A stretch of 64,000 nucleotides of DNA from a virus. The stretch covers positions 62,001 through 126,000 of the IMG/VR virus record IMGVR_UViG_3300028840_004168; one strand, 5' to 3'. The translations under genes and the position numbers were made by a program. This document shows positions 1 through 64,000 of the stretch, piece by piece. The notes under the pieces were generated by a model. The model was not told the origin of the DNA, did not search any database, and saw nothing but the letters and a program-made list of their open reading frames with translations. Numbering within the stretch: position 1 is the first letter of the stretch; every line of letters starts with the position of its first letter.

Positions 1-1
1 A

Positions 2-616
2 TTATACTAATCCTACATTCGACAAGATGTTCCCTACATTTATCGAAATTACTTCCATTACTTTATCGGCAAATGGAATGCCGCTTTCACCTGATAAAAA
101 TTCTTTTGTAAGTTTCTCTCTGTAGTTAGCTCCTAAAAAATTGCTACGACTAAAAAAATGGTGAGGGTATGAACTATGGAATCCATCGAAGTTTACGCCT
201 GTAGTTATAAAATCTGGTGGCCCACCTGTTCGTAATATAGCCGCTGTTGCAGATACTGCGTCAGGCGTAAGAAGGAATGCATTCTCTAAGGCAGCTGTTC
301 TTAATCCAGGCTCTGTATATCTCGCTGCATCGATAGGATCGGTTCTCCCTTTATAAGTCGGAACGTCTTCGCTTTTATTAATATAACGTTCATACCTCTC
401 GATAGTAGTCTGTTTTTTCGATGGCACATTTAGTGACTCGTATAAAGCCAGCCATCCGCTTCTCATCAAGTTCTCGATGGTAGTAAAGTTATTTTTCAAG
501 TAGCTAGTGCCTGCACCTGGGCCAAAGATCTGCTTGTCAGCATCTTTCACTGCCCTCATGACAGCGCTGCCGTCTATCTTGAAATCGAATATTATGCCAA
601 ACCCTTTATCTGCCAT
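2..616 (-). CDS. Hypothetical neck or tail-completion protein
   Basis: A complete 204-residue protein whose TAA stop sits at the very edge of the window. I see no catalytic motif. It follows a connector-like gene with a 1 bp overlap and lies downstream of the capsid, where tailed phages keep head-tail joining or tail-completion proteins. The last ~50 residues are mildly hydrophobic. Function is inferred only from position. Confidence 0.7.
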   Translation of the reverse strand: MADKGFGIIFDFKIDGSAVMRAVKDADKQIFGPGAGTSYLKNNFTTIENLMRSGWLALYESLNVPSKKQTTIERYERYINKSEDVPTYKGRTDPIDAARYTEPGLRTAALENAFLLTPDAVSATAAILRTGGPPDFITTGVNFDGFHSSYPHHFFSRSNFLGANYREKLTKEFLSGESGIPFADKVMEVISINVGNILSNVGLV

Positions 617-1095
617 TAGAACACATCTTGATTAACGAAATTAGTTGGATATTTAGGCGTTGAAGTAAAATCAGTAAGATTAGGAGTACTTAACCTGGGA
701 GCCGATGTCAATCCAGACCAAGTAGCTTCATAAACGCCCTGTTTATAGTTATGTATAAATTTCTCAAGGAACTCTTTATACTGGCCTTCAAAGAAATCAT
801 CGATACCGCCTTCATCTCTTATGTTGAACTGAGTATAGAAGTTAGATCCAGAAATCAACTGAGATGATAGAAATGAAGTGGCATAAACAATATCATCTGG
901 CACAGGAGCTGTTATCGGCAAACTGCCTGTAGGCAAATGCTCTCGCAACCTACCATCTATTTTGGTGCTTGCGATATTAATGAAGATCTCACATTGATCT
1001 GGAGTCATGTGATCATCAGTAGCAGTTCCAATGAGAAACTTCGAATTCTTTATTTGAAGTATATCTTTAACATTCTGAACAGTGCAATATCCCAT
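616..1095 (-). CDS. Probable head-tail connector (adaptor)
   Basis: 159 residues. The opening (C-T-V-Q-N-V-K-D-I-L) and the early helix with I-N-I-A-S-T-K-I-D-G-R-L-R resemble small adaptor proteins of the gp6/DUF1320 type, which bind under the portal and begin with a helix built from 'D-V-x-x-x-L' and 'A-x-x-x-I-D-x-x-L'. Length is normal for that family. The C-terminal third is Pro/Thr/Ser-rich and probably extended. It overlaps the next gene by 1 bp and follows the capsid genes. The role is inferred from fold pattern plus position. Confidence 0.65.
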   Translation of the reverse strand: MGYCTVQNVKDILQIKNSKFLIGTATDDHMTPDQCEIFINIASTKIDGRLREHLPTGSLPITAPVPDDIVYATSFLSSQLISGSNFYTQFNIRDEGGIDDFFEGQYKEFLEKFIHNYKQGVYEATWSGLTSAPRLSTPNLTDFTSTPKYPTNFVNQDVF

Positions 1096-1110
1096 TACGA
1101 CCTCACTTTG

Positions 1111-1773
1111 TTATGAGGAACTTTTCTTACTGCTCTTGCCTGAACTTTTCTTGCCTGAACTTTTCTTGCCTGAACTTTTCTTACCACTGGACTTTTTACT
1201 GGAAGTCCTTCTCGTAACAGCCCTTTTCTTTTTAGAAGCAGGCGCAGGTTCTGGCTCAGGTTCTGGCTCAGGTTCTGGCTCAGGTTCTGGTTCTGGCTCA
1301 GGTTCTGGTTCAGGTTCTGGTTCTGGCTCAGGTTCAGGTTCAGGTTCAGATTCAGGTTCAGGTTCAAGCTCAGGTTCTGGTTCTGGCTTTGGAGCTGCTT
1401 TTGGTTTTGGATCAGGCCTTACTATCGGAGCTGGCATAGGAACAGTATCTGGATTTAAAAGACCAGAAGGAGTATTATCTGCTGCATCGCTGGCAGATGT
1501 TTCAGCTGTAAGCGCATCCAGCCTTGCTTTTGCATCTTCCATAGTGCCAGATACAATCTCAAATACAGGAGTGGTCTTTTTGGTTTTAGGATTAGTGTAT
1601 AACTCATCGTCATTCACTACATCGGTCAAAATCCTTATTGCAGCAGCCAAAGGCATGTCAGGATCATCCATGTCAAACTTATGGCCTGCATTGAAATTAG
1701 CTTGCCGCCTAGTCAAATCAAACTGCTTAATATAATGCCCTGGCACGTTAGTCTTAATAACGAGATCTCCCAT
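1111..1773 (-). CDS. Protein with long Glu-Pro repeat and Lys-Ser tail
   Basis: 220 residues. The first ~95 look globular (I-K-T-N-V-P-G-H-Y start, several aromatic residues). Residues ~125-175 are an almost perfect Glu-Pro repeat, followed by K-K-K-R and about five copies of S-S-G-K-K. An acidic rod next to a basic tail suggests an extended virion protein whose end binds a charged surface or DNA. The DNA is itself repetitive (about 1129-1190 and 1245-1385) and probably changes length easily by slippage. It lies immediately downstream of the capsid gene. I do not recognise the family. Confidence 0.75.
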
Positions 1774-1800
1774 GATTGTTTTTCCTCCGTGTTGAATCTA

Positions 1801-1824
1801 CCAGGGGGCGATAAAGCCCCCTGG
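1801..1824 (-). other. Strong hairpin between capsid gene and next gene
   Basis: Perfect 9 bp stem (CCAGGGGGC/GCCCCCTGG) with a 6-base loop, just after the capsid stop. No T-run follows in the minus direction, so it is more likely an mRNA-stabilising or partial-termination structure that raises capsid yield than a full terminator. Confidence 0.6.
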
Positions 1825-1846
1825 CAAATAAATTTTGAAATTACAT

Positions 1847-3118
1847 TTAAAAGATTGTTGCCACAATGAAATCATCATTGCGATAACGAACAGGAAGTCC
1901 ATTAACGCCAGTGATAATGTCAATCCTCTTAGGATCTACTTTGTCATTAACTACAGTTTCAGCGAACACTCCAGGTTTAGGAGCCAGCATGTTGCCTTCG
2001 CCATATTCAGAAAGAGTAGTAATGAAGTTTCCATATGCACTTTCACCCTCAGTGCCCAGCCCTGTGGGATGTTTTGCCCTTACGATAACTTTGTTATCAG
2101 GCAGGAAGGGTTTCGACATATAAAGGAAAGATCCAATCGGGAAAGCAAACTCCAGGTTCTCATTTAAGGTAACTGTAGTTCCTAAGACGCTGGCTACAGT
2201 GCAGATCTGGTCATACAGTGTATCGCCATTAGCGCTGTATGAGATCAGCCTGAGAGTATCGTTAGCTTCTATACCTGTAACATCATGCACAGTTACAGTG
2301 TTAGCGCCAACAACTCCGAGAGCTGTAAGCTCAGTAGTCATGACATAGAAACCGTCATACTTAGTGAACTTATAGTTACCTACATAAGTCTGAAGGATTT
2401 CATTTAAATTAGCCATTGTTAAAAGCTCAGGCCGACCACCAGTAGTGATAGTGGTTTTTACCTGACGGATGGCTGTGTTATCATAAAGAAGTCTTTCGAC
2501 ATATCCGTTGTAGATAAACTCTGCAGCCTCAAATCCAGACCCTCTGAATAAGTATACCCAGGCGAGCATGTCATCAAGGGGATTTGCAGAAGTAGTCTGC
2601 GTCCAGCGATCAACGCCTGTCAAGACAGGCAGATAGCGACTGGGAACGGCATAATCCACATCGAATTTTACAAGGTTAGAGTTAATACTTAAAGAGCCAA
2701 GAATAGCTTGCCATAAACTATGCTCAACTCTTATATCGACACGCTGTTTACCTTCGATGACTTTCTCATCGATAAATGCTCTCACGTTCTCCATCTCATT
2801 GAGAGTACCAAGTTTTCTCTTCCACATTAACTGGTGCGGCATTACAACTTGTTTCTCTCTGAAGAATGCGGGATGCATCTGGCGCTGATAGTACCCACCA
2901 CCTTTGTATGGCGGAGATTCAGCACCCATTGCTACAGCTTGTGTCATTCCACCAAGCCCTAACTTAACGTCCCACTGAATAGTGTAGTCGTTAATGGGTT
3001 TCGTCTGCATCCATTTGGATGCAAGAAACTCAGGCCTTACCCCTATCTGCGTCACCAGTTTGGCAACGTATTTAGTTTGCAGATGGGGATACATACCTAA
3101 CAAATCTTGTGCTGACAT
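1847..3118 (-). CDS. Major capsid protein, probable family E
   Basis: 423 residues, the usual length for an HK97-fold capsid protein of the phage capsid E type. Supporting traits are the N-terminal arm, a middle region with a basic loop (E-G-K-Q-R-V-D-I-R-V-E), the block A-S-A-N-P-L-D-D-M-L, and a C-terminal D-P-K-R-I-D-I-I-T-G-V-N-G-L-P-V, typical of the family ending. It lies between a decoration-like protein and connector genes, downstream of the protease/scaffold gene, the canonical order. The start has a cctcc-complement SD (GGAGG) upstream. No sign of N-terminal processing can be read from the sequence. Confidence 0.88.
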   Translation of the reverse strand: MSAQDLLGMYPHLQTKYVAKLVTQIGVRPEFLASKWMQTKPINDYTIQWDVKLGLGGMTQAVAMGAESPPYKGGGYYQRQMHPAFFREKQVVMPHQLMWKRKLGTLNEMENVRAFIDEKVIEGKQRVDIRVEHSLWQAILGSLSINSNLVKFDVDYAVPSRYLPVLTGVDRWTQTTSANPLDDMLAWVYLFRGSGFEAAEFIYNGYVERLLYDNTAIRQVKTTITTGGRPELLTMANLNEILQTYVGNYKFTKYDGFYVMTTELTALGVVGANTVTVHDVTGIEANDTLRLISYSANGDTLYDQICTVASVLGTTVTLNENLEFAFPIGSFLYMSKPFLPDNKVIVRAKHPTGLGTEGESAYGNFITTLSEYGEGNMLAPKPGVFAETVVNDKVDPKRIDIITGVNGLPVRYRNDDFIVATIF

Positions 3119-3163
3119 ATGTAATTACCTCCGTGATTTAACGTTCGCAACTGCAAACTTATA

Positions 3164-3547
3164 TTATGTAACAGGGCCTACAGGCCTTATCTCGATACGT
3201 TGTACTGAACTCCACGTTACTACAGAAGTCTCAGTAACATATCCACTCTTAACAATACACTGAGTAAACAGACTTACAGGTCGATCCTGCCCTGCAACTA
3301 TATTGTATTCCCAGTCCACAAGCAGATAAACATTATCTGCGGTATGCACGCCGTTGTCATACGGCACTGCACGCTTAGTGGTAGGATCAATCGCTACAGT
3401 TATGAAGGGAGGGATCTCATCTGCATAGCCTTCATCAATCCACGCCGTTGAATCCAGCGTAGCAGACATAGTAACAAAGTCTGAAGATGCAAGAGCTTCT
3501 TTGGTAGTCCATTTACCAGCTATTGTGCCATTACCTACCTGACTCAT
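3164..3547 (-). CDS. Probable head decoration protein
   Basis: 127 residues, beta-rich, small, directly upstream of the capsid gene in the operon, the standard site for lambda gpD-like capsid-stabilising proteins. Features fitting that group are the early glycine-rich T-I-A-G-K-W stretch, a central P-Y-D-N-G-V-H-T-A-D-N-V-Y-L-L segment typical of 'D' proteins, and the short length. There is no membrane segment or catalytic motif. Assignment rests on position and composition; a tail or connector protein is less likely. Confidence 0.65.
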   Translation of the reverse strand: MSQVGNGTIAGKWTTKEALASSDFVTMSATLDSTAWIDEGYADEIPPFITVAIDPTTKRAVPYDNGVHTADNVYLLVDWEYNIVAGQDRPVSLFTQCIVKSGYVTETSVVTWSSVQRIEIRPVGPVT

Positions 3548-3613
3548 GATTGTATGTCCTCCATAAAATTATTATTAATAACTTAGCCCTATTGAGCCAC
3601 AGTCACCTAAAGA

Positions 3614-5464
3614 TTACTCAGAACCGCTATCTTCTTCGCCATCAACCAGAGGAACATTCAACTTTTTCAAACGTTTCCTGATGCTCTCTTCGTCCATCTC
3701 AAGAGCTTTCTCCTGGTCGCTGAACTGCTGCGCTTCTTCGTCATCAATGCCAATGAACACACCAGCAGGCATGCTGTCAACGATTGTCTGGAAGATCTCT
3801 TTCAAGGAAACTTCTTTGCCTTCCTTGTCTTTGATCATCAGTGTATCGTTCTCCATCGTAATGTAGGCCTCAATGGTCTTTACGATGGCTGGCGGCACGC
3901 CCCTGGCTGATATACCCTGCAGGAACAGTTCTTTCTCAGATTTGAACCGTTCTTTCTGAACGATATCAAGCTGTGCATCTGCCTTTTTCTGTCCTTCTTT
4001 AAGCTGTTTGTTTTCTTTCATAATCACCTGAACCAATTCGCCCAATTCCTTTTTCTCATCGCTCAGCTTAGTGTTGGTATCTTCCATCGCTTTCAGCTTT
4101 GCTTCAAATGATTCTTCCAGCTTTTTGAGGTCATCTTTGGTGGCTGCAGGTTTTTGGGCTTTTTTCGTGCCTTTGTCTTTCATGTCATCTGCCTCCAATT
4201 TTTTCTTATCATCATCGGCATCCACGTCTCCGCTGTCGTCATCGCTGTCGTCAGCGTCAACGTCACCGTCATCCTGGTTGCCATCGTCATCTAAGTTCTT
4301 TGTTGAGTCGTCATCCTGGTTGTTGTCGTCCTGGTTGTTGTCATCCTGGTTGTTGTCGTCCTGGTTAGTGCCGTCATCATCATCGGCTGATTCTTTTATT
4401 TCATTAAACCTAAATGAATCAATTTCAAAGTCATCTCCACTTTTGAGATCGTCAATTATATCTTCACTTAAAGCTACAGGCTGAAGATTCGGAACGAATG
4501 GACGATTGGTGAAGCCACCACTAATTAAAGTAGGCCCATGCTCTTTATCCGCTTCTTTGTCCTTGTAGTTTTCAGTGTATTCGGCGCTGAAGTATCTATA
4601 CTTCTTGCCTTTGATAGCCTTGACACCGTCCTCAGTGGGATGGATTACAGCGCAAAGAATGCTTACGCCATCACGCTCACGCAAAAGCAGCTTGTCTACC
4701 CAGGCCGAAGCGCCTATATCTGGATTGTGGGTAAAGTCAAAACTGATCTCACGCCCCAATACCTCATTGTCGAAATTTCTGACCATGTTTTCAAGCTTCT
4801 CTTTGGTAATCTCTAACTTACCATATACAGGATGCTTGAAAGTCCCTGTGCGCAGAATCTCAATGGTCATCGGCTTTGATGTTAGCGCAACAGGCTTGTC
4901 TCCTTCCGACAATTTGACAAACGTTAAGTATTTACCAACATGTTTCATTTTGTATAGTACCTCCAGATTTTCTAATTTTTTCTTGCATTGCCGATTGTAA
5001 ATGTTTTGTGCTTTCGTTAATACGCCAGGATACTTGCTTGAAAGATCCGAGCCTGTTCTTGCACCCTTAACTGCACGTATAGCCGTTACTACCGCTGTAC
5101 AATTAATTGAGCCATCACTGTTTTTGTAGGGAAACTTTTTGATCTTGCCTTTTCCTGTTTCTGAACTTTTAACATAAAGGAAATGTGAATCTGGAACGTC
5201 TTTGCGAGCTGTAGGGGCTGTCCACTTTTCAGCCATCTCTAAATCCTCAAACTCAAGATGCTCAGCCACATATTCCTCTACATCTCTTACAAGGTGAAAC
5301 TCTGCCTCAAATTCTTTTTCGTCAAGGCTATTCTCTTTTGCCGCCTCTTTTACCGTCTTACCATGCCTGTGGTAATAAGAGATAGCGCAGACTTCAGCAG
5401 CTTCTTCAGGAAGCTTGCCTTGTTCTATCAAGTTAGCCTTGCACTTTAAATATTCTTTTGGCAT
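3614..5464 (-). CDS. Prohead protease (Mu I-like) fused to scaffold
   Basis: 616 residues. Start chosen at 5464 because GGAGG lies 8 bases upstream; an in-frame ATG 13 codons earlier has none. Residues ~1-190 are an unrecognised Cys-containing domain. Residues ~215-350 match Mu protein I protease: I-L-R-T-G-T-F...Y-G, F-D-F-T-H-N-P as the conserved D-x-x-H region, G-A-S-A-W-V-D, then Y-R-Y-F-S-A-E-Y and L-I-S-G-G-F-T-N-R-P-F-V-P. Residues ~375-440 are a highly acidic repeat (N-Q-D-D-N). The rest is a Lys/Glu coiled coil typical of a scaffold. Protease and scaffold on one chain are expected to assemble and then mature the prohead. First gene of the head operon. Confidence 0.88.
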   Translation of the reverse strand: MPKEYLKCKANLIEQGKLPEEAAEVCAISYYHRHGKTVKEAAKENSLDEKEFEAEFHLVRDVEEYVAEHLEFEDLEMAEKWTAPTARKDVPDSHFLYVKSSETGKGKIKKFPYKNSDGSINCTAVVTAIRAVKGARTGSDLSSKYPGVLTKAQNIYNRQCKKKLENLEVLYKMKHVGKYLTFVKLSEGDKPVALTSKPMTIEILRTGTFKHPVYGKLEITKEKLENMVRNFDNEVLGREISFDFTHNPDIGASAWVDKLLLRERDGVSILCAVIHPTEDGVKAIKGKKYRYFSAEYTENYKDKEADKEHGPTLISGGFTNRPFVPNLQPVALSEDIIDDLKSGDDFEIDSFRFNEIKESADDDDGTNQDDNNQDDNNQDDNNQDDDSTKNLDDDGNQDDGDVDADDSDDDSGDVDADDDKKKLEADDMKDKGTKKAQKPAATKDDLKKLEESFEAKLKAMEDTNTKLSDEKKELGELVQVIMKENKQLKEGQKKADAQLDIVQKERFKSEKELFLQGISARGVPPAIVKTIEAYITMENDTLMIKDKEGKEVSLKEIFQTIVDSMPAGVFIGIDDEEAQQFSDQEKALEMDEESIRKRLKKLNVPLVDGEEDSGSE

Positions 5465-5502
5465 GACTGAAAACCTCCAACAATGTAACGTGCTTAATGA
5501 CA

Positions 5503-5530
5503 ATTATAAATTAAAATATACATTAAGCAA
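5503..5530 (-). promoter_or_regulatory. Promoter of the head-gene operon
   Basis: Minus-strand TTGCTT and TATAAT separated by 16 bp, ending ~35 bases before the protease/scaffold start. A GAATTTCAT stretch just upstream resembles half of the palindrome found at other promoters here. Confidence 0.6.
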
Positions 5531-5559
5531 GAAAAAAATTATGAAATTCAATATTTTTT

Positions 5560-6150
5560 TTACCCTTTAACCTCCATCCCATTTAGCCAATCGTTTATAG
5601 TTTTGGCAACTACCATTAAAAGCTTGTTATAATTGTCATCGTATGAAAATAGTTTATATTCTTCATAATTGCTCAAGAAGAACAACTCTATCAATACGGC
5701 AGGTTTTTCAATGACGTTTAGAAGATAAAGGTTGTTGCGCTTAACTATCCCTCTGTATTTAAAATCAGGGAAGTAAAGCTCGAAGTTGAATGAGAACAAA
5801 TTACAGAAGCCCAAAGAGTTCTCATTCTTATATAATATCTCTGTTCCATTAACGTTTACATCATGAAATGAATTAAGATGTATCTCTATAAATATTTCAA
5901 AATCATCCATGTGCTCAACAGATTCAGCCTTCATAAATAACGAGCTATTGCTGCCTATCAGCTTGCTTGGGTCATTCATATCCATCAAAATAATTTCAGT
6001 ATCTGGAAGTATTAAGTCTCTTTCTATCATCATATAACGCAGGTCGTGAATAAACCTGCTGGCATAGTCATGCTCATGAACATCTGCTACAGCGCTATAT
6101 GCGCCTTTAAACTTGATGTCGTGCCCTGCGCTGATAATTACTTTTCTCAT
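5560..6150 (-). CDS. N-acetylmuramoyl-L-alanine amidase (endolysin)
   Basis: 196 residues, an Amidase_3-fold zinc enzyme that cuts the amide bond between muramic acid and the peptide stem. Visible signature residues: His10 in I-S-A-G-H-D, Glu26 in V-H-E-H-D, His91 in E-I-H-L-N-S, and catalytic Glu155 in V-L-I-E, followed by F-L-S-N as in the family. There is no signal peptide and no separate cell-wall-binding domain, so it is a compact catalytic lysin that would need a holin. It overlaps the upstream gene by 1 bp and ends the late operon, with the head operon promoter right behind it. Confidence 0.87.
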   Translation of the reverse strand: MRKVIISAGHDIKFKGAYSAVADVHEHDYASRFIHDLRYMMIERDLILPDTEIILMDMNDPSKLIGSNSSLFMKAESVEHMDDFEIFIEIHLNSFHDVNVNGTEILYKNENSLGFCNLFSFNFELYFPDFKYRGIVKRNNLYLLNVIEKPAVLIELFFLSNYEEYKLFSYDDNYNKLLMVVAKTINDWLNGMEVKG

Positions 6151-6671
6151 TATCTTGCTCCTGCAACTATATCAAGCTCCATGTCTGACGGCATAAACTT
6201 GACAAATAACCTTGCATATAAAGCGCCTCCTGCCATTATTTCCTGTGCAGGAGACATGAACTTCCCTGCTGCTGTTCGCCTGTAATAACCAGCGCTAAAG
6301 CTGATATCCCTGTGAGTGCTTAAAATGGAAGTCGCATCGTTAGCGTAATACAGGACAGGAACTATAGTAGCTGCACCATTGCTGTGAGAAAACTCAACTC
6401 CTACATGCAGCATCGTCTTATCGCCTATATATATAAAAGGATGTGTAAGAAGGTTGTCATAATCAGACAGATCTTGCTCTGTATCCATCGCCGTTACGCC
6501 ACTACGATAATAAACTGCAGTGCTGTCCAGCTTAATGGATGCAGGAACAAAAAGCTGCATGATGTATTCAGTTGGAGATGCATCTTGCTTTGTGTTATCT
6601 ATAGAAGGAACTCCAGCTATCCTTGCTTGCACATCTAAAGGAGTGTCTACCTTTATACCTTTGACTGTCAT
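6150..6671 (-). CDS. Virion surface protein, paralogue of next gene
   Basis: 173 residues, beta-rich. It shares F-I-Y-I-G-D-K-T-M-L, a V-P-V-L-Y motif followed by S-I-L-S-T-H, and a similar ending with the protein at 6687-7331, so the two arose by duplication. Set between the large fibre-like gene and the amidase, it is probably a minor fibre, tail-tip or head-fibre subunit. No enzyme motif is visible. Confidence 0.7.
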   Translation of the reverse strand: MTVKGIKVDTPLDVQARIAGVPSIDNTKQDASPTEYIMQLFVPASIKLDSTAVYYRSGVTAMDTEQDLSDYDNLLTHPFIYIGDKTMLHVGVEFSHSNGAATIVPVLYYANDATSILSTHRDISFSAGYYRRTAAGKFMSPAQEIMAGGALYARLFVKFMPSDMELDIVAGAR

Positions 6672-6686
6672 GATCTAATGCCTCCG

Positions 6687-7331
6687 TCAAATAGCCCCCA
6701 GGTAAATAATACCTGTGTCTAAGTTGGTTATATATCCAGGTTTAGAGCCGCCATCGTCATTTCTTTGGTCTACATATCTGCAAAGCATTTTAACATCTGT
6801 AGCGGCTCCAATAATACGTGTATATATCCTGCTGATATAGAAATCATTATTACGCTTCCATATTCTATTTCCAAAATTTCCAGCTATAGATCCTCCACCT
6901 ATGCTCATATCCATATTTATAGGAGAAACAGTAGACAAGAGCACATCAGAATTGCCGCCATAAAGCACAGGAGTAAAGGTAAACTTATCTTTGCGATGCT
7001 CTATATCATCCATGCTGATGAACTTACAAGCAAACGCAAAGACTAAAATATTCTTATCTCCTACATAAAATTTAGGCCTGGAGCTATAACTTTCAATATC
7101 ATCACTTCTGTCATTAGGAAACGTATTGGTATTATCATACAGATAAGGAGACAATATAAAATCAGAAGTAAGAGTAGGAAGCACCACCCTGAGAGTTTCT
7201 ATATAACTATCTGAAGGCACTGCAGGATCAAGAAGCGCCTCTACAGAATCAGTCCCAGCAATAGTAGCGTAGGTAGGGATGTCCCCATAGGCAAATTTTC
7301 TAAATGTCGATATGCCTACTTTGTCTGTCAT
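6687..7331 (-). CDS. Virion surface protein, paralogue of previous gene
   Basis: 214 residues, beta-rich. F-Y-V-G-D-K-N-I-L, T-P-V-L-Y and V-L-L-S-T align with the same blocks of the 6150-6671 protein. It overlaps the giant upstream gene by 4 bp (ATGA type), so the two are translated together. Likely a structural partner of the fibre protein; function inferred from position. Confidence 0.7.
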   Translation of the reverse strand: MTDKVGISTFRKFAYGDIPTYATIAGTDSVEALLDPAVPSDSYIETLRVVLPTLTSDFILSPYLYDNTNTFPNDRSDDIESYSSRPKFYVGDKNILVFAFACKFISMDDIEHRKDKFTFTPVLYGGNSDVLLSTVSPINMDMSIGGGSIAGNFGNRIWKRNNDFYISRIYTRIIGAATDVKMLCRYVDQRNDDGGSKPGYITNLDTGIIYLGAI

Positions 7332-10300
7332 AGACCTACTCCTAGCCCATCCATCTGCTCTACTGTAGGCTTGATGTTGTTAAACTTCTCCAAATACGGC
7401 CTGAACACATCATACCTGGAATAAGCTTGTGACTCATTAGTAAACTGGTTTTCAATATTAAGGTATGCCAAGCCGCCCATGAAGCATCTGTTATTGTTGG
7501 CAGGATCGCTAATGGGATCATTGTATCCGTAATGACCGCCAAAGCTCATAGTCGTATTAGCCCAGTTAGACGGAAGCTCAAAGTTTTTGCTTTCGCCTCC
7601 AGGCCACCACCACACTATATCGTAACCTATGGATGTTATCGTTGCTGGAAGGACTACTGCCATTACAGTGCTCCACCATTCCTGCTCAGGAATAATCCAC
7701 TTCCCATTCACATACATCGAAGGAACTCCTTTGCAGAACCGAGCATCCCAATTGGGAGCCCTGGAGCTAAAAGCAAACATTATATGATGCCAGAGATTAG
7801 ATTCAAAAGATTTAGTAGCGCCTAGAAATACTTTATACCTGTCAGCCATACGCCTGTAAAATGCTATCGCACCACGAGAAGCCATTATGCCCCAGCATGA
7901 ATTCAATGGATCTTCGCTATCTGCAACCTCAACAAGCCTTGCGCCTTTCTCCCAATTATCTGCTATAGTGTTTATATTCACAATCATCTCTATCGTAACA
8001 TTTCCATCTATAGCCCTGTAAACGTCATATGTATAAGGCTTTTCAGCAAAAGAAAACATAGAACGGTTATCGCTCGTGCCGCATGACAGATCGCCTCCTA
8101 CACTATCGCTGTCTCTTTTGCACATTTCTAAATTATCACTTCTATCCCAATTATCTCCGCTTTCTATGTCATAGTAATAATTTCCAGGCGATATCTCTCC
8201 ATACTGCGTGGGCAGCCATTCTACGCAAGGGCCGATAGGAGACTGACCAAACCTGTGTTTTGCAGCATCAGTCTCTTCATTCATGCGAGCTTTGTATCCA
8301 AAGTAATAAGACATATTAGGATAGAGGGCGATCAAGTTAGCAAACTTATTTACCAGCGGAACGAACTGCGCCATGCTAGGTGGATAATTATTATTTAACA
8401 TTGGCAGGTAATAATTATGATCTCTGTTTCTCATTATTTGATCATCTGGCGTAGAAGCATAATCGTCTACTATTTCAACCACCCTGTCATCTATCCCAAA
8501 CATATGGAAAGAAAAATGATGCAATGCTACATTCGCTTTGCTTGTGTATTCTACAGTCGGGCCGCCTGAAAACAAGGTTAGCCCAGGCCATCTCCAGTAA
8601 TCTATCTCAGGAGAAAAATAAAACGGCCCTGTTCCCCAATAGAATATGAAATTCTCATTGCTTTCTCTAAAGAATAATTTGCCATTGACATATACTTCTA
8701 TAGTCCTGGTATCGCTTTTATAATTAAGCGTTATATCCAGCAATGGAAAGTCCACATCTTTGCTGTGCGAAGCTGTCTTGACATTGTATATGCGCCCTAG
8801 CTCAAGAGAATATACAATACTATCGCCAAGCTCAGTGCTGGAATATCTGAACTTCAGATCTACTGCATTATCATCTCCTGGAACATCAGCTATGCCAAAG
8901 CTCCACGATCCTTCACCTGCTATAAAAACAGAATTGGAAACTAAATATCCGAATGTAGGATCAGGAGCTGCAAGCGCACCTGCTTCATTAGGGATTATAT
9001 TGCCAAGAACTTTGACAACGACATTCAATGAAAAATCTGACAAAGCAGGATCTTTAGTTAATTTATATTCTCCTGTATGATGAAGAGACAGCAATGAATC
9101 ACCATAAGAGCCATAAGGACTTGCTGCAAAGTTTCTTGCAATAGTGCCATACACAGTGTTAAACATATTTGTCTTTTGAGGATCATATTGATCAAAATCT
9201 TCCCATTCAAATCTCGGTATATCGTCAAGCTCAAGAAGAGAATCTATGCCAGACTGATAATTTTTATTAGAAAGATTTGTAATTCGGTCTACAGCTGTAA
9301 TAGTCCCACTATATTCCCTTTCCATCTGCTTGTTCACCTCTCCCATAGGAAGATCGAACAGGCAACTGTCTCCTGTAAATGTCATCTTAGGATACATGTG
9401 CCGTCTTTGGACTGTATGATAATAATTTTTATTATGAGCTCCATTAGCCTTCATAGCAACATACCTGATCTCTTCTTCGTTTAAAGGCCAGGGAGTGAAT
9501 CTTAATTCGCTCATCCATCCATGCAGGTTTTCTATCATCAGCCTTTGAACTGGAGCCTGTGCATAATCATCATACCTATAAAAAATTTGAGGATTAGGTA
9601 TATTATGACCACCAGCAAGCAATACTTCATATGCGTTATACTCAGCCACTTTCTGACCATTCATATAAAACTTTGCATCCTGACCATCCCATATCATAGC
9701 AAGATATATTCCGATATCCCTTGAAGACGCAGAATAAGGCTCCTGGTAGGCAGGGAGCCATTGGTTAATCTCTCTACCAGTATCTGCTATAGGATCATAA
9801 AAAGAAATCGTTGCCATTATTGCAGTTCGCACATAATCTTCAGACACATAATCTTTTCTAACCTGGAACCGCCAGGGTTTAGGAACGCCTGCATATATAT
9901 CTCTGGAAACAAGATGATTAAATACTGAGCCCCCTCCTGACTCTGCTGGCTTATCCTCATTACGATCAAACGACACTATAAACTCTATAGTAAATTGCTG
10001 TCTGTCAAAATACCTCTCTGTCTCCTGAAGAGCATTATCTCTTAAATCTATAACAGCCCTTCCCATGCCTCCATCAGTATGCATATACGCTGCCCATGAT
10101 GATATATCAGCATTTCTGAGACTGCTGCCTATAACTCCGATTTCATTCTGTATGCTGAATTTATAATCATGAGTATAGTCTTTGACAAAGTTAGAGCCGC
10201 CATTAGACATGCTGCCGCCAAAATTAAAATGGACATCTCCATAAGATTGCAAAGCAAACAATTGATCTATAGTCACAGTGCTTGGCATGTCCACTACAAG

Positions 10301-11164
10301 AAGAGCCTGAGTGTCAGAAACTATCTGAACGTTTAATATCCTTCCCTCTACAAGTTCGTTATTATCAGTATCATATCCAAACAAGCTAATGCCTTTGTTT
10401 ATAACAAAGACCTGCACGTCTGTTATCTTCCATTCAGCATCTACTCCATTATTTGTTATTTCAAGCACAGGATAGTAATCTTCATTATAAGGAATAATAT
10501 CTTGGAAAAAATATTCTTCGTAGTAAACCCAGTCAGGAGAAGGAGATTCAGGAGCTATAACTGTATTAAACATATCGCCAAGCTCATCCCATCCTACTGA
10601 ATCATCTACTCCATACATGCGCACCAGGACTTCACCATCTATAACTTTTATCCAATACCTAAGCATATAATAATTTCTATAAGTGAAAGATATCCAATCA
10701 CTCCACATGCCTCTCTTTTCACCTGGCACTACGTCTGGAACATCTACGTTAAAATAGCCGCCACAAGTAATTCCAGGGGGGAGATCAGTTGTGATCTGAT
10801 TACTTGTGTCTGTAGTTATGTCCATATTATAGTCTTCATATTCATCAGGCAAGAATACATCAGTGCTAGTAGCATCCAGCTGCCACCAGGGGTAACAAAA
10901 CTGAGGATCTTCAAACGTCCAGCCGTATGTGCCAGTAGTAGCCTGAAACTCGGCCTGCATCCACTCTACATCGCTTGTAGAATCTATATTGATAGGTATA
11001 TACTGGATATTGCTGTTTGCCAATGCAAAGGAGTCGCCAACTATATCCAGCTTGATAAAATCCATCTTAGGCTTGAGCAACGTATTCCTAAATGGTGGAT
11101 TAAACTGCCGCCAGGGATTATCATGGCTATGAAACATAAATCTTTTAAATTCAAAAGAATTCAT
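7328..11164 (-). CDS. Giant LamG-like virion protein (fibre candidate)
   Basis: 1278 residues, the largest protein here. It contains at least three concanavalin/LamG-like modules: each has a F-T-I-E-x-I-V or V-T-I-E-M-I-V strand, then a W-H-x-I-M or I-Y-L-A-M-I-W strand, then Y-V-N-G-K or Y-M-N-G-Q, then L-R-F-T-P or L-A-Y-L closing strands, near residues ~385-580, ~710-900 and ~1080-1250. Such modules bind sugars and are common in phage fibres and tail spikes. The N-terminal ~340 residues also look beta-sandwich-like. It probably recognises host surface glycans. No depolymerase residues are evident, and no chaperone domain is seen at the end. Confidence 0.75.
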   Translation of the reverse strand: MNSFEFKRFMFHSHDNPWRQFNPPFRNTLLKPKMDFIKLDIVGDSFALANSNIQYIPINIDSTSDVEWMQAEFQATTGTYGWTFEDPQFCYPWWQLDATSTDVFLPDEYEDYNMDITTDTSNQITTDLPPGITCGGYFNVDVPDVVPGEKRGMWSDWISFTYRNYYMLRYWIKVIDGEVLVRMYGVDDSVGWDELGDMFNTVIAPESPSPDWVYYEEYFFQDIIPYNEDYYPVLEITNNGVDAEWKITDVQVFVINKGISLFGYDTDNNELVEGRILNVQIVSDTQALLVVDMPSTVTIDQLFALQSYGDVHFNFGGSMSNGGSNFVKDYTHDYKFSIQNEIGVIGSSLRNADISSWAAYMHTDGGMGRAVIDLRDNALQETERYFDRQQFTIEFIVSFDRNEDKPAESGGGSVFNHLVSRDIYAGVPKPWRFQVRKDYVSEDYVRTAIMATISFYDPIADTGREINQWLPAYQEPYSASSRDIGIYLAMIWDGQDAKFYMNGQKVAEYNAYEVLLAGGHNIPNPQIFYRYDDYAQAPVQRLMIENLHGWMSELRFTPWPLNEEEIRYVAMKANGAHNKNYYHTVQRRHMYPKMTFTGDSCLFDLPMGEVNKQMEREYSGTITAVDRITNLSNKNYQSGIDSLLELDDIPRFEWEDFDQYDPQKTNMFNTVYGTIARNFAASPYGSYGDSLLSLHHTGEYKLTKDPALSDFSLNVVVKVLGNIIPNEAGALAAPDPTFGYLVSNSVFIAGEGSWSFGIADVPGDDNAVDLKFRYSSTELGDSIVYSLELGRIYNVKTASHSKDVDFPLLDITLNYKSDTRTIEVYVNGKLFFRESNENFIFYWGTGPFYFSPEIDYWRWPGLTLFSGGPTVEYTSKANVALHHFSFHMFGIDDRVVEIVDDYASTPDDQIMRNRDHNYYLPMLNNNYPPSMAQFVPLVNKFANLIALYPNMSYYFGYKARMNEETDAAKHRFGQSPIGPCVEWLPTQYGEISPGNYYYDIESGDNWDRSDNLEMCKRDSDSVGGDLSCGTSDNRSMFSFAEKPYTYDVYRAIDGNVTIEMIVNINTIADNWEKGARLVEVADSEDPLNSCWGIMASRGAIAFYRRMADRYKVFLGATKSFESNLWHHIMFAFSSRAPNWDARFCKGVPSMYVNGKWIIPEQEWWSTVMAVVLPATITSIGYDIVWWWPGGESKNFELPSNWANTTMSFGGHYGYNDPISDPANNNRCFMGGLAYLNIENQFTNESQAYSRYDVFRPYLEKFNNIKPTVEQMDGLGVGL

Positions 11165-11673
11165 CAGCTAACTTTCCTATCGACATTGCGCTTCTTCAGC
11201 GTCTTGGCTATATCACGCAACAGCTCGTTGCTTTCTTCCATCATCCTTGCAAGCCTCTCAGTTTTTTGCGCTGTTATATCTATCTCTCTTTTGTTCTCTA
11301 AGGCAAATTGAATCATAGCTTTCAGCTCTACAGGATCAAAAGGCTTATTAATAAACCTATATACCTCTCCGTTGTTTATAGCCCTGACAGCCTCATCATA
11401 TCCTGCCTTTCCAGTAAGCATAAATCTTATTGTCTCTGGATAGGCATCTTTCACTATCTTAAAAAATTCAACTCCATCCATCTGAGGCATAGAATAATCA
11501 GCTATGATCAGATCTATAGCATTATTCTCAAGCAATTTTAATCCTTCTACGGCATTTATTGCAGTATAGACTTCATATGATTCATACTCTAATAAATGTT
11601 GCAGAACTCTTAAAACAGCTTTGTCATCATCGATTACAAGAATAGATAACTTTCTGTTTTGCACTACTTCCAT
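11164..11673 (-). CDS. Stand-alone response regulator receiver (CheY-like)
   Basis: 169 residues. Residues 9-125 form a full receiver domain with every key residue in place: acidic pocket Asp15/Asp16, phosphorylation site Asp59 in I-I-A-D-Y-S-M-P, Thr87 in M-L-T-G, and Lys110 in I-N-K-P-F-D. The remaining ~45 residues are a charged helix, with no HTH, GGDEF or HD-GYP output domain. The protein could accept phosphate from a host histidine kinase and act by binding a partner. It sits inside the virion/lysis operon, 1 bp overlapping the fibre gene, which is very unusual for a phage. Confidence 0.9.
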   Translation of the reverse strand: MEVVQNRKLSILVIDDDKAVLRVLQHLLEYESYEVYTAINAVEGLKLLENNAIDLIIADYSMPQMDGVEFFKIVKDAYPETIRFMLTGKAGYDEAVRAINNGEVYRFINKPFDPVELKAMIQFALENKREIDITAQKTERLARMMEESNELLRDIAKTLKKRNVDRKVS

Positions 11674-11682
11674 TTTATTCTC

Positions 11683-12129
11683 CTAATCTGATTTCCTTAG
11701 TTCCTGAGCTATTATTTTTAAATAAGTAGTAGCTTGGCTTTGCATCTTAATAAGCTCTTCTACCTGTCTCAGCCATGATCTCGGCATAAACCACTTAGGG
11801 CTGCCGTCTTCGTCATATTTGTCATGCATGTCAAACATAACATCAGTCTTGCGTTTACACTCTGCAGTATCTGCGCACAAAGACTCCATCTTTTTGTTAA
11901 GACCATTCATAATAACAGTCAACGCTTTAATAGTTTCAGTCATATTATTTACATTAGAATTCATCTGTCCTGTAGCCTCAACTACTATTTTTAAATCTCC
12001 GTTCTTTGGCGCTTCTGGCTCTTTTTTAAGATAAGCCCAAACTATATCTCCCAAAATCTTCATGGATACGCCAATAAGCCCTGCGCCAATCAGGTGCAGC
12101 ACTCCAAAACTTGAAACATCAGCCGCCAT
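11683..12129 (-). CDS. Membrane-anchored coiled-coil protein, possible holin
   Basis: 148 residues. Residues ~8-30 form one hydrophobic helix (H-L-I-G-A-G-L-I-G-V-S-M), followed by K-K-E-P-E and a long amphipathic helical region. The pattern (one N-terminal membrane helix, long soluble helix) occurs in some phage holins or spanin-like proteins. It lies next to a cell-wall hydrolase and in the same operon as the amidase, which supports a lysis role, but no holin family is clearly recognised. Confidence 0.6.
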   Translation of the reverse strand: MAADVSSFGVLHLIGAGLIGVSMKILGDIVWAYLKKEPEAPKNGDLKIVVEATGQMNSNVNNMTETIKALTVIMNGLNKKMESLCADTAECKRKTDVMFDMHDKYDEDGSPKWFMPRSWLRQVEELIKMQSQATTYLKIIAQELRKSD

Positions 12130-12138
12130 AACAATCTC

Positions 12139-12747
12139 CTAAGCCACTGTGTCTATCATAATTTCAAATGTATCATCTATTTTAGCACGCCGATAGATAT
12201 CATTCGGAGACACAAGATTAAAGTCATTATCTTTTTCATATTGAGAAAGATCGAAACGCTTATCTACTTTGGCTAACGCCCTTGCGATAACCTCAGAACA
12301 CAGAACACGATAGTTAGAGGCAAATACATTCTTAATAGTTATGCCAAACCATTTCAATATGTAATAGAGCCCGAAACCTATAAGGCCGCCATAGTCATAT
12401 CCATGACCTATATACCCAGTAAGGCTTTTAATAAATTTTTCAACCTGCCTTTCATTTTTAAAGTCTGGACGTATAAGACAGCACTGATGATCGCTGTCAA
12501 TGTATTTAAATATCGCATCTTCAATCACTCCGTCTGCGCTGGCTTCAATAATATAAATAGGATCTTTAGCTGCTACAGTGTGCGAGAACGGCCCATCGTC
12601 AAACCATCCTATAAGCTCAGACACAGGATTGCCAGATATAACCAGCATTATGTCGCCACGTTTAATGTTTCTTAAAATATATTTTACATCGTCATCTGTC
12701 ATATCGTATGCTGCCTGTATGTGTTTAAAATGCCCCATGCCTTCCAT
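12139..12747 (-). CDS. Permuted NlpC/P60 (YiiX-like) cysteine hydrolase
   Basis: 202 residues. Circularly permuted papain-fold pattern: R-G-D-I-M-L near 30-35, His56 in F-S-H-T, Glu68 in I-I-E-A, then a G-x-x-Y-D-Y segment and Cys150 in L-C-S-E, the expected catalytic trio for the YiiX/YaeF group. These enzymes cut amide bonds in peptides, lipids or cell-wall peptides. In the late operon it could help degrade peptidoglycan during entry or lysis. Two in-frame starts are possible (residues 1 and 4). Its first codons overlap the end of the upstream gene by 49 bp. Confidence 0.78.
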   Translation of the reverse strand: MEGMGHFKHIQAAYDMTDDDVKYILRNIKRGDIMLVISGNPVSELIGWFDDGPFSHTVAAKDPIYIIEASADGVIEDAIFKYIDSDHQCCLIRPDFKNERQVEKFIKSLTGYIGHGYDYGGLIGFGLYYILKWFGITIKNVFASNYRVLCSEVIARALAKVDKRFDLSQYEKDNDFNLVSPNDIYRRAKIDDTFEIMIDTVA

Positions 12748-13595
12748 GCTGTCTGAGATACATTCGAAGCTATTATCCTCATAAAATATCCTGGTGGAAG
12801 CATCTCTGCATCATCAGAATCAAGGTAGTTATAAGTATAGCTTGTTCCATAGACAAGTATCTCATTGGCAAATTCAAACACCGTATGTTCGATATCATAA
12901 AGATCATAACCGCCAGTAGCATCTGCACAGAAAGAAAGCTGGTTGTTTACCAAGTTCCAGTAGCCAGTGCTGGTGAAATTAGGCACAGGATAAGTAGCTG
13001 CGGTAAACACTTTAGAGCCAGGAATACTGTAAACTATGCGATGATCTCCTAGCACAGATAAGAAGCCAGCAGTAGAATCAGCAAGAACGCTGGGTTGCGC
13101 TATCACATGAAAACTGATACTATCTCCCCATCCTGCATCTTCAAAAGCAAAATAACCATCACGTATATATATGTATGGATCTATGAAGTGGATGTCTCTT
13201 ACCAGCTCAGATGTGGTAGCGTCCAGTGCCAGCATAAACTTATCGCCTTCGCCACGCTTCATCTCAACATGATCATCGCCTGCGCTGCTGAAATAGGTAT
13301 AATAGCCAATAGGCCTGCGTGTAGCCAGCGCCATAAGCTTTTTATCAGCAGTCTTAGAGAACTTCTGCTGGTAATTTCTTATCCAGTCTATACCATCACC
13401 AATTGAAAGATCGCTTGTGCCGTCATTGACTGTGAATGTTTGATTGCTTATAAGCACCACCAGATCTTCAGAATTAGCCAAAGAAGCAGGGCTCTCAGTG
13501 CTGACATCCCTCTGCCCATTGGCAGGAACTACCATGCCGCCTAGATCATCAATAGACACATCTTTGTCTGTATTATTTTTTAATATCTTAGCCAT
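12699..13595 (-). CDS. Virion protein, tail/fibre-associated
   Basis: 298 residues, beta-rich, no membrane segment. The start (M-A-K-I-L-K-N-N-T-D-K-D-V) and the passage V-V-P-A-N-G-Q resemble the N-terminal ~100 residues of many phage virion proteins that begin 'L-x-N-x-T-x-x-x-V...G-x-x-V-P-A-x-G'. The protein at 13604-14452 has an analogous opening (I-T-N-L-T...V-L-L-P-A-G). The rest is unrecognised. It may be an attachment or fibre-base protein; function inferred. Confidence 0.65.
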   Translation of the reverse strand: MAKILKNNTDKDVSIDDLGGMVVPANGQRDVSTESPASLANSEDLVVLISNQTFTVNDGTSDLSIGDGIDWIRNYQQKFSKTADKKLMALATRRPIGYYTYFSSAGDDHVEMKRGEGDKFMLALDATTSELVRDIHFIDPYIYIRDGYFAFEDAGWGDSISFHVIAQPSVLADSTAGFLSVLGDHRIVYSIPGSKVFTAATYPVPNFTSTGYWNLVNNQLSFCADATGGYDLYDIEHTVFEFANEILVYGTSYTYNYLDSDDAEMLPPGYFMRIIASNVSQTAWKAWGILNTYRQHTI

Positions 13596-13603
13596 ATATC
13601 ACC

Positions 13604-14452
13604 TTATGGAGCCACATACCTTCTTTTGCACCAAAGCACCATATTAGTGCTCTTTACATTTCCTCCTGCAGCATCTACAAACACCTGCAGGTAATCGTCT
13701 GCATCCAGGTCTATATCAAAAGTAAGATCTTTAGCATAATAAGCAGCACAGGTAAGAGCGCCTAAGTTAGTAGCACTGTTATTTTTTCTTATATAAAACA
13801 CCTTAGTCGCAGTAGCGCTACCAGTGGAAACCCTGACTGAGCCGCCTACTATAGTCATATCATGAATGATTGGATAACCAACAGTAGGATGTGCTGTCAA
13901 CCCAGTAGAAGGCAATAGCTGATTTCCAGTAGGCTCATCCCTGCCAAGCGTAAGCGGTATCAGCCCAGGGGTCAGATACTTATCCCTGACAGGATCATAC
14001 ATGTAAAGCTCGCCGTCATCGTATACAAATTCATCTCCGCTTATAACATCCTGATATACCCACATATTAGAAGTGCTGTCATATATAAGAGCGTTTCCAT
14101 GAGAAGGCATGTCGGTAGTGATCACACGCCCACGAATAGCAGAAGCATCAGCTTGCAACTCTCCTGATGTTATCTCACGTTCAGATATAACTGTAAACAC
14201 ATTGTCATTTGAAAATATAAAAGGAACAGTCCCGTAATCATCATTTATGCTTATATTGCCCATCTTCCAGTTATAAAATAGATCGTTAGAACGAGAAAGC
14301 AAATCAAGCGTAAACTGGTCTGTTATTACCACAGTGCCATCAGGTTCCCCAGCAGGAAGAAGGACAAAGCCATGCACATCAGGAAAGTCAATAGGTAATG
14401 CCGTCAGATTGGTAATCGTCCTGGTTATTCTTTTAAAAGCTGTTAAAGCCAT
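13604..14452 (-). CDS. Virion protein, tail/fibre-associated
   Basis: 282 residues. The N-terminal ~60 residues follow the same plan as the neighbouring 12699-13595 protein (conserved T-N-L-T, P-A-G, then S-x-D-L-x-x-x-W/V). A middle D-G-E-L-Y-M-Y-D-P-V-R-D-K-Y-L-T and a beta-rich C-terminal domain (I-V-G-G-S-V-R-V, D-L-D-A-D-D-Y-L-Q-V-F) suggest a jelly-roll-like tip that could contact the host. No enzyme residues are visible. Confidence 0.65.
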   Translation of the reverse strand: MALTAFKRITRTITNLTALPIDFPDVHGFVLLPAGEPDGTVVITDQFTLDLLSRSNDLFYNWKMGNISINDDYGTVPFIFSNDNVFTVISEREITSGELQADASAIRGRVITTDMPSHGNALIYDSTSNMWVYQDVISGDEFVYDDGELYMYDPVRDKYLTPGLIPLTLGRDEPTGNQLLPSTGLTAHPTVGYPIIHDMTIVGGSVRVSTGSATATKVFYIRKNNSATNLGALTCAAYYAKDLTFDIDLDADDYLQVFVDAAGGNVKSTNMVLWCKRRYVAP

Positions 14453-14461
14453 GACACACCT

Positions 14462-14833
14462 TTATTCTACCCAATTATCCTCAAACCATTGGGTTAAAGT
14501 TGAATCCGCATCCTGAATCGGTATAAGTGAAAGCATTCCTTCACAACATACTGTCAGGCTTCTTATATCCATATCGGCATCACCTTGATCTATTTTCACA
14601 TTAGCCGAAGTGGTTGTATCGTAGTAATACCTGATCATCTGCGGAGCATTAGCTTCACTTTCAGTATCATCATATTTGTAGACACAAAGAATTGGCTTGG
14701 GATATTCGTCATAAGCTGAATTAAGATTATATGAAGCAGGAGCATAATACTTATAAACATCTGCTGTGAAGCCAATTCCAGCCATTAAGACAAATAAGAA
14801 AATCAAAGTTGATAAAAATATTTTCTGAAACAT
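14462..14833 (-). CDS. Small exported protein (Sec signal peptide)
   Basis: 123 residues. Residues 1-24 are a clear Sec signal peptide: K near the N-terminus, a hydrophobic core (L-S-T-L-I-F-L-F-V-L-M-A-G) and a likely cleavage site after F-T-A. The mature part is small, Tyr/Asp-rich and has three cysteines. It directly follows another signal-peptide gene in the late operon. An exported protein could modify the envelope of the infected cell or be a structural protein assembled outside; neither can be chosen here. Confidence 0.72.
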   Translation of the reverse strand: MFQKIFLSTLIFLFVLMAGIGFTADVYKYYAPASYNLNSAYDEYPKPILCVYKYDDTESEANAPQMIRYYYDTTTSANVKIDQGDADMDIRSLTVCCEGMLSLIPIQDADSTLTQWFEDNWVE

Positions 14834-14846
14834 TATTTCCTCCTTT

Positions 14847-16904
14847 TTAACTATCTTGCTCTATCCTATAAGTGTACATATTTAAATTAACTTGTCCTGA
14901 AGTGCCTTCATCAACGCTCAGTAATGGTTGCATAGCCACTGCAGGAATGTTTGTTGTAACAGACGCATACTGCGTGCCATCAACCGACCAATGGACACCA
15001 GTGCCATCAGCCCAAATTCTGAACACTGAAACAGTGCCAGCGGAAAAAGTATGACCAGTGGCTGAAGTAGTTGAAGTGCCGCCGCTACTGCATTTTAAAT
15101 ATATCGTTCCTGTGCCTGTATGTTCAATATAGATATAATCATCTGAACCACCTGCAGATGATTCAATCAATCCAACTTTAAATAACTGGTTACTGGTTCC
15201 CCCTGCACCTGCAACCGAGAATATAGCAGTCATATCAAAATCATTAGCATATGCAAAAAAACATATATCATTGAAATCAGCTTCTTCTAAAGCAGGGCTG
15301 CCAAATCCGCTTGTCCTCATTTGAGCAACGCCACTTGCCGTTGTAATCCGAGTTAGCCAAGTTCCACCATTAGTAGTCCTTCTATCCCAATAGCTAACAT
15401 TATCTGGAGAGGTCGGATATGTACCCCTCATAAAATCATCACGAAATAAAACTTCAGGGGGAGTCGAACTGCCACCACCAATGGGAGTTCCGTCAATTGC
15501 AAGCCCTGAAGAAAAATCCCAAGAATCTAAAGATTCATTCCACTTCATATATTCATCGTTTGTGGCCTTATCAACCTTCATTATGATAAAGTCTCTATCG
15601 CTTGGAGAAGATATGCCATCTCTCAATAAAATTATTTCCTGAGTTGCAGCAGTCCCTCGAAATTCTAAATCAAACATCGGCTGATCAGTATCCCACATCG
15701 AAAGAACCAGATTGGGCTTATTAGTGTTGATTCCGAAAGTAGCTATATGACTACGAATCCAGCCTTGAAAATAATTCTCTCCCTGTGTCGATAATGCAAA
15801 GGCATTTCCGCTTGCGTTTGTAGCACCAAAAGTACCACCGATGTTCGTGCCAACATGATTATCATTGGCTTGACCTATGACTCCAACTACATTAACTGTA
15901 CTAGAAGCAGAAACATATCTGCCAAGCCCATATACTCCAGCTGCCCCTCCCCAGCCACTGTTTGTAGAAGCAATTCCAACTACTCCAAAAGCTTGCTCAT
16001 TAGGAGACGTAACATGCTCAAACAATCCTCCAATCTTAGTCGCCCCTAATGCTGTTGCTGTATCTCCACCAGCACTCCAGAACTGATACCCTGTAGAAGT
16101 GGTAGTTCCCTGAGCTGCCAGCCCGAATAAGCCTGTATAAGCACCAAAAATTCCATATGCTGCAGGAGCGCCTATAGGAGCTGTTACAAATGTCGGCCCC
16201 ATTATACTCAAAACATTTGCAAACCCTGCTATTGACGAAACGCCAATCAATAAATCATTATCAGTGCCAATGCCAGTAGCTTCCCAGGCAAGTATTATGT
16301 TGCCTGTAGCAAGGGGAGTAGTGCCGCCGCCAAACACTAAAGCAGCTCCACTTGGATTAGGAGGCGAAAGGCCTAAATCTTTAAAGCTGGCAACAGGCGA
16401 ACCGCTTAATTCGAAATCAATCTGAGTAGAAGATTCAACATCATTTTTTAGAATGTTGCCTACATTAGTCCATAGGCCTCCAGCGCCGCCAGTGACATTT
16501 ACAGTAACTTTGCCGCCGCCTTCATCCGTCACAGTAAGGCCGCCTTCAAAGTTTACAGTATCGGCATCAGCTATCTTTGCATCATCTTTCTGAATTTCAA
16601 TAGTGCCTGCGCCTCCACCAGCATCACAGCGAAGCTTATCCCTGATGCCGTCAGCATCAGTATCTTCAGACAGGTAGTATAGCTGCTGAGCCAATGTGAG
16701 AGATCTGTCATTAGGACTTTGCGCCCCAGCCTGTGCTACATAAATAGTTCTTATCTTGTCTCTAATGCCGTCAGCGTTAGTATCTTCAGACAGATACCAC
16801 AACTGAGCATCGTCATCAAGAAACCTGTCAGCTATAACAGATGTGCCTATTAAAATGCAAAACAGGAGTATAGAGCCTGCCAAAAGTTTTTTATGAAATT
16901 TCAT
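14847..16904 (-). CDS. Large exported protein with calcium-type repeats
   Basis: 685 residues. Residues 1-25 are a Sec signal peptide (M-K-F-H-K-K, hydrophobic core, V-I-A). Two copies of L-S-E-D-T-[ND]-A-D-G-I-R-D-K (about 38-50 and 78-90) have the D-x-[DN]-x-D-G loop of dockerin/thrombospondin-3 calcium sites. A long Gly/Ala-rich middle resembles fibre shafts, and the C-terminal ~190 residues (D-D-F-M-R-G-T...G-L-I-E-S) look like a lectin-type beta-sandwich. It resembles a tail fibre or exported surface protein. A signal peptide on a phage fibre is odd. Confidence 0.72.
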   Translation of the reverse strand: MKFHKKLLAGSILLFCILIGTSVIADRFLDDDAQLWYLSEDTNADGIRDKIRTIYVAQAGAQSPNDRSLTLAQQLYYLSEDTDADGIRDKLRCDAGGGAGTIEIQKDDAKIADADTVNFEGGLTVTDEGGGKVTVNVTGGAGGLWTNVGNILKNDVESSTQIDFELSGSPVASFKDLGLSPPNPSGAALVFGGGTTPLATGNIILAWEATGIGTDNDLLIGVSSIAGFANVLSIMGPTFVTAPIGAPAAYGIFGAYTGLFGLAAQGTTTSTGYQFWSAGGDTATALGATKIGGLFEHVTSPNEQAFGVVGIASTNSGWGGAAGVYGLGRYVSASSTVNVVGVIGQANDNHVGTNIGGTFGATNASGNAFALSTQGENYFQGWIRSHIATFGINTNKPNLVLSMWDTDQPMFDLEFRGTAATQEIILLRDGISSPSDRDFIIMKVDKATNDEYMKWNESLDSWDFSSGLAIDGTPIGGGSSTPPEVLFRDDFMRGTYPTSPDNVSYWDRRTTNGGTWLTRITTASGVAQMRTSGFGSPALEEADFNDICFFAYANDFDMTAIFSVAGAGGTSNQLFKVGLIESSAGGSDDYIYIEHTGTGTIYLKCSSGGTSTTSATGHTFSAGTVSVFRIWADGTGVHWSVDGTQYASVTTNIPAVAMQPLLSVDEGTSGQVNLNMYTYRIEQDS

Positions 16905-16917
16905 TTTTTATTTCCCC

Positions 16918-18618
16918 CTATTTATTCTTTTCTATCGCTCTTGCTTTGGGAGCGCCTTTGTTTTTCATATTGTTTTGTCTTATTTTTCTTGCCTGATCAG
17001 CTTCATCTTTAGTAGCAGCTTCCTTGACCTTCTCTTTTTCAACATCTATCTCGCCATCTTTCTCAGTCACAGTTTCTTTTTCAGTCTCTATTTCTCCACT
17101 GCTGCCGATTGGAATTGCTTCATAGCTATTATCCAAACTATCAACAGGTATCTCAAGGAAATCTGCCATCTTCTCAATGCTAGGAACATTTTTAGGATAA
17201 AGACCAAGTTTGGCAAGTGCATCAACATTCTTAAGCGTCTGCATATAAATTTCTTTAAAGACAAGTTTTTTATTGAAATCCAGATTATCTATTTGAACCC
17301 TGACGGCTTTACGTTTCGCCACAGGCCAGTTATACTGAACAAGATCTTCGACAATGTTTTCTTCTATCCACGTCTCAAGTTCTTTGATCAGCTTCTCCTG
17401 CGACATCAGAAACATGTCTGCATGAACCGAAGCAACATTATAAGATCCAGAAGAAGAATCCTGCACGATTGTTTTTTCAGGAATTAACAAGCCACGCAGG
17501 ATCACGACTGACAGATGCACTATCGCATCTATAAACATATCGCCACGCCTCTGATCTTGTATTAAATCCACAGTCCACTTTGGATTGCCTTTCTCGCTTT
17601 CTTCAAAAGGCAATGTAACAGCAGAATTGTTTGCTATGTTTTGAACTATATCTTGCATCAAGGTAAGATTGTCATAATCTTCATTATTAATGCGAGTCTG
17701 CCCAGGAGGTGCAGTGCCCTTGATAGGCGGCGTTCCACGTCTTTCAAAATACTGAAGCATCCACAGATACATTAAGTTCTTCCAATACCAGTAAGCATAA
17801 ACACGGTTCAGCCTGGAAGCTCCAAAGTAATTGCCGAATTCAAATTCGTTTGTATACCACGCCGCTTTCGGCATCTTGATTGTGACCTTTTTGCCCTTGA
17901 CATTTTGGGTTATGCCTTTAAACCTCTGATGCCTGTTTAAAAGTATGGACACAGAAGTAGGATGCAGGCACTTGATGTATTTATATTTTATCAAGTCTCC
18001 TTTATAGTATGTAATAGGAGTGTCAGCAGCTTTATCATAACCAGTTATACGAGCGCCTTTTTCCATTGTAAATACTTTTTCAAAAGATGAAAACCCAAAG
18101 TCAATAGACAGGAGCGCATCGCTTATCAGCTGAGTCCACAGGGGCCTCAGTATCGATTGTATAGTGGCAGCTATACTTTTATCATCACATACAATACGCC
18201 AACTCGCAGCTATAATAGGATGTTTAATAATAGCCAGCCCTAGCGCTATCTGAGGATCTTTACGCATCTGCTCCAGAGTGCTGACAGGTATATCCATCTC
18301 TGGAGGAAGGCCTTCACCACTAATATAATAGCGCCCATAATCAAGCTTGCCGCCATACCTACCGTATTCCTTGTTCACAAGAGAAAGCCCCTTGAGACGA
18401 TCTGCGTTATATCTATTATTGATATTAGGCATTTGATCAGAAGTTTCTTTCAGGTAGGTAGTAAAGGCATCTCTGAGATCAGAGTGCATAAACTTACTAG
18501 CCAAGCTCTGTATCTCAGATCTTTCTTTGATGCTAACGTAATTTTCTACGTGTCCCTGTGCCTTTTTCATAGGGTAGTGCCCCCTTTGCATCTCTACCTG
18601 GAGATCTGCTGATGCCAT
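16918..18618 (-). CDS. Portal protein
   Basis: 566 residues, next to the large terminase with an 86 bp overlap. It shows the usual portal core: D-P-Q-I-A-L-G-L-A-I-I-K-H-P-I near 125-140, W-R-I-V, a long helix-rich middle (Y-W-Y-W-K-N-L-M-Y-L-W-M-L-Q-Y-F-E-R-R-G-T-P) and the block Q-D-Q-R-R-G-D-M-F-I-D-A-I. It resembles the Mu gp29/DUF935-type portals, consistent with the Mu-like protease. The last ~70 residues are a charged Glu/Lys tail. Forms the dodecameric DNA channel at the head vertex. Confidence 0.83.
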   Translation of the reverse strand: MASADLQVEMQRGHYPMKKAQGHVENYVSIKERSEIQSLASKFMHSDLRDAFTTYLKETSDQMPNINNRYNADRLKGLSLVNKEYGRYGGKLDYGRYYISGEGLPPEMDIPVSTLEQMRKDPQIALGLAIIKHPIIAASWRIVCDDKSIAATIQSILRPLWTQLISDALLSIDFGFSSFEKVFTMEKGARITGYDKAADTPITYYKGDLIKYKYIKCLHPTSVSILLNRHQRFKGITQNVKGKKVTIKMPKAAWYTNEFEFGNYFGASRLNRVYAYWYWKNLMYLWMLQYFERRGTPPIKGTAPPGQTRINNEDYDNLTLMQDIVQNIANNSAVTLPFEESEKGNPKWTVDLIQDQRRGDMFIDAIVHLSVVILRGLLIPEKTIVQDSSSGSYNVASVHADMFLMSQEKLIKELETWIEENIVEDLVQYNWPVAKRKAVRVQIDNLDFNKKLVFKEIYMQTLKNVDALAKLGLYPKNVPSIEKMADFLEIPVDSLDNSYEAIPIGSSGEIETEKETVTEKDGEIDVEKEKVKEAATKDEADQARKIRQNNMKNKGAPKARAIEKNK

Positions 18619-20431
18619 CGCTGTTTATTTCAATCAAACCTTTAAAGATAGAATTCATTTCATCAGCAAGCTTTGGAACTGAGCTTATATCGCTTAATCT
18701 GGAAGGCATCTTTTGAGCCAGCGGCGCAGATACACCTCTTGTTTGAGGCAAGTATTCTTTCCTTTGCGTCTTAACAACAGTAGGAGCAACAGCGTTCCAG
18801 TACTTAGGATCTTTCTGCGCTGGGGTTCCCATATAAGATGCCAATGCTAATGCAATAACTCTATCAGCATGATGGTATTTAAGCTCTCCAGGATCAACGT
18901 CATATCTGACGCTATTAAAATTAGTTATAATTCTTCTGATAGAAATAAGTTGTTTGACCAGTTCCATGTCTTCAGGGATAGCGATCATCTGCCCTTCAAA
19001 CCTGATCTTTAGGTTAGTGAACAACTGGTTCTTTAATACATTGGTAAAAGACAGCGTCTTGACACGGCTGCCAAACTCGTTCTGAAGCTGCTCTGCGAGC
19101 TGCATGCCGATGCCTGTTTCATCAATGCCTAACTTGATAATTGGAAATGTATTCATGTAATACTGAAGCTGCCTTCTCTGTTCTTCAAAAGGTATGTTCT
19201 TAAATGATCTTGCAAAAACAACTGTCTGAAGCATACCTTCTTCTTCTATTATTTTAAATTCAGCTGAATCTTTCCGTCTACCAACGTCATATCCAGCATA
19301 AAGATTTTTAGATATTTTACCCTTAGAAAGATGCTCAAGCAGAACATTTGCTTCGCCGCCACAATAGATAAACTTTTTGTGTTTATATTTTTGCTTGATC
19401 GGATAATCACGAATCTTGTAAGGAGCGCCAGTAAGGTCTTCCTGCCTGTAAGCAAACTTGCAATGGTTAATAACTTCAGGTGGGAAGAAAAAGCTGGCAT
19501 CGTCCAGGAACTTGCAGTTATATTCCTGTTCGAAAAAGTCTTCATCCATGTTCACAAAAATTTCCATAAGTATTTCTGTGCCAAAATGACCCACCACTTC
19601 ACGAATAGACATGCCTTCATCTATTGCTAGTCTGGCAACATGGATGTCATCTACCAGACGTGGACAATCATAAAAAGGAATATTTGTTATTTTAAATCTA
19701 AACTTGCTTGGATTTGTAGCAATGTTATAAAACTTGCCCCTGCTGCCCAGCGGCGTAGAACCGATAAACAAGCAGCCGCCGAAAGATATCATAGGGAGCG
19801 CTGCAACGTATATCTGGTCAGCCCAGGTATAATGGGCATATTCATCCAGGAACACGTCAGTCCTGCTTGTTCCTTTACCTCTTGGCTCTCTTTGTGGATG
19901 GCTAATCAGAGTTGTTCTTGTTTTATATTTTCCAGAAGTAGATTCAAACTCAAGGCGCTGGATGTTGTCAACGACCAGTTTCTTTTGCCATGCTGAAGGC
20001 AGGCTATCATAGCCCATCTTCGCATACAGTATTTTATTGTTAGCGTCATCTTGATTGTAGCTGACAAAGATAGCCTGATAATCATGGTATAAATGGGAAG
20101 ATGCAAGGCCACGCATTGAATAGGCATAACTGATGCCAACACGCCTTGACTTGTTTTGCAGGCTGAATACATTTACTTCATCGACAATCTCTCTGCCATA
20201 TTCATCCAGTACAAGCGGCTCTCCAGAAAGGCTTATCAATCCCTCATTCCATCCAGAAAGCGTTGTGAGCCAATTAGACATATCCTCTTCGCTAGGCTCT
20301 TTCTTGCTTACAACATAAGGTATTTGAGCTTTCTTATTGCTGTTAGCATAGACAGAGTCGAAGGGGTTATCTTTTAACCGAGGCTTTGGAGCCTTCTTGT
20401 TGCTGACTCTGATCTTCCGTTTATTCGGCAT
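18533..20431 (-). CDS. terL: Terminase large subunit
   Basis: 632 residues, the ATP-driven DNA-packaging motor and nuclease. Residues ~94-101 (K-S-R-R-V-G-I-S) are the relaxed Walker A of Mu-like terminases; T-D-V-F-L-D-E-Y-A-H (~190-200) is Walker B with catalytic Glu; F-I-G-S-T-P is the coupling motif. The C-terminal RNase H-like nuclease is visible as A-G-Y-D-V-G-R-R-K-D-S, G-I-D-E-T-G-I-G and H-A-D-R-V-I-A-L-A-L-A, giving the three acidic residues. Its 3' end overlaps the portal gene by 86 bp and its 5' end overlaps the upstream gene by 11 bp. Confidence 0.93.
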   Translation of the reverse strand: MPNKRKIRVSNKKAPKPRLKDNPFDSVYANSNKKAQIPYVVSKKEPSEEDMSNWLTTLSGWNEGLISLSGEPLVLDEYGREIVDEVNVFSLQNKSRRVGISYAYSMRGLASSHLYHDYQAIFVSYNQDDANNKILYAKMGYDSLPSAWQKKLVVDNIQRLEFESTSGKYKTRTTLISHPQREPRGKGTSRTDVFLDEYAHYTWADQIYVAALPMISFGGCLFIGSTPLGSRGKFYNIATNPSKFRFKITNIPFYDCPRLVDDIHVARLAIDEGMSIREVVGHFGTEILMEIFVNMDEDFFEQEYNCKFLDDASFFFPPEVINHCKFAYRQEDLTGAPYKIRDYPIKQKYKHKKFIYCGGEANVLLEHLSKGKISKNLYAGYDVGRRKDSAEFKIIEEEGMLQTVVFARSFKNIPFEEQRRQLQYYMNTFPIIKLGIDETGIGMQLAEQLQNEFGSRVKTLSFTNVLKNQLFTNLKIRFEGQMIAIPEDMELVKQLISIRRIITNFNSVRYDVDPGELKYHHADRVIALALASYMGTPAQKDPKYWNAVAPTVVKTQRKEYLPQTRGVSAPLAQKMPSRLSDISSVPKLADEMNSIFKGLIEINSDGISRSPGRDAKGALPYEKGTGTRRKLR

Positions 20432-21014
20432 TGTTTACTGTTTCCTCAACAGGTGCTGCTTCCTGTTCTATTTCAGAGGAAAATGGCTGTCCATAGTTCA
20501 ATACACGCTTTTTAAGATCTTCTTTAGCGCTGCTTCTAACTTCTTTCTGCTTGATTTCACGCTTCCTGTTTTTAGCAAACCTGTCTCTTACTTCTTCTAC
20601 ATAAGTGACGCTCTTCTTTTCAGTAACATCTTCAGGATTATCTAATCTTTGTTCTTTGGAAATGATTGTAAGCATGTTGATAAGATTTTCAAATTTAACA
20701 TTTTCAAGAGCGCCTTCCATGATGCGCTTGAGGATTTCCTTAATTACGAAATCAGCTATGACACGGTTCTTGTCTAACCTGTAAGAAGCCAGGTCTTTGT
20801 CTTCCAGCTTGTTTTCCTCTTTTTGAAATCTCTCTACAAAAGAAGGATCTTGCATTAAGCTCTCTATCCGATAAACAGGTATATTGAGCATTTCAGCGAT
20901 ACCTTCTATGTCGATTTCAGTAGCCATTATAGGCGCAATAAGTTTATTGCGCATGCGCAAAATCTCTTCTGGACTTCGCTTGGCTTTCTTTTTTCTCTTA
21001 CCATTGTTAGACAT
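20421..21014 (-). CDS. Probable terminase small subunit
   Basis: 197 residues from the ATG at 21014; an in-frame ATG four codons upstream is also possible. The first ~20 residues are basic; then a helix-turn-helix-like stretch (I-E-G-I-A-E-M-L-N-I-P-V-Y-R-I-E-S-L) as in small terminases that recognise packaging sites. The remainder is a charged helical region. It is directly upstream of terL with an 11 bp overlap and first in the late operon, the expected place. Confidence 0.7.
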   Translation of the reverse strand: MSNNGKRKKKAKRSPEEILRMRNKLIAPIMATEIDIEGIAEMLNIPVYRIESLMQDPSFVERFQKEENKLEDKDLASYRLDKNRVIADFVIKEILKRIMEGALENVKFENLINMLTIISKEQRLDNPEDVTEKKSVTYVEEVRDRFAKNRKREIKQKEVRSSAKEDLKKRVLNYGQPFSSEIEQEAAPVEETVNNAE

Positions 21015-21048
21015 ATCAAATTCCAAATTTTACACGACTTTAGCTTAA

Positions 21049-21076
21049 AGTATAATAGGTTATAAATAAAAAACAA
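21049..21076 (-). promoter_or_regulatory. Promoter of the late/packaging operon
   Basis: Minus-strand TTGTTT, 16 bp, TATACT, ending ~35 bases before the terminase small subunit candidate. Divergent from the plus promoter at 21112. Confidence 0.5.
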
Positions 21077-21111
21077 GAAAAAAATTGGAATTTCAGAAAA
21101 TATTTTTTTGC

Positions 21112-21140
21112 TTGATAACTGGCAAGAAATAACTTAGTAT
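21112..21140 (+). promoter_or_regulatory. Rightward promoter
   Basis: TTGATA, 17 bp, TAGTAT, preceded by a GGAATTTCAGA stretch that resembles the recurrent promoter palindrome. Drives the 21.2 kb genes. Its position shows that the start of the next gene is 21173, not the ATG at 21143 that lies in the promoter. Confidence 0.5.
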
Positions 21141-21172
21141 CTATGAAACAATTAAATAAAAAGGATTTCCAG

Positions 21173-21385
21173 ATGTCTAAGAATGCTAAGCTTTCAAAAC
21201 TAGTTGAAAAAGCTAGGAAAATCTTTCAGCAAAACTCAAACATCCCTATGTTTGCTACAGAAATAGACCTGACGAGATCAGAGCTAAGACAGCTTGAAAG
21301 GGCAGGAATAGTTAGCTCTCTGGCGCTAGAAATAGAGTCAGGTTCTATAGTGAAAAAGTTTTATTGGGAGCAATATGATGCCTAA
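21173..21385 (+). CDS. Small hypothetical protein
   Basis: 70 residues. AAAGGA lies 9 bases before the chosen ATG. Two helices and a short strand (M-F-A-T-E-I-D-L-T-R-S-E-L-R-Q-L-E-R-A-G-I) look like a winged or simple helix-turn-helix DNA-binding fold, with 'L-T-R-S-E-L-R-Q-L' as possible recognition helix. First rightward gene, so possibly a regulator. Overlaps the next gene by 11 bp. Confidence 0.65.
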   Translation: MSKNAKLSKLVEKARKIFQQNSNIPMFATEIDLTRSELRQLERAGIVSSLALEIESGSIVKKFYWEQYDA

Positions 21386-21758
21386 GCCAGTTAACGGAAA
21401 CTCCCTGCTGTTCGGCGCTGCAGAGATGCTACATGTGTTATTAGACGTAGATCCAGAAACGGAAAAATTTAAAATCATATTCATCACCCATCCAAAATTA
21501 AAACTCAAAGGGCCGATAATTTCACTCAGCTCAGAAATATCAAACTTGATTATTGCGATGCTAACTCCTTTAATTCCAGATAAAAATCTCAAGATGCGAT
21601 TTCTGCCAGCAATAGTTTTCAAAAAAGAAATAGAAAACACCAAAGCAGAAATAGTAATGATGGGAACAAAGCCCAAGCAAGAAGGCAATGGCAGCGTTAA
21701 TTTTTTGCCACTTAAACCGTCACAGATACTTATAGAATCCCCAAAGCCCGATAAATAA
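21375..21758 (+). CDS. Hypothetical protein
   Basis: 127 residues, starting at ATG 21375 or 21378. The sequence alternates hydrophobic strands with Lys/Glu (F-K-I-I-F-I-T-H-P-K-L, I-I-S-L-S-S-E-I) and has no catalytic motif or membrane helix. Cotranscribed with the preceding gene. Unrecognised. Confidence 0.6.
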   Translation: MMPKPVNGNSLLFGAAEMLHVLLDVDPETEKFKIIFITHPKLKLKGPIISLSSEISNLIIAMLTPLIPDKNLKMRFLPAIVFKKEIENTKAEIVMMGTKPKQEGNGSVNFLPLKPSQILIESPKPDK

Positions 21759-21785
21759 ACAACCTCCACTCCCCTAAAAAAGTTC

Positions 21786-21813
21786 TTGACAAATAATTAT
21801 TTATATGTATAGT
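21786..21813 (+). promoter_or_regulatory. Promoter for the RHH genes
   Basis: TTGACA, 16 bp, TATAGT, 22 bp upstream of the first ribbon-helix-helix gene, whose SD is AAAGGAG. Confidence 0.65.
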
Positions 21814-21834
21814 TATTTATAAAGGAGTATTTAC

Positions 21835-21984
21835 ATGCATAAGATACAAATAAACGTCACAAGAGAGCAGTTTAAAAAATTAGACAAAATATATGAAGAG
21901 ACTGGCGCTAGAAGAGCAGAGACGGTGAGAAGAGCGCTAGATAAGTATTTCAAAGAATATGAAAAAAATAAGAAAAGCATATAA
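21835..21984 (+). CDS. Ribbon-helix-helix (CopG/Arc-like) protein 1
   Basis: 49 residues. One short beta strand (I-Q-I-N-V-T), then two helices separated by T-G-A-R-R-A-E-T-V-R-R-A-L-D-K-Y, the classic RHH plan. RHH proteins dimerise and bind operator DNA with the strand. SD AAAGGAG at good distance and its own promoter. A paralogue lies 260 bp downstream, with a TnpB fragment between. Likely an autoregulator or operon repressor. Confidence 0.75.
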   Translation: MHKIQINVTREQFKKLDKIYEETGARRAETVRRALDKYFKEYEKNKKSI

Positions 21985-22273
21985 TTTCAGGCTCAAACCA
22001 ACACCTGAAATAGAGCAAAGGTTTGATGAATTTGCTAATGCATGCCGCTTTATCTGGAATAAATCACTTGCTGTTCAAAAAGAAAAATTAGAAACCAAAG
22101 AAAAATTGTTGAGTGAATTCGACATCAATCGCCTTATAGTTAAATGGAAAAATAATACCGAAACATTATGGCTTAAAAATATTAATATGAAACAGGAACC
22201 TTTAAGGATGTCAAGACAAAGTGTGTCAAACTTATGTTTTAACTATGAAAAGAAAAAATGTGCACTTGACTGA
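21959..22273 (+). pseudogene. Truncated IS605-type TnpB (N-terminal fragment)
   Basis: 104 codons matching only the N-terminal helix-turn-helix region of TnpB/OrfB: K-A-Y-N-F-R-L-K-P-T-P-E, F-A-N-A-C-R-F-I-W-N-K-S-L, and near the end S-R-Q-S-V-S-N-L. Full TnpB is ~350-400 residues with a RuvC nuclease and a zinc finger, all missing here. The fragment overlaps the 3' end of RHH protein 1 and the 5' end of RHH protein 2. It could still be translated but cannot be an RNA-guided nuclease. Confidence 0.78.
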
Positions 22274-22385
22274 AGCTCAAATAAAGAGCATCCAGCAGCT
22301 GTCTAAAGAGACAGGGCTAAAGCCTGCTGAGATCATACGCAGAGCTATTGACGCATACATTAAAAAGCACAGGAGAAAACCATGA
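22245..22385 (+). CDS. Ribbon-helix-helix protein 2
   Basis: 46 residues from ATG 22245, in another frame inside the TnpB fragment's 3' end. The strand V-H-L-T-E and helices S-I-Q-Q-L-S-K-E-T-G-L-K-P-A-E-I-I-R-R-A follow the RHH plan and align with RHH protein 1. Its stop overlaps the next start (ATGA). The upstream SD is weak, so translation may depend on the TnpB fragment. Likely a DNA-binding regulator. Confidence 0.65.
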   Translation: MKRKNVHLTEAQIKSIQQLSKETGLKPAEIIRRAIDAYIKKHRRKP

Positions 22386-23272
22386 GCAACGGAGACAACA
22401 GCATTGCCCCGACCAGAAGAATTATAATCCCTATATTCATTCCTTCCAATAGCTATGTAAAAAAAATAAAGAATATAGTCACAGATGCTGAATGGAATGA
22501 GATACGAAGAAATACATACAGAGAAGCTAACTACAGGTGTGAGATATGCGGCAGAACTGGACAGGACTTTGGCTACAACTACCCTGTGGCATGCAGTGAT
22601 GTTTGGGAGATAAACGATGATGAGAACAGGCAGATACTCACTGGCTTTGAAGCACTGTGTCCACCATGCACAGGTGCCAAGTTCTTCATCTTCATAGAGG
22701 CATCCAGAAGGCTGGCTATAATAAGCCATATGGCAGAAGTTAATCAGATAGATGTTATAGAAGCAGAGAGAGTTATCCGTAACGCCCATGTCAGATATAG
22801 AGAAAGGTCTAGCAATCCGCCTATGAATGTAGATATAGAACACCTGTGGAGACAATACAGGATAGATCCTTTTAACGATCATGAAGGAGAGCTTCAAGAG
22901 ATAAACAGCAGAACCCCATCCGAACTGGCAAGACAGGCTATATCCAGGGAAGGCATAGAGCTTTCTCCTACAATGCCTATAGCCGCAGAAGAAGTTCTGC
23001 CTGCAGACCCACCATCGCCTAGAAGAAGAACATCTCTGATGGCTGAAGACAACAGAGATCGTGTAGACATGGAGTCAAGCAGAGTAGCAATGACTCAAGA
23101 CCTGCTTGATGAATATCTGGAACGGCACGACAGAGTGATAGAAGAAGAAAAAAGAGATAAGAAAAAAACAAAAAATATGAAGACAAAAAACCCTGTTAAA
23201 AAAGAACCAGATCACATAACGACAGACCATATTAAAAGGAAGAAAAGAAAAATATGGCTGCCAAAAAATTAA
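22382..23272 (+). CDS. Degenerate HNH-fold zinc protein
   Basis: 296 residues. Residues ~38-105 resemble a zinc-binding HNH-like domain widespread in phages: E-A-N-Y-R-C-E-I-C-G, D-V-W-E, L-T-G-F-E-A-L-C-P-P-C. From memory of that family, histidines usually follow the first and last cysteine blocks (C-H-E-V-W and C-H-x-x-K-H); here they read C-S-D-V-W and C-T-G-A-K-F, so nuclease activity is doubtful. Residues ~180-270 are a charged disordered linker, and the end (K-R-K-K-R-K-I-W-L-P-K-N) is a variant of the basic-aromatic tail seen on many genes here. Confidence 0.65.
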   Translation: MSNGDNSIAPTRRIIIPIFIPSNSYVKKIKNIVTDAEWNEIRRNTYREANYRCEICGRTGQDFGYNYPVACSDVWEINDDENRQILTGFEALCPPCTGAKFFIFIEASRRLAIISHMAEVNQIDVIEAERVIRNAHVRYRERSSNPPMNVDIEHLWRQYRIDPFNDHEGELQEINSRTPSELARQAISREGIELSPTMPIAAEEVLPADPPSPRRRTSLMAEDNRDRVDMESSRVAMTQDLLDEYLERHDRVIEEEKRDKKKTKNMKTKNPVKKEPDHITTDHIKRKKRKIWLPKN

Positions 23273-23505
23273 ATCTAGCAAAGGTAGTGCAACAGGATTT
23301 CAATGCTGACAAATACGCCATTGCCAAAGGAAGAGCGCAGACAGGATTCAAAGGAGAAGTGTTGCCACTGGAAGCAAATATGATATCAGAATTTAAAGAA
23401 AGGAGATTAGATGATGAAACTTATTACCCACGCAGCAATTTTGACGATAACCTTTATAAAATTGCTGTTTACTTCGTCAAGCTCTTTATGGGACGGCGTA
23501 TCTAA
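23254..23505 (+). CDS. Hypothetical protein
   Basis: 83 residues, overlapping the previous gene by 19 bp; mixed charged and aromatic residues, no recognised domain. Its 3' third is overlapped in another frame by the small ORF at 23411-23530. Confidence 0.55.
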   Translation: MAAKKLNLAKVVQQDFNADKYAIAKGRAQTGFKGEVLPLEANMISEFKERRLDDETYYPRSNFDDNLYKIAVYFVKLFMGRRI

Positions 23506-23530
23506 TTTAACACCATCAGGAAGGAGATAG
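23411..23530 (+). CDS. Possible overlapping small membrane protein
   Basis: 39 residues, in a different frame inside and beyond the previous gene. It has a strong SD (AGGAG, 5 bases from ATG 23411) and a single hydrophobic helix (A-A-I-L-T-I-T-F-I-K-L-L-F). The good SD argues for translation, but composition alone cannot prove it. Confidence 0.45.
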   Translation: MMKLITHAAILTITFIKLLFTSSSSLWDGVSNLTPSGRR

Positions 23531-23532
23531 CC

Positions 23533-23889
23533 ATGAACACATTTTTTCTAATCTTTAATATTGTTAAACTGCTCTGGCCTTTCATGGAGAAAGTCTTTGA
23601 CTATGTGTGGGCTAAATGGAAAGAGCACGATGAGATCAAAGCCAAGCATCTGGCAGAAGGCAAGTCTGAAAGTGAAGTAGATATATTGCTGGCTGTCTTC
23701 AAGGGAGATGCCAGGAATGAAATTATCAACATGATGAAAGAGCAGAACATCAGCGAGAAAGTAGCCAGGGCTGCCCTGGAATGTCTGTTGATCGCTATCG
23801 GCAAGCTGCTTGACAAAGGCAAAGATCCAGAGAAAATTTTCGGCAAAAAAAAGAAAAAAGATATTGAAGTTGAAAGCTCAACTGAGTAA
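23533..23889 (+). CDS. Hypothetical amphipathic helical protein
   Basis: 118 residues, SD AAGGAG. The N-terminal 20 residues are hydrophobic/aromatic (F-F-L-I-F-N-I-V-K-L-L-W-P-F), perhaps a membrane-surface helix. The rest is charged helix, ending K-K-K-K-K-D-I-E-V-E-S. Unrecognised. Confidence 0.6.
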   Translation: MNTFFLIFNIVKLLWPFMEKVFDYVWAKWKEHDEIKAKHLAEGKSESEVDILLAVFKGDARNEIINMMKEQNISEKVARAALECLLIAIGKLLDKGKDPEKIFGKKKKKDIEVESSTE

Positions 23890-23898
23890 AATATTTTC

Positions 23899-24080
23899 AG
23901 AGGCTGTTGGTCAATATTAATCCTTAAGGTCAAAGATTATTACTTATGAAGCGTCGTGACTTTTTTGGAATCATAATTTTATCAATCTTCTAATGTGGGT
24001 ATTAGAAGTAAATCAGTCAGTTTGTTCTTTCTATAATAAATAGTAGCTGACAAGCAATAACTGTATAGCCAACAGCCTCT
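23899..24080 (+). other. Leader region closed by a 12 bp inverted repeat
   Basis: AGAGGCTGTTGG at 23899-23910 is the exact reverse complement of CCAACAGCCTCT at 24069-24080. The enclosed 158 bases contain a smaller inverted repeat, CTTCTAAT/ATTAGAAG with a 6-base loop (23987-24008). The right arm ends 18 bases before the next ATG, just ahead of its SD. A structured 5' leader or small RNA is likely; no known riboswitch class is recognised. Confidence 0.5.
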
Positions 24081-24098
24081 ACCTTTAAGGAGATCTAA

Positions 24099-24524
24099 AT
24101 GATAAATGGTATAACTAAAGAAATGATAAACAACGTGATGGCTGAGCTTAACGCCATCTTTAAAGAGATTGCAGGCATAGATGACATGCTGACATATAAT
24201 GAAGAGGCTGGCGGCGTAATGTTAGCCACTCCATTCCTGCTCTCTAAAGGACAAATAGAAGAGTTTGTCATAAGCCAGGGATGTGCCAACTTCAAAAGCT
24301 TTATCAAGCAATCAGGATTTGAACCAGAAGAAATAATAAAAGATATAATGTTCCTTGTACTGTCATCTCTCAACAACAACCTGATGACGATGATGCAGAA
24401 CTTCCCAGGAGACAGGTTTACACAGTATGTCGAATCGCTTGACAAGCTGGCAGAGATGGAAGCAGCTGAAGACAAGGAACAAAAACTAAGAGGGCTGCTA
24501 GGGACAAAGGAAACTGAAAACTAA
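24099..24524 (+). CDS. Hypothetical helical protein
   Basis: 141 residues, SD AAGGAG. Mostly alpha-helical with two methionine/leucine-rich helices (I-M-F-L-V-L-S-S-L-N-N-N-L-M). No known motif. It is the first gene after the structured leader. Its stop overlaps the next start (TAATG). Confidence 0.6.
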   Translation: MINGITKEMINNVMAELNAIFKEIAGIDDMLTYNEEAGGVMLATPFLLSKGQIEEFVISQGCANFKSFIKQSGFEPEEIIKDIMFLVLSSLNNNLMTMMQNFPGDRFTQYVESLDKLAEMEAAEDKEQKLRGLLGTKETEN

Positions 24525-24691
24525 TGTCACTAATACATGTTTGCGAAAAATGTTTTAAAAAAATGAAGATACCGATGATCAGCATAACAATCGGCTCTAA
24601 CTGGACTTGCCCTGTATGCAAGAAAGACGGAGCCACAGTATTGATAGACTCATGCAAAGCGCTTAACAAGCTACTTTACGATGAGGATTAA
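24524..24691 (+). CDS. Small zinc ribbon protein
   Basis: 55 residues; too short to be noticed by a length cutoff of 60. V-C-E-K-C and T-C-P-V-C give a C-x2-C...C-x2-C zinc ribbon. Start overlaps the previous stop by 1 bp. Likely binds nucleic acid or a protein partner. Confidence 0.7.
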   Translation: MSLIHVCEKCFKKMKIPMISITIGSNWTCPVCKKDGATVLIDSCKALNKLLYDED

Positions 24692-24693
24692 AT

Positions 24694-24963
24694 ATGGAAA
24701 GAGACAGTGGAACAACATATACCACTGGCGATAACAGCAGCACCATCTCAGGCACAATAGTACAAACTATAGACGATTCAAATTCAGCCACAGACAGCTT
24801 CGCAGAAGTCAAAGGGCATGTGCTTGTCCAATACACAATATGTAGAAGACAGTATGAAGAAGCCGAAGAATGCTATCTTGAAAAAGAACCTGAAAAATAC
24901 ATCATAGAAGACGAAGACGCAGAAGATCAAATAGACCTAGATATCTCAAGGGAACCGCCGTAA
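24694..24963 (+). CDS. Acidic hypothetical protein
   Basis: 89 residues, Ser/Thr-rich first half, Asp/Glu-rich second half, with the last ~25 residues mostly acidic. Low-complexity acidic proteins of this size can mimic DNA or bind basic partners, but no anti-restriction family is recognised. Ends 42 bp before a terminator. Confidence 0.55.
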   Translation: MERDSGTTYTTGDNSSTISGTIVQTIDDSNSATDSFAEVKGHVLVQYTICRRQYEEAEECYLEKEPEKYIIEDEDAEDQIDLDISREPP

Positions 24964-25004
24964 TAGATATCCATGTTGACGATCCAAGAAGCTTAATCGA
25001 TGTT

Positions 25005-25032
25005 GAGTGGCTGGAAACAGCCACTCATTTTT
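25005..25032 (+). terminator. Rho-independent terminator
   Basis: GAGTGGCTG-GAAA-CAGCCACTC followed by ATTTTT; perfect 9 bp stem with a GAAA tetraloop. Ends the 24 kb unit. Confidence 0.85.
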
Positions 25033-25035
25033 CCC

Positions 25036-25064
25036 TTGACTTTTGGTAAAAGCTTAGCTATACT
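25036..25064 (+). promoter_or_regulatory. Promoter of the 25-33 kb unit
   Basis: TTGACT, 17 bp with internal AAAAGC, TATACT, 28 bp upstream of the next ATG. Directly behind the terminator. Confidence 0.75.
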
Positions 25065-25092
25065 TTAACTTAGAACAATTTAGGAGCCAACT

Positions 25093-25434
25093 ATGAGTGA
25101 TTGGTATCATAGATCAAGCCAAGAATATAAAGAAGCTAATAGCTGCCGCAATGCCTCCTGGGACACTTGCTCAAATGACAATTCAAGCGATATAACTGGT
25201 GGAATAGGTTATGACGGTTATTCGTGGGAATCTGTAGATGCAGTGACTGTTGGCTACTCGCAATGCCACTATTGCGGATGTATGTGTATAGATTTTGATA
25301 TGCATTCTATTGGCGATGATAAAGTTATTTGTGATAATTGCTTCGATTACTTGTTTGAAATTTTACACACGCTAAACAGGAAAAAGAAAAGAATAATTGT
25401 AATTACAGAAAAAAAGAAGGCAAAGAATGATTGA
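25093..25434 (+). CDS. Zinc-binding protein with basic tail
   Basis: 113 residues. C-H-Y-C-G and I-C-D-N-C (about residues 58-80) form a treble-clef-like zinc site. The C-terminus reads R-K-K-K-R-I-I-V-I-T-E-K-K-K; the first part resembles the basic-aromatic tail, and the I-V-I-T-E-K segment is encoded by a copy of the recurrent palindrome. First gene of its operon. Function unknown. Confidence 0.68.
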   Translation: MSDWYHRSSQEYKEANSCRNASWDTCSNDNSSDITGGIGYDGYSWESVDAVTVGYSQCHYCGCMCIDFDMHSIGDDKVICDNCFDYLFEILHTLNRKKKRIIVITEKKKAKND

Positions 25435-25714
25435 AACAATCTTCCCTGAATGCACAGGCTGCGGTTACTGCTGCCATAAAGCTCCATGCTCAACAGCACA
25501 AGAGCTCTACAACTGGCAGCTTAATTCTTGCCCTGAACTATTATGGTCAGAAGAGAAACAAAGATATCTGTGCGGATTGATGATGCGACCAGGAAAGGCA
25601 GGAGAGATATTTAGAGAAAAACTCTGTGCAGGCGAAGGCTGCTGCAGCAACCTTAACTCTTGGCACTATGATGTAAAGAAACGAGAACAGATCAAAGCAA
25701 AGGAGACAACGTGA
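25427..25714 (+). CDS. CxxCxxCC metal-binding protein
   Basis: 95 residues. The N-terminal C-T-G-C-G-Y-C-C-H-K-A-P-C resembles the YkgJ/PF03692 'CxxCxxCC' iron- or zinc-chelating domain, and C-A-G-E-G-C-C occurs further on. At least nine cysteines in 95 residues imply a metal cluster. Known full-length relatives are longer, so this may be a reduced form. Overlaps both neighbours. Confidence 0.62.
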   Translation: MIETIFPECTGCGYCCHKAPCSTAQELYNWQLNSCPELLWSEEKQRYLCGLMMRPGKAGEIFREKLCAGEGCCSNLNSWHYDVKKREQIKAKETT

Positions 25715-25905
25715 TACGCATTACATGCATGATGAAAGACTGCATTTTCAATGTAGGAAATATGGTAAAGCATGCACACCATGTTATAGGATGCGGCAAG
25801 GTAGATCCAAATATAGAAGTAGATATACGAATGAAGACATCTTATTGCAGAAGCCACGAAAAACCACAAGAAGAGGATGGAACAAAATATGATTCTAATA
25901 GATGA
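25711..25905 (+). CDS. Small Cys-rich protein, DUF1540-like pattern
   Basis: 64 residues from a GTG start (SD AAAGGAG). I-T-C-M-M-K-D-C-I-F-N-V, a later C, I-E-V-D-I, and a final C fit the short metal-binding DUF1540 plan. The assignment is by pattern only. Overlaps the next gene. Confidence 0.52.
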   Translation: MIRITCMMKDCIFNVGNMVKHAHHVIGCGKVDPNIEVDIRMKTSYCRSHEKPQEEDGTKYDSNR

Positions 25906-26332
25906 AAAAGGTAAAATGGTCAGCGATAAAAGCGAGAGGGAGCTGCACGCATTTGCTAAAAAGATAGGTATAAGTAGAGATTGGTTTAACAAGCCGCCTA
26001 AAGATGTAAGGATACCGACAGCGGCTTCTTACAGGCACTACGATCTCATTACCAAAGCCTTGATGGACAGGGCTATACAGATGGGAGCAGAAGAAGTGCC
26101 GACCAGAGAGCTTATCTATCGTGCGTGGTGGCATAATAAGCACTTGAAATCGACAAGGTGGAAGCTGCGGCAGGTCGCTAGGGAAGCGGCAAAGCAAGTA
26201 AAAATAAACGCTGAAGCAGAAGAAAAATCTGTAATTACAGAAAAAAAATCGGAGAAGAAGAGTGCCAAAAAAGCGAAAAAAGCTAGACCGAGAAAAAAAG
26301 ATAGAGTTGGTAAGAAGGTCAAAAAAGCATAA
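25889..26332 (+). CDS. DUF4031-like protein with Lys-rich tail
   Basis: 147 residues from ATG 25889. Residues ~1-75 match DUF4031 of phages: S-E-R-E-L-H-A-F-A-K-K-I-G-I-S-R-D-W-F, H-Y-D-L, and A-I-Q-M-G-A-E-E-V. The last ~40 residues are Lys-rich and low complexity, joined by S-V-I-T-E-K, which is encoded by a perfect copy of the 14 bp palindrome (26228-26241). The tail may be a secondary addition for DNA or RNA binding. Confidence 0.65.
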   Translation: MILIDEKGKMVSDKSERELHAFAKKIGISRDWFNKPPKDVRIPTAASYRHYDLITKALMDRAIQMGAEEVPTRELIYRAWWHNKHLKSTRWKLRQVAREAAKQVKINAEAEEKSVITEKKSEKKSAKKAKKARPRKKDRVGKKVKKA

Positions 26333-26633
26333 GACCCATGTGATAAACGGCAGCTGGACAATGCTTCTTAATGGGTTTAGGCCAACTATACCTGCATCTA
26401 TAGACTGCAACGACCCTATCATCATGGCTAGAGGACTGGTAGATAATTCTGAATGCAGCATTACTCTATGCAAGGCTGCTATAAGAGTAAAAGACGATAT
26501 AGAATCTTTCACAGGATCACCAGATGAGATCACATGTATGGCATGCAAGAAAATATATTTCAGGCACAGGCATAAAGACTACAATAAATTTTTAATCAGC
26601 ATCAAGAAAAGAAGAAGGGCGATAAGAGTATGA
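26262..26633 (+). CDS. Zinc knuckle protein, C-x2-C type
   Basis: 123 residues from GTG 26262, in another frame over the previous Lys-rich tail. After a basic N-terminus, a cysteine pair (E-C-S-I-T-L-C) is followed ~27 residues later by P-D-E-I-T-C-M-A-C, the same P-[DNQE]-[LI]...C-x2-C knuckle that recurs through 33 kb. Ends K-K-R-R-R-A-I-R-V, a basic tail without aromatic residues. Overlaps the next start by 4 bp. Confidence 0.62.
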   Translation: MPKKRKKLDREKKIELVRRSKKHKTHVINGSWTMLLNGFRPTIPASIDCNDPIIMARGLVDNSECSITLCKAAIRVKDDIESFTGSPDEITCMACKKIYFRHRHKDYNKFLISIKKRRRAIRV

Positions 26634-26902
26634 ACCTCAGAAGAAAACTAAGAAGTCTTAGAGAATTTGCTATCTGCAAAGACGGCATCTGGTTTCCATA
26701 TAAAGGAGATGTCATTCTATACGTATTTCCCTGGCGCAGAGATAACTGCGTGTTTGTCAGCGTGCTGTCTGAAGGCGGCTTTACCAGCCTGAAAGAGATA
26801 GACAGGTTCTGGAGCCAGTTTGCAGAGCTCCAAAACAGCGAAGGGCTCACTAGTTTGGAAGATGTAAAAAAAGAATTAGACATAGGAGATGATGATGGAT
26901 AG
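26630..26902 (+). CDS. Hypothetical protein
   Basis: 90 residues; beta-rich start (I-W-F-P-Y-K-G-D-V-I-L-Y-V-F) then helix, acidic end. Overlaps both neighbours. No recognised family. Confidence 0.55.
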   Translation: MNLRRKLRSLREFAICKDGIWFPYKGDVILYVFPWRRDNCVFVSVLSEGGFTSLKEIDRFWSQFAELQNSEGLTSLEDVKKELDIGDDDG

Positions 26903-27236
26903 AAAGAAGCCGCACCTTGTTTTTAACGTCCTTATCTCAACTACAGATGGAAGCATGTATTGTGACGCTACCTGCCTGGAGATGGATCTGGTTGACGCTG
27001 GAACTACTAACGACCTTGACGCATTAGCACGAGATATGGCTGACATCATCCAAACACAGCTGCAAGAAACACTGGAAAATGACAATGTCGAGAATGCATA
27101 TAGAGGCGCACCTTTATGGCTATGGTTAAAATGGTCTAAAGCTGGAGCCCCTACTAACAGAATTATAAGAAAGATCATAGCAGACGGCTTGCACATGTTT
27201 GATATAGAAATATTGTTTTATGAGGATCTGGTTTAA
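26895..27236 (+). CDS. HicB-like fold protein
   Basis: 113 residues; start 26895 preferred because GGAG is 6 bases upstream (two in-frame ATGs precede). V-F-N-V-L-I-S-T-T-D-G-S-M-Y-C-D-A-T-C-L-E-M followed by a helix resembles the partial RNase H fold of HicB antitoxins, which bind HicA toxins. No HicA partner is adjacent, so a toxin-antitoxin role is not supported. Stop overlaps the next start. Confidence 0.5.
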   Translation: MDRKKPHLVFNVLISTTDGSMYCDATCLEMDLVDAGTTNDLDALARDMADIIQTQLQETLENDNVENAYRGAPLWLWLKWSKAGAPTNRIIRKIIADGLHMFDIEILFYEDLV

Positions 27237-27580
27237 TGGTTAAAAAAATAACATTAGAAGACGTAGCTGAAAGCATGCACAAGGTTGACTTCTACAGCCC
27301 TGACAGAATATATAACTGCTTCAAAGGAATGACTGGAGAGTTGCATGTGATAAACTCTGTATTGCCTATGCTCGGCAACAACAGGAGGATAGTAGCCCAT
27401 TGCGGCGTTGAGCAAGAAGTCCATCCGTTATCAGAAGCAGAGATTACTAAAGTAGCAGCTGAGGATGCCACAGTGATATGTAAAATGTGCAGAGACGTAT
27501 GTAAAATATATTTGCAGCCAAAGCATAGACCGCTGACAGTCAGCACCAGAAAGAGAAGAAAGTTCAACTATGGTAAGTAG
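27236..27580 (+). CDS. Small zinc knuckle protein with basic-aromatic tail
   Basis: 114 residues. A-H-C-G-V-E...V-I-C-K-M-C is a short C...C-x2-C zinc knuckle. The tail is R-K-R-R-K-F-N-Y-G-K, a good match to the shared tail. Within the tail the codons for Tyr-Gly (TATGGT) supply the ATG of the next gene, which starts at 27570 in another frame. Part of the PDLC group array. Confidence 0.68.
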   Translation: MVKKITLEDVAESMHKVDFYSPDRIYNCFKGMTGELHVINSVLPMLGNNRRIVAHCGVEQEVHPLSEAEITKVAAEDATVICKMCRDVCKIYLQPKHRPLTVSTRKRRKFNYGK

Positions 27581-27896
27581 ATATTTAAATTCAATAACAG
27601 TGGATATTAAGATGTATTCATGCTTTACGTTTGAAAGAATACATCACATAATCAAGACAGCTGATGCTGATGGGCACGACTCAATTGCACTCAGGGCGTA
27701 TTGTACTGCAGGATGGCTGATAGAAAAAGCGCATGCAGATAAAGTCATAAAAGTAGTCAGCAGCACAGATCCACAGCTATGCCCTCATTGCCTGATGGTA
27801 GCTAATACTAAGATAGAAATAAAAGAATATGATCTGAAAGATATATTTCCACCAGCAAGAAAACGGAGAAGGTTTAACTATGGTAACAACGATTAA
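27570..27896 (+). CDS. Small zinc knuckle protein with basic-aromatic tail
   Basis: 108 residues. R-A-Y-C-T-A-G-W...D-P-Q-L-C-P-H-C is the same knuckle as in the neighbour. The tail, R-K-R-R-R-F-N-Y-G-N, again contains the next gene's ATG in its Tyr-Gly codons (27880). Partner binding through the metal knuckle is likely, but no function is known. Confidence 0.68.
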   Translation: MVSRYLNSITVDIKMYSCFTFERIHHIIKTADADGHDSIALRAYCTAGWLIEKAHADKVIKVVSSTDPQLCPHCLMVANTKIEIKEYDLKDIFPPARKRRRFNYGNND

Positions 27897-28695
27897 TGAA
27901 TGGGAACATGGGCCTATGTATGACGTATTCTACGAAGATGGACATTATCACGTCATTTCAGAAAGACAAGTAAATGTCGATGATGGTCGCATAGATGAAT
28001 ATATGGTATCAGTATGCGGCAGGCCTCGGCATATTAATCCAGAGATAGATGTAAATAGCCAAACCACCAATATACGCAGAGATCATCCTTCGCTGTGCAC
28101 CGCATGCATGCAGCCTGACAGAATGATATCCAGGCGAATGAAAGAAACTATAAATAAAGTCAACGTTGATCAAGTAATAGATTGCAAGCCGATGGTCAAG
28201 ATGGCACGCATACTCAACCTTTCCGACAGGGAAGTCCTCATATCAGGAGAGGCTGGCCCTGGCGCATCTATGCTTGTCAAGATTCAACCAGACTCTATAG
28301 TTACTCTGTCTATGCACGATTACAACATATGTAAGAAGTCAGATGCCTTACAGGGCATGATACACGAAAGATACGTAGAGATAGATATATGCGACCACTT
28401 CTTTACTTTCAACCTGCCAGAATCTACTCAAAGGCATATAATAGGCACGATAAAAGAATCGAAAGACAGCTATGATGCCAACACCCACAAGCTCGTGCGC
28501 TCTGCAATCTCCATGTGTGAAAATCACTACATGGAAATGAGCTCACAGCTGATAGGAGAGGCATTCAGGCACGTATGGTATAAACATCCAGATCTGTGCT
28601 ACACTTGTAAGGTAATCTATAACAGGTTCCACAAGGGCAGAGAAGAAGTAAGCAGCCGTAAGAAGAAACGCAAATTCAACCAATTCAAAGGATAG
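27880..28695 (+). CDS. Double zinc knuckle protein, PDLC group
   Basis: 271 residues, apparently two paralogous units fused. Residues ~45-75 are one knuckle (V-C-G-R...H-P-S-L-C-T-A-C). From ~107 comes a unit shared with four downstream genes: M-A-R-I-L-N-L, a cluster C-D-H-F-F-T-F, H-I-I-G, then M-C-E-N...K-H-P-D-L-C-Y-T-C. It ends K-K-K-R-K-F-N-Q-F-K-G. The codons AAAGGA for Lys-Gly are the SD of the following gene. Function unknown. Confidence 0.7.
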   Translation: MVTTINEWEHGPMYDVFYEDGHYHVISERQVNVDDGRIDEYMVSVCGRPRHINPEIDVNSQTTNIRRDHPSLCTACMQPDRMISRRMKETINKVNVDQVIDCKPMVKMARILNLSDREVLISGEAGPGASMLVKIQPDSIVTLSMHDYNICKKSDALQGMIHERYVEIDICDHFFTFNLPESTQRHIIGTIKESKDSYDANTHKLVRSAISMCENHYMEMSSQLIGEAFRHVWYKHPDLCYTCKVIYNRFHKGREEVSSRKKKRKFNQFKG

Positions 28696-28702
28696 ACAAA
28701 CT

Positions 28703-29227
28703 ATGTCAAACAAAGACGATGATATAAGACTTATAATTAAAAAAGCCAGGATATTAAGTCTTACTGATTATGCTGTCTATTACAATTCAAATAATGACGT
28801 ATGCCTTCTTAAACTTGAGCGAGATCATCTAGCAATCATAAAAGAAAACAAATATAACGCCCTGTGTATTGAAGCACCACAATTCTCTAATGATATAGCA
28901 AGAGGCGCAGTAGAAGTAGAAGTGTCAGACTACTACTACACTTATTTTCATGATTACGACAAAGAAAAAATAAGACACATTATTAAAAAATTTGTAGATG
29001 TAGAAAAAGATGGCGAGATGCGCAAATTAGCTGTGCCATATTGCAGTGAAGCAAAACCATCAATAAGAGAAGAAAAAAACACATGGAAAAGATTTAAATA
29101 TTCTTACTGGAGACATCCAGATCTATGTGTATTGTGTAATACTGAATTATGGAAAGACAAAGGAATAGCAGAAAAAGATTTTATATTAAAATCAAATAAA
29201 CGCAAATTCAACCAATTCAAAGGATAG
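28703..29227 (+). CDS. PDLC group protein with basic-aromatic tail
   Basis: 174 residues, one unit: K-A-R-I-L-S-L-T-D, D-Y-Y-Y-T-Y-F, H-I-I-K-K, P-Y-C and R-H-P-D-L-C-V-L-C. It ends N-K-R-K-F-N-Q-F-K-G, identical in the last seven residues to the gene before. The Lys-Gly codons again provide AAAGGA upstream of the next ATG. More A+T-rich than its neighbour. Confidence 0.7.
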   Translation: MSNKDDDIRLIIKKARILSLTDYAVYYNSNNDVCLLKLERDHLAIIKENKYNALCIEAPQFSNDIARGAVEVEVSDYYYTYFHDYDKEKIRHIIKKFVDVEKDGEMRKLAVPYCSEAKPSIREEKNTWKRFKYSYWRHPDLCVLCNTELWKDKGIAEKDFILKSNKRKFNQFKG

Positions 29228-29230
29228 GCA

Positions 29231-29719
29231 ATGGCACACATCGATTATAAAATGGTAATCTATAAAGAGCCCAACGGCGATATCCAGGGGCATGTGCTGG
29301 AGATGGGCATGTCTACAGCCAATACAGAAAAACCATATAGAGAACTCACAGGAGAAGTGCTGTCACTGCTGATCAACGGCACTATAGAAGCTATAGCCGA
29401 AGAACTTATCAAAAATTTTGATGACCATGCAGAGCAACTAAAAAGAGTAAAAGAGGCTTCAAGCCTGGAAGAAGATCGTCCAGATCACCCTTATATCAAC
29501 CATATCACCAGGAGAACAGATTTTCATTTAGATAGATTCAAGCTCTTCAGCAAAGTAGCGCACAATCCTATAGCTACTATCTATAAGCCTGTAACACACG
29601 ATCTCACAGGAACGTTTCTGATTAGCCTCACAGCTTACAACGGAATACCAGATAATAAAAACATGCCCAAGCCTAAAAGAAGAAAGAGAAATATAAAAGT
29701 TGACAAAGTCAAATTATAA
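29231..29719 (+). CDS. Hypothetical protein with basic tail
   Basis: 162 residues. It is a paralogue of 30587-31069: both have a T-G-E-V-L/T-D-E-V-L-S helix, a later F-H-L/L-H-V strand, and P-[IL]-A-T-[IV]-Y-K. The end is K-R-R-K-R-N-I-K-V-D-K-V-K-L, basic but lacking the aromatic pair. No zinc site. Confidence 0.6.
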   Translation: MAHIDYKMVIYKEPNGDIQGHVLEMGMSTANTEKPYRELTGEVLSLLINGTIEAIAEELIKNFDDHAEQLKRVKEASSLEEDRPDHPYINHITRRTDFHLDRFKLFSKVAHNPIATIYKPVTHDLTGTFLISLTAYNGIPDNKNMPKPKRRKRNIKVDKVKL

Positions 29720-29779
29720 GAGGTAAGATATACATGCTCCATCAGACAGATAGACAGACAGAAAAATAAGGAGAAAGAC

Positions 29780-30205
29780 ATGATAGTAAAAATTAAGACA
29801 GACAAAGACCGCTTTTTAATCATCGACAACCTTTCCCATGCAGAATATGATCCAATAGGCTATGTAGCATTTGATGCTGGAGGCAGATGCACCTGCTCAC
29901 CAGATAGCGCATGCCGTGAATGCAGAGGGGCAGCGTTTAAGGTGGGCCATGACATCAACTTGAGCAATGCAAGAGAAGTAGAGAACTCCTTCAGAAAAAT
30001 GTATGCCCATGTAGCGATGCCAAATCTGGATCTATGGCCTTCTGCTGGACATGCAGACAACGACCATGCTCATTATTTTTATAACACTATGTATCTGTTT
30101 AAAAATGATGGCACTGAGATAAGCATCATCTTTGATACAGTGGCATATATCTGTAACGACAACAGCAAGACGCTTGAGAAAGTGGATTGTAGAAATAACT
30201 TTTAA
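29780..30205 (+). CDS. Hypothetical Cys-containing protein
   Basis: 141 residues, SD AAGGAGAAAG. C-T-C-S-P-D-S-A-C-R-E-C near residues 35-48 is a possible metal site. The second half is beta-rich. No tail. A short run of GACAGATA/GACAGACA repeats precedes it (29746-29762). Unrecognised. Confidence 0.58.
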   Translation: MIVKIKTDKDRFLIIDNLSHAEYDPIGYVAFDAGGRCTCSPDSACRECRGAAFKVGHDINLSNAREVENSFRKMYAHVAMPNLDLWPSAGHADNDHAHYFYNTMYLFKNDGTEISIIFDTVAYICNDNSKTLEKVDCRNNF

Positions 30206-30254
30206 CCAATAGCTCTAAACTGTCTGGTGGAGCTAAATAACAAAGGAGCCAACA

Positions 30255-30551
30255 ATGAACGAACACGCAGGCCTTATGATCCAAGACCTTAAAGAAAAAA
30301 TAAAACTATTAGAAACTGAAAACAAAGAACTCAAAGAGCACGCCAAAGAAGCCGAAGCAGCCGCACGCACGTACAAGCAAAGATGGCTTGATTCAATGGA
30401 ATCGCTGCAGCACATCGAATACAAAATAGACAAGATGGATGCGTGGCTGACAGGGATGATTGTGCAGAGCGAAACAACAGATAGGCTAAGACCCGATCAC
30501 GCCAAGCTATTCAGAAAAACAAGAACTAAGTTCAAAGAGCTTGGATTATAA
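30255..30551 (+). CDS. Small coiled-coil protein
   Basis: 98 residues. Residues ~8-45 are a strong heptad coiled coil (L-K-E-K-I-K-L-L-E-T-E-N-K-E-L), then a less regular helix. Probably an oligomerising adaptor. Its start has AAAGGAG. Confidence 0.6.
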   Translation: MNEHAGLMIQDLKEKIKLLETENKELKEHAKEAEAAARTYKQRWLDSMESLQHIEYKIDKMDAWLTGMIVQSETTDRLRPDHAKLFRKTRTKFKELGL

Positions 30552-30586
30552 TATGTAATTTCAGAAAAAACAGGAGATATGACTCA

Positions 30587-31069
30587 ATGCTCATTCACTT
30601 CGTCTACAATATAATTATACTTAACGATAAATCAGAATACGCAGCCATCTTCGCACACACTATAGAAACAGGCAGCACTCACACTATCTCATCAGAGCCC
30701 ACAGAGCTCACAGATGAGGTTTTAAGCGCTTTTATCTACCATGTGCCTATACGTATCAAAGAGAGCTTCATACGGTCTGTAAACGGATATTTTGACGCTT
30801 CAGGCGACTTTGATTTAAACGACTGGCAGGCTCAGACTAACCACAGACATCTCGTTGGCTTTACAGGAGAGCTGCATGTAGAAATGTTAAAGACATATTT
30901 AAAGTGCAACCAGCCGCCACTAGCCACAGTCTACAAGACAGCATACCATACCAAGATAGGCGAAGTTAATATGCAGTTCAACTTCCACGACTGCACTAAA
31001 GAAGGGTTTAAAGGAATCAACCCTGCCAGAAGAAAGAAACGCAGAATCAGCTTTGCAAAGGAGAAATAA
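30587..31069 (+). CDS. Paralogue of 29231 protein with basic tail
   Basis: 160 residues. Shares the T-D-E-V-L-S, L-H-V and P-L-A-T-V-Y-K blocks with the 29231-29719 protein. Ends A-R-R-K-K-R-R-I-S-F-A-K-E-K, a partial match to the shared tail (basic run then S-F). The end also carries AAAGGAG for the next gene. Confidence 0.62.
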   Translation: MLIHFVYNIIILNDKSEYAAIFAHTIETGSTHTISSEPTELTDEVLSAFIYHVPIRIKESFIRSVNGYFDASGDFDLNDWQAQTNHRHLVGFTGELHVEMLKTYLKCNQPPLATVYKTAYHTKIGEVNMQFNFHDCTKEGFKGINPARRKKRRISFAKEK

Positions 31070-31070
31070 T

Positions 31071-31400
31071 ATGGAAGCGATACAGCAGATCACTTTTACA
31101 GAAGCACTGACAGGCATCGGCATAGCTGTCATGCTCATAGCCGTCCTGGTATTCATAATGGTCAGGACATCATTATCGCTGATGCAGTCAGGAGAAGACG
31201 AACGCAAGCCGCTGTTAAACGTGGTCATATTCGGCTTTGCCATCCTGCTAGGCGTATTCGTCTGTGACAAGGTCATAGCGCTGCATACAGACATCTTGTC
31301 TAAAGAAGAGTCGATAAGTGTTTTTAATTTAATCAAAGACATCAGCCTGATAGTCTTCGGATACTACTTCGGAGTCAGCAACGGCAAAAACAAAGGATAA
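31071..31400 (+). CDS. Small membrane protein (two to three helices)
   Basis: 109 residues from ATG 31071, 2 bp after the previous stop. Hydrophobic helices at about 12-34 (G-I-G-I-A-V-M-L-I-A-V-L-V-F), 50-68 and 90-103. The topology would suit a holin-like or host-membrane-targeting protein, but it is far from the lysis genes, so an early membrane role is as likely. Confidence 0.65.
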   Translation: MEAIQQITFTEALTGIGIAVMLIAVLVFIMVRTSLSLMQSGEDERKPLLNVVIFGFAILLGVFVCDKVIALHTDILSKEESISVFNLIKDISLIVFGYYFGVSNGKNKG

Positions 31401-31403
31401 CCA

Positions 31404-31931
31404 ATGCCCGAAAAAGACTATGAACAGCTGAAAGACACGCTCAAACAAGGATTTACCATGAAGGCCAGGATAATGAACATGGCCCACCAGAAGCTCGTAT
31501 ACCGCATAGATGACTCCCACGTAAGCCTGATCATAGAAAAAGATAACATGACAGTCCTGACGATGGACGAATGGTACAAATGGATGAAGCAAGTAGGCTT
31601 TGACGGCGATGTTATGTCAGGCAGGCTCAAGACAGAGATCGTCAAATACTTCTACACATTCAACGTGGCCTACGGCTGCGCCTGCCATATAATCAAATAT
31701 ACAGAGGAACGAGACTACGGCCTCCAGCCCATACCCTACTGTGATGCAGCGATGCACAACACTATATTCCTGGCAAGCATGGGCGATGCACGCCTGCACG
31801 AAGTATACGAAGACAGTCCAGACATCTGCCATGACTGCCTCAAAAAAATAAAGCAAGACCAGGAAATAGAAGTCACAGCAACAAAAAAACTTAAAAAGAA
31901 ACGTTTATTCAACCAGTATAAGGCAAGATAA
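31404..31931 (+). CDS. PDLC group protein with basic-aromatic tail
   Basis: 175 residues: M-K-A-R-I-M-N-M, Y-F-Y-T-F-N-V, H-I-I-K, P-Y-C-D and S-P-D-I-C-H-D-C in the group order. Ends L-K-K-K-R-L-F-N-Q-Y-K-A-R. Richer in C at third codon positions than 28703, though the same protein plan, so the copies have diverged a long time. Confidence 0.7.
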   Translation: MPEKDYEQLKDTLKQGFTMKARIMNMAHQKLVYRIDDSHVSLIIEKDNMTVLTMDEWYKWMKQVGFDGDVMSGRLKTEIVKYFYTFNVAYGCACHIIKYTEERDYGLQPIPYCDAAMHNTIFLASMGDARLHEVYEDSPDICHDCLKKIKQDQEIEVTATKKLKKKRLFNQYKAR

Positions 31932-31933
31932 AT

Positions 31934-32485
31934 ATGGTAGCATATAGCACTCCAGCATTAAAGCAGAAAAAAGACCTGGCTGAATACCTTAACAGCATAT
32001 ATGTTGTAAAGGCACGTATACTTAACCTTACAGAATTAGGCTATCACTATAAACACGAAGAAGAAGAGATTGAGTTCCCACCAGATTCACTGACGATCTT
32101 AAATTCAGAGCAATGGATGGGCATCACAGCCAATACCAACTTCCTCAATAGAGTCCAAGAAGGCATATTTAAAGTAGACATAGCCAACTACTATATCTGT
32201 GTCAGGTACGCAGAGGGCAAGACATGGCACATAGTCAAAGAAGCCCACCTGACTAATATAGGCGGCTACACGCCTATATGCCTGTGCGATCCAGACAACC
32301 CTGCAGGCATAGTGACATTCCAGGCATCAGCCCATAGCAGGATGAATGAGATATACAGCAAAAACCCAAACCTCTGCCGCATGTGCCACAACATCGCCAG
32401 GGGGATAATACCGGAAGCAGATACAGAAGGCATGCGCATAAAGCCCAAAAGAAAACGTCTATTCAACCAGTATAAGGCAAAATAA
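31934..32485 (+). CDS. PDLC group protein with basic-aromatic tail
   Basis: 183 residues: V-K-A-R-I-L-N-L-T-E, N-Y-Y-I-C-V, H-I-V-K, I-C-L-C-D and N-P-N-L-C-R-M-C. Ends P-K-R-K-R-L-F-N-Q-Y-K-A-K, nearly the same as the preceding gene. The AAGG inside Y-K-A serves the next start, which overlaps the stop by 1 bp. Confidence 0.7.
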   Translation: MVAYSTPALKQKKDLAEYLNSIYVVKARILNLTELGYHYKHEEEEIEFPPDSLTILNSEQWMGITANTNFLNRVQEGIFKVDIANYYICVRYAEGKTWHIVKEAHLTNIGGYTPICLCDPDNPAGIVTFQASAHSRMNEIYSKNPNLCRMCHNIARGIIPEADTEGMRIKPKRKRLFNQYKAK

Positions 32486-33033
32486 TGAACATAACCAGAG
32501 TCAAAGAATACATGGAAGAGACTGTTGCCAAGAAGATAAGGATACTTTGCAATACAGCAACACCTATATCTTTCGTATTACATGGCAGATACTGGCATCC
32601 CACATTCAACCCAGGATCTACAATCACAGTCAATATGGAAGAATATAACGCCCTGCTTGCACATGAAACTTTCGTGAGGCTCATAAAAACCAAAGGCCTT
32701 ATCATAGAAGAGGCTGTCTATTATACCTGCTTCAACCCCAATCAAGACTCGAACAGCCTCTGGCATGTCATCAAAGACGTGCAAACGGCAAGCGAGACGT
32801 TGTCTATATATAGACCCAGGCCCCTGTGCAATGAAAAGATGGATCACAATATGAGGGCATCGGAAAAAACGCCTACACAATGGGTCACACGGCTCCAGCA
32901 CAACTGCCCCGACATCTGTATGAAGTGCAGAGTAATCATGGGCAATATCTTAAAAGAAGCCGAAGACAAGCAAACAGACCCACCAGCGGCAGCTCGTAAG
33001 AAACGTTTATTCAACCAGTTCCTGAAAAGCTAG
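32485..33033 (+). CDS. PDLC group protein, last of the array
   Basis: 182 residues: K-K-I-R-I-L, V-Y-Y-T-C-F, H-V-I-K, P-L-C-N and C-P-D-I-C-M-K-C. Ends A-R-K-K-R-L-F-N-Q-F-L-K-S. No gene follows on this strand, so the tail here cannot be explained by the start signals of a downstream gene. This makes it a useful control for a protein-level role of the tail. Confidence 0.7.
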   Translation: MNITRVKEYMEETVAKKIRILCNTATPISFVLHGRYWHPTFNPGSTITVNMEEYNALLAHETFVRLIKTKGLIIEEAVYYTCFNPNQDSNSLWHVIKDVQTASETLSIYRPRPLCNEKMDHNMRASEKTPTQWVTRLQHNCPDICMKCRVIMGNILKEAEDKQTDPPAAARKKRLFNQFLKS

Positions 33034-33556
33034 TTATATCTATTAAGTGGCAAATACTGATGAGCCGCACTTTAAATTAACTGTCATTACAGATTTTATT
33101 TTGCTGATAAGATAATTATACTTGGCTTTCTATTAAATATCTGCATTTTTTACCTAAAAATGTGTTGGAATTCCAGAGGGGAGAGGCAAGTTATACTTGA
33201 CTATCTATTATAATGTCACCATTTTTTACCTAAAAATGTGTTGGAATTCCAGAGGGGTGTAGCGCAATATAAAAATTTGTATAACACAAAACGGGCTGAT
33301 ATATGCACTTGTATACTCTGTAACCCTCTGAGAATCAGCGATTCCAGGCGGTCTGTATCATCGTCATACAGCCACTTTTCAAGTATACCTTGCTTTCTAC
33401 GATTAACAGCGGGTTTGCGAGTGCTTGTAGACACGCTCTATTAGCCTATCTTCAAGTATACCTTGCTATCTGTGATTATAAGCGGATATTCAAGTATACT
33501 TAGACAACAAAAAAAGCCTATCCGAAGATAGGCTATATCAGCAGGTTTACAGCTGT
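33034..33556. repeat. Convergent intergenic region rich in repeats
   Basis: No convincing gene. Two exact 38 bp direct repeats lie at 33144-33181 and 33220-33257 (76 bp apart), each preceded by a related TTATACTTG-type block. Three more degenerate copies of TTCAAGTATACYTTG follow near 33377, 33450 and 33489. On the minus strand these resemble promoters that keep the AGAAAGC spacer and TATACT but lack a -35 box. An origin, terminus or decoy-site array is possible. Confidence 0.6.
33507..33536 (-). terminator. Rho-independent terminator (minus)
   Basis: AGCCTATC-TTCG-GATAGGCT stem read on the minus strand, followed by a run of T. Ends the leftmost minus-strand unit. Confidence 0.85.
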
Positions 33557-33667
33557 TTAGCGTGCAAGTGGTTCGATCAATCCATAAAAACATGCGTCTG
33601 ACAATAGGTTAACTGCCTTGAATACCATGTAAGAAATAATTGAATAAGTAAAGATTTGTTTAACCAT
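33557..33667 (-). CDS. Very small hydrophobic protein
   Basis: 36 residues, starting at 33667 with SD AAGGGGG 6 bases upstream. Sequence is moderately hydrophobic (I-F-T-Y-S-I-I-S-Y-M-V-F), possibly a membrane-surface helix. It lies between a real gene and a terminator, which supports it. Confidence 0.55.
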   Translation of the reverse strand: MVKQIFTYSIISYMVFKAVNLLSDACFYGLIEPLAR

Positions 33668-33743
33668 TGAAAACCCCCTTGAATAGCGAGTCTTGAGGGA
33701 TAGCCCCAAGACCCGCTGTTAATCAGTGTTTACAGATGTTTAA

Positions 33744-34106
33744 CTATTTAGCCTTTACTCTAATCACAGGCACTGTCTTTGCGTCTGTAATATCCCATAT
33801 ATCAAGATTAATATTATTTTCTTTGCTTGCGTCAAGTGCATTTTTCCTGCTGACAGTGACAAAGTTTAATAATGATTTAATTTGTTGACTGGTAAAAGAT
33901 ACAAGTAATAAGCTATCATATCTCTGAGAAGTATTTAAGATCAAGTCGGCATTTTTAAAATCCCAGGTATGATTGATAATAATGCCGTTTTTAGTTTGAT
34001 GTTTAATAAGGCTGGCTTTTAATTCTTTTAACTGTTTTTCTATTTCCTTCTTACATAATTCGAGATTTACTATTTCACTTGTTAGTTTGATAATATCTAA
34101 AGCCAT
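33744..34106 (-). CDS. Hypothetical helical protein
   Basis: 120 residues; start 34106 chosen because AAGGGGAAAG precedes it. Two long charged helices in the first 50 residues, then mixed structure. No recognised domain. Confidence 0.6.
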   Translation of the reverse strand: MALDIIKLTSEIVNLELCKKEIEKQLKELKASLIKHQTKNGIIINHTWDFKNADLILNTSQRYDSLLLVSFTSQQIKSLLNFVTVSRKNALDASKENNINLDIWDITDAKTVPVIRVKAK

Positions 34107-34161
34107 AATCTTTCCCCTTGTAGGGCATGCCACATTGTAGCATGCCCTTGTTAAAGTGTTA

Positions 34162-34446
34162 TTAAATGATTGCTTCTATATTTACCATGCCGTTATTCTT
34201 TGTTAACGTCAAGGTAAGATATGCTTTTCCGATTGCTAGATTAATCACTTTAACATTGTCCATTGATACGTTAAAGCAATCAACTGAATAAACTAATCTA
34301 GCAATTAACTGATTAATCTCTTTTTCGAAAAACATTGTTTCGATAATTGTCTGTTTGAATAATTGAGATTTAATACTTTGACCTATCAACCCGATATGTG
34401 GATTGACAATTATTTTTGCTTTTTGTGTTTTGATAATACATTCCAT
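34162..34446 (-). CDS. Hypothetical protein
   Basis: 94 residues, SD AAGGGGG. Alternating beta and helix, ending in a strand-rich T-L-T-L-T-K. Unrecognised; cotranscribed with its neighbours. Confidence 0.58.
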   Translation of the reverse strand: MECIIKTQKAKIIVNPHIGLIGQSIKSQLFKQTIIETMFFEKEINQLIARLVYSVDCFNVSMDNVKVINLAIGKAYLTLTLTKNNGMVNIEAII

Positions 34447-34461
34447 GTTAAAGCCCCCTTG

Positions 34462-34653
34462 TTATTTGGTTGATAATATTTTTTGTATCTCTTTTTTGTT
34501 GATAAGTTTTTCAAGATGAATCCTGCCTTTTGCTCTGATGATAGCATTATCACTTAATAGCATCTTATAAATTAAGTGATAGCTATCCATTAATTTAACC
34601 TGTTTCAATATTTCTTTTTGGAGTCTTTTTGCTTTTTTAATTTCGTTAGTCAT
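34462..34653 (-). CDS. Small basic helical protein
   Basis: 63 residues, Lys-rich helices throughout. First gene after its promoter. May bind nucleic acid; no family recognised. Confidence 0.55.
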   Translation of the reverse strand: MTNEIKKAKRLQKEILKQVKLMDSYHLIYKMLLSDNAIIRAKGRIHLEKLINKKEIQKILSTK

Positions 34654-34695
34654 TTTTTTTTCCTTATGTTTAAATGTTTTGTTAAAGTTAACTTT

Positions 34696-34724
34696 AACAT
34701 ATCATGATTAAAAACTACTGTCAA
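34696..34724 (-). promoter_or_regulatory. Promoter (minus)
   Basis: TTGACA, 17 bp, TATGTT. The -10 lies 43 bases before the 34653 start, followed by a GTTAAAGTTAACTTTAAC inverted repeat (34681-34698), a possible operator. Confidence 0.6.
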
Positions 34725-35034
34725 GCGTTTTTTTAATAATAATTCAATTATATTTATCTTTCTATGATTTAACCTATATCAGCCTTATGTCTGACTATGT
34801 TAATATATAGCTCTAATTTGCCCTGTGTTGGATTATTAATTGTTAATAGGGTAAACATACTTGACTATATAGAAAATAGCTTAGAATTGAAATATGGGAC
34901 AATAGCTATAATGGTATATTTCTTATATAGCTAAGTATACTTGAACATATATATTAATTATTGTATGTCTTATATAGCTAAGTATAGCTATCCGTATACG
35001 TGTGTGCGTGATCGACCTGGAGTCTAATAGCATC
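34725..35034. other. A+T-rich spacer with TATACTTG motifs
   Basis: No gene. Contains several scattered ATACTTGAMTATAT / GTATACTTGAACATATA words (34856, 34926, 34977) that resemble isolated -10 boxes without a spaced -35. Similar to the 33.4 kb repeats. Confidence 0.45.
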
Positions 35035-35103
35035 TGTCAAACCGTATATGTCAAACCCCTGATATGTAGCATCTGGTATCTGTCAAACCATGCGTGTCAA
35101 ACC
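35035..35103. repeat. Two GTCAAACC pair elements in tandem
   Basis: TGTCAAACC occurs at 35035, 35049, 35081 and 35095: two pairs, each with exact 14 bp spacing. In both pairs the second copy continues CCTGATATGTAGCATCTG. Confidence 0.75.
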
Positions 35104-35130
35104 CCTGATATGTAGCATCTGAAGCCAAAA

Positions 35131-35161
35131 TAAAAAGCCCCTGCTAGATAGCAAGGGCTTA
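35131..35161 (-). terminator. Rho-independent terminator (minus)
   Basis: AAGCCC...GGGCTT hairpin with a TGCTA/TAGCA stem extension and TTTTTA on the minus strand, directly after the 35197 gene. Confidence 0.8.
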
Positions 35162-35196
35162 AGCACTATAAGTGCTTACAGGGTGAAAGAGGGGCT

Positions 35197-35565
35197 TTAA
35201 AACGGTTTAAACATCGGCACGTCAAGATTATGCAATCCAATGCCGACCACTACTCGGTTTTTATCTTTCCTGAGTTCAAAGGGCACGCCACCTGCAAAGA
35301 AATTGCGAGTAGTAAAGCACTTGAGCATACGTGCGTTTAATACGTGCTGGCATATTCTTTCTCTGATGTAGCCGTCAAGGATGATATCATGTATCGCCTG
35401 AATGATATCCTTGCCGATAGCATCATGGTAAGAAGCAATTGAGTCAGCAGGGTTCAACGGTTCACGTTTGAATATCAGAGTCATCAACATTACATTGCCG
35501 TCAATGATAATCTCAATATCAGATGTTTTGCTATTGCTGATAAATTTTTTGTTTATATCTGGCAT
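35197..35565 (-). CDS. Hypothetical protein
   Basis: 122 residues, beta strands at the start (I-E-I-I-I-D-G-N-V-M-L-M-T-L-I) and a central helical region. No motif. Separated from the upstream gene by a strong GGGGGGC/GCCCCCC hairpin. Confidence 0.6.
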   Translation of the reverse strand: MPDINKKFISNSKTSDIEIIIDGNVMLMTLIFKREPLNPADSIASYHDAIGKDIIQAIHDIILDGYIRERICQHVLNARMLKCFTTRNFFAGGVPFELRKDKNRVVVGIGLHNLDVPMFKPF

Positions 35566-35581
35566 AGTTTGAAAATCCTTT

Positions 35582-35605
35582 CAGGGGGGCGATTTCAGCC
35601 CCCCT
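35582..35605 (-). other. Intergenic hairpin between cotranscribed genes
   Basis: AGGGGGGC / GCCCCCCT stem with a 7-base loop just upstream of the SD of the 35565 gene. It resembles the hairpin after the capsid gene; no T-run, so likely mRNA stabilisation or partial attenuation. Confidence 0.5.
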
Positions 35606-35622
35606 TGTTATTCATAAAGCGT

Positions 35623-35946
35623 TTATGTGTGTGTTGTCCATGTGTCATCACTGTTCAATTTGATAACACCGTTAATTCTCGGAGTCCATTCTCTGAAGTC
35701 CTCAGAGTGCTGGACACAAAAGCCAATGCAGGAATCATACATATCACTGTAAATAACTACTCTGGAATACTTTTCCTGTTTTTCATTGCCCCACTGCATC
35801 AATCGATTTAAAGCACTGACCAAAGATAAACAGCACTGACAAGCTGACTCAGGTTCGGCATCTCTTTTAATAGACTCTGAGAATGCCTTTTGTAAATCAC
35901 CGTTTGAGTCATCAACTAATGAATATTTTAAAATGCCTTTTTCCAT
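35623..35946 (-). CDS. Hypothetical protein
   Basis: 107 residues, two neighbouring cysteines (C-Q-C-C) and a beta-rich middle (R-V-V-I-Y-S-D-M-Y). First gene of its unit. Unrecognised. Confidence 0.58.
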   Translation of the reverse strand: MEKGILKYSLVDDSNGDLQKAFSESIKRDAEPESACQCCLSLVSALNRLMQWGNEKQEKYSRVVIYSDMYDSCIGFCVQHSEDFREWTPRINGVIKLNSDDTWTTHT

Positions 35947-36000
35947 GCTTTTCCCTTCGGTTAAAAGTTAATATGTTTTATATCCCGTATCATGTGTTAA

Positions 36001-36029
36001 AGTATAATTGACTTTTTAAGATTTGTCAA
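36001..36029 (-). promoter_or_regulatory. Promoter (minus) with upstream palindrome
   Basis: TTGACA, 17 bp with AAAAAGT, TATACT. A palindrome variant (TGTAATTTCAGA on the minus strand, about 36039-36050) lies 9 bp upstream of the -35 box. Confidence 0.78.
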
Positions 36030-36053
36030 ATGTTTTTTTCTGAAATTACAAAA

Positions 36054-36079
36054 TAAAAAAAGCCCCTGTTAAGGGGCTT
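36054..36079 (-). terminator. Rho-independent terminator (minus)
   Basis: AAGCCCCT-TAAC-AGGGGCTT with a following T7 run on the minus strand, after the 36108 gene. Confidence 0.88.
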
Positions 36080-36107
36080 CTATGAAGAGATACGGGTTGA
36101 AGGGTTT

Positions 36108-36341
36108 TTATTTTACTGGTTTGTAGCAGTTAACTCCGAGCTTAATGCCGTCAGTACCATCGATTTCATGGTTGCCCTTGCTACTGGCAATGTTATTTGA
36201 CTTGCCAGAGCTTGACAGGCCGAGCTTCTTTGATAAGTCAATTTCGATTGTGAGCTTGTTTCCCTGAACTACGGTCTTTACATTACTTCCGATATTGCCG
36301 ATAATTGCATCGGCTTCTTTTTTGGTTGCTGATTTTGGCAT
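36108..36341 (-). CDS. Small basic hypothetical protein
   Basis: 77 residues; start 36341 chosen by SD GAGAGGGA. Middle section is Ser/Gly/Asn-rich (S-S-S-G-K-S-N-N-I-A-S-S-K-G). N-terminal half has a strand-loop pattern (T-V-V-Q-G-N-K-L-T-I-E-I). Single-gene unit with its own promoter and terminator. Confidence 0.6.
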   Translation of the reverse strand: MPKSATKKEADAIIGNIGSNVKTVVQGNKLTIEIDLSKKLGLSSSGKSNNIASSKGNHEIDGTDGIKLGVNCYKPVK

Positions 36342-36408
36342 AGTTTTGTCCCTCTCTTTTTTTGTTGGTTTGTTGGTTTTTATTTTTGTGTCCCGTATCA
36401 TGCTTATA

Positions 36409-36437
36409 ACTATAATTCACTTTTAAAGATTTGTCAA
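36409..36437 (-). promoter_or_regulatory. Promoter (minus)
   Basis: TTGACA, 17 bp with AAAAGTG, TATAGT, serving the single gene at 36108. Confidence 0.7.
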
Positions 36438-36695
36438 GTATTTTTTTTCTTTAATTTCATTTTTTTTAATCCTATATATAAGCATACTTGATTATATATC
36501 ATATCGACCTGGAGTCTTATTGCTTGCGCCTGTAGCGCCTTGCGCCAGGTATGTCAAGACCTGGAGTCAAACCGACTAAGTCAAACCCCTGATCTCAGAC
36601 TTCTGACTTGCGCCTGCGCCAAGTCAAACCAAACAGCTGAAAAGCCTTATTGTCAAACCGTTACAGCCATTCCCCTGAAACAGTGATTATCAGCG
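36438..36695. repeat. Intergenic module with GCGCC words and GTCAAACC pairs
   Basis: No gene. A 'cttgcgcctg/gcgccttgcgcc' short-word repeat region (36526-36622) holds pair elements at 36566/36580 and 36652/36666, the latter with a diverged second half. It also carries CGACCTGGAGTCT-type words also present near 35010. Confidence 0.65.
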
Positions 36696-36724
36696 CAAAA
36701 AGAAAGGGCATCCGAAGATGCCCT
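36696..36724 (-). terminator. Rho-independent terminator (minus)
   Basis: AGGGCATC-TTCG-GATGCCCT then TTTCTTTTTG on the minus strand. Confidence 0.85.
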
Positions 36725-36746
36725 GTTGGTGGGAGTTTTGGGAAGT

Positions 36747-37025
36747 TTATACGAAGCGGAACTTAGGAACTTCATCATAAGGCTTCATTGCCTCATGTGC
36801 AAACTTGCACAAATCTTCACAGCGCAAATCATAATTGCCTCTCTCGTAGGCTTTCGCCCAATTCCAGAGAAGTCTGGCAATGATGCCACCAAAGCACTGC
36901 TGCAATGTGCGATGGCCTTTTAAGATACCTTCAACAAAATCATCATTGTTAAAGGGATGGCAGTTGACCATGTCCATGACTGCCTTAGCTGCTACCTTCT
37001 GGATTTCTTCGAGATGCTCTCTCAT
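36747..37025 (-). CDS. Hypothetical helical protein
   Basis: 92 residues; start 37025 chosen by SD AAGGGGAG. Helical, with N-C-H-P-F-N-N-D-D and a conserved-looking G-G-I-I-A-R-L-L-W-N-W-A-K-A. Cysteines are isolated. Overlaps nothing; 1 bp from the next. Confidence 0.58.
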   Translation of the reverse strand: MREHLEEIQKVAAKAVMDMVNCHPFNNDDFVEGILKGHRTLQQCFGGIIARLLWNWAKAYERGNYDLRCEDLCKFAHEAMKPYDEVPKFRFV

Positions 37026-37026
37026 G

Positions 37027-37368
37027 TTATTCTCCCCTTTCTTCGATGCAACCAAGACAAAAAGCCTGATCGCCTTCGACTTTAAATTCTTCAGGTGAAA
37101 AAGTAAAAAGATATGTGCTGCAAGAGTCGCATTTAATAAGGCGTTTAGCCTGCTCTGTTTCTTTTAATTCCATAGCTTTCCTTGTTGCTTTGTTGAGAGC
37201 GCTCAGCGCCTCTTGAAAGTCAGCTCCCAGTTCAGGATAATCATCTTTGATAGCTTTGACAAGTCCCTCTAAGCGATGTCTGGCGTATCCCATGAATATC
37301 TCCTGATAGCCTAAATCAACCTTGTCTCCATTTTCGAGCAGTTCTAATTGATCTTCTGTTAATGGCAT
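37027..37368 (-). CDS. Helical protein with C-terminal zinc ribbon
   Basis: 113 residues from 37368 (SD AGAAGGGA). The first ~80 residues are a charged helical bundle; the end has C-D-S-C and C-L-G-C, a four-Cys zinc ribbon. Probably a nucleic-acid or protein adaptor. Confidence 0.62.
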   Translation of the reverse strand: MPLTEDQLELLENGDKVDLGYQEIFMGYARHRLEGLVKAIKDDYPELGADFQEALSALNKATRKAMELKETEQAKRLIKCDSCSTYLFTFSPEEFKVEGDQAFCLGCIEERGE

Positions 37369-37384
37369 AGTTTTTTCCCTTCTG

Positions 37385-37684
37385 TTAAAAGTTTGCTTCT
37401 GCTTCTTCTCTCCAGATGCCGTCAATGATATCATCATGATTGTTTTCCAGATACCATTCAACCACTGCATTCAATACAGGAGAATGCACGTTTACAGGCA
37501 ATTCGTCATCATCACTGTTTGTTGCTGAGTCAACGGTAAAATTTCCCAAGTCAATGGTAGGCTCTTCAGCTGGCTCTGTCATTGTCTGCCTGCAACCTGC
37601 CGTGATGCCATACTCCAGGGTGATCTCAATGGCGATATTGCCTTGCTCGTTTCCAATTTCGATTGTTAAATTTGTTGTTCCCAT
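37385..37684 (-). CDS. Acidic hypothetical protein
   Basis: 99 residues, strand-rich N-terminus and acidic C-terminus (N-N-H-D-D-I-I-D-G-I-W). First gene of its unit behind a strong promoter. Confidence 0.58.
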   Translation of the reverse strand: MGTTNLTIEIGNEQGNIAIEITLEYGITAGCRQTMTEPAEEPTIDLGNFTVDSATNSDDDELPVNVHSPVLNAVVEWYLENNHDDIIDGIWREEAEANF

Positions 37685-37717
37685 GTTTAAGCTCCCTTCT
37701 TATGTGTTCTATTGTTA

Positions 37718-37745
37718 AGTATAACAGACTTTCTATGATTGTCAA
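37718..37745 (-). promoter_or_regulatory. Promoter (minus) with upstream palindrome
   Basis: TTGACA, 16 bp containing GAAAGTC, TATACT. The perfect palindrome TCTGTAATTACAGA (37753-37766) lies 7 bp upstream of the -35. Confidence 0.82.
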
Positions 37746-37752
37746 GTTTTTT

Positions 37753-37766
37753 TCTGTAATTACAGA
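37753..37766. promoter_or_regulatory. Perfect 14 bp palindrome
   Basis: TCTGTAATTACAGA, 7 bp upstream of a -35 box. Candidate activator/repressor operator. Confidence 0.72.
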
Positions 37767-37884
37767 TTATTTTTTTTCCTTATCAAGTCTGATAACAAGA
37801 CAAGCACAAGACAGACACAAGATGTAAACAAGACATAGACAAGCACAAGACAAGCCTAGTCAAACCATAGCTCTCAATGTTCTA

Positions 37885-37906
37885 GTCAAACCAGCAATGT
37901 CATACT
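37885..37906. repeat. GTCAAACC pair element
   Basis: GTCAAACC at 37885 and GTCATACT at 37899 (14 bp spacing); another single GTCAAACC at 37859. Preceded by an ACAAGACA/CAAGCACA short-word stretch at ~37793-37855. Confidence 0.65.
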
Positions 37907-37910
37907 TCTG

Positions 37911-37939
37911 AAAAAAGAAAGGCCGTCCGAAGACGGCCT
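37911..37939 (-). terminator. Rho-independent terminator (minus)
   Basis: AGGCCGTC-TTCG-GACGGCCT followed by TTTCTTTTTT on the minus strand. Confidence 0.88.
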
Positions 37940-37963
37940 CATAGAAGGGAATTAGAAGGGAAG

Positions 37964-38362
37964 TTATTCAGACATTTCTGCAGGATGTTTAAACTCTTCA
38001 TTAAGAGCGCAGTCAAATATCTGGTAGAGATAATCTTTGATCATATCTCTATCTCTGCCTGTGATTCTCAGATCAATGCCATTGAAAGCAGGCTTGACGA
38101 TTACCTTATGATCTGTCCATCCGTCATACATACCATGTTCAGTCATATGGTGAAATGAAGTATCGATGACTACTTTGCCATCGTTTGATTTTTCAATGTC
38201 TATTTTGCATCCTGAGTCAATGCCTGAGCCTGACGGCAATACGTCTCTCTCTATGTGCTCAAGCATTTCAAGATGATCGTCTGCCCACTTACTGCCTACT
38301 TTTACGCATCTGTGATATGCTCCTGCTGTTGATGCTATCTGTTGGATTACTGTTTTGTTCAT
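37964..38362 (-). CDS. Hypothetical protein
   Basis: 132 residues from 38362 (SD AGGGAG), overlapping the preceding 53-residue gene by 4 bp. Contains H-H-M-T-E-H-G-M and G-C-K-I-D-I-E. Mixed alpha/beta; no recognised family. Confidence 0.6.
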   Translation of the reverse strand: MNKTVIQQIASTAGAYHRCVKVGSKWADDHLEMLEHIERDVLPSGSGIDSGCKIDIEKSNDGKVVIDTSFHHMTEHGMYDGWTDHKVIVKPAFNGIDLRITGRDRDMIKDYLYQIFDCALNEEFKHPAEMSE

Positions 38363-38520
38363 ATTCTTACTCCCTCCCTTCGTGCCCATAAGTAAAGGCC
38401 TTCATCGTTTAATATCCAGCCTCTGCGCTCTTCATTGTTCAACCTGCAATTAGAGCAGACATTTTTAATATGTCTGTCTATCTCTTCTTTGTTTTCTTTG
38501 ATAAATTCTCTTAACGTCAT
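38359..38520 (-). CDS. Small C-x2-C protein
   Basis: 53 residues. A charged helix is followed by V-C-S-N-C-R-L-N-N and a short G-L-Y-L-W-A-R-R end, which reads like a half zinc finger that could pair on dimerisation. SD GGGAG upstream; its TGA overlaps the following ATG, which confirms both reading frames. Confidence 0.65.
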   Translation of the reverse strand: MTLREFIKENKEEIDRHIKNVCSNCRLNNEERRGWILNDEGLYLWARREGVRI

Positions 38521-38533
38521 ACTTGCGCTCCCT

Positions 38534-38872
38534 TCATATAATTTTGTTATTTCTTTCTACCAAATCCCCCCAAGATGTAAGCAAGAACTGCTCTATATCT
38601 ACATCATAAACAATAGTCGGGCAGTAGGTTTCACCAGTATTGCAGTAAACATATCTAGCATCGCACCAGAACTTGTTCCATATATCTTCCTGCCTGATAA
38701 CTTCTACTCCATGAGTTTCCAGTGCTTTGTCGATTATATCCATAGCCGTCTGGATGCTCATGCCGTCAAGGTTAGCATTATGGATTGATGCTCTGACAAG
38801 TTTAGCCTGCTCTCTGGTAATGTTAAGTGATTCTGTTAATCTCTTGATACTTGGTGCTCTAAAAAATGCCAT
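38534..38872 (-). CDS. Hypothetical protein
   Basis: 112 residues. Helical first half (R-L-T-E-S-L-N-I-T-R-E-Q-A-K-L-V), strand-rich second half with C-D-A-R-Y-V-Y-C and Y-C-P-T. First gene of a three-gene unit. Confidence 0.6.
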   Translation of the reverse strand: MAFFRAPSIKRLTESLNITREQAKLVRASIHNANLDGMSIQTAMDIIDKALETHGVEVIRQEDIWNKFWCDARYVYCNTGETYCPTIVYDVDIEQFLLTSWGDLVERNNKII

Positions 38873-38905
38873 GCTTTAGCTCCCTTCCTTATGTCGTTAA
38901 AAACA

Positions 38906-38934
38906 AGTATACTTTGCTTTCTATTGTTTGTCAA
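38906..38934 (-). promoter_or_regulatory. Promoter (minus) with upstream palindrome
   Basis: TTGACA, 17 bp with AGAAAGC, TATACT, then TG. Palindrome TCTGTAATTACAGA (38942-38955) 7 bp upstream of -35. Confidence 0.83.
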
Positions 38935-38941
38935 GTTTTTT

Positions 38942-38955
38942 TCTGTAATTACAGA
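38942..38955. promoter_or_regulatory. Perfect 14 bp palindrome
   Basis: TCTGTAATTACAGA, same spacing from a -35 box as at 37753. Confidence 0.72.
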
Positions 38956-39085
38956 TTATTTTCTACACTAACTTAGGCACATGTGCCCTAGCTTAGTGAC
39001 CAAGCTAAGGACAAGCTAGGACTAAGCTAGTGCTTGCCTAAGATTAGCTATTTTCTTAAACAGGAAAGCAGGCTAATTCAGGAAA
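38956..39085. other. Spacer of AAGCTAG-type short words
   Basis: No gene; AGCTTAGTGACCAAGCTAAG, ACAAGCTAGG and ACTAAGCTAGT words repeat imperfectly over ~90 bp. Occupies the same slot as the ACAAG and GCGCC spacers in sister modules. Confidence 0.5.
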
Positions 39086-39107
39086 GTCAAACCAGCTCTG
39101 TCAAACC
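39086..39107. repeat. GTCAAACC pair element
   Basis: GTCAAACC at 39086 and 39100, 14 bp spacing, second copy extended by CCTGATCTGATTCTAC. Confidence 0.75.
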
Positions 39108-39127
39108 CCTGATCTGATTCTACACAA

Positions 39128-39153
39128 TAAAAAAGCCAGCTCGTAAGCTGGCT
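39128..39153 (-). terminator. Rho-independent terminator (minus)
   Basis: AGCCAGCT-TACG-AGCTGGCT followed by TTTTTTATTG on the minus strand. Confidence 0.86.
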
Positions 39154-39175
39154 CTGTGAAGGGAATAGAAGGGAG

Positions 39176-39415
39176 TCATGATAATCTTGGGAATTGCTTT
39201 CGGCCTATCTCCTGCACTCTAGGCCACCAGTCAGACAGGCTTCTGTAGTCCCTCAGTGCCTGGACTTCTTCAGGATAGCCAGCCTCTAAGAGTTTAAGGT
39301 GATAGCCGTCGGCGATTTCCATCGCTTTAGACAGAGCCGTCTTAAACCCTGAGTGCATGCGGTATTGCCACTTGTAAATAAACTCTTCTCCTGCTGTTAG
39401 TTTTTCTTCTGGCAT
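39176..39415 (-). CDS. Small helical protein
   Basis: 79 residues from 39415 (SD GAAAGGA). Helical (E-F-I-Y-K-W-Q-Y-R-M-H-S-G-F-K-T-A-L-S-K-A-M-E). No motif. Second gene of the 39719 unit. Confidence 0.58.
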   Translation of the reverse strand: MPEEKLTAGEEFIYKWQYRMHSGFKTALSKAMEIADGYHLKLLEAGYPEEVQALRDYRSLSDWWPRVQEIGRKQFPRLS

Positions 39416-39428
39416 AATTTTTCCTTTC

Positions 39429-39719
39429 TTAGTTGTTGTTAAGGTTAAACATCTCTTCCATATCAGCAGGGACAAAAACAACATTTCCATCAATGTCTCT
39501 TGTGACCTTGCCAATGTCTCTTTTCTCGCTCTCCTGTCCATCACTGCCTGCTGTGATCTGGATATGGAATTCGTCTTCGCCTGTGGCTTCATTAAACGTG
39601 GCCTCTACCTCTACGCCTGATTGCCAGCCGTTGATTTCAGCACTCATACCACTTTCTTTAGTGCCAAGCCTTGAAGCCTCTTTACGATTGCCTTTGATTT
39701 CTGCTCTGTATTGCGCCAT
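39429..39719 (-). CDS. Hypothetical protein
   Basis: 96 residues, beta-rich with acidic runs (F-N-E-A-T-G-E-D-E-F-H-I-Q-I-T-A-G-S-D). Ends N-L-N-N-N. First gene after two tandem promoters. Confidence 0.58.
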   Translation of the reverse strand: MAQYRAEIKGNRKEASRLGTKESGMSAEINGWQSGVEVEATFNEATGEDEFHIQITAGSDGQESEKRDIGKVTRDIDGNVVFVPADMEEMFNLNNN

Positions 39720-39752
39720 GCTTTTTGCTCCCTTCCTTATGTCGTTAAGTTA

Positions 39753-39780
39753 AGTATAACACGACTTACAGGAATGTCAA
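39753..39780 (-). promoter_or_regulatory. Promoter (minus), proximal
   Basis: TTGACA, 16 bp, TATACT upstream of the 39719 gene. Confidence 0.72.
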
Positions 39781-39787
39781 GCGATTA

Positions 39788-39853
39788 TTTTAAAAAAGTT
39801 CGGGGCAGCCTGCCAAAGCCACCCCTACGATTGAAAGGAAAAAAACTATGTGC
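39788..39853 (-). ncRNA. Candidate short RNA between two promoters
   Basis: A complete promoter (39860-39887) is followed after ~30 bases by a GGGG...CCCC hairpin (39802-39825 with two wobble pairs) and a T6 run (39792-39797) on the minus strand, giving a ~65-base transcript with no ORF. The next gene has its own promoter just downstream. It could be a small RNA or a leftover promoter-terminator unit. Confidence 0.4.
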
Positions 39854-39859
39854 ATGTTA

Positions 39860-39887
39860 AGTATAACATGCTTTGCAGGATTGTCAA
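39860..39887 (-). promoter_or_regulatory. Promoter (minus), distal
   Basis: TTGACA, 16 bp with CAAAGCA, TATACT. Directly beside a GTCAAACC pair element. Confidence 0.7.
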
Positions 39888-39894
39888 TCTTTAA

Positions 39895-39916
39895 GTCAAA
39901 CCAAGCCTGCCAAACC
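39895..39916. repeat. GTCAAACC pair element
   Basis: GTCAAACC at 39895 and GCCAAACC at 39909 (14 bp), second copy extended by CCTGATCT. Starts 7 bp from the stop codon of the 39923 gene. Confidence 0.7.
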
Positions 39917-39922
39917 CCTGAT

Positions 39923-40153
39923 CTAACTTTCGTAAATCGCTGGTGTCCTCCACTTGATCTCTATACCGTCTCCAAAGGCTTGGTCAGACTCTATAGAGCT
40001 GTTAGGCTGATAATGATCTACCAGCTCTTGAAACTTGGCTTTAGCTGCCTCATCTGTAGACATTATCCACAAGCTCTCATCCCATTCACCATAGCTTGTT
40101 TCTAATCTCAAGATGATTAGGTTAGCATAATTTTCTGTCTCTACTCTTGGCAT
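39923..40153 (-). CDS. Hypothetical protein
   Basis: 76 residues, mixed alpha/beta, no cysteines. Overlaps the preceding gene by 1 bp. Unrecognised. Confidence 0.58.
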   Translation of the reverse strand: MPRVETENYANLIILRLETSYGEWDESLWIMSTDEAAKAKFQELVDHYQPNSSIESDQAFGDGIEIKWRTPAIYES

Positions 40154-40512
40154 TATCCCCCCCTTGCTCTCATTTCGTTTAGTATGCCCTCTGTAGGCTC
40201 CCAGTCTCTACATAGAACAGTATTAGTATCTGCATCCACTTCCTTCTCATCATGCATACAGCCGTCTACACGGTCATTCCGACAAGTATTGCAATCCACC
40301 ACGCAATCATGATGCTTTGCTACCAAGTCCCTATAGATTCTTTTGCCGTTTGTTTCCAGAGTATCAAAGCACAGCGCTGGCGAAGGTCTAAACCTTATGT
40401 TAGCCAGCCGTCCGAATATCTTATACTCAGGCGTATTCTGCCCACCATGCCAGTCACAGGCGAAACAAAACCACGCTTCACAAATATCAAATCGATCAAA
40501 GTCAGCCATCAT
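40153..40512 (-). CDS. Cys/His-rich protein
   Basis: 119 residues (start 40512 or 40509, SD GGAAGGGGGAG). F-C-F-A-C-D-W-H, H-H-D-C-V-V-D-C-N-T-C, D-G-C-M-H and V-L-C-R-D-W give nine cysteines and several histidines, so one or two zinc sites are likely. D-C-x-x-C and C-R-D-W resemble phage 'Cys-rich' proteins with a C...C-x2-C...C knuckle. No tail. Confidence 0.62.
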   Translation of the reverse strand: MMADFDRFDICEAWFCFACDWHGGQNTPEYKIFGRLANIRFRPSPALCFDTLETNGKRIYRDLVAKHHDCVVDCNTCRNDRVDGCMHDEKEVDADTNTVLCRDWEPTEGILNEMRARGG

Positions 40513-40774
40513 CTCCCCCTTCCGCAGACTTCATAGCTATCTGGTATGCCTTATGCAGTGCCATGTTAGCATGTGCCAGCTGAGTTTTAATCTTGGCTAT
40601 ATCTTCCTCATTAGCAGAGAAGGTATAGTCTATCAGGTCATCCCTGTTCTCTAGGATGTCTCTGAGAATCTGCACAGGCAGTTCAGCCTGCATGATGTAA
40701 TTGATAATCTTGCCTCTGGTAATGTGCGACTTGTGTTTAGGACGCTTTGGTTTTTTCGGTATTGGCTTTGGCAT
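40502..40774 (-). CDS. Hypothetical protein with basic N-terminus
   Basis: 90 residues from 40774. The first 20 residues are Lys/Pro-rich (P-K-P-I-P-K-K-P-K-R-P-K-H-K); the rest is helical. A DNA- or RNA-binding N-terminal arm is plausible. First gene of its unit. Confidence 0.58.
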   Translation of the reverse strand: MPKPIPKKPKRPKHKSHITRGKIINYIMQAELPVQILRDILENRDDLIDYTFSANEEDIAKIKTQLAHANMALHKAYQIAMKSAEGGDDG

Positions 40775-40808
40775 TTTGTTTTTCTCCTTTCCTATCATCC
40801 TAAAATCA

Positions 40809-40837
40809 AGTATAGCTTGCTTTTCAAGATTTGTCAA
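40809..40837 (-). promoter_or_regulatory. Promoter (minus) with upstream palindrome
   Basis: TTGACA, 17 bp containing GAAAAGC, TATACT. Palindrome 40844-40857 lies 6 bp upstream of the -35. Confidence 0.82.
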
Positions 40838-40843
40838 GAAAAA

Positions 40844-40857
40844 TCTGTAATTACAGA
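40844..40857. promoter_or_regulatory. Perfect 14 bp palindrome
   Basis: TCTGTAATTACAGA in the same slot as at 37753 and 38942. Confidence 0.72.
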
Positions 40858-40951
40858 AATTATTTTAGCTAACACCAGCTTTTAGCTAAGCAGTGAAAGC
40901 AGTATGCAAGCAAGCCACAAGCAAGCTCCAAGCCCACTGCAAATGTAATAA

Positions 40952-40973
40952 GTCAAACCATTCATGTCAAACC
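40952..40973. repeat. GTCAAACC pair element
   Basis: GTCAAACC at 40952 and 40966, exact 14 bp spacing. Between it and the palindrome lies an AAGCAAGC/AAGCCACAAGC word region (40878-40945). Confidence 0.72.
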
Positions 40974-40989
40974 CCACGTCTCAGACTTC

Positions 40990-41253
40990 TCATGTCAGAA
41001 GCTCCATTGTCTTGCGGTCTATCTTATGCTGTTCAGTGTATTCTGTCTTACCTGAACCCATCTCCTGTATGCCGAAAACCAGCTCTACGTCAATGATTCC
41101 ATCATCACAGTCAAAGACAGTAGCTTCTGCAAAACCACCATTAATGTTTTGATATGGAGCGTAGGCTTCACCTTCCAGGGCATCAAGCACCTTGCAAAGC
41201 CTCTCCAGTTCGGACTCTGAGAAGTCCATACAAATTTTTAAATCTCTCTCCAT
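40990..41253 (-). CDS. Hypothetical protein
   Basis: 87 residues, acidic second half (C-D-D-G-I-I-D-V-E-L-V-F-G-I-Q-E). Last gene of the seven-gene unit that starts with the HNH gene at 43075. Unrecognised. Confidence 0.58.
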   Translation of the reverse strand: MERDLKICMDFSESELERLCKVLDALEGEAYAPYQNINGGFAEATVFDCDDGIIDVELVFGIQEMGSGKTEYTEQHKIDRKTMELLT

Positions 41254-41279
41254 AGTTTTCTCCTTTCAATCAGTTAATA

Positions 41280-41648
41280 TTAAGAGGTGTGGCGCACCTC
41301 ATTTGCAAAGCACCTTGCGTGCTCTCTTCTTATGCGATTCATTTTCTCTGATGCCCTGGAGACAAAGTCAAACTCGTAACCTATGTCTTCAGTCAAGTGC
41401 TTGATAAAGCCTTGGACATAAGGGTCTTCGAACGATACAGGTTTAGTATTAGTCAGTATCAATCTATACAGGCATGAATCATGCTGACCTATTACCTGGC
41501 GAACGCTATCGCACCTGTAGTAATAACATACCATGTGCGTTCCGTCAGTGTCAGCAAACAGCTCAGGGAATACAGCCACAAGCGTTCTTTCTGATAGCTT
41601 GTCTCTCCTGATAATAGCCTTTACTGGCTTTGTCCATTCTTCTGCCAT
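41280..41648 (-). CDS. Hypothetical protein
   Basis: 122 residues, C-Y-Y-Y-R-C-D and other isolated cysteines, alpha/beta composition. No known family. Confidence 0.58.
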   Translation of the reverse strand: MAEEWTKPVKAIIRRDKLSERTLVAVFPELFADTDGTHMVCYYYRCDSVRQVIGQHDSCLYRLILTNTKPVSFEDPYVQGFIKHLTEDIGYEFDFVSRASEKMNRIRREHARCFANEVRHTS

Positions 41649-41659
41649 GTCTTCTCCTT

Positions 41660-41887
41660 TTAATTTTCTTCAAAGATTATATCACCGTCAACGTCTGTCA
41701 CAATCACGTATCCATCATCATCTACAGTCACAGTCAGGCCGAACAGGTCGGCACTTTCTTCTTCATCTTTAGCACCGTTATTAATCCATACCTTGATGGT
41801 TTCAACGCCTTGCTCATCTTTAGTATAGCGAGTGTCTACCCCGATGGTTTCACCCTGCATATATGTTTCCATTGGATTCTTAGCCAT
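41660..41887 (-). CDS. Small acidic beta-rich protein
   Basis: 75 residues; start 41887 overlaps the upstream stop. Strand-rich and acidic (T-V-D-D-D-G-Y-V-I-V-T-D-V-D-G-D). Its first residues (M-A-K-N-P-M-E-T) follow an SD. Possibly an inhibitor-type mimic, but no family is recognised. Confidence 0.56.
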   Translation of the reverse strand: MAKNPMETYMQGETIGVDTRYTKDEQGVETIKVWINNGAKDEEESADLFGLTVTVDDDGYVIVTDVDGDIIFEEN

Positions 41888-42327
41888 TATTTTACTCCTT
41901 CTAATCCGAAAAATTTGTTTATCTTCTTGCCACCTAACCTGTATTGACGGTCTGAGAAACAGGGCACTGCCTTGCCTAATGAACTCATGCAGGATGAGGC
42001 AACGTGCCTGTAAAAATAATACCAGTCCTGATTCCATCCTACCTTGTCATGCTTAACATCATTGTCTGCCAGCCATGTCACAGCATCATCTACCAAGTCC
42101 ATTATCTCTGCCTCAAACGTTTCTTCTTTCAATGGAATGACTTTGCGCTTGACAGTCATTATAAAACTGCCTGTCTCTGAATTGACCACTGAATGCAGGA
42201 TTAGAGTCTTTCCAATTTCATCATCTTCATAGCAAGCATAGTCAAAGCAATGAAAATCATCTCCACTGCCGATAGCATATTCCAGGATGCCATAAGGGTC
42301 TGTCACACCTTCAAAGTTATCTGCCAT
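41887..42327 (-). CDS. Hypothetical protein
   Basis: 146 residues from 42327. W-Y-Y-F-Y-R-H-V-A-S-S-C-M and L-I-L-H-S-V-V-N suggest an alpha/beta domain. Overlaps both neighbours by 1 bp, so translation is coupled. Unrecognised. Confidence 0.58.
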   Translation of the reverse strand: MADNFEGVTDPYGILEYAIGSGDDFHCFDYACYEDDEIGKTLILHSVVNSETGSFIMTVKRKVIPLKEETFEAEIMDLVDDAVTWLADNDVKHDKVGWNQDWYYFYRHVASSCMSSLGKAVPCFSDRQYRLGGKKINKFFGLEGVK

Positions 42328-42530
42328 TATTTTACTCCTTCTGCTATCGCTCCCATGATAGCACCCATTACAAAGTCTGGCTCTTGCTCCCATTCGTCTG
42401 CAATCCAGTAATACAGCTCGTTTCCAGCTATGTCTAAAATGCGCACATAATCGCATTTGTCTGGATATTGAGGGAAACACAAGATAATATTTCCTACTAC
42501 TACATTTACTTCTGGATATTTTTGTGCCAT
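42327..42530 (-). CDS. Small hypothetical protein
   Basis: 67 residues, beta-rich (V-V-V-G-N-I-I-L-C-F) and aromatic (Y-Y-W-I-A-D-E-W). SD GGGAGA. Confidence 0.56.
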   Translation of the reverse strand: MAQKYPEVNVVVGNIILCFPQYPDKCDYVRILDIAGNELYYWIADEWEQEPDFVMGAIMGAIAEGVK

Positions 42531-42540
42531 ATCTTCTCCC

Positions 42541-42723
42541 TTACTTTTCGTTTACTCCAGTGAAGTTGTATTGCAGTTCTACTTTCTCACCGCATTCAAG
42601 ACAGATACCGTCAAACACCATATAGTCAGTGGCTACACCTTTACTGGATTCATGGGCTATATCTTTGCTGGTATCAACTGCAAACATTGTTTTGTTTTTA
42701 CACACAGGGCATTCGCTATGCAT
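42541..42723 (-). CDS. Small zinc ribbon protein
   Basis: 60 residues. C-P-V-C near the N-terminus and C-L-E-C-G near the end make a C-x2-C...C-x2-C ribbon on which two strands fold. Overlaps the HNH gene by 8 bp. Likely a small nucleic-acid-binding or adaptor protein. Confidence 0.68.
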   Translation of the reverse strand: MHSECPVCKNKTMFAVDTSKDIAHESSKGVATDYMVFDGICLECGEKVELQYNFTGVNEK

Positions 42724-43075
42724 TGTTACTCCTTTCGTGGTATGGCCTATAGCCAGAGAGTTTCCGTCTCTTGCGACCTAAGAGCCTATGGCGTATCTTC
42801 TTAACATCTACTCCTGCCAGTTTCAATCCTGCCAGAAATTCATCAAGAGACTTTTCACCTTTGGACTGGTTACATGACCGACACGCTACAACTAAGTTGG
42901 TATGACAATGCGTGCCTCCAAGTTCTTCAGGTAATACATGGTCAAGGGTTAAGTTGCGGTCTAGCACTGGGTTATCACAGTATGCGCATGTGTGATTATC
43001 CCTGTCATAGATAGCTTTGCGTTTTTTCTTTGCTATCCACTTGCTACCGTTTTTCTTCTTGACTTGCCTTTTCAT
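42716..43075 (-). CDS. HNH endonuclease
   Basis: 119 residues from 43075 (SD AAAGGAG). Full HNH site: zinc Cys30/Cys33 and Cys65/Cys68, catalytic D45-H46 in L-T-L-D-H, Asn60 in H-T-N-L-V and Asn69/Lys72 in C-N-Q-S-K-G. This is an intact ββα-metal nuclease of the short phage type, either a free-standing homing endonuclease or a host-DNA/packaging nuclease. Being first in the unit behind a strong promoter favours an early role. Confidence 0.85.
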   Translation of the reverse strand: MKRQVKKKNGSKWIAKKKRKAIYDRDNHTCAYCDNPVLDRNLTLDHVLPEELGGTHCHTNLVVACRSCNQSKGEKSLDEFLAGLKLAGVDVKKIRHRLLGRKRRKLSGYRPYHERSNNA

Positions 43076-43100
43076 GTTTTCTCCTTTCATCCTATAAACA

Positions 43101-43129
43101 ATTATACTTGGCTATTTATTATTTGTCAA
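43101..43129 (-). promoter_or_regulatory. Promoter of the HNH unit (minus)
   Basis: TTGACA, 17 bp with AAATAGC, TATAAT. Divergent from the plus promoter at 43164, sharing one palindrome between them. Confidence 0.82.
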
Positions 43130-43138
43130 GAAGTTTTT

Positions 43139-43152
43139 TCTGTAATTACATT
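43139..43152. promoter_or_regulatory. Palindrome shared by divergent promoters
   Basis: TCTGTAATTACATT, 9 bp from the minus -35 and 11 bp from the plus -35. A regulator bound here could act on both directions. Confidence 0.68.
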
Positions 43153-43163
43153 TTATTTTTTTC

Positions 43164-43191
43164 TTGACTTTCTTGAAAAGCCTGTTATAAT
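43164..43191 (+). promoter_or_regulatory. Rightward promoter
   Basis: TTGACT, 16 bp containing GAAAAGC, TATAAT, then CTTAGGATGA, a start-region sequence also found at 44741, 46166 and 47459. Confidence 0.8.
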
Positions 43192-43234
43192 TCAACTTAG
43201 GATGAAGGAACGAAAAAAAGAAAGGAGACAAAAC

Positions 43235-43492
43235 ATGCATAAGTCAAATCAAAACGCTCAAACCCCTGAAATAATCATACTTGTAGTAGATGGAGTAGTG
43301 ACAGACATAGCGTCTGACATTACCCTGAACACTACCATTATTAATGCAGACAGTGACGGATACCTGGATGAAGATGAAGTGACACACAGCTACAACGGCA
43401 AAGAAGCGTCCGTGATAGTAAACAGAATCAACCCTGAACCTGGACAGCTTGAACACCTTAAATCAAACCTGGAAAAGAAGGAGGCCGAATAA
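43235..43492 (+). CDS. Hypothetical protein
   Basis: 85 residues. Start 43235 (SD AAAGGAG); the N-terminal codons contain a degenerate GTCAAATC/CTCAAACC pair at 14 bp spacing. Strand-rich (I-I-L-V-V-D-G-V-V-T-D-I). Its stop overlaps the next start. Confidence 0.6.
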   Translation: MHKSNQNAQTPEIIILVVDGVVTDIASDITLNTTIINADSDGYLDEDEVTHSYNGKEASVIVNRINPEPGQLEHLKSNLEKKEAE

Positions 43493-44139
43493 TGGATGAC
43501 TGCTTACATGAAGAAAGTTATAAAGGCTATACTATCAAGGTTTACCATGATGACGTAACTGGTTATCATGACAGCCCAAGAGACTGGGACAACCTCGGAA
43601 CCATGCTATGTGTCAAACATAGACACTACCTACTCGGAGATGAACAGCAAGACGCAGACGATATCAAAGAATTCATCAAAGAAAATGAAAACAACATCGT
43701 ATGGCTGCCACTATACCTGTATGACCATAGCGGTCTGAGAATGAATACAGGCGGATTTCACTGCCCCTGGGATTCAGGACAGGTTGGCATTGTCTATGTC
43801 ACTAAAGAAAGAATCCGTGAAGAGTATAGCTGCAAGCGTATTTCCAAAGCGACCCTCAAAAAAGTGTTGAATGTGCTCAATGGCGAAGTTAAAAATTACG
43901 ACCACTATATCTCTGGTCAAATCTACGGCTATATTATCGAAGATGAACACGGAGAAGATGGAGATTCTTGTTGGGGCTTCTACGGAGATTACGAAGAATA
44001 CATGCTGCCTGAATGCAGATCAATCATCGACCACGATATAATTCATCGCTCGAAAGAGGCTGCCAGTGAAGCTATCCAGGAGATATGGGAGGTGCAGGCC
44101 AAGTTCGATGCGCTTGGATGGATAGGAGCAATCATATGA
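43492..44139 (+). CDS. Conserved phage protein of unknown function
   Basis: 215 residues. I recognise the pattern as a protein found in many phages and plasmids: Y-K-G-Y-T-I-K-V near the start, S-P-R-D-W-D-N-L-G-T-M, L-P-L-Y-L-Y-D-H-S-G, P-W-D-S-G-Q-V-G-I-V-Y-V, and D-S-C-W-G-F-Y-G. No reaction is known for it. Full length and undamaged here, which shows selection. Confidence 0.8.
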   Translation: MDDCLHEESYKGYTIKVYHDDVTGYHDSPRDWDNLGTMLCVKHRHYLLGDEQQDADDIKEFIKENENNIVWLPLYLYDHSGLRMNTGGFHCPWDSGQVGIVYVTKERIREEYSCKRISKATLKKVLNVLNGEVKNYDHYISGQIYGYIIEDEHGEDGDSCWGFYGDYEEYMLPECRSIIDHDIIHRSKEAASEAIQEIWEVQAKFDALGWIGAII

Positions 44140-44726
44140 AAAGGAAAGACGGAGTAAAGCTACAGACGATAGTTAGAACCATCTTAATAATCCTGGAATA
44201 CTATGCAGGCGACTTTGCAGGCCTAGCGCCTATGAAAAATATGATAGATGACGTAAGAGTGCAGCTTGACCTGTTCAGCGACCTGTTAAAAGACCTTCTC
44301 GACCTGGATGAAAGAAGGGATGAATACATAAGGACGACTGACTGGAAACTGCTACAGAAGCAGAAAGACACGCTCTATAATGTTTACTACAACCTGGATA
44401 AGAGAGATAAAGAGATTGGAAAAAAAGCGGTAGGAAATATTATAGACGATATCCAGGACTTGCTTGGTATTGTGCATATACTTGATGCCTTCCAGGAAAT
44501 TCATAAGCCTGGATATCCAGGTAGGACTACGCCTGATCCAAACCAGGAAGCTCAGAACCCTGATATACCGATAGAAGAGCTTGCGGTTAAAGAGCTGATA
44601 GAAAATCCAGACTACAGAGAAAACCTGGAAGAGATTGTTAACACATTTTTTACCGAGCACCTGGACGCTCATAAAGAATGGTGCGACTGGTTTAAGAAAG
44701 AGAAAAAACTTGACAACGAGCGATAA
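44136..44726 (+). CDS. Hypothetical helical protein
   Basis: 196 residues from 44136 (overlaps the previous stop). Mostly helical, with a Leu/Asp-rich middle (L-F-S-D-L-L-K-D-L-L-D-L-D-E) and a Pro-rich linker. Its 3' end carries the -35 box of the next promoter (44710). Confidence 0.58.
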   Translation: MKRKDGVKLQTIVRTILIILEYYAGDFAGLAPMKNMIDDVRVQLDLFSDLLKDLLDLDERRDEYIRTTDWKLLQKQKDTLYNVYYNLDKRDKEIGKKAVGNIIDDIQDLLGIVHILDAFQEIHKPGYPGRTTPDPNQEAQNPDIPIEELAVKELIENPDYRENLEEIVNTFFTEHLDAHKEWCDWFKKEKKLDNER

Positions 44727-44738
44727 GTCAAGTATACT
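44710..44738 (+). promoter_or_regulatory. Promoter overlapping gene end
   Basis: TTGACA (inside the last codons of the previous gene), 17 bp, TATACT, then CTTAGGATGA. The -10 lies in TCAAGTATACTTA, close to the palindromic word CAAGTATACTTG. Confidence 0.75.
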
Positions 44739-44765
44739 TAGCTTAGGATGAAGAAAGGAGAAAAC

Positions 44766-45116
44766 ATGCCGAAGACGATCATAATCAAAACAATAGACAA
44801 GCACAAATGCGCATGTGAAGGCAACCTCTACAGCTCCAAAGATGAAGCCTGGAACGCTATGAACAAGAAATATGTGCTCATGAACATCGACTTCCAGGTT
44901 ATTCCTGCTACCAAAGAAGAGCTGAAGTTCTGGAGTGAATTTATCGATAAAAACCGCCAGAAGCTCAACCCTATGGTGCTGCACGTCAAAGAGCTTGTGG
45001 CTACCATCCCTCAGAGCGAACTTGACAATGCCATCGAAGAGATTGAAGACATACTCAGAGAATACTCCATCGAAGAGGACTATGAGTTTGTGTTTGACAT
45101 CCTGGAAGGCGAATAA
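44766..45116 (+). CDS. Hypothetical protein
   Basis: 116 residues from 44766 (SD GAAAGGAG). N-terminal strand and C-A-C motif, then helices with an acidic C-terminus. Single-gene unit with a promoter and terminator. Confidence 0.58.
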   Translation: MPKTIIIKTIDKHKCACEGNLYSSKDEAWNAMNKKYVLMNIDFQVIPATKEELKFWSEFIDKNRQKLNPMVLHVKELVATIPQSELDNAIEEIEDILREYSIEEDYEFVFDILEGE

Positions 45117-45125
45117 ACCATAGCA

Positions 45126-45160
45126 CCAGGAGCCGTATTTTGGCTCCTGGGAGCTTTTTA
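45126..45160 (+). terminator. Rho-independent terminator
   Basis: CCAGGAGCC/GGCTCCTGG stem with a 7-base loop, then GAGCTTTTTAT. Confidence 0.85.
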
Positions 45161-45206
45161 TACTCTAGGAAGGGGTATATAAACCAAATCAACAAAAGGA
45201 GACAGT

Positions 45207-45632
45207 ATGGAGCAAATCAAACGATCAACAGCAACAGTCCTGGTAAGCATCGAAGTCTTTCACAAAGGCGATATGAATATTGAAGAGATAGTCAACGAGA
45301 TGGACTATAACTTCTTGTCTGGTACACATGATGCGGTAGTTATCAACAACAACTCAGAGATCATAGCTACAGACGCTAAGGCCGTCAACGAAGAGATTGA
45401 AAACCAGGAAAGCGCCCAGTATATTATGGAGACGAACGAGACACCAGTGCAGTCATTCCACGTATACCTTTCTAACCTGGATGACTACGAAGACTCTAAA
45501 GACTGGGACGCAGCCAAGAGGTATGACTTCTTCATGGATATGCAGATGCGCCTCCAGGATGGATTCAACATCAACACCTACCAGTATAACCTGCCTGACT
45601 TCATCACTGAATACCTGGGAGATGAAGCCTAA
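45207..45632 (+). CDS. Hypothetical protein
   Basis: 141 residues, SD AAAGGAG. Beta-strand start (T-V-L-V-S-I-E-V-F-H-K-G), acidic throughout, with aromatic-rich C-terminus. No clear promoter was found, though TATATA occurs at 45176. Unrecognised. Confidence 0.58.
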   Translation: MEQIKRSTATVLVSIEVFHKGDMNIEEIVNEMDYNFLSGTHDAVVINNNSEIIATDAKAVNEEIENQESAQYIMETNETPVQSFHVYLSNLDDYEDSKDWDAAKRYDFFMDMQMRLQDGFNINTYQYNLPDFITEYLGDEA

Positions 45633-45665
45633 TACAAACCGACTCAGAACAAACCCTGATACTAC

Positions 45666-45690
45666 AGCCCCTGATTCCAGGGGCTTTCTA
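45666..45690 (+). terminator. Rho-independent terminator
   Basis: AGCCCCTG-ATTC-CAGGGGCT then TTCTATCT. A loose CAAACC pair (45635, 45650) precedes it. Confidence 0.75.
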
Positions 45691-46132
45691 TCTGGAAGTG
45701 TATACAGTGCAAGCTGCATTGTCATTAAGATGAGCAAATCCAAACACTTACAAAAGTGCCCTCATATAAATCCAGCTATGCTTGCGCCCTTACGCTACAA
45801 GAACTACAAAAACCAAAACAAAAACTACCTTCAGTATCTAACTCCGCCATCAGCCGCACCAGGATCAAAACTTTATGAGTAAAAAATGTTCTATTATTAT
45901 ATAATAATAATACAAAAATCTTCTCACTCTTAAAAAAAGACTTTTTGATCCTGAAGCATTCTGTTATGACGCAGTTAGATACTCTTTACCCCACATTATA
46001 TTACCTTAATATGTATATATATTTAGATTTCAACTACTGAATCCTGACGTAGTGACACCTAAATGCAGCTAAGCCGCCGCCGATGGGATAAATCGTAGAA
46101 AGATAAATATAATTGAATTTCAGATTTTTTTC
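45691..46132. other. Non-coding spacer with AT-rich inverted repeat
   Basis: No supported gene. A TGTTCTATTATTAT...ATAATAATAAT inverted repeat near 45885-45911 is nearly the same as the one at 55957-55981 that overlaps a promoter. A TTGAATTTCAGA palindrome variant (46113-46124) precedes the next promoter. Confidence 0.5.
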
Positions 46133-46160
46133 TTGACAACCGTGAAAAGCGTGGTATAAT
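46133..46160 (+). promoter_or_regulatory. Promoter
   Basis: TTGACA, 16 bp with GAAAAGC, TATAAT, then CTTAGGATGA. A palindrome variant lies 8 bp upstream of the -35. Confidence 0.82.
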
Positions 46161-46194
46161 TGAACTTAGGATGACAAAAGAAAGGAGAAAAAAC

Positions 46195-46410
46195 ATGGCA
46201 AAAAAGAAAGAAAAATACGAAATGCTTATCCAATGTAATAACTGTAGCAGGAAGGCTACAGCTATATTCACCTGGGGCTTTACTGTCAGCGGAGATATAG
46301 ATTCACCTGACCAGTGTAAATACTGTGGTGGGAAAAAGTTCATGACTTTAAATGAAAGACCTCTGAGCTACGCAGACTGTAAATACAACCAGGTTATAAA
46401 CTTTACTTAA
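46195..46410 (+). CDS. Zinc ribbon protein
   Basis: 71 residues from 46195 (SD AAAGGAG). C-N-N-C and C-K-Y-C-G, with a T-F-x-W-G strand between, give a rubredoxin-like zinc ribbon. Lys-rich N-terminus. Possibly binds nucleic acids or the transcription apparatus. Confidence 0.68.
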   Translation: MAKKKEKYEMLIQCNNCSRKATAIFTWGFTVSGDIDSPDQCKYCGGKKFMTLNERPLSYADCKYNQVINFT

Positions 46411-46423
46411 AAGGAGAAGAGAT

Positions 46424-47200
46424 ATGACAGAGAAAAGATTTTGGCCAGATTATAACATACCGCCAACCTATAGACTGGGCCGCCCTGGTATGGGCTGCGC
46501 TGGAGATCCACCTAACTATCCATCATACCATGTCAGGCCTATATGGACAGCTACTGGCAATTATCCACCCTGGGGCCGTTGTCCACGTATATTCTACAAG
46601 GGCAATGGATATGCTGACTTTGAAGATATCAATATCGATGCCAACTGGGACAAGCTACCGCTGGGCTATACCAGAGTGAAGGCCTGGATTATGAGCAAGT
46701 TCAGGACTATGCAGCACTGCTATCTTGACCCTGATATATATGATCCAGATCAGGCCCACACGTTCCACGACTCCATGATCATCTACCCTGTGCCTGACTA
46801 TAAGCTGGAGACGTTCACTGATGACGAACGCTTCTCTGATGAGTGGAGGCATACACAGCGCAAGGCTGTAGAGATCAAGAACAGGGAGATCAGGAAAGCT
46901 GCTAAGAAGATCGCAGTGTTTGATAACCATGCAGCAACTATTGTGATAAGGGAGTTCTATCCTGAGTTCGACCCACCTGAAGATGCACGTCTCAAGCTTG
47001 AGTGCGACCCTGAGAACGTAGCGTCCTGGTGGGAGCGCTCAGCTATGCCATACCCGCCTGAAAGATGTCCTGGAGATGGTAATTATCGCAAGCATCCAGC
47101 CAACAACTCCTGGTGTCAGTTCTGCGGATGGACAGAAGAAGAAGGAACCGAAAAAGAAGAGAGGATTTATAAAATATTGCAGGCGCTTGAGATAGAATAA
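46424..47200 (+). CDS. Hypothetical protein with late Cys pair
   Basis: 258 residues. The first 60 residues are Pro/Tyr/Gly-rich (P-P-T-Y-R-L-G-R-P-G-M-G-C); the middle is helical; near the end, C-P-G-D-G-N...W-C-Q-F-C-G-W may form a zinc site. Unrecognised, but SD and promoter make it a good gene. Confidence 0.6.
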   Translation: MTEKRFWPDYNIPPTYRLGRPGMGCAGDPPNYPSYHVRPIWTATGNYPPWGRCPRIFYKGNGYADFEDINIDANWDKLPLGYTRVKAWIMSKFRTMQHCYLDPDIYDPDQAHTFHDSMIIYPVPDYKLETFTDDERFSDEWRHTQRKAVEIKNREIRKAAKKIAVFDNHAATIVIREFYPEFDPPEDARLKLECDPENVASWWERSAMPYPPERCPGDGNYRKHPANNSWCQFCGWTEEEGTEKEERIYKILQALEIE

Positions 47201-47228
47201 TTTGTCATGTCTCCTTCCTTCCTAGACT

Positions 47229-47257
47229 GGGCAGCACAATTGCTGCCCTTTCTTTTT
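47229..47257 (+). terminator. Rho-independent terminator
   Basis: GGGCAGCA-CAAT-TGCTGCCC then TTTCTTTTTG. Confidence 0.88.
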
Positions 47258-47425
47258 GTCTGATTTCAAACAGCGTGTGCACTATTATATAGCGCAGTGT
47301 GACAATTACAAACCGACTGTTTTGATTGCCTGATTCCAAACCGCCGACCCTGGCATTTCAACCTGGGTTTAAATTTGGGCCCGCAGCTAAAAAAAATAAA
47401 ATGTAATTACAGATTAATTTTCTTC

Positions 47426-47454
47426 TTGACAAATGCTAAATAGCAAGCTATACT
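47426..47454 (+). promoter_or_regulatory. Promoter with upstream palindrome
   Basis: TTGACA, 17 bp with AAATAGC, TATACT. A palindrome variant ATGTAATTACAGA begins at 47401, 12 bp from the -35. Confidence 0.8.
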
Positions 47455-47494
47455 TAGCTTTAGGATGATATAAAAAACGAAAGGAGACAATCAT

Positions 47495-48259
47495 ATGTCT
47501 AACGTATCGGAATTATTAGCAAAAGCAATCGAGAAAAAAAGATCTTACAGATCTGCAAGCCGTAACAATTACATTACCTATGATAATGGCATCATCACTG
47601 TGAGATATTACAACACAGACATCGCCGTTATCGATTTAGATGAGAGGACTATCACTCTCAACACTGGGGGCTGGACTACGCCGACCACCAAAGAGAGAAT
47701 GAATGAAGTCCTTGACACAATGGGGATCAACAATCATATCTGGCAGGAAAAATGGATCTGGTATTATGGCAGATGGGATGGCAAGAGAGCTTATCACTTC
47801 GATGGCATGAAGATCGAATTCACTACAGGTGATATCCTGAATCCAGAAGAAGGGCCAGATATCGATACAGAAGAGAAGGCCAGGAAGCTGTTCAACAGGT
47901 TGCTTAGCAGATATGTCAGGAAGTTTAAGAGGCTGGCTGGCAGACAAGAGCTGCCAGATCCTGCAGGAGACTGCCTTTATTGCAGCATGATAGATGAGCA
48001 TGAAGGAACCCATCTCTATTCACATCTCATAGAAGAGTATGTAATGCAGTCGCTGGTATACAACGCCCTGGTTAAAGCTGGATACAATGCAGACTTCTTG
48101 CTGGCTATCTATCGAGACGCTGATGCCAGCAACACAAGAGAATCTTTATTCACAGACACCGCAGCCAGGGCTATCAAGAAATACTTTAGGCAGCGGATTG
48201 TTAAAGTTAAATTACTTGAAGCATACGAACAGCACAGAAAAGAAGAAGCTGCTGCATAG
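47495..48259 (+). CDS. Phage protein with C-x2-C and His cluster
   Basis: 254 residues. Residues ~160-190 read C-L-Y-C-S-M-I-D-E-H-E-G-T-H-L-Y-S-H-L-I-E-E-Y, a Cys2-His arrangement I have seen in other phage proteins of unknown role and probably a metal site. The N-terminal half is beta-rich. Single-gene unit with its own promoter and terminator. Confidence 0.65.
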   Translation: MSNVSELLAKAIEKKRSYRSASRNNYITYDNGIITVRYYNTDIAVIDLDERTITLNTGGWTTPTTKERMNEVLDTMGINNHIWQEKWIWYYGRWDGKRAYHFDGMKIEFTTGDILNPEEGPDIDTEEKARKLFNRLLSRYVRKFKRLAGRQELPDPAGDCLYCSMIDEHEGTHLYSHLIEEYVMQSLVYNALVKAGYNADFLLAIYRDADASNTRESLFTDTAARAIKKYFRQRIVKVKLLEAYEQHRKEEAAA

Positions 48260-48278
48260 CAAGGTATACTTAACCATT

Positions 48279-48317
48279 GCCCTTAGAAGCGTTTATTTAG
48301 CCTCTAAGGGCTTTTTA
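48279..48317 (+). terminator. Rho-independent terminator
   Basis: GCCCTTAGA/TCTAAGGGC stem with a ~15-base loop, then TTTTTAA. Confidence 0.78.
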
Positions 48318-48373
48318 AGGGGGTGATAAGGTAAACATAGCTGAGCTTTAAACAATTTAACTGAGGATAATAT

Positions 48374-48799
48374 ATGAGCTTACTGTGGCAAGATACTAGC
48401 CAAGTATACTTGAATATCTGTGTAATATTTGGCTTGATTTTAATAGCATGGTATGGTATACATAGACTTATGGGATTCATACCATTGAGAATAACAAGAA
48501 TTATTCGAAATCGCAAGGGGGTAACTATGCCTAGCATTGATGAATTATTGTTCTTACACTACAAGCATGACAAGACATTCTGTCCTGAATGCGATCCTAT
48601 GGGTATATCTAAAACGCCATATGGAGTAACACAGCTCAATAAGCAGGTGCATCCAGGCAGGCAGGTAGTCATCAGCCTGCAATGTTCCAGGTGCAAAGCT
48701 GTCTGGAACGAGATCTATGACCTGGAAGATATAATAGTCACGTCTCCAGGGAGCGTAGGCAGCCTGAAACGCAACAAGAAGCCTTCACAAACCGCTTGA
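48374..48799 (+). CDS. Zinc protein, possibly membrane-anchored
   Basis: 141 residues from ATG 48374 (GAGG upstream), with a hydrophobic helix at ~13-30. An alternative start at 48527 has a stronger SD (AAGGGGG) and would give a soluble 90-residue zinc protein with C-P-E-C and C-S-R-C. Both may be used. The 48404 word CCAAGTATACTTGA lies inside the longer form's codons. Confidence 0.6.
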   Translation: MSLLWQDTSQVYLNICVIFGLILIAWYGIHRLMGFIPLRITRIIRNRKGVTMPSIDELLFLHYKHDKTFCPECDPMGISKTPYGVTQLNKQVHPGRQVVISLQCSRCKAVWNEIYDLEDIIVTSPGSVGSLKRNKKPSQTA

Positions 48800-48823
48800 C
48801 AGATTCTACGGATCTGATATAAT
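48796..48823 (+). promoter_or_regulatory. Promoter of a probable non-coding RNA
   Basis: TTGACA, 16 bp, TATAAT at the end of the previous gene. The promoter lies within a copy of the CAAACC...ATTCTAC repeat. Confidence 0.78.
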
Positions 48824-48829
48824 GCAAAC

Positions 48830-48946
48830 ATACCCAATTTCCTCCCCAGGGTATCGGGCCAGGGAGCCCCAAAAGCATGAAAGACGTACTGCCTATTTTT
48901 TTCCTTTCATTTCATCCAATCTCCCTGGCCTTTCCTTTTTTCTCTT
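48830..48946 (+). ncRNA. Probable small non-coding RNA
   Basis: A good promoter is followed by ~115 bases with no ORF. GGCCAGGGAG (48857-48866) pairs exactly with CTCCCTGGCC (48921-48930); inside, ATGAAAG (48877-48883) pairs with CTTTCAT (48904-48910). The outer stem is followed directly by TTTCCTTTTTTCTCTT, a terminator-like T-run. The nested two-stem form, own promoter and own terminator support a real RNA gene. No known RNA family is recognised. Confidence 0.65.
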
Positions 48947-49017
48947 AACCAAACCGACTGATTTATTCTACGGATACACATCAAACATCTCCAACCAGGT
49001 AAATCCAAACCAAAAAA

Positions 49018-49031
49018 TCTGTAATTACAGA
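49018..49031. promoter_or_regulatory. Perfect 14 bp palindrome, no promoter beside it
   Basis: TCTGTAATTACAGA between two CAAACCG repeats, with no -35 box within 15 bp on either side. Confidence 0.6.
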
Positions 49032-49113
49032 AAAAAAGTAGGTGCTAATAAGCAACGGACGAGCTTTTACTCAAACCGACTCTTTTATTCTACTCAATAG
49101 CAGCATGCCAACA

Positions 49114-49139
49114 CCAGGTCTGAAGTTATTCAGACCTGG
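49114..49139. other. Perfect 11 bp hairpin
   Basis: CCAGGTCTGAA-GTTA-TTCAGACCTGG. No T-run follows (ATTTAACTTAAC), so it is a structural or processing element rather than a clear terminator. From 49175 to about 49390 I see nothing else. Confidence 0.55.
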
Positions 49140-49393
49140 ATTTAACTTAACTCAAACCGACACATTTATTCTACTCATCCAGGAAGGGCTGCACACTGCT
49201 GCGACAGCACTACAACAGCATCTCCCCAGTGCAGTTCCTGGAAACGCAAGTATATCACACGTTTTCACCTGAAACAGAAGTAAATGCCAAAAAAAATCAG
49301 CTATACGTTAAATTATACTTGACTTCTGAGCAAAAACATGAGAATATCGTTCGTAATGGAAGAAAAAACCACAGAAGGTGGCAGCTCTTCCTG

Positions 49394-49484
49394 ATAGTTG
49401 GGTCAAGTATACTTAAAAACCATACTTGAACTTGATCTTTATAGCTTGAACTTGATCTTTATAGTTGGGTCAAGTATATTTAAA
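49394..49484. repeat. Short tandem repeats at a promoter
   Basis: TTGAACTTGATCTTTATAG occurs twice in tandem (49426-49444, 49446-49464), flanked by two ATAGTTGGGTCAAGTATA copies (49394, 49461). The repeat spacing creates the promoter at 49452. Confidence 0.65.
49452..49480 (+). promoter_or_regulatory. Promoter of the mini-membrane-protein operon
   Basis: TTGATC, 17 bp, TATATT, followed by ~80 bases of leader to the first ATG. Confidence 0.55.
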
Positions 49485-49560
49485 CTGGCGTTTGCTTAGC
49501 AGTGACACGCTCTTAATTAATCGTGTTACTTAAATATATTTAACTGGAGGTTCACACACT

Positions 49561-49686
49561 ATGATTACTTTTAACAGTCTTAATGCCAAGCGTAACGGCA
49601 AAGTGTTTCCCATCATCATTAAAGTTCTTATTATTAACGTATCTGTCTTGGGGCTTGGGCTTTTACTATGCCTGCAGTGCTCATAA
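49561..49686 (+). CDS. Mini membrane protein
   Basis: 41 residues. Short basic N-terminus, then a long hydrophobic helix (I-I-I-K-V-L-I-I-N-V-S-V-L-G-L-G-L-L-L-C-L), ending C-S. GGAGG lies 10 bases before the ATG. First of four such proteins. Confidence 0.6.
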   Translation: MITFNSLNAKRNGKVFPIIIKVLIINVSVLGLGLLLCLQCS

Positions 49687-49698
49687 AGGGGGTGAAAT

Positions 49699-49935
49699 AT
49701 GGTTGAACTGCTGCTTCAGGTGCTGGTATATATGCTTAGCTATCCTTTAATGATAATTGGCAGCGCATTGCGTCTCCGTATAGATATCTCTGTGTGCACT
49801 ATGGGTAAGACTTCTATCTCAAACATAGCTCTATCTAACAGGCGAGTGAGCAGTGTAGCTATATATAACGGCTGGCAGTGGAAATATATAATGGGTAATA
49901 CTTTACTAACCAGGAAAAGAGGGGGTAAAATATGA
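49699..49935 (+). CDS. Small membrane protein
   Basis: 78 residues, SD AAGGGGGTG. One or two N-terminal hydrophobic helices (L-L-L-Q-V-L-V-Y-M-L-S-Y-P-L-M-I-I-G), then a soluble strand-rich tail with N-G-W-Q-W-K-Y-I-M-G. Stop overlaps the next start by 4 bp. Confidence 0.62.
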   Translation: MVELLLQVLVYMLSYPLMIIGSALRLRIDISVCTMGKTSISNIALSNRRVSSVAIYNGWQWKYIMGNTLLTRKRGGKI

Positions 49936-50132
49936 GAATAGGATTTATACTGGCGCTTATAACAAGCGTGTTATACTTTATATCAACAGCTATACAGGGA
50001 TATATGGGCGTAGACAATGGCAATGTGCTGATGGGATATATGGCAGGCTTCTACGGCGGTGCATCTATCATGATACTATTCGGCTTCAAGGACTTCTATA
50101 ACAGGACTTTCAGGGGGATATATGATGCCTGA
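49932..50132 (+). CDS. Small two-helix membrane protein
   Basis: 66 residues: helices at ~4-22 (I-L-A-L-I-T-S-V-L-Y-F-I) and ~32-50 (G-Y-M-A-G-F-Y-G-G-A-S-I-M-I-L). The double-helix hairpin resembles pinholin-like or superinfection-exclusion proteins, but no family is recognised. Confidence 0.62.
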   Translation: MRIGFILALITSVLYFISTAIQGYMGVDNGNVLMGYMAGFYGGASIMILFGFKDFYNRTFRGIYDA

Positions 50133-50256
50133 AAACACTAACAAGATATCTCATAAAAGCTTCAGTATAACTAAGCTTGAAGCATGCCTGCTCATAGCTG
50201 GATGCGGTATGGCTGGACTGGTAGCTTATCTATACTATTATTTGATGGGGGTGTGA
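50125..50256 (+). CDS. Mini membrane protein
   Basis: 43 residues, starting inside the previous gene's end (SD AGGGGGAT). One hydrophobic helix (A-C-L-L-I-A-G-C-G-M-A-G-L-V-A-Y-L). Its end overlaps the SD of the next gene. Confidence 0.58.
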   Translation: MPENTNKISHKSFSITKLEACLLIAGCGMAGLVAYLYYYLMGV

Positions 50257-50258
50257 AG

Positions 50259-50831
50259 ATGGGAAACGCATATATACTATATTCTGTGGGAGCATTGAAA
50301 GGCTTGCTGCACTTCGATATCCAGCTGCTTATAGACGGCTACAGGGCTGCCATAGAGTATCTTGAAAAAGAGATATGTCTGCCTGACGGCTGCAGCATAT
50401 ATGATGTCAGGAGAAAACCTGACAGCGACCTGATAGCAGTAGGTCTTGAAGGTGATATGTTCCCTAAAGTGCGTGAAGACAGGACTCTGCCGCATGTGTT
50501 GATCTGCTACGAGATCACGAGCGATGACAAAAAGATCCTGAAGACCATCGAAGATGCAGACATACCCAAGACATACTATGGGAGCGCTACATGCAGGACG
50601 TGCGCCTACTGGCATCAGTTTCCAGATATACCTTCTGTGGGAGCATGCCTGCTGCGTGTCAAGATGCATGCAATGGGAGATCCTATGCTGCATGGGCTGC
50701 AGGGTAAATCTTCCGATGAGATAAGTGAATTCCTGGATATATTCAGCAAAGAGTCTGATGAAACCTGTGAAGCATGGCGGTCTGAGCTGCCTGAAGATAT
50801 AGCTAAATACTTCGACAAGGAGAAGAAATAA
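50259..50831 (+). CDS. Cys-containing protein
   Basis: 190 residues from 50259 (SD GGGGGTG). C-R-T-C-A-Y-W...G-A-C-L-L...C-E-A-W near 110-180 resembles a C-x2-C...C...C-x-x-W knuckle. N-terminal ~90 residues are alpha/beta. It may be a soluble partner for the membrane proteins in the same operon. Confidence 0.6.
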   Translation: MGNAYILYSVGALKGLLHFDIQLLIDGYRAAIEYLEKEICLPDGCSIYDVRRKPDSDLIAVGLEGDMFPKVREDRTLPHVLICYEITSDDKKILKTIEDADIPKTYYGSATCRTCAYWHQFPDIPSVGACLLRVKMHAMGDPMLHGLQGKSSDEISEFLDIFSKESDETCEAWRSELPEDIAKYFDKEKK

Positions 50832-51196
50832 TGTTTGTATATATCGTCAACGAAGTGCCATATATAGAAGAGACTACACGCAGGCTGGTATTAGAGCTTG
50901 GAGATGGTAATGGAGTGTTCTACGGCAACTATGATTACATGCCTAAATACTATGACCGTTATGGAGATAAGTCTGAAAAGGAAGTATATAAAGAAGTGTT
51001 CGGGCCTCATCTGCTTTGCAAGAACTATACCTATCGCAACTGGATATGGACATTCTGCAGCCAAGACAAGACAGCTATAGTTTATTTTCTGGTCAATGTC
51101 ACAGGCACTTCTTTTGAATGTCCAGAGCACATGAAAGAAAAAGATTTATTCACATTGCTTGTAGCTCTGGAAGATAAAATCTTACTGGGGGTGTAA
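50831..51196 (+). CDS. Hypothetical protein
   Basis: 121 residues, Tyr-rich (Y-G-N-Y-D-Y-M-P-K-Y-Y-D-R-Y), mixed alpha/beta, overlapping the previous stop. No motif recognised. Confidence 0.58.
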   Translation: MFVYIVNEVPYIEETTRRLVLELGDGNGVFYGNYDYMPKYYDRYGDKSEKEVYKEVFGPHLLCKNYTYRNWIWTFCSQDKTAIVYFLVNVTGTSFECPEHMKEKDLFTLLVALEDKILLGV

Positions 51197-51418
51197 ATGA
51201 AAGAACTAATATTTACTTTGTTATCGATGCCTGTGTTATACCTAGCTCGTTTGTTAGGGCACAAGGCTGACATGAACCTGAGAATCAAGGGTGACAGCCT
51301 GGACAACTGGCTGACCGTCTACAACTACGATGCGTTCAAAGGGTGTGAGATACTGTGCCATGTATGGAAGAGCAGCTATCTCTTGGGCCTTACCATATCT
51401 TCAAGGAGAGGGGTGTAA
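51197..51418 (+). CDS. Small hypothetical protein
   Basis: 73 residues with a mildly hydrophobic first helix (I-F-T-L-L-S-M-P-V-L-Y-L-A), SD GGGGGTG. Stop overlaps the next start. Confidence 0.58.
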   Translation: MKELIFTLLSMPVLYLARLLGHKADMNLRIKGDSLDNWLTVYNYDAFKGCEILCHVWKSSYLLGLTISSRRGV

Positions 51419-51687
51419 TGTATCCAGATCATCTTGACCTTATAGAAAAGATAGCGCTCTTCGACTTCAAGGCCAGCGTGTTTATTATATATGCAGCGTG
51501 GATGTACTGGGGCATACGGAGTTTCAGCGACTATGCGCATAAAAACTACAAGCAGGGCATAGGGGCTGCAGGCGTGTTCTTTATGGCTATGACTGGAGTG
51601 CCGATAGCGTTGACTTTGGGCGCAGGGGTAGGCATAGTGTCATTTATATTTGGATCTCTGATCGACATATTAATCTTTAGCTGGTGA
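51418..51687 (+). CDS. Three-helix membrane protein
   Basis: 89 residues; helices at ~16-33 (A-S-V-F-I-I-Y-A-A-W-M-Y-W), ~47-67 and ~68-88 with a Gly-rich turn (L-G-A-G-V-G-I-V-S-F-I-F-G). Last membrane gene before the Cys-rich array. Confidence 0.66.
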   Translation: MYPDHLDLIEKIALFDFKASVFIIYAAWMYWGIRSFSDYAHKNYKQGIGAAGVFFMAMTGVPIALTLGAGVGIVSFIFGSLIDILIFSW

Positions 51688-51694
51688 GGTATAG

Positions 51695-52228
51695 ATGCCT
51701 TTAAGAATGACACATGAATTCGCTTATGTAATCGCCAAAGGCGCTAACCTTTATGCTGAACGTGGGCGTATAATCACTGTCAACAAGATAGACTGCACTT
51801 ACTTTGGGGCAAGGCATTACGGCAAGCATGAGGAATTCAGCAGGCATGATTCATGTAAGAAATGCAACCCATCTTTCAGGAACGTGTGCAGATGGCTGAG
51901 CAAGGAGTTTGAAGGCCTCTGCCATATGATCAAGAATGTTGATGAATTCAAGAAGTATGATCTAAACTTAACCGAATGCCATACTATGATAAAGAAGCAC
52001 TTGCCGTATACCTGCACTTATATATGCAATACCAGGATGACAAGTGAAAAGAACAGCGAGTTCGGATATAAGCCTATCGAAGACCTGGAAGCTACATGCA
52101 GGTGGAGAGATGATTACATAAGCTTCGGAGATGGGCTGTATGATGCAGAAATGATAGAGAGGCCGCTTGATGAGCCAGTAATGAAAAAAAAGAAACGAAG
52201 CATGTTTAACTTCGGGGGTAAGAAATAA
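51695..52228 (+). CDS. CxFG family protein 1
   Basis: 177 residues, first of the CxFG array. Helical N-terminus, motif N30-x-I-x-C34-x2-F-G38, then C-K-K-C-N-x6-C-x9-L-C and further cysteines, a spacing suited to two zinc sites. Tail: K-K-K-K-R-S-M-F-N-F-G-G-K-K. The tail's GGGGGT bases are the SD of the next gene, whose ATG overlaps the stop by 1 bp. No known fold is recognised. Confidence 0.75.
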   Translation: MPLRMTHEFAYVIAKGANLYAERGRIITVNKIDCTYFGARHYGKHEEFSRHDSCKKCNPSFRNVCRWLSKEFEGLCHMIKNVDEFKKYDLNLTECHTMIKKHLPYTCTYICNTRMTSEKNSEFGYKPIEDLEATCRWRDDYISFGDGLYDAEMIERPLDEPVMKKKKRSMFNFGGKK

Positions 52229-52734
52229 TGGCAGGTATACATGATGACTGGGCTGGCATGTCTGATGTCTTGGCAAGGGCTGCGGTAATCACTATCAGGC
52301 GGCACAGGCTGATCGGTATCAATAAGATCGAATGCAAATACTTCGGGGCAAGGTATCTGCCTAATGGAGAAAACTGGCATGCTTACCGCCATGAATGCAA
52401 GGTATGCCATACAGACTGTGTAAATGCCTGTGCCGAGATGTCTCATGAGAGGGTCGATATATGTGGGCGTATACAGCGTATCTCTGGTGTCTCATGTCCT
52501 GTAGGCAGAGCGTTCTTTCCACATGTATGTGTGATGCTGTGCAAGCTGGCCTCAGAGAGCGAAAAGCCAAGCGCCACTGACAGATTTCAATCATATCCTG
52601 TGACCATGCCTTTCCACGACAACACAGAGATAGAGGTAAAGTTCACTAACAAGTCAGCTCATGGAGAGAGGGTTGCCAATAGAGTGCCTGATAAGAAAAA
52701 GAGAAGTATGTTTAACTTCGGGGGTAAGAAATGA
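52228..52734 (+). CDS. CxFG family protein 2
   Basis: 168 residues. Motif N32-x-I-x-C36-x2-F-G40, then C-K-V-C-H-x6-C-x9-I-C. The tail D-K-K-K-R-S-M-F-N-F-G-G-K-K is the same as in protein 1 from K-K-K-R on, and again provides GGGGG for the next ATG. A basic, aromatic N-terminal helix (R-R-H-R-L-I) precedes the motif. Confidence 0.75.
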   Translation: MAGIHDDWAGMSDVLARAAVITIRRHRLIGINKIECKYFGARYLPNGENWHAYRHECKVCHTDCVNACAEMSHERVDICGRIQRISGVSCPVGRAFFPHVCVMLCKLASESEKPSATDRFQSYPVTMPFHDNTEIEVKFTNKSAHGERVANRVPDKKKRSMFNFGGKK

Positions 52735-53246
52735 AATTCGATAAGATGTTCAGGGTAACTATAGACCTGATGCTGCTGACCACAAGCTATATGGCTAGGC
52801 GGTATCTGCTGATACACAGGAACGAGATCAAGTGCGCTTACTTTGGCTGCAGGTATAATGACAATAAACCGTTCGGCTATAACGAGATATGCAAGGAGTG
52901 CAACGGATCTTTCTTTGGCGTATGCGCAGACCTGTCTGTAAGAAGAAACTATCTTTGCAATGAGATATCAGACAGAATGGAATGTGAAGCTGCAGAAAAA
53001 ACATTCGGAGCTTTCTGCGGAGAGCTCTGTAAAACAGAACGGCGCAGCTATGAGTGTATAGATAATGGTAAAGGATATGAACCTGAAGCGATGGATCACA
53101 GGACGTGCGAAGGTATCAATCTAGCCTTCACTCTTACGGTAGATGACGATGCCAAGAAGCCGCCTGAGATAAGCGATATAGAGCCAGTAGCGAAGAAGAA
53201 AAAGAGAAGCATGTTTAAGTTCGGGGGCAATCGTGAAACTGACTAG
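52731..53246 (+). CDS. CxFG family protein 3
   Basis: 171 residues. Motif N31-x-I-x-C35-x2-F-G39 and C-K-E-C-N-x6-C-x9-L-C. Tail K-K-K-K-R-S-M-F-K-F-G-G-N, extended by R-E-T-D because the stop lies past the next gene's GTG start (53233). Confidence 0.75.
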   Translation: MKFDKMFRVTIDLMLLTTSYMARRYLLIHRNEIKCAYFGCRYNDNKPFGYNEICKECNGSFFGVCADLSVRRNYLCNEISDRMECEAAEKTFGAFCGELCKTERRSYECIDNGKGYEPEAMDHRTCEGINLAFTLTVDDDAKKPPEISDIEPVAKKKKRSMFKFGGNRETD

Positions 53247-53592
53247 AGGAAGCGTATCAAGGATGTTATCGAAGATAGTAGAGATAGGCGCTGGCACAGA
53301 CAAAGAACCGCCGCCTGATATGGGAATATGCGATAGCTGCGGTACTAAAGATTTTATCTGGAATTTTGAAGTGGAGCAGGAAGGTGACTGGGAAGAAGGG
53401 TATTATGACGTGCATGTCTGCCCTTACTGTGATGACGGATATATAGTGGATTACGACTACAGCCCTGAACAGCTGGAACTGCTGGAAACATACTGGGAAA
53501 GAAAAGATCAGAAAAGAAGGTATCTTGAGATGAAACCTTTAAAGAAAAAAAGAAAGATGTTTAAGTTCGGGAGTAACGATGTCAAGGAGTAG
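53233..53592 (+). CDS. Unrelated zinc ribbon carrying the shared tail
   Basis: 119 residues from GTG 53233. C-D-S-C-G and C-P-Y-C-D are an ordinary zinc ribbon (about 33-68), with no CxFG motif. Yet it ends K-K-K-R-K-M-F-K-F-G-S-N-D, the same tail as its neighbours. This shows the tail is a separable module. GGGAGT in the tail serves the next small gene. Confidence 0.73.
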   Translation: MKLTRGSVSRMLSKIVEIGAGTDKEPPPDMGICDSCGTKDFIWNFEVEQEGDWEEGYYDVHVCPYCDDGYIVDYDYSPEQLELLETYWERKDQKRRYLEMKPLKKKRKMFKFGSNDVKE

Positions 53593-53713
53593 GATACTTT
53601 ATAGCTTGAAATACAGCCTGAGAGTCCATAAATTAGCCGATATGGACTTCAAACCACGTTGGATGAGTGTTTATATACTCTTGCTGCCAAAGGGCGTTAG
53701 GAGACGAATATGA
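53579..53713 (+). CDS. Small basic protein
   Basis: 44 residues, overlapping 14 bp with the previous gene and 4 bp with the next. Arg-rich with an aromatic middle (F-K-P-R-W-M-S-V-Y-I-L-L-L-P-K-G-V-R-R-R-I). The SD GGGAG lies in the previous tail codons. Fills an otherwise unexplained 117 bp gap. Confidence 0.55.
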   Translation: MSRSRILYSLKYSLRVHKLADMDFKPRWMSVYILLLPKGVRRRI

Positions 53714-54276
53714 GCTTTAAAACAACTAAGGAGCAAATAACAGATATACTTGACATCATAGCGCAGACGGCTATAATAGACATGAATATCTTCAGGCTTA
53801 AAAATATGAACGACATTAAATGCGATTACTTCGGGGTGCGGTATACAGACGAACAAAAATCTTTTGTGGAGAATAAATTCTGCCTGACATGTAATGATGA
53901 GTTCAGTGAAGAATGCGAATCGCTGTCAAGGGAATGCTGTGATATGTGCGAGCATTTAAAAAGCATGATGAATTGCGGTGTGGCACAGATGGCAGTGCCA
54001 CGTCTATGCAAAGACTTCTGTGATTTCAGGACTCAGAGCTTCGGGGCCAGCAACAGCGAAGGGATGGGCTATTCGCCTGTGCCAGACTACATAGAAAGGG
54101 AAGACGAACATGGGCGTATAGCAACGATCCCCAATGTAATAAAAGGAGCCAGGGTTAACTATGTCCTAAAGACGATAGTAGATGGAGTGCAGGTAGCAGA
54201 TAAGAACATAGACATGCTGCATGCCAGAAACAAGACCAGGGTGAAGAGGCGATTTCATTTCGGGAGAAGCAAGTGA
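53710..54276 (+). CDS. CxFG family protein 4
   Basis: 188 residues. N-x-I-K-C-x2-F-G near 36-44, C-L-T-C-N-x6-C-x9-M-C. An additional C-C-D-M-C run is present. Tail R-V-K-R-R-F-H-F-G-R-S-K (M replaced). GGGAG in the tail is the SD for the next GTG start. Confidence 0.74.
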   Translation: MSFKTTKEQITDILDIIAQTAIIDMNIFRLKNMNDIKCDYFGVRYTDEQKSFVENKFCLTCNDEFSEECESLSRECCDMCEHLKSMMNCGVAQMAVPRLCKDFCDFRTQSFGASNSEGMGYSPVPDYIEREDEHGRIATIPNVIKGARVNYVLKTIVDGVQVADKNIDMLHARNKTRVKRRFHFGRSK

Positions 54277-54860
54277 AAGACACTAAAGAAGTTAAAGAAA
54301 GCGTCATGAATGCTGTCTTGGGGTTTATGCGCAGACTGTTCTTAATAGATATAGAGCGTGCATACCTCTGCCATATGAATGGCATTACCTGTAAATACTT
54401 TGGCAGAAAGTATCTTGAAGCGAATGGAGAAGATGAAAACAATATCCTGAAGGTATACGTGGAAAATGAAAATACTCATGCTGCCTGTCTTCACTGTAAC
54501 GATGAATTCAGGGTTGAATGTATCAGGATAGCAGGCAGGGCATACAGGCTATGCGATGATATCAGGCACACTCTTGCTATTAGCTGTGGCGAATGCGAAA
54601 GGATGTTTCCAGGGCTGCTTGCAGGCTACTGTGACCACATGAACGAAAGCGCTAAAAGAAATGATGCTAATGTAGATGACAACTATCGCTCTGTGCCTGT
54701 AGGCTGTGCAGGAGATGGCGAAGAGCTGCCTTACAACATCGTGTTCAATCATGGAGACAGAACGTTTATAGTGAAAGAGCTCAGGAGTTCGTTTCCTATA
54801 GAGCCAGAGCAGCCGAAGAAGAAACGTAAGTTTCATTTCGGGAGAAGCAAGGATGAATAA
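54273..54860 (+). CDS. CxFG family protein 5
   Basis: 195 residues from GTG 54273. N-x-I-T-C-x2-F-G, a longer spacer (~30 residues), C-L-H-C-N-x6-C-x9-L-C. Tail K-K-K-R-K-F-H-F-G-R-S-K, nearly identical to protein 4, so these two are recent duplicates at their ends. Confidence 0.74.
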   Translation: MKDTKEVKESVMNAVLGFMRRLFLIDIERAYLCHMNGITCKYFGRKYLEANGEDENNILKVYVENENTHAACLHCNDEFRVECIRIAGRAYRLCDDIRHTLAISCGECERMFPGLLAGYCDHMNESAKRNDANVDDNYRSVPVGCAGDGEELPYNIVFNHGDRTFIVKELRSSFPIEPEQPKKKRKFHFGRSKDE

Positions 54861-55377
54861 CAACGAACATGACGGACTGGACGATGCTACCAGGATAGTG
54901 GGAGATGCATGGCTGCTATACCTGGATCTATGCATGTTTGCAGACACAAACAATGTGTTGTGTATATACTTCGGGCTGGACTATGACCATGCCAGCAGGA
55001 CATGCCAGAAATGCCATCCAGCAGTAAGCGACTTCTGCCAGAACACAATCACTGTAAGGCAGCAGCTATGCGAAGAAAGAGACAACATTATAGATTATCA
55101 TGGCTGCCCTGACTATGGACAACAGATAGCTAATCCAGAGGCGCTGGAAGTCAAGTATTGGTGGGCTCCTTTGTGCTACAACCTGTGCTTCAAGGCAAGA
55201 GAGCTTAACAGGGCTAGGCACAGGCGCAGAGCGCATGGCAGCGAATACCTTGTCGATGAGTATCTTCCAGAGATTGAAATAAGAACCATACCAGAGGAAG
55301 CGCCAGTGCGCAAATCCACTGATATAGAGATAAAGAAGAAGGGCAGACGAATGTTTGGATTTGGAGATAAGCAATGA
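54853..55377 (+). CDS. CxFG family protein 6
   Basis: 174 residues. N-x-V-L-C-x2-F-G, C-Q-K-C-H-x6-C-x9-L-C. Tail D-I-E-I-K-K-K-G-R-R-M-F-G-F-G-D-K. The GGAGAT in F-G-D serves the next ATG (55374). Confidence 0.74.
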   Translation: MNNNEHDGLDDATRIVGDAWLLYLDLCMFADTNNVLCIYFGLDYDHASRTCQKCHPAVSDFCQNTITVRQQLCEERDNIIDYHGCPDYGQQIANPEALEVKYWWAPLCYNLCFKARELNRARHRRRAHGSEYLVDEYLPEIEIRTIPEEAPVRKSTDIEIKKKGRRMFGFGDKQ

Positions 55378-55880
55378 GCTGGCAAAATACTAAAAAGATA
55401 ATAGAGCTTACCAATGAGATAATGCGGTATCATCTATCATGGATATCTACCAAGAAGACTTCCAGCATCGCATGCAGTTCCTTTGGTATAGCCTATGAAC
55501 AGCTAGATGACCACTGCATAGAATGTAATGTGTATGTGAAAGAAGCATGCAGTAATTTCTCTCAGAAGTTCGGCAGCCTGTGTGCCAACGTTCAGACATA
55601 TGTGTGCAGCAAGAGGCCAGAGCTGCAAGATACAAAAGAGATATGTTCATTAACCAAGCCTGTGTTCCCTACGCTATGCAGCTACCTGTGCAGGATACAT
55701 CGTGGAGCTTCAACAGAAGTTGGCTCACGCTATCCACATTCAGGCGATAATTATATTCCAATCTATGAAATAGACATAAAGAGTAAACTGGTAAAGAAGG
55801 AGCCGAAAGTCGCTGATATAGAGATAAAGAAGAAGGGCAGACGAATGTTTAGTTATAACACACTTTCTAAGAAAGGCTGA
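55374..55880 (+). CDS. CxFG family protein 7, end of sub-array
   Basis: 168 residues. The motif is degenerate (S-I-A-C-S-S-F-G), then C-I-E-C-N-x6-C-x9-L-C. The tail keeps I-E-I-K-K-K-G-R-R-M-F-S-Y but the Gly is replaced and the end is N-T-L-S-K-K-G. No gene follows for 134 bp, consistent with the glycine codons being needed mainly for downstream starts while the basic-aromatic part is kept. Confidence 0.72.
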   Translation: MSWQNTKKIIELTNEIMRYHLSWISTKKTSSIACSSFGIAYEQLDDHCIECNVYVKEACSNFSQKFGSLCANVQTYVCSKRPELQDTKEICSLTKPVFPTLCSYLCRIHRGASTEVGSRYPHSGDNYIPIYEIDIKSKLVKKEPKVADIEIKKKGRRMFSYNTLSKKG

Positions 55881-55889
55881 AAAAAAATA

Positions 55890-55901
55890 TGAAATTTCAG
55901 A
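55890..55901. promoter_or_regulatory. Palindrome variant after protein 7
   Basis: TGAAATTTCAGA after the stop codon, between the sub-arrays. Confidence 0.5.
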
Positions 55902-55948
55902 AAATAAAAAATGCGCTCATTAAAAAACAAGTATGCTTAACTTTCTAC

Positions 55949-55976
55949 TTGACAAATGTTCTATTATTATTATAAT
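55949..55976 (+). promoter_or_regulatory. Promoter of the second sub-array
   Basis: TTGACA, 16 bp, TATAAT inside an ATTATTATTATAATAATAAT inverted repeat. The same word occurs near 45890. Confidence 0.75.
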
Positions 55977-56014
55977 AATAATAATGTATGAAAATAAGTC
56001 GCTAAGGAGTAATA

Positions 56015-56500
56015 ATGGCGAGTCGTAAAAATATAGACATACTGAAAGAAGTCAAAGCAGAGTCATATAAGCTCGACTGGTTACGCATGGAGTATGCGCA
56101 TGTAAACAAGATCAAGTGTGATGCTTTTGGAGCAAACGGCAGATCGTCTCCATGTAGCAATAATTGCCATGTCGATGTATTAATGACATGCAGGAATATA
56201 GAAAAAGAGCTGAAACGTATCTGCGATATATTCAGCCACTATAGAACATATGAGAAAAAAAGATGTGATGTATGTAGAGTCGAAGTGCCTGTGCTCTGGC
56301 ATGTCTGTAGTAAAAAGAATGCCAAGATAGTTGTGAGAGGGCATGCAGCTGAGTTAACTCCTGTGCGTAAAAACCTGTTGTTTATATCAGATGACTTCAA
56401 AAAAATAGAAGCTTTTGAAAGAAGCCAGAACAAGATAGAAAATATAGATATCAAATCCAGAAAGAGGAAGATGTTTAACTATGGCAAAAAAGAAAGTTAA
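56015..56500 (+). CDS. CxFG family protein 8
   Basis: 161 residues. N-x-I-K-C-D-A-F-G, then C-S-N-N-C-x7-C-x9-I-C (first pair widened by one). Tail D-I-K-S-R-K-R-K-M-F-N-Y-G-K-K. Its Tyr-Gly codons contain the next gene's ATG (56481), the same trick as at 27570 and 27880. Confidence 0.73.
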   Translation: MASRKNIDILKEVKAESYKLDWLRMEYAHVNKIKCDAFGANGRSSPCSNNCHVDVLMTCRNIEKELKRICDIFSHYRTYEKKRCDVCRVEVPVLWHVCSKKNAKIVVRGHAAELTPVRKNLLFISDDFKKIEAFERSQNKIENIDIKSRKRKMFNYGKKES

Positions 56501-57038
56501 GAATAAAACAAAGAAAGCTAAGAAAGCAGCCAACAAAGATCCGTTCAAAGAGCTCAGGCTTGCCGTATACCTGCTTGACTGGCGCATGAGTGAGTTTGAA
56601 TACCTGAATAGGATAAGCTGTGATGCCTTTGGAACCTGCATTGAATCAGAATGTCACGAAGAAGAGGATGGCGATTTAAGATGCAACAGGGAAGTCATGG
56701 CTAAGTGCAAGCAGTTTGAGAAAGAAAGAAAAAAGCTGTGCAAAGAGTTTAAACAGATGAGCCAGATAGTTTATGGTGACAAGTATAAGTGCACTAAATG
56801 TGTAGACCACCTGCCGTTGCTGGCAGCTATATGTGACAGAGACGGCCCTAATCCTGAATGCGACACAGATGTTGTTAAACAGATACCACACAGCGCTGTA
56901 TTGCTTATACATGAAGCAGATGGCATCCTGACATCAGGTGGATGGACTGAGATACCAGATGCAGCTGAGCAGATGCTTGAAAACATGCGAGACAAAAACA
57001 AAGGCAGAAAGATGTTTGCCTATGGGAGAAGAAAATAA
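56481..57038 (+). CDS. CxFG family protein 9
   Basis: 185 residues with a Lys-rich start (K-K-K-V-K-N-K-T-K-K-A-K-K). N-R-I-S-C-D-A-F-G, C-N-R-E-V-M-A-K-C-x9-L-C. A central C-T-K-C. Tail N-K-G-R-K-M-F-A-Y-G-R-R-K; GGGAG serves the next start. Confidence 0.73.
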   Translation: MAKKKVKNKTKKAKKAANKDPFKELRLAVYLLDWRMSEFEYLNRISCDAFGTCIESECHEEEDGDLRCNREVMAKCKQFEKERKKLCKEFKQMSQIVYGDKYKCTKCVDHLPLLAAICDRDGPNPECDTDVVKQIPHSAVLLIHEADGILTSGGWTEIPDAAEQMLENMRDKNKGRKMFAYGRRK

Positions 57039-57292
57039 TGGCTGTAACTTTAAAAAATTTAAAAGATCTGGAAGCTGCAATCAGATACAAGCTTGCTGAT
57101 AATCCATCAAGAGCTAATATAATATTGACCGTAGACAACAAGCGCAAGCACAGCTGGCTGGTCTTGAACAAGAAAGTTGGATTTGTTGAGACGGTCACAT
57201 TGTTTGAAGCCAAGAATAATCTGCCTGGGCGTGCTAAGATGTACACTTATCTTAAAGGGATGAGAATGGCATTGGAGATAAGCAATGGCTAA
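57038..57292 (+). CDS. Small hypothetical protein
   Basis: 84 residues, no cysteines, helix-strand mix (I-I-L-T-V-D-N-K-R-K-H-S-W-L-V-L). Sits within the CxFG array without the motif or tail. Overlaps both neighbours, so it is cotranslated. Confidence 0.58.
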   Translation: MAVTLKNLKDLEAAIRYKLADNPSRANIILTVDNKRKHSWLVLNKKVGFVETVTLFEAKNNLPGRAKMYTYLKGMRMALEISNG

Positions 57293-57767
57293 AAACACAA
57301 GAAGCGATATAATCAAAAAAGCCAGGGCGCTGTCATACGTCCTTAACTGGAAGATATGGGAGTTCAAGAAGATCAATAAAGTTACGTGCAGATTGTTCGG
57401 CAATTACAACGATTGTGGTGAAGAGGGCAAGTGCAATGTGGTATGCGTAGAAGCATGCGACATAATAGAGGGTGAACATAACTTTATCTGCAACCTGCTG
57501 GATGGTACTCAGTTTGAAAAAGATAATATATGCGAGATGTGTGAAAAAGAAGTGCCGCTGCTATATGAAGCATGCATAGATAAAGATAGATACAATAGCA
57601 GGCCGAAGAGCCGCAAGGCAAACGTGAAGCCGCTGCAGAACAACAACTCGTTCATTAAAACGATGAGAGAGTGCGGCATATATCTCAAGAAAGAAAAAGA
57701 AGAGAAGTCTAAGAGAATAAAAATTAAACATAGAAAGAGAAACATGTTTAGCTTTGGAGAAAAGTAA
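57285..57767 (+). CDS. CxFG family protein 10
   Basis: 160 residues. N-K-V-T-C-R-L-F-G, then a diverged C-N-V-V-C-V-E-A-C-x9-I-C, and C-E-M-C. Tail K-I-K-H-R-K-R-N-M-F-S-F-G-E-K; GGAG is the next SD. Confidence 0.72.
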   Translation: MAKNTRSDIIKKARALSYVLNWKIWEFKKINKVTCRLFGNYNDCGEEGKCNVVCVEACDIIEGEHNFICNLLDGTQFEKDNICEMCEKEVPLLYEACIDKDRYNSRPKSRKANVKPLQNNNSFIKTMRECGIYLKKEKEEKSKRIKIKHRKRNMFSFGEK

Positions 57768-58258
57768 TGGCAAAAGCAAAAGCTGAAGCAAAAAAGGAAA
57801 TAGATCGCCAGCAACTGATGGAGATCAGAAACATCAGGATTGCTTCTTATTTGCTTGACTGGGAAATGCGTGAATACCAGCAGCTTTACAACATAGAGTG
57901 CAAAGCGTTTGGTGGGTATGAAGAAAATACTATATGCGACAAGTGCAATGACAGGATAGCTAATGAGTGCGCCATGATATCAGATGCTGCGATAGAATTA
58001 TGTGAAGCAGGCGAGAACGGCATGTGCAGCCAATGTGAAGCTGATTATCCTGCATTGTTTAATGTTTGCGACAGATCAAGTGCAGGCCCTGAAGATAGGA
58101 AACCAGTTGACAGAAATAAAGAGATAAAATATCTCATGCCTGATGTTACTCTTAAAGTAAAAATAAAAACTATGATATCTGAAACAAACGCAGATTCTAA
58201 CATAGCGCCTGCATCCAGAAAGAAAAGAGCTATCAAGCTAGGAGATAAAAAGGAGTGA
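57767..58258 (+). CDS. CxFG family protein 11, tail diverged
   Basis: 163 residues. Y-N-I-E-C-K-A-F-G, C-D-K-C-N-x6-C-x9-L-C. The tail reads A-S-R-K-K-R-A-I-K-L-G-D-K-K, keeping the basic run and G-D-K but losing both aromatics. GGAG follows as SD. Confidence 0.7.
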   Translation: MAKAKAEAKKEIDRQQLMEIRNIRIASYLLDWEMREYQQLYNIECKAFGGYEENTICDKCNDRIANECAMISDAAIELCEAGENGMCSQCEADYPALFNVCDRSSAGPEDRKPVDRNKEIKYLMPDVTLKVKIKTMISETNADSNIAPASRKKRAIKLGDKKE

Positions 58259-58260
58259 CG

Positions 58261-58440
58261 ATGGTTGATGCCAGAAAATTTTGGGATAACTTTTTTGAAT
58301 TCCTGTCAGACACTGAAGGCCAGCCTATCGAAGAGATAGAAGCGGAGCTGAAAGAAGATGTCATAGACGTAGACAAGGTCAAGCAGAGTGTTTACGACTT
58401 GCTTGATAGATTTGAAAAAGAACAAAAGAAAAAGGAGTGA
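58261..58440 (+). CDS. Small acidic helical protein
   Basis: 59 residues from 58261 (SD AAGGAG). Helical and Asp/Glu-rich (E-E-I-E-A-E-L-K-E-D-V), ending in a Lys-rich stretch. Ends with the same AAAGGAGTGACG start signal as the next gene. Confidence 0.56.
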   Translation: MVDARKFWDNFFEFLSDTEGQPIEEIEAELKEDVIDVDKVKQSVYDLLDRFEKEQKKKE

Positions 58441-58442
58441 CG

Positions 58443-58823
58443 ATGTCTAAGTTTAATAAAGAAAATTCACTGGAAGTTGTTTCTTACATTCTGAAACAAA
58501 CTAAGGCCAAGAAGATATCATGGAGAAGGACAGGCGCTGGCATGCATCGTGATACCGAATACTATGATTACAAGGGCGCTATGAGATCATATAAATTGTT
58601 TATCAGCGGAGTGGTTGCAGGGGGCATATCTCATTGGCTGGATACCTTTCGACTGGTAATAGATAAAGACGATGTTATAGCAGCTGTGGAATGGCGAAGG
58701 CCGGAAATGAAAGAGTTGGTCAAGCTATGGGAAGAAGTTAGAAAATTTGCTGATAACAAACAAAGCGCCGATCAAAGGAAACTCAAGAAAGATATTTTAA
58801 AATTGGCAAGAGAAAATAAATAG
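58443..58823 (+). CDS. Hypothetical protein
   Basis: 126 residues. Basic, helical ends and a strand-rich middle (Y-K-L-F-I-S-G-V-V-A-G-G-I-S-H-W-L). No motif or tail. SD AAAGGAG. Confidence 0.58.
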   Translation: MSKFNKENSLEVVSYILKQTKAKKISWRRTGAGMHRDTEYYDYKGAMRSYKLFISGVVAGGISHWLDTFRLVIDKDDVIAAVEWRRPEMKELVKLWEEVRKFADNKQSADQRKLKKDILKLARENK

Positions 58824-58838
58824 AAAGGAGTAACAACG

Positions 58839-59192
58839 ATGGACGATGTGCTCACTACGCTAAAGAAAAAGAAAGAATTTTATCTGGAAGAAGTAAGTAA
58901 AATAAATAAGGCAATAGCGGTTATCACTAAAAAAGATACAGCTGTATCTCCTAGAAGAGTAAAATGGGGAGATGTAGTCATGGAAGTTTTTGAAGATCAA
59001 GATAAAGAGGTCTTATACTCTTTAGCCTATGTGCGCCAAGAGCTTGCAAGCAGAGGTTATCCAGAAGCATTAGACGAAAAGAAAAAGGCTGCTATATTTG
59101 ACGCATTAAAAAGACTAGTAGCTAGAGGAATATTAGGCAAAGATGGTAGTAGTCGTTATTATTTATATCAGAAAAGGAGTGACGATGTATAA
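58839..59192 (+). CDS. Possible winged-helix protein
   Basis: 117 residues. N-terminal coiled coil (T-L-K-K-K-K-E-F-Y-L-E-E-V-S-K-I-N-K), then Y-V-R-Q-E-L-A-S-R-G-Y and I-F-D-A-L-K-R-L-V-A-R-G-I-L-G-K-D-G-S-S-R-Y-Y-L, a winged-helix pattern with the R-Y-Y-L wing. Likely DNA-binding. Confidence 0.6.
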   Translation: MDDVLTTLKKKKEFYLEEVSKINKAIAVITKKDTAVSPRRVKWGDVVMEVFEDQDKEVLYSLAYVRQELASRGYPEALDEKKKAAIFDALKRLVARGILGKDGSSRYYLYQKRSDDV

Positions 59193-59922
59193 CATACTTT
59201 CTATTGACTGGGACTATTTCTTTCCAGATGTAGCGCCGTATGATTGGGGTCACACTGAGAACAGATCTCCTATGCCCCAGCAACTGCTTTGGACTATAAG
59301 AGCAGGCAATGGAGATATGTATGGCAAGAACAGGCCAGCGATTGATTATATTAAACCATCGGGGGCTGAGAAAAATTTCTGGAATTACATAAAATTTAAA
59401 GAGCACTCGCTGCTTGCCATATGTGAATCACACAGCGACCTGCATGCTATAGTTGACAAAGTCCTTGTGGCAAAAAAGATAGGAGTATGGAACTTCGATG
59501 CTCACCATGACCTATATCACAAAGACGAACTTGACTGTGCCAACTGGCCCCACCACCTTATCACAGACGGTTATATCAAGCTGAAAGATTACCACCTGAT
59601 CATGCCTGCCTGGGCTAAAGAAGCCAATGTCATGTGCAATTCCGCTTACAGACGTGATCGTGTAGATGTAAGATATGACATGCCTGAAGACCTGCCTGAG
59701 TTCGACATGATATTTATATGCAGGTCAGGCGCATGGACACCCCCCTGGTGCGATGCTGACTGGATCAAGTTTATCGAACACTGGAAAGGCACAAGGCAGT
59801 GGCGCACGAAAATAGCTCTCCAATATGCTTTAGAGCCGAGAGAGTTTGACAAGGATCAGGCTATGGAATGGGCTGCACAACAAGAAGAAGCGATGAAGAG
59901 AGTTATAGGAGCAAGCAAGTGA
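59185..59922 (+). CDS. UPF0489/arginase-like fold protein
   Basis: 245 residues from 59185 (SD AAAGGAG). Characteristic blocks: S-I-D-W-D-Y-F-F at the start, C-E-S-H-S-D-L-H, V-W-N-F-D-A-H-H-D-L-Y and D-C-A-N-W, with D/H ligands arranged as in arginase/deacetylase-fold metalloenzymes. This UPF0489-type domain is known in some phages and cellular genomes, but the substrate is unknown. An intact metal site is visible, so it is probably active. It interrupts the CxFG array. Confidence 0.68.
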   Translation: MYNILSIDWDYFFPDVAPYDWGHTENRSPMPQQLLWTIRAGNGDMYGKNRPAIDYIKPSGAEKNFWNYIKFKEHSLLAICESHSDLHAIVDKVLVAKKIGVWNFDAHHDLYHKDELDCANWPHHLITDGYIKLKDYHLIMPAWAKEANVMCNSAYRRDRVDVRYDMPEDLPEFDMIFICRSGAWTPPWCDADWIKFIEHWKGTRQWRTKIALQYALEPREFDKDQAMEWAAQQEEAMKRVIGASK

Positions 59923-60281
59923 CAGTTGAATTATTGTATGGAATCATAGATCTGACTATAGCTCAGATGCACAGCACAGCAGACCACGTATTCCAGGAAG
60001 ACAGTACTATATCTGTGCCATTAGATAAAATAATTCTGATGACCGATAAGAACTATCATTCACATTATTCAGATATTCCACAATCAGGATCTATGATATT
60101 CCTTGAAGGTGGAACCCATCTGACAGTCAAAGAAACAAGAGATTATATCTTTAAAGAAATAGAGAAGTCATTTGAGATCCTAGGTGTCAGCATGATTGAC
60201 AAGACCATAGGATCAAATAACACCAGACGGAAACGTAGATTATTCTGGATAAAGGATGAAGCGAATGAAAAAAAAGACTAG
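59919..60281 (+). CDS. Hypothetical protein with tail-like end
   Basis: 120 residues from GTG 59919 (SD GGAG). Alpha/beta without cysteine pairs. Near the end, N-T-R-R-K-R-R-L-F-W-I-K-D-E is a variant tail followed by E-A-N-E-K-K-D. Distinct from the CxFG and PDLC proteins, so perhaps another independent carrier. Confidence 0.58.
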   Translation: MTVELLYGIIDLTIAQMHSTADHVFQEDSTISVPLDKIILMTDKNYHSHYSDIPQSGSMIFLEGGTHLTVKETRDYIFKEIEKSFEILGVSMIDKTIGSNNTRRKRRLFWIKDEANEKKD

Positions 60282-60477
60282 GGCAGCAACAGCTGCAGCC
60301 AAGATGTTTGATGTGATATTTACACATGTAGATCTCATGTATCAGAACAACACAGCGCTTAACTACTTCAAGCACCTGAAGGAATGCGTGGATGCAGAAG
60401 TAGCGAGACGTGAACGTATTAAATTGCAGATCCGCAATCGCAAATGGAAAGCAAAATTAACACTAAACGGCAAATAA
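60265..60477 (+). CDS. Small basic protein
   Basis: 70 residues from 60265 (SD AAAGG). Basic, helical (A-A-T-A-A-A-K-M-F-D-V-I-F), ending R-N-R-K-W-K-A-K-L-T-L-N-G-K, only loosely tail-like. Confidence 0.55.
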   Translation: MKKKTRAATAAAKMFDVIFTHVDLMYQNNTALNYFKHLKECVDAEVARRERIKLQIRNRKWKAKLTLNGK

Positions 60478-60487
60478 GGAGCCAAAC

Positions 60488-60814
60488 ATGTTCAGGAAAA
60501 GCAAAGACGGATTAGATTTCGATAAGCTCTTTGGAGATTTTTTCAACAGGGAACGAACTATACTTGACAGTGTGGAAAGGAAAGTTCTCTTGGAGACTAC
60601 TGTTATAGTAAACGACCATGCCAGGAAAGCAACTGTGCCTGTCAATAACATAGACTACGTGCAGGAATACGATGGAGTAACCTTTGAAGGATACGAAGAC
60701 GATGTAGCTCACAAACGATGTAAGACTATCATATTCCTGAAGACAGACAGTATACTGCTTTCTCTGGATAAGTATGAAGATGTTATAAATGCAATAGGAT
60801 TGAAGAGAGGCTGA
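60488..60814 (+). CDS. Hypothetical protein
   Basis: 108 residues, SD AAGGAG. Helix-strand mix (T-V-I-V-N-D-H-A-R-K-A-T-V-P-V). No motif. Stop overlaps the next start. Confidence 0.58.
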   Translation: MFRKSKDGLDFDKLFGDFFNRERTILDSVERKVLLETTVIVNDHARKATVPVNNIDYVQEYDGVTFEGYEDDVAHKRCKTIIFLKTDSILLSLDKYEDVINAIGLKRG

Positions 60815-61311
60815 TGGAACCATTAAGCAATGTTAATAAAAAAATATTAAGAGAAGCGCTAGAGCTGTCAGCTAAAGCTGCATTGGTAGAGATGAATATC
60901 GTAGCAGTCAGTTGCCTGAACAAGATACCATGTGAATACTTCGGCATTGGATTCAACAGGAAGTGCATGAACAAGGGCAACGATCCAGAAGTAAGCAAGC
61001 GATGTGAACAGTTTGTCAAGCTATGGCAAGACCTATGCTTTCAAACTCAAGAGTTGCTTATGACAGGCGAATGCGAGAAGATAGGACATATTATATATGT
61101 AGCCTGCAGGCTGTGCAAGCTTAAGGCTAAATATTTAGAAGAGCAAGATCTGAATCTAATTTCCAGGTGCAGAATAAATGTGCCTGAGTTTGAAAACTTT
61201 GGCATCGACTGGTCTTTAAAGTTTAAAGATAATAAACTATGCGAAAGAGATTACAGAAAGAAGAAAGCTGCAGCCGCAGGCAAGAAAAGAAAGATGTTCA
61301 GTTTTAAGTAG
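60814..61311 (+). CDS. CxFG family protein 12
   Basis: 165 residues. N-K-I-P-C-E-Y-F-G, then a diverged K-C-M-N...K-R-C-x9-L-C and C-R-L-C. Tail A-G-K-K-R-K-M-F-S-F-K, without a glycine; the SD (TAGGAG) lies after the stop instead. Confidence 0.72.
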   Translation: MEPLSNVNKKILREALELSAKAALVEMNIVAVSCLNKIPCEYFGIGFNRKCMNKGNDPEVSKRCEQFVKLWQDLCFQTQELLMTGECEKIGHIIYVACRLCKLKAKYLEEQDLNLISRCRINVPEFENFGIDWSLKFKDNKLCERDYRKKKAAAAGKKRKMFSFK

Positions 61312-61325
61312 GAGATAAATAGTAA

Positions 61326-61844
61326 GTGAATTATAATTATAAGAAAGGGCATAAATACAGCATGACTAAAGGCGAAGAGATCAAGAGGCAGGCATTCCAG
61401 CTGCATTTCCAGTTTGAAAGGTTTGTCAGGATAAATAAGATAGAGTGTCCTCACTTCGGAGATGGATGGTCAGACCATCATAAAGATTGTCTGGAGTGCA
61501 ACGTGCTTGTAAATGAAGAATGCAAGCGCATTGACAGTGAGATAAAAAAGATATGCCGCACGATACAAGAAGGGTATACAAACGGATGCAGTGAGATGTA
61601 TCAGCGCAAATTCGCTCCGCTATGCCTTTCTATATGCCAGCCATTGAAGCACATAAAAAAGAAAGGGTTTCTGCGCAAGCCATATTTGAATAAAAATAAA
61701 GAAGCTATCACTATGTTTGAATTTAAAGTGTCTGTCAATAATAACAAGACAACAGAGCTCCAGGCAGTCAATGAATTCCTGACTGCTAAAAGAGTCAGGC
61801 GCAACTTCTTCTTTAATAAAAGCACTAAAGGAGTAGAGCGATGA
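61326..61844 (+). CDS. CxFG family protein 13
   Basis: 172 residues from GTG 61326 (SD AGGAG, 11 bases away; ATG 61362 is an alternative with no SD). N-K-I-E-C-P-H-F-G, C-L-E-C-N-x6-C-x9-I-C. End: K-R-V-R-R-N-F-F-F-N-K-S-T-K-G, a tail variant in which the M-F-x-F becomes N-F-F-F. Confidence 0.71.
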   Translation: MNYNYKKGHKYSMTKGEEIKRQAFQLHFQFERFVRINKIECPHFGDGWSDHHKDCLECNVLVNEECKRIDSEIKKICRTIQEGYTNGCSEMYQRKFAPLCLSICQPLKHIKKKGFLRKPYLNKNKEAITMFEFKVSVNNNKTTELQAVNEFLTAKRVRRNFFFNKSTKGVER

Positions 61845-62191
61845 CAGTATATAAAAGGTGGGCTGATATATTTACAAAGACACATGAATCTTACAACATC
61901 AGCTGTAACCACTTCGGAGTCGGTAAATACGATGGCTATAGTGAATGCAAAGATTGTGTGATCAGATATACCTGCAGAGAGCTAGGAAGTTTATTTATGT
62001 CGATATGCAATGCATATCACTCAGAAGACTGCGATGGTGACTGCGGCGCAGAGTGCCCTGTGCTTAATGATGCATGCCATATAGAATCAACCGATGCGCC
62101 GCCTACTCCAGTGATACGTGCAGACAAGCATAAGACGGAAATAGTCAAGCGCAAGAGGCGCAAGATGTTTCAGTTCGGAGATAAGAAATGA
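61841..62191 (+). CDS. CxFG family protein 14 (short)
   Basis: 116 residues. Y-N-I-S-C-N-H-F-G, C-K-D-C, then C...I-C at shorter spacing. C-D-G-D-C-G-A-E-C adds metal ligands. Tail V-K-R-K-R-R-K-M-F-Q-F-G-D-K-K; GGAGAT is the next SD. Compact form of the domain. Confidence 0.72.
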   Translation: MTVYKRWADIFTKTHESYNISCNHFGVGKYDGYSECKDCVIRYTCRELGSLFMSICNAYHSEDCDGDCGAECPVLNDACHIESTDAPPTPVIRADKHKTEIVKRKRRKMFQFGDKK

Positions 62192-62541
62192 CGATCTATA
62201 TTGATATATATCACAAGTGGGAAGATCATTATGATCAAGCTGTAGACAGATATGATATCAAATGTCCATACTTCGGTTTTGGCAGAACTTATGATTTTGC
62301 AGAGTGTAGCGAGTGCGCTGTAGTGATGACATGCAGTAGCATGGGAAGCTGGCATAAGGAACTGTGTGAAAGGCTGGATTCAGAAGAATGTAGCGCATAC
62401 TGCAAAGAAAGATATCTTGCAATGCACAAAGCATGTGAGAAACAGCACTCTCAATCTATACCTGTGTCTGTATTAAAGAAAGTAAAAGTCAAGAAAAGAA
62501 AAAGTAAGCGCAAGATGTTTCAGTTTGCAGATATAAAGTAA
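62188..62541 (+). CDS. CxFG family protein 15 (short)
   Basis: 117 residues. Y-D-I-K-C-P-Y-F-G, C-S-E-C, then C...L-C. Tail K-R-K-S-K-R-K-M-F-Q-F-A-D-I-K: Gly has become Ala, and a separate AAGGAG now precedes the next gene. This trade supports the idea that the tail glycine is kept partly for the SD. Confidence 0.72.
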   Translation: MTIYIDIYHKWEDHYDQAVDRYDIKCPYFGFGRTYDFAECSECAVVMTCSSMGSWHKELCERLDSEECSAYCKERYLAMHKACEKQHSQSIPVSVLKKVKVKKRKSKRKMFQFADIK

Positions 62542-62550
62542 GGAGAGTAA

Positions 62551-63660
62551 ATGTCAGAAGATGATCTTAAACAGATAAAAGACCTTGCATTGATGCGATA
62601 CAGGATTATGAATACGTTACAGCTTGAATGCAAGATGTTCGGCATAGTGGGATGGGCTACTTATAACACAGTCGGGATGTGTAATACGTGCAATCCTAAA
62701 GTCATGGATGCCTGTGTAAAGATAAGCGTCAACCACATGCACCTATGTCATGAGATAAAGGAATGCAGCAAGTGCAGGGATTATAACCAGGGCATTTTCA
62801 GCTTCTGTGAAGAGATAAGAAGAGTGCGTGATGATGAGTCTGCCTGCATCCCCTGCATAGAAAAACTGTCTGCAATAAGATTGAACAAGACGAAGCGCCG
62901 TCAGATGTTCAGCTTCAAGGAAGAAAAATCTGAAATTTCAGAAAAAAAAGTTGAACAGAAGATAGAAAAATTTTCTGAAGAGCTCAACAACATCGTGTTT
63001 AGCAACTTGCCAACGATAAACCACAGCGCTACGCAAGAGATGCCTACCGAAGAAGAAGCTGTTCCAGAAGTAGATGCTGTCGGACATGACGTAACCTACA
63101 AGCAACGCATAGCAGATGACATGGATGATTTAGACCTGCCAGCAGATTATTATATCACAACAAGATCTTATCTCGATGGCATAGGAGAGAACTTTGGCTA
63201 TAACGATGACGTATCACAAACGCTTGCTACTGGATTTGATCACATATCACAGTTCGACAGAAGGATATACGGCATCTTCACTCAGATAGATGTAGAGCAC
63301 CATGAATTCCCTCTGCTTGAAGCGGTAGACGACTTGCTTGAAGCGCTGCATGGCAGAACACATCTGGCATTCAGCAGCTACTACCATGACTCATGGACTA
63401 GACTTCATGACACACTGTTCAGAGCGCAGTTCTGTCCGTTCAGATGGCGCATAGCTTATGGCACTCCAGAAGAAGTAAGAGGCATGCTTTTAAATATGCA
63501 TGATGATGTCACTATGGCGCTTGCAGAATGCACAGATGAGTGCATGATGCATGTGGTATCGCATTTCCTCATCGCTCTTATAGTGAACGATTACAAATTG
63601 CAGGAACCTGCGCAGCCTGCAGATAGCAACTGGCATAGTGATGACGATATCCCTTTTTGA
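62551..63660 (+). CDS. CxFG protein 16 fused to a second domain with SSB-like tip
   Basis: 369 residues. Residues ~1-110 are a CxFG unit (L-x-L-E-C-K-M-F-G, C-N-T-C-N-x6-C-x9-L-C). The tail K-R-R-Q-M-F-S-F-K (~114-124) is internal, followed by S-E-I-S-E-K encoded by a perfect palindrome copy, then an acidic linker and a second domain (~180-350; helices, several His). The C-terminus W-H-S-D-D-D-I-P-F has the same last six residues as the E. coli SSB tip. A role in recruiting SSB-binding host proteins is a reasonable inference; no OB-fold is evident. Confidence 0.75.
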   Translation: MSEDDLKQIKDLALMRYRIMNTLQLECKMFGIVGWATYNTVGMCNTCNPKVMDACVKISVNHMHLCHEIKECSKCRDYNQGIFSFCEEIRRVRDDESACIPCIEKLSAIRLNKTKRRQMFSFKEEKSEISEKKVEQKIEKFSEELNNIVFSNLPTINHSATQEMPTEEEAVPEVDAVGHDVTYKQRIADDMDDLDLPADYYITTRSYLDGIGENFGYNDDVSQTLATGFDHISQFDRRIYGIFTQIDVEHHEFPLLEAVDDLLEALHGRTHLAFSSYYHDSWTRLHDTLFRAQFCPFRWRIAYGTPEEVRGMLLNMHDDVTMALAECTDECMMHVVSHFLIALIVNDYKLQEPAQPADSNWHSDDDIPF

Positions 63661-63672
63661 AAGGAGAATGAT

Positions 63673-63864
63673 ATGACTGATTTACACAAGAGAAATTACT
63701 ACGGCATGTTGCTTGATGCCAGAGGCAAGCACACGCTGTTTGCTTTCAAATCAGCAATGCTGAGAGACGGATGGGTAGACGGTTTGCCGAACAAGCGGAG
63801 ATCGGTTACAGCAGCCCAGGTAAAGGCATGGGGTAACAAATACCAGATCCACAAAACATGGTAG
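63673..63864 (+). CDS. Small hypothetical protein
   Basis: 63 residues, SD AAAGGAG. Basic (P-N-K-R-R-S-V-T-A-A-Q-V-K-A-W-G). The final helix-like segment could bind nucleic acid; no family recognised. Confidence 0.55.
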   Translation: MTDLHKRNYYGMLLDARGKHTLFAFKSAMLRDGWVDGLPNKRRSVTAAQVKAWGNKYQIHKTW

Positions 63865-63873
63865 GAGAACTGC

Positions 63874-64000
63874 ATGGCTAAGAAGAGACAGTTCTACGGT
63901 TTCAATCCAGAGAAGCGTGCAGATGGACTGCCTGTGACTCTCGAAGAAGCTGTGTTAGAGCTAATGAAAAAGATGCCTGAATACGATATGCATACGATGC
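63874..64000 (+). CDS. Partial gene at window edge
   Basis: At least 42 residues, cut by the end of the window; SD TAGGAG. The first residues, M-A-K-K-R-Q-F-Y-G-F-N-P-E-K, resemble a basic-aromatic tail placed at the N-terminus. The remainder is helical. No domain can be named from this part. Confidence 0.6.
   Translation, partial: MAKKRQFYGFNPEKRADGLPVTLEEAVLELMKKMPEYDMHTM

Follow-up and report, generated by a model that had tools for sequence, protein, structure and literature searches.

The window, a stretch of 64,000 nucleotides, covers positions 62001–126000 of a 129,910-base IMG/VR virus record (IMGVR_UViG_3300028840_004168) of an uncultured phage; phage genes occur all along this record. 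On its minus strand lies an open reading frame for a stand-alone receiver protein. The sequence has an ATG start with an AGGAG-type ribosome site upstream; the plus strand across 11164–11673 is interrupted by several stop codons. The gene, its parts and its surroundings are listed in Table 1.

Table 1. Features of the receiver locus, with positions in the window and the data behind each assignment.
Feature	Position	Strand	Basis
Stand-alone receiver protein, 169 aa	11164..11673 (stop codon included)	minus	ORF, PF00072, alignment, AlphaFold2
Receiver domain proper, residues 8–127: acidic pair D15/D16, phospho-acceptor D59, T87, F107, K110	11293..11652	minus	PF00072, invariant positions, fold
Helical arm, residues 128–169, continuous with the last receiver helix	11167..11292	minus	AlphaFold2, alignment
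Terminase large subunit	18533..20431	minus	PHROG terminase matches, phage homologues
Portal protein	16918..18618	minus	Portal_Mu 1.4e-31
Block between portal and head protease, 11.4 kb, holding the receiver	5504..16917	minus	comparison with L090 and L106
Permuted papain-like amidase (YaeF/YiiX type)	12139..12747	minus	phrog_1128 1.2e-16; weak NCBIfam YaeF 3.5e-4
148-aa protein, one hydrophobic N-terminal segment and coiled-coil-like body	11683..12129	minus	sequence, hydropathy
1278-aa concanavalin/LamG-like, fibre-type protein	7328..11164	minus	Laminin_G_3 1.3e-5, below gathering score
N-acetylmuramoyl-L-alanine amidase, endolysin-type	5560..6150	minus	Amidase_3 4.1e-18; phrog_435 endolysin 8.7e-21
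Head maturation protease	3614..5503	minus	phrog_328 2.8e-6; homologues in kin phages
Major capsid protein	1847..3118	minus	Phage_cap_E 7.5e-23

The genes for terminase, portal protein, receiver, the 1278-residue LamG-like protein, the Amidase_3 protein, head protease and major capsid protein all lie on one strand, and the gaps between the late genes do not exceed 73 nt and are mostly shorter than 20 nt. With its fibre-type and endolysin-type neighbours, this arrangement bears out an earlier, sequence-only reading of this DNA, which had placed the gene in a virion operon beside genes for fibre and lysis. The receiver gene and the 1278-residue gene after it overlap at their stop and start codons (TGATG), and the Amidase_3 gene is located four genes downstream of the receiver. 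On the upstream side, the papain-like amidase probably starts at 12702, where an ATG overlaps the stop codon of the preceding gene; its candidate residues His56 and Cys150 are conserved, and its family, phrog_1128, is also that of gp28 of Alteromonas phage V22. The 148-residue protein encoded between amidase and receiver showed no family match below E 0.01 in Pfam and PHROG searches. Its hydropathy reaches a maximum of 1.79 at residues 8–26 (19-residue Kyte–Doolittle), and it may be regarded as a candidate membrane-anchored lysis-type protein.

Several other open reading frames have unusual features. Midway through the head protease frame lies an Asp/Asn-rich repeat (NQDDNNQDD). Two minus-strand genes of the fibre block, 14462–14833 and 14847–16904, encode strongly hydrophobic, Sec-signal-like N-termini with hydropathy maxima of 2.36 and 2.47, which is unusual for virion proteins. 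On the plus strand, the regions 27236–33033 and 51695–62541 hold at least 21 open reading frames of 108–271 residues, each with a CxxC pair, which have a common C-terminal motif, KKRxMFxFGxKK or KRxFNQxK. Four of them were scanned against Pfam and none gave a match; the sequences suggest a paralogous family that has expanded and bears a C-terminal tag. Outside the window, at record positions 32993–35236 (L003:12993–15236, minus strand), lies a glycosyltransferase family 9 (heptosyltransferase-like) frame (Glyco_transf_9, 3.3e-14) into which an intein has apparently been inserted (Intein_splicing, 8.9e-4, below cut-off).

Bacterial genomes abound in receiver genes, and the sequence-only reading had named two findings that would speak against a phage gene: a prophage–chromosome chimera with the gene in host DNA, or a homologue found only in the host. 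Neither applies. The record has phage genes on both sides of the receiver, and also encodes a 2846-residue tape measure protein on the receiver strand, a phage-type DNA polymerase III alpha and a DnaB-like helicase. Both flanks of the receiver consist of phage genes on the same strand, G+C content and skew are even across the 11.4-kb block, and the codon usage of the receiver gene matches that of the neighbouring phage genes. The tight gaps, even composition, matching codon usage and TGATG overlap make a host fragment or an assembly chimera very unlikely, and this explanation was rejected on record context, composition, codon usage and gene junctions. Stand-alone receivers occur in other phages too, as described below. 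It is near certain that the protein is a phage-encoded receiver.

PF00072 is the sole Pfam family in the protein (5.9e-25, residues 11–122). Alignment with eight bacterial relatives showed D15, D16, D59, T87 and K110 in the phage protein and no variation at these positions, confirming that the catalytic residues are intact as had been claimed. AlphaFold2 modelling based on a nine-sequence alignment gave a receiver fold (mean pLDDT 91) followed by a single helix (residues 114–168). The protein therefore combines the (beta-alpha)5 fold with the acidic pair, phospho-acceptor Asp, Thr/Ser and Lys of a receiver domain. The best PDB match of the model is 3hv2_B (Z 21.9, rmsd 1.4 over 125 residues, 36% identity; 81.6 bits by sequence), which is the receiver from an HD-domain protein of Pseudomonas fluorescens; several further receivers are at most one Z unit below. 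An output domain had been reported as lacking, which agrees with the single Pfam family and with the start of the fibre-type gene at the receiver stop codon. In the model, the last receiver helix is prolonged to 55 residues and looks as if the gene had stopped at the point where an output domain would begin.

The label ‘CheY-like’, given in the sequence-only reading, is appropriate for the fold but not for the subfamily, as the nearest relatives are HD-GYP/NosR-type receivers. Chemotaxis CheY was rejected at the subfamily level: CheY chains scored 42–49 bits versus 81.6 for the receiver of the HD-domain protein, and CheY models are absent among the 25 best NCBIfam models. This grouping does not support the earlier emphasis on CheY and motility. 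The best NCBIfam model is NF053512 (NosR), which matches residues 11–162 with 149.7 bits, a score below the family cut-off of 400 bits; the next model reaches 72.5 bits. NosR is a response regulator with an HD-GYP-type output domain. In an independent collection, the best-ranked plasmid-borne matches are HD domain-containing phosphohydrolases aligned up to residues 162–168, and a tree built from 63 receivers places the phage protein inside a starred clade with the HD-GYP/NosR-type group. NF053512, the tree and the plasmid-borne matches all assign the receiver to this subfamily; with 169 residues, no C-terminal HD-GYP output domain and a score below the cut-off, the protein is not a member of the full-length family.

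The bacterial homologues from a peptide-pattern scan are mostly multi-domain. The best bacterial matches are about 40% identical and, being spread over Pseudomonadota and Omnitrophota, do not single out one donor lineage. In the alignment, the helical arm of the phage protein corresponds to the linker preceding the HD-GYP output domain. The arm adds about 12 bits to the match with the profile of NosR-type proteins. As 7 of 300 shuffled tails equal or exceed this value, the resemblance to a pre-HD-GYP linker is suggestive only, and it is likely but unproven that the protein descends from an HD-GYP/NosR-type response regulator of which receiver and linker were kept and the output domain was cut off.

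To what extent the gene is typical of its phage lineage was judged from 50 viral records with a related terminase (16 + 34, searched as whole records, many of them fragments). None contained PF00072, and a conserved gene of this lineage was rejected, with many of the 50 records being fragmentary. In the nearest kin, L090 and L106 (portal proteins 37–39% identical), portal and protease genes are about 0.5–1.2 kb apart versus 11.4 kb here, and the receiver-bearing 11-kb block is missing. Together, the absence of carriers among the 50 records and of the block from the nearest kin identify the receiver as an accessory gene of the fibre/lysis block. Scans of IMG/VR revealed no close viral relatives of receiver, portal protein, 148-residue protein, terminase (single-sequence query) or amidase; as such scans depend on exact matches to short peptide patterns, absence from them is weak evidence. 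The tblastn matches in a phage collection were mostly to unannotated contigs or to records with ordinary bacterial genes and were not counted as precedents. Structure comparison with viral proteins did find other phage receivers, including a 149-residue protein of V22. The statement that receivers are very rare in phages is broadly right, but precedents exist (V22, A5 and others), and in V22 and A5 a CheY-like protein is encoded downstream of the tail fibre; stand-alone receivers in phages are already known, and that of the window is not the first.

The Alteromonas phages V22 and A5 are described as having in common a host recognition module which includes CheY-like proteins, with flanking genes of unknown function, and which has been exchanged between phage families (PMC10579305). 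In V22, the gene order is tail fibre, chaperone, permuted papain-like amidase, a 125-residue protein with hydrophobic N-terminus and coiled-coil-like body, receiver gp30 and a gene with an Rz-like spanin match. In A5, which belongs to another family, a coiled-coil protein is followed by receiver gp11, a homologue of the Rz-like protein of V22, a small membrane protein and the annotated endolysin. A viral scan returned V22 itself and two more IMG/VR contigs, L201 (64% identical to V22) and L202 (46%). Both encode a coiled-coil protein, receiver, Rz-like spanin, embedded lipoprotein-type frame and small membrane protein. The lipoprotein-type frames (L201:6744–7043, L202:6723–7055) overlap the Rz-like genes beside the receivers, which is the usual arrangement for outer-membrane spanins. 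L201 additionally has a papain-like amidase upstream; in L202, the small membrane protein is followed by the same gene that is annotated as endolysin in A5. The best E-values of the PHROG spanin matches for the flanking genes range from 3.4e-8 to 7.6e-5, and from these matches and from sequence features we read the genes flanking the Alteromonas-type receivers as probable lysis genes. New here is the observation that V22, A5, L201 and L202 all have their receiver gene flanked by a small coiled-coil gene on one side and an Rz-like spanin gene on the other. The position of the Alteromonas phage receivers supports a lysis link indirectly.

The window, V22 and L201 have amidase, coiled-coil protein and receiver in the same order, and by architecture and order the window receiver likewise follows a small, N-terminally hydrophobic coiled-coil gene in a fibre/lysis region. 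Directly downstream, no Rz-like spanin gene is present; the 1278-residue gene is found instead. Homology of the 148-residue protein to V22 gp29 or A5 gp10 was not detected (hhalign probability 0.3%), and the shared order therefore reflects in part similar architecture, not descent. The amidases of the window and L201 match only weakly in direct pairwise comparison (E 0.013) and are assigned to a common family because both match PHROG 1128. The N-terminal segments of the Alteromonas-type coiled-coil proteins have hydropathy values of 1.16–1.31, lower than that of the window protein; with such modest values, membrane anchoring is a guess for all these proteins. The best tree separates the window receiver from the Alteromonas-type receivers, but a tree that keeps both together is not rejected (p-AU 0.068). 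Other phages with the phrog_1128-type amidase family have no receiver. The recurring setting of amidase, coiled-coil protein and receiver, which was noticed after the fact and in two lineages, is a lead, not proof.

These comparisons also bear on whether the receiver matters for infection at all. A passenger gene, swapped along with the fibre/lysis module and of little or no effect, would fit its absence from all 50 terminase-related records, the absence of the whole block from kin phages and the mobility of the Alteromonas module. Against this stand the intact catalytic residues, ribosome site, codon usage and coupled start/stop, as well as the recurrence of receivers of a different subfamily at a similar position in other phages. 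We consider a mere passenger unlikely.

Whole-record searches found neither HisKA nor HATPase_c, while in 14 control genomes HisKA was detected in 12 and HATPase_c in all. A phage-encoded two-component system was rejected on this ground, and any phosphate must come from a host kinase or from acetyl phosphate; that the host feeds the receiver is inferred from this absence. The idea that the protein drains phosphate from host regulators or imitates them, put forward in the sequence-only reading, appears compatible with the receiver's anatomy.

The best explanation, which we hold tentatively, is a late, host-fed phospho-switch that acts by contact and ties lysis or the state of the envelope to host signalling. 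Late in infection, the receiver, probably derived from the receiver-plus-linker half of an HD-GYP/NosR-type regulator, would take phosphate from host kinases or acetyl phosphate. Phosphorylation would change dimerization of the receiver face, and the helical arm could engage either a host regulator or a coiled-coil partner, for which the protein from the adjacent 148-residue gene is the likeliest candidate. Action by contact is proposed because an enzymatic or DNA-binding output is missing from the protein. In this way, the final stage of infection (lysis, or the state of envelope or surface) would depend on the phosphorylation status of the host. The complete receiver with its intact active site, the long C-terminal helix, the HD-GYP/NosR-type ancestry, the absence of HisKA and HATPase_c from the record, the tightly packed late operon with coupled start and stop codons, in which the gene is flanked by those of the candidate membrane coiled-coil protein and the fibre-type protein, and the recurring setting in unrelated phages speak for such a switch. 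Points against it are the 148-residue protein, for which homology to V22 gp29 and A5 gp10 was not detected, the fibre-type gene, not a spanin, after the window receiver, the distance to the Amidase_3 gene, the different subfamilies of the phage receivers, the phages with the same amidase that have no receiver and the linker resemblance of the tail, which is no more than suggestive.

Close behind comes the possibility, somewhat less favoured, of a decoy in a host two-component pathway. A truncated HD-GYP/NosR-type receiver would take phosphate from a host kinase or heterodimerize with the full-length regulator; as a sink or dominant negative, it would interfere with the control of c-di-GMP, biofilm or surface without involving the lysis genes. 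The subfamily and the missing output domain would agree with such a role. In bacteria, the NosP/NosK/NosR system provides a precedent: its kinase phosphorylates the receiver, which has an influence on behaviour linked to c-di-GMP (PMC12570481). For V22 gp30, a role as class II auxiliary gene that enhances functions of the host has been proposed (PMC7289586). However, the late, virion-linked position is odd for host reprogramming, and the Alteromonas phage receivers are nearer to OmpR/PhoB types, which makes one common host target unlikely.

Returning to the contact-acting phospho-switch, its presence in a phage late module would, if true, connect host two-component signalling directly with the end of infection. 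That a few unrelated marine phages have a comparable protein in comparable surroundings suggests, without proving it, that phosphorylation signals of the host are read or disturbed by some phages at a late stage of infection. More speculative, and in our view improbable, is an independent recruitment by unrelated phages: bacterial receivers from different subfamilies would have entered one and the same late position, next to papain-like amidase and membrane coiled-coil protein, and would let the lysis machinery read the host phosphorylation state and adjust lysis timing. The lysis question can be tested in the cultivable phages V22 and A5, where the receiver genes adjoin Rz-like spanin genes.

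Among known systems, the HD-GYP regulators of NosR/RpfG type (NF053512; 3hv2) have the closest receiver sequences, including the YRFINKP region, and the window protein has a linker-like helix as well; they carry an HD-GYP output domain, whereas the window protein does not. Bacterial single-domain receivers of 168–175 residues (L009, L170, L183) resemble it in consisting of a receiver and a C-terminal helix without output domain. They end in a common motif (PGI/PGL-K-D-G-I type), which the phage protein lacks, and are encoded beside NosR-like or related genes in bacterial signalling clusters, in contrast to the phage operon of the window. Homologues of spo0A in phages (PMC10294663) are, like the window gene, phage copies of part of a response regulator, but comprise the output domain without the receiver and are the mirror image of the window protein. 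A divergent phage receiver, cREC, belongs to NAD/ADP-ribose systems (PMC7824862) and is linked to the processing enzymes of these systems; the window receiver has amidase, coiled-coil and fibre-type neighbours instead.

V22 gp30 and A5 gp11 are, as in the window, stand-alone receivers (147–149 residues) of tailed phages. Their genes belong to the fibre region and immediately follow one for a small coiled-coil protein with hydrophobic N-terminus, and in V22 the receiver is also located downstream of a papain-like amidase of the PHROG family found in the window. A5 gp11 and the window protein are 19% identical. The Alteromonas proteins are nearer to OmpR/PhoB/CtrA-type receivers and have a much shorter sequence past the receiver domain than the HD-GYP/NosR-type receiver of the window; their next downstream gene is the Rz-like spanin gene, whereas in the window it is that of the 1278-residue fibre-type protein.

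Follow-up and report, generated by a model that had tools for sequence, protein, structure and literature searches.

The closest analogue in logic to the locus described here would be the internal proteins of phage T4 and their capsid targeting sequence, i.e., IPI, IPII and IPIII, which are likewise several small, mutually divergent phage proteins with a short terminal peptide in common. The T4 capsid targeting sequence is N-terminal and is cleaved. One of these proteins, IPI*, acts in counter-defence (PMC3012670). In our locus, by contrast, the tag is C-terminal and basic-aromatic and is also carried by enzymes and by proteins that have a hydrophobic segment at the N-terminus, the heads are of a zinc type absent in T4, and the promoter setting appears early-type. 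Zinc-ribbon, treble-clef and HNH Cys4 domains share CxxC knuckles and four-Cys sites with these heads, which differ in being all-helical in prediction, in a first knuckle of the form C-x2-F-G and in an invariant C4-x10-C5 spacing. The SSB C-terminal peptide (SSB-Ct, DDDIPF) offers the same layout of folded head, disordered linker and conserved end peptide; however, it has the opposite charge and belongs to one hub, whereas the tail considered here is common to unrelated proteins.

An array of cysteine-rich paralogues

The window analyzed, 64,000 nt in length, covers positions 62,001-126,000 of the IMG/VR record IMGVR_UViG_3300028840_004168, which derives from an uncultured bacteriophage. As the preliminary description had proposed, positions 51695-63660 hold a tandem array of 16 Cys-rich paralogues, all with open reading frames on the + strand, most of which overlap by 1-20 bases, and all found by a single profile built from their heads (E <= 4e-18, by construction). 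About nine non-members lie inside the interval (at 53233, 57038, 58255, 58437, 58839, 59143, 59868, 60256 and 60488), the first of which is listed with the members.

51695..52228, + strand: array member 1, 177 aa; tail KKKKRSMFNFGGKK
52228..52734, + strand: array member 2, 168 aa; tail KKKRSMFNFGGKK; AlphaFold model md06d4e470dd2
52731..53246, + strand: array member 3, 171 aa; tail KKKKRSMFKFGGNRETD
53233..53592, + strand: interspersed zinc-ribbon-like protein (CxxC...CxxC) without the array head; array-type tail KKKRKMFKFGSNDVKE, 23.3 bits with the array-trained PSSM
53710..54276, + strand: array member 4, 188 aa; tail VKRRFHFGRSK
54273..54860, + strand: array member 5, 195 aa; tail KKKRKFHFGRSKDE
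54853..55377, + strand: array member 6, 174 aa; tail KKKGRRMFGFGDKQ
55374..55880, + strand: array member 7, 168 aa; tail KKKGRRMFSYNTLSKKG
56015..56500, + strand: array member 8, 161 aa; tail RKRKMFNYGKKES
56481..57038, + strand: array member 9, 185 aa; tail KGRKMFAYGRRK
57285..57767, + strand: array member 10, 160 aa; tail HRKRNMFSFGEK
57767..58258, + strand: array member 11, 163 aa, exactly eight Cys; degenerate tail RKKRAIKLGDKKE; AlphaFold model mc14e7ac49565
60814..61311, + strand: array member 12, 165 aa; tail KKRKMFSFK
61326..61844, + strand: array member 13, 172 aa; tail KRVRRNFFFNKSTKGVER
61841..62191, + strand: array member 14, 116 aa; tail KRKRRKMFQFGDKK
62188..62541, + strand: array member 15, 117 aa; tail KRKSKRKMFQFADIK
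62551..63660, + strand: array member 16, 369 aa; head, internal tail motif TKRRQMFSFK, extra domain ending WHSDDDIPF

Cysteine makes up 5.6% of array residues against 1.8% genome-wide. The signature N/Y-x-[IV]-x-C-x2-F-G, at first ascribed to all members, is complete in 14 (exceptions 55374 and 62551), while its core CxxFG is indeed present in 16/16; the second signature, C-x2-C-[NH]-x6-C-x9-[LIM]-C, is matched exactly by 10 of the 16 and thus occurs "in most", as first stated. In most members eight core cysteines form two sets of four (C-x2-FG/CxxC/C, then C/C/C/C), i.e., full Cys/His four-ligand sets with conserved spacing. The spacing C4-x10-C5 is exact in every member (16/16), a count that reached at most 11/16 when the same cysteines were placed at random (20,000 trials). 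At the second site four cysteines are kept in most members, with one ligand position varying by subgroup. Judging from this spacing, each head probably holds two zinc ions.

The head profile additionally detected two single-site relatives near replication genes, at record positions 26231-27037 (E 1.3e-4) and 11069-11314 (E 0.0028). Both, together with the SSB of the phage (phrog_1192), resemble the array in the order C-x(0-2)-F-G, CxxC, C, and differ from it in having a single site and no basic-aromatic tail; for the SSB, with its CFG...CxxC...C modules and the ending EEDIPF, this likeness was recognised by eye, and the protein gave no score in the head-profile search. The C-end of member 16, DDDIPF, is identical to the SSB C-terminal hexapeptide.

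Two promoter-like sites lie upstream of or within the array:

48796..48823, + strand: sigma70-type promoter-like site, 12/12, upstream of the array region
55949..55976, + strand: sigma70-type promoter-like site TTGACA-16-TATAAT, 12/12, in the gap of 134 bases that separates members 7 and 8

The latter gap also contains an imperfect palindrome copy (55888-55901). From these near-consensus sigma70-like sites we infer an early timing of the array, which agrees, if indirectly, with the early-type setting suggested beforehand.

Predicted fold and family searches

AlphaFold models of two members (2 and 11), based on only 16 paralogues, predict a common plan of a long helix, the Cys loop, a second helix, short helices and a disordered linker, the linkers being of low confidence in both. 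The common fold expected from structure prediction is borne out, as a prediction, by these two models. Profile searches likewise upheld the view that the domain belongs to no described family: neither Pfam nor PHROGs contained a family matched by two members (best single-member E 0.0086 and 0.019, respectively), NCBIfam gave no match among the three members scanned, and PADLOC yielded nothing significant (best E 0.014). Models of HNH, PtuB and double zinc ribbon matched the array at chance level. Against the PDB, neither the sequence search (hmmsearch; best E 0.071, MLL PHD3) nor the fold search (Foldseek; best E 6.0 and 6.3) returned a significant hit.

Relatives in other genomes were equally elusive. 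Among 50,697 phages, searched by megablast/tblastn with array members, a second-array protein (see below), terminase, capsid, SSB, AAA+ and DnaE, no relative of either array was found, single-protein scans of this kind detecting close kin only. A plasmid search with one array member gave no relative, peptide- and DNA-pattern scans of IMG/VR gave no relative of either array and only matches at the level of chance, and a GTDB pattern scan, which may miss distant kin, gave no array relative among the matches listed. We found no target, homologue of known function or defence-related neighbour for the array, and the role in host takeover or counter-defence under diversifying pressure that had been suggested beforehand is not supported. 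The array itself adds what is apparently a new two-site zinc-type helical domain.

A basic-aromatic tail on two arrays and other proteins

Little identity had been reported outside the cysteine signatures. This holds for the heads, with a mean pairwise identity of 22%, and fails at the C-terminus, where all 16 members carry, at the end of the disordered linker, the tail [KR]3-4-x-(M)F-x-[FY] (e.g., KKKRKMFNFGGKK), internal in 62551 and degenerate in 57767. This tail, overlooked in the preliminary description, links the array to a second one and to further phage proteins, and changes the likely explanation of the array:

22382..23272, + strand: HNH endonuclease-like protein (phrog_5200, E 8e-26, residues 19-157); weak tail-like C-end IKRKKRKIWLPKN, 6.0 bits
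27236..29227, + strand: second array, part 1, four proteins (27236, 27570, 27880, 28703); tails KRRKFNYGK, KRRRFNYG, KKRKFNQFKG and NKRKFNQFKG
30587..31069, + strand: unrelated 160-aa protein; tail RRKKRRISFAKEK, 15.6 bits
31404..33033, + strand: second array, part 2, three proteins (31404, 31934, 32485); tails KKKRLFNQYKAR, RKRLFNQYKAK and RKKRLFNQFLKS

The second-array heads belong to a different H/C-rich family (H...C...CxxC). A tail is also carried by a DUF3150 protein and by one that has a hydrophobic segment at its N-terminus; it is weak on the AAA+ and HNH proteins, whose KKKR-I-x-V type ends fall below the threshold. With a PSSM trained on array tails only and a cut-off of 8 bits, 12 of the 154 other C-ends of the phage, among them those of the second array, the DUF3150 protein and the protein with the hydrophobic segment, score at least 8 bits, against 0.96 expected from internal stretches; beyond both arrays only five more proteins reach this value, i.e., the tail weakens. 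A regular expression for the tail matches 32/170 C-ends; among internal windows the figure is 10/1356, and in a control phage it is 3/124. All 40 genes of the structural block lack the tail, as do AAA+ homologues in three other phages. Some tails may have arisen by chance, Lys-rich ends being easy to evolve.

Literature searches turned up no shared C-terminal motif on phage proteins. Sliding-clamp motifs have a consensus of the Q-x-x-L-F type, which the tail does not contain, and this candidate was rejected. The resemblance to a eukaryotic nuclear localisation signal (PKKKRKV-like) was noted and set aside, as the record appears to represent a phage of bacteria. Nor did a phage-nucleus import signal fit, the studied pathway reading a surface instead of a terminal signal (PMC11087766).

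The codons of the tail bear on whether the DNA is kept for the protein at all. In most overlapping members, the Gly codon that follows F-x-[FY] is the GGAG/GGGG Shine-Dalgarno sequence of the next gene, and this Gly is missing in several members with a separate Shine-Dalgarno, as expected if a purine-rich stretch were retained for translation of the next gene. Such an explanation would account for the Gly, not for the KKRxMFxF core. Moreover, Arg codons include CGC and CGT, Phe is encoded by both TTT and TTC, and tails are present even if the next gene follows only after 117, 134 or 4406 bases, as well as inside member 16. Since codons vary and tails exist without a closely following gene, the constraint acts on the protein, and we give the translational explanation scarcely any credence.

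The position of the motif speaks to another alternative, a degron or unfoldase-recognition tag that would make these early proteins short-lived. RRKKAI of MuA is a known C-terminal ClpX signal (PMC8138137), and several tails read KKRRRAI, RKKRAI or KKKRNINV. A carboxyl-end degron should have a fixed position, however, and the motif lies 0 to ~10 residues from the free carboxyl end in most proteins and ~250 residues from it in member 16, which makes this reading very improbable.

What the tail may do

A set of small paralogues that differ strongly and have one short basic peptide at the terminus would suit the logic of the T4 internal proteins, in which case the tail would be a capsid-targeting sequence and the array proteins would enter the phage head and leave it together with the DNA to act in counter-defence; the phage does have a head protease/scaffold-like gene. 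Against this, neither array is part of the structural block and both adjoin sigma70-type promoters, the tag is not confined to the expected cargo (DUF3150, N-terminal-hydrophobic and, weakly, AAA+ and HNH proteins carry it), and it sits at the opposite terminus from the cleaved T4 sequence. We consider such packaging quite unlikely.

Lysine and arginine bind phosphate, and phenylalanine and tyrosine stack. Tails that are uniformly positive (+3 to +9) and aromatic, zinc-type heads and SSB-type ends nearby would be in keeping with a non-specific nucleic-acid-binding extension on proteins that bind DNA or RNA and regulate transcription of the host or the phage. Yet the order of basic run, (M), F, x, F/Y is tighter than general affinity requires, and the heads are often acidic, their charge spanning -11 to +8, so that direct DNA binding by the heads is not general. 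We hold this alternative to be rather unlikely.

The reading we favor, tentatively and with a probability of roughly 0.4, is that the array encodes early-expressed adaptor proteins consisting of a dizinc head, a disordered linker and a basic-aromatic end peptide. The small helical head would be held by two four-Cys, probably zinc, sites, one at each end of the central helix, and its surface, which differs between members, would bind different host or phage targets. The shared tail would serve as a docking or targeting peptide by which the proteins of both arrays, along with several further early proteins, reach one partner. That partner may be DNA, and the likeliest candidate is DNA or a nucleoprotein complex where replication takes place.

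A broader and more doubtful possibility is that one C-terminal linear motif acts as a general address code, routing over 25 early proteins, unrelated in other respects, to a single partner or compartment inside the host. Two of the tailed sets would then stem from tandem expansion of different zinc-type heads, and new heads could evolve or be captured behind a constant tag. If true, a single tail-peptide pull-down could expose the target of much of the early programme of this phage, and tails that are independent of their heads would provide a search handle for takeover or counter-defence proteins that lack annotation in other phages, useful where the heads have diverged too far to be found by homology.

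Cysteine pattern and predicted fold of the heads

The IMG/VR virus record is 129,910 bases long (the window being 62001-126000) and encodes a DnaE-type polymerase, a UvsX/RecA-type recombinase, an SbcC-like protein, an SSB, a terminase and a capsid protein. The nearest relatives of the terminase are at ca. 34% identity (Brevibacillus phage Emery), and an IMG/VR search with the terminase, AAA+ and DnaE, which very near records may escape, found no close relatives.

All 16 Cys-rich paralogues of the preliminary description were recovered, and each carries CxxFG in its N-terminal head; the longer version of this motif proposed there holds in only 14 of them, and its second cysteine motif is matched exactly in 10/16. 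Numbering the core cysteines of the head from the N-terminus, C1 (CxxFG), C4, C5 and C8 are invariant, and the C4-x10-C5 spacing is exact in 16/16 members, while random placement of the same cysteine numbers gave it in at most 11/16 (20,000 trials). Adjacent genes share slightly more sequence than pairs drawn at random (mean identity 0.249 vs 0.224, permutation p 0.0056), as expected from old tandem duplication. The cysteines of most members can be split into a first set of four (C1, C4 and the CxxC pair) and a second set of four (C5, C6, C7 and C8). The second set reads C6-x2-C7-x10-C8 in one subgroup (members starting at 57767, 56015, 57285, 56481 and 62551; 62188 nearly so) and has C7 near C8 as C-x3-C in another (52228, 52731, 53710, 55374 and 61326), and the first set deviates in some members (56481, 57285, 60814). 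The subgroups thus keep their ligand number and differ in one position, as metal sites tend to do, and from the cysteine pattern we infer that the heads probably bind zinc.

59143-59922, 259-aa protein between array members, part of which weakly resembles arginase/formimidoylglutamase (TIGR01227, E 0.0046, well short of the cut-off)

AlphaFold2 models of 52228 and 57767 (mean pLDDT 67.5 and 77.7) have the same element order, in line with the proposed common fold, and are not independent, as both were built from the same 16 sequences: a long N-terminal helix, the Cys loop, a central helix carrying C4 and C5, two short helices, a low-confidence linker and the tail. No PDB entry resembles either model, nor does any BFVD entry resemble that of 52228. 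The array family is absent from the libraries and collections searched, and precedent exists for the general kind, i.e., tandem, divergent phage proteins with a short common targeting peptide.

A basic-aromatic tail within and beyond the array

Whole-protein alignment revealed a conserved C-end absent from the preliminary description: a run of three to four K/R, usually M, F-x-[FY] and often G. A PSSM trained solely on the tails of the 16 array members was run over the final 30 residues of each of the remaining 154 predicted proteins. Twelve of these reached at least 8 bits, where internal stretches of these proteins predict 0.96. Seven of the 12 form a second tandem array (27236-33033); its heads are a separate H...C...PDLCxxC family without a match to the array-1 profile (E above 1). 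The other five with tails of at least 8 bits are:

53233, zinc-ribbon-like protein
30587, protein
record 6312-7421, - strand, DUF3150 protein
record 4625, protein
record 126304, protein with an N-terminal hydrophobic segment

A more permissive regular expression, devised after the tails were seen (the PSSM is the fairer test), matched 32/170 C-ends vs 10/1356 internal windows, and 3/124 C-ends in the control, Rhizobium phage RHph_I4. By this expression, the tail occurs in 0/40 genes of the structural block vs 32/130 elsewhere (Fisher p 1e-4); with both arrays excluded the contrast is weak (0/40 vs 11/107 outside the block, p 0.036). The tail is absent from the AAA+ homologues of three other phages, which fits a tail that would be an add-on; the AAA+ of the analysed phage itself scores only 4.4 bits. 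Basic C-ends recur in two gene groups, each of which includes a protein of the list above:

record 6312-9049, - strand, AAA+ ATPase (phrog_8638, E 9e-130), then the DUF3150 protein; tails KKKRNINV and KRRKINFKK
record 126304-128534, + strand, three consecutive proteins, each with an N-terminal hydrophobic segment; C-ends KKRRRAIKHKK, RRKRKITTRSK and RRRSRKINRNK

Where the next gene overlaps, its Shine-Dalgarno in most members coincides with the Gly codon that follows F-x-[FY], and Gly is absent from several members with a separate Shine-Dalgarno (60814, 62188, 55374), so the Gly is largely a by-product of the translation signal, with 53233 as an exception that retains Gly without such a reason. 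The tail core is not a by-product of this sort, since some tails have no gene following closely, and Arg and Phe codons vary among tails.

Promoters and the question of packaging

Near-consensus sigma70 sites (12/12 matches each) were located as follows:

48796, sigma70 site
55949, sigma70 site
53750, third site, within a coding region

Similar sites precede the replication and small-gene operons, and none were found in the structural block; the palindrome TCTGWAATTWCAGA lies directly upstream of several. The sites and their distribution suggest early transcription by the host polymerase. TCTGWAATTWCAGA occurs ca. 20 times in the record (e.g., at window 40844, 38942, 37753, 49018), frequently preceding a TTGACA -35 box by a few bases, and is a candidate phage-regulon operator or activator site. 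CAAACCGAC-N3-TTTATTCTAC, present in three copies in a non-coding stretch (window 48951, 49073, 49154), is possibly a second promoter class or replication element.

The closest known logic to an array with a common tail is that of the T4 internal proteins, and the array proteins could likewise be packaged; however, the tail is also present on non-cargo proteins and the promoters are of early type, both of which argue against packaging.

Member 16 and a proposed common partner of the tails

Member 16 (62551-63660) is a head-tail unit plus an extra domain ending WHSDDDIPF; the palindrome TCTGAAATTTCAGA (62929) falls inside its ORF, directly past the tail, as if two genes had been fused. Its DDDIPF end is the SSB C-terminal hexapeptide, through which replication and repair proteins are recruited (PMC5872125). 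The cysteine module also occurs in single-site form in the SSB and in a small acidic/RG-rich protein beside dnaE, which could be a scaffold for the basic tails:

record 20201-21271 (L010:701-1771), - strand, ssDNA-binding protein of the phage (phrog_1192), with a pair of CFG...CxxC-type modules and the SSB-like C-end EEDIPF
record 26231-27037 (L010:6731-7537), - strand, 268-aa protein adjoining dnaE, CxxFG cysteine module, an acidic repeat of ~50 residues and, after it, a K/A/P-rich stretch with RG repeats at the end

Head charge ranges from -11 to +8 across the array, and the final 18 residues carry positive charge in every member. A variable head, a flexible linker and a constant peptide are the anatomy of adaptors or one-address cargo. 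We favour the reading that the tails would dock to one common partner; our best guess for it, given the DDDIPF end of member 16 and the single-site modules in the SSB and the dnaE neighbour, would be DNA or the replication site, and the heads may have a putative counter-defence role.
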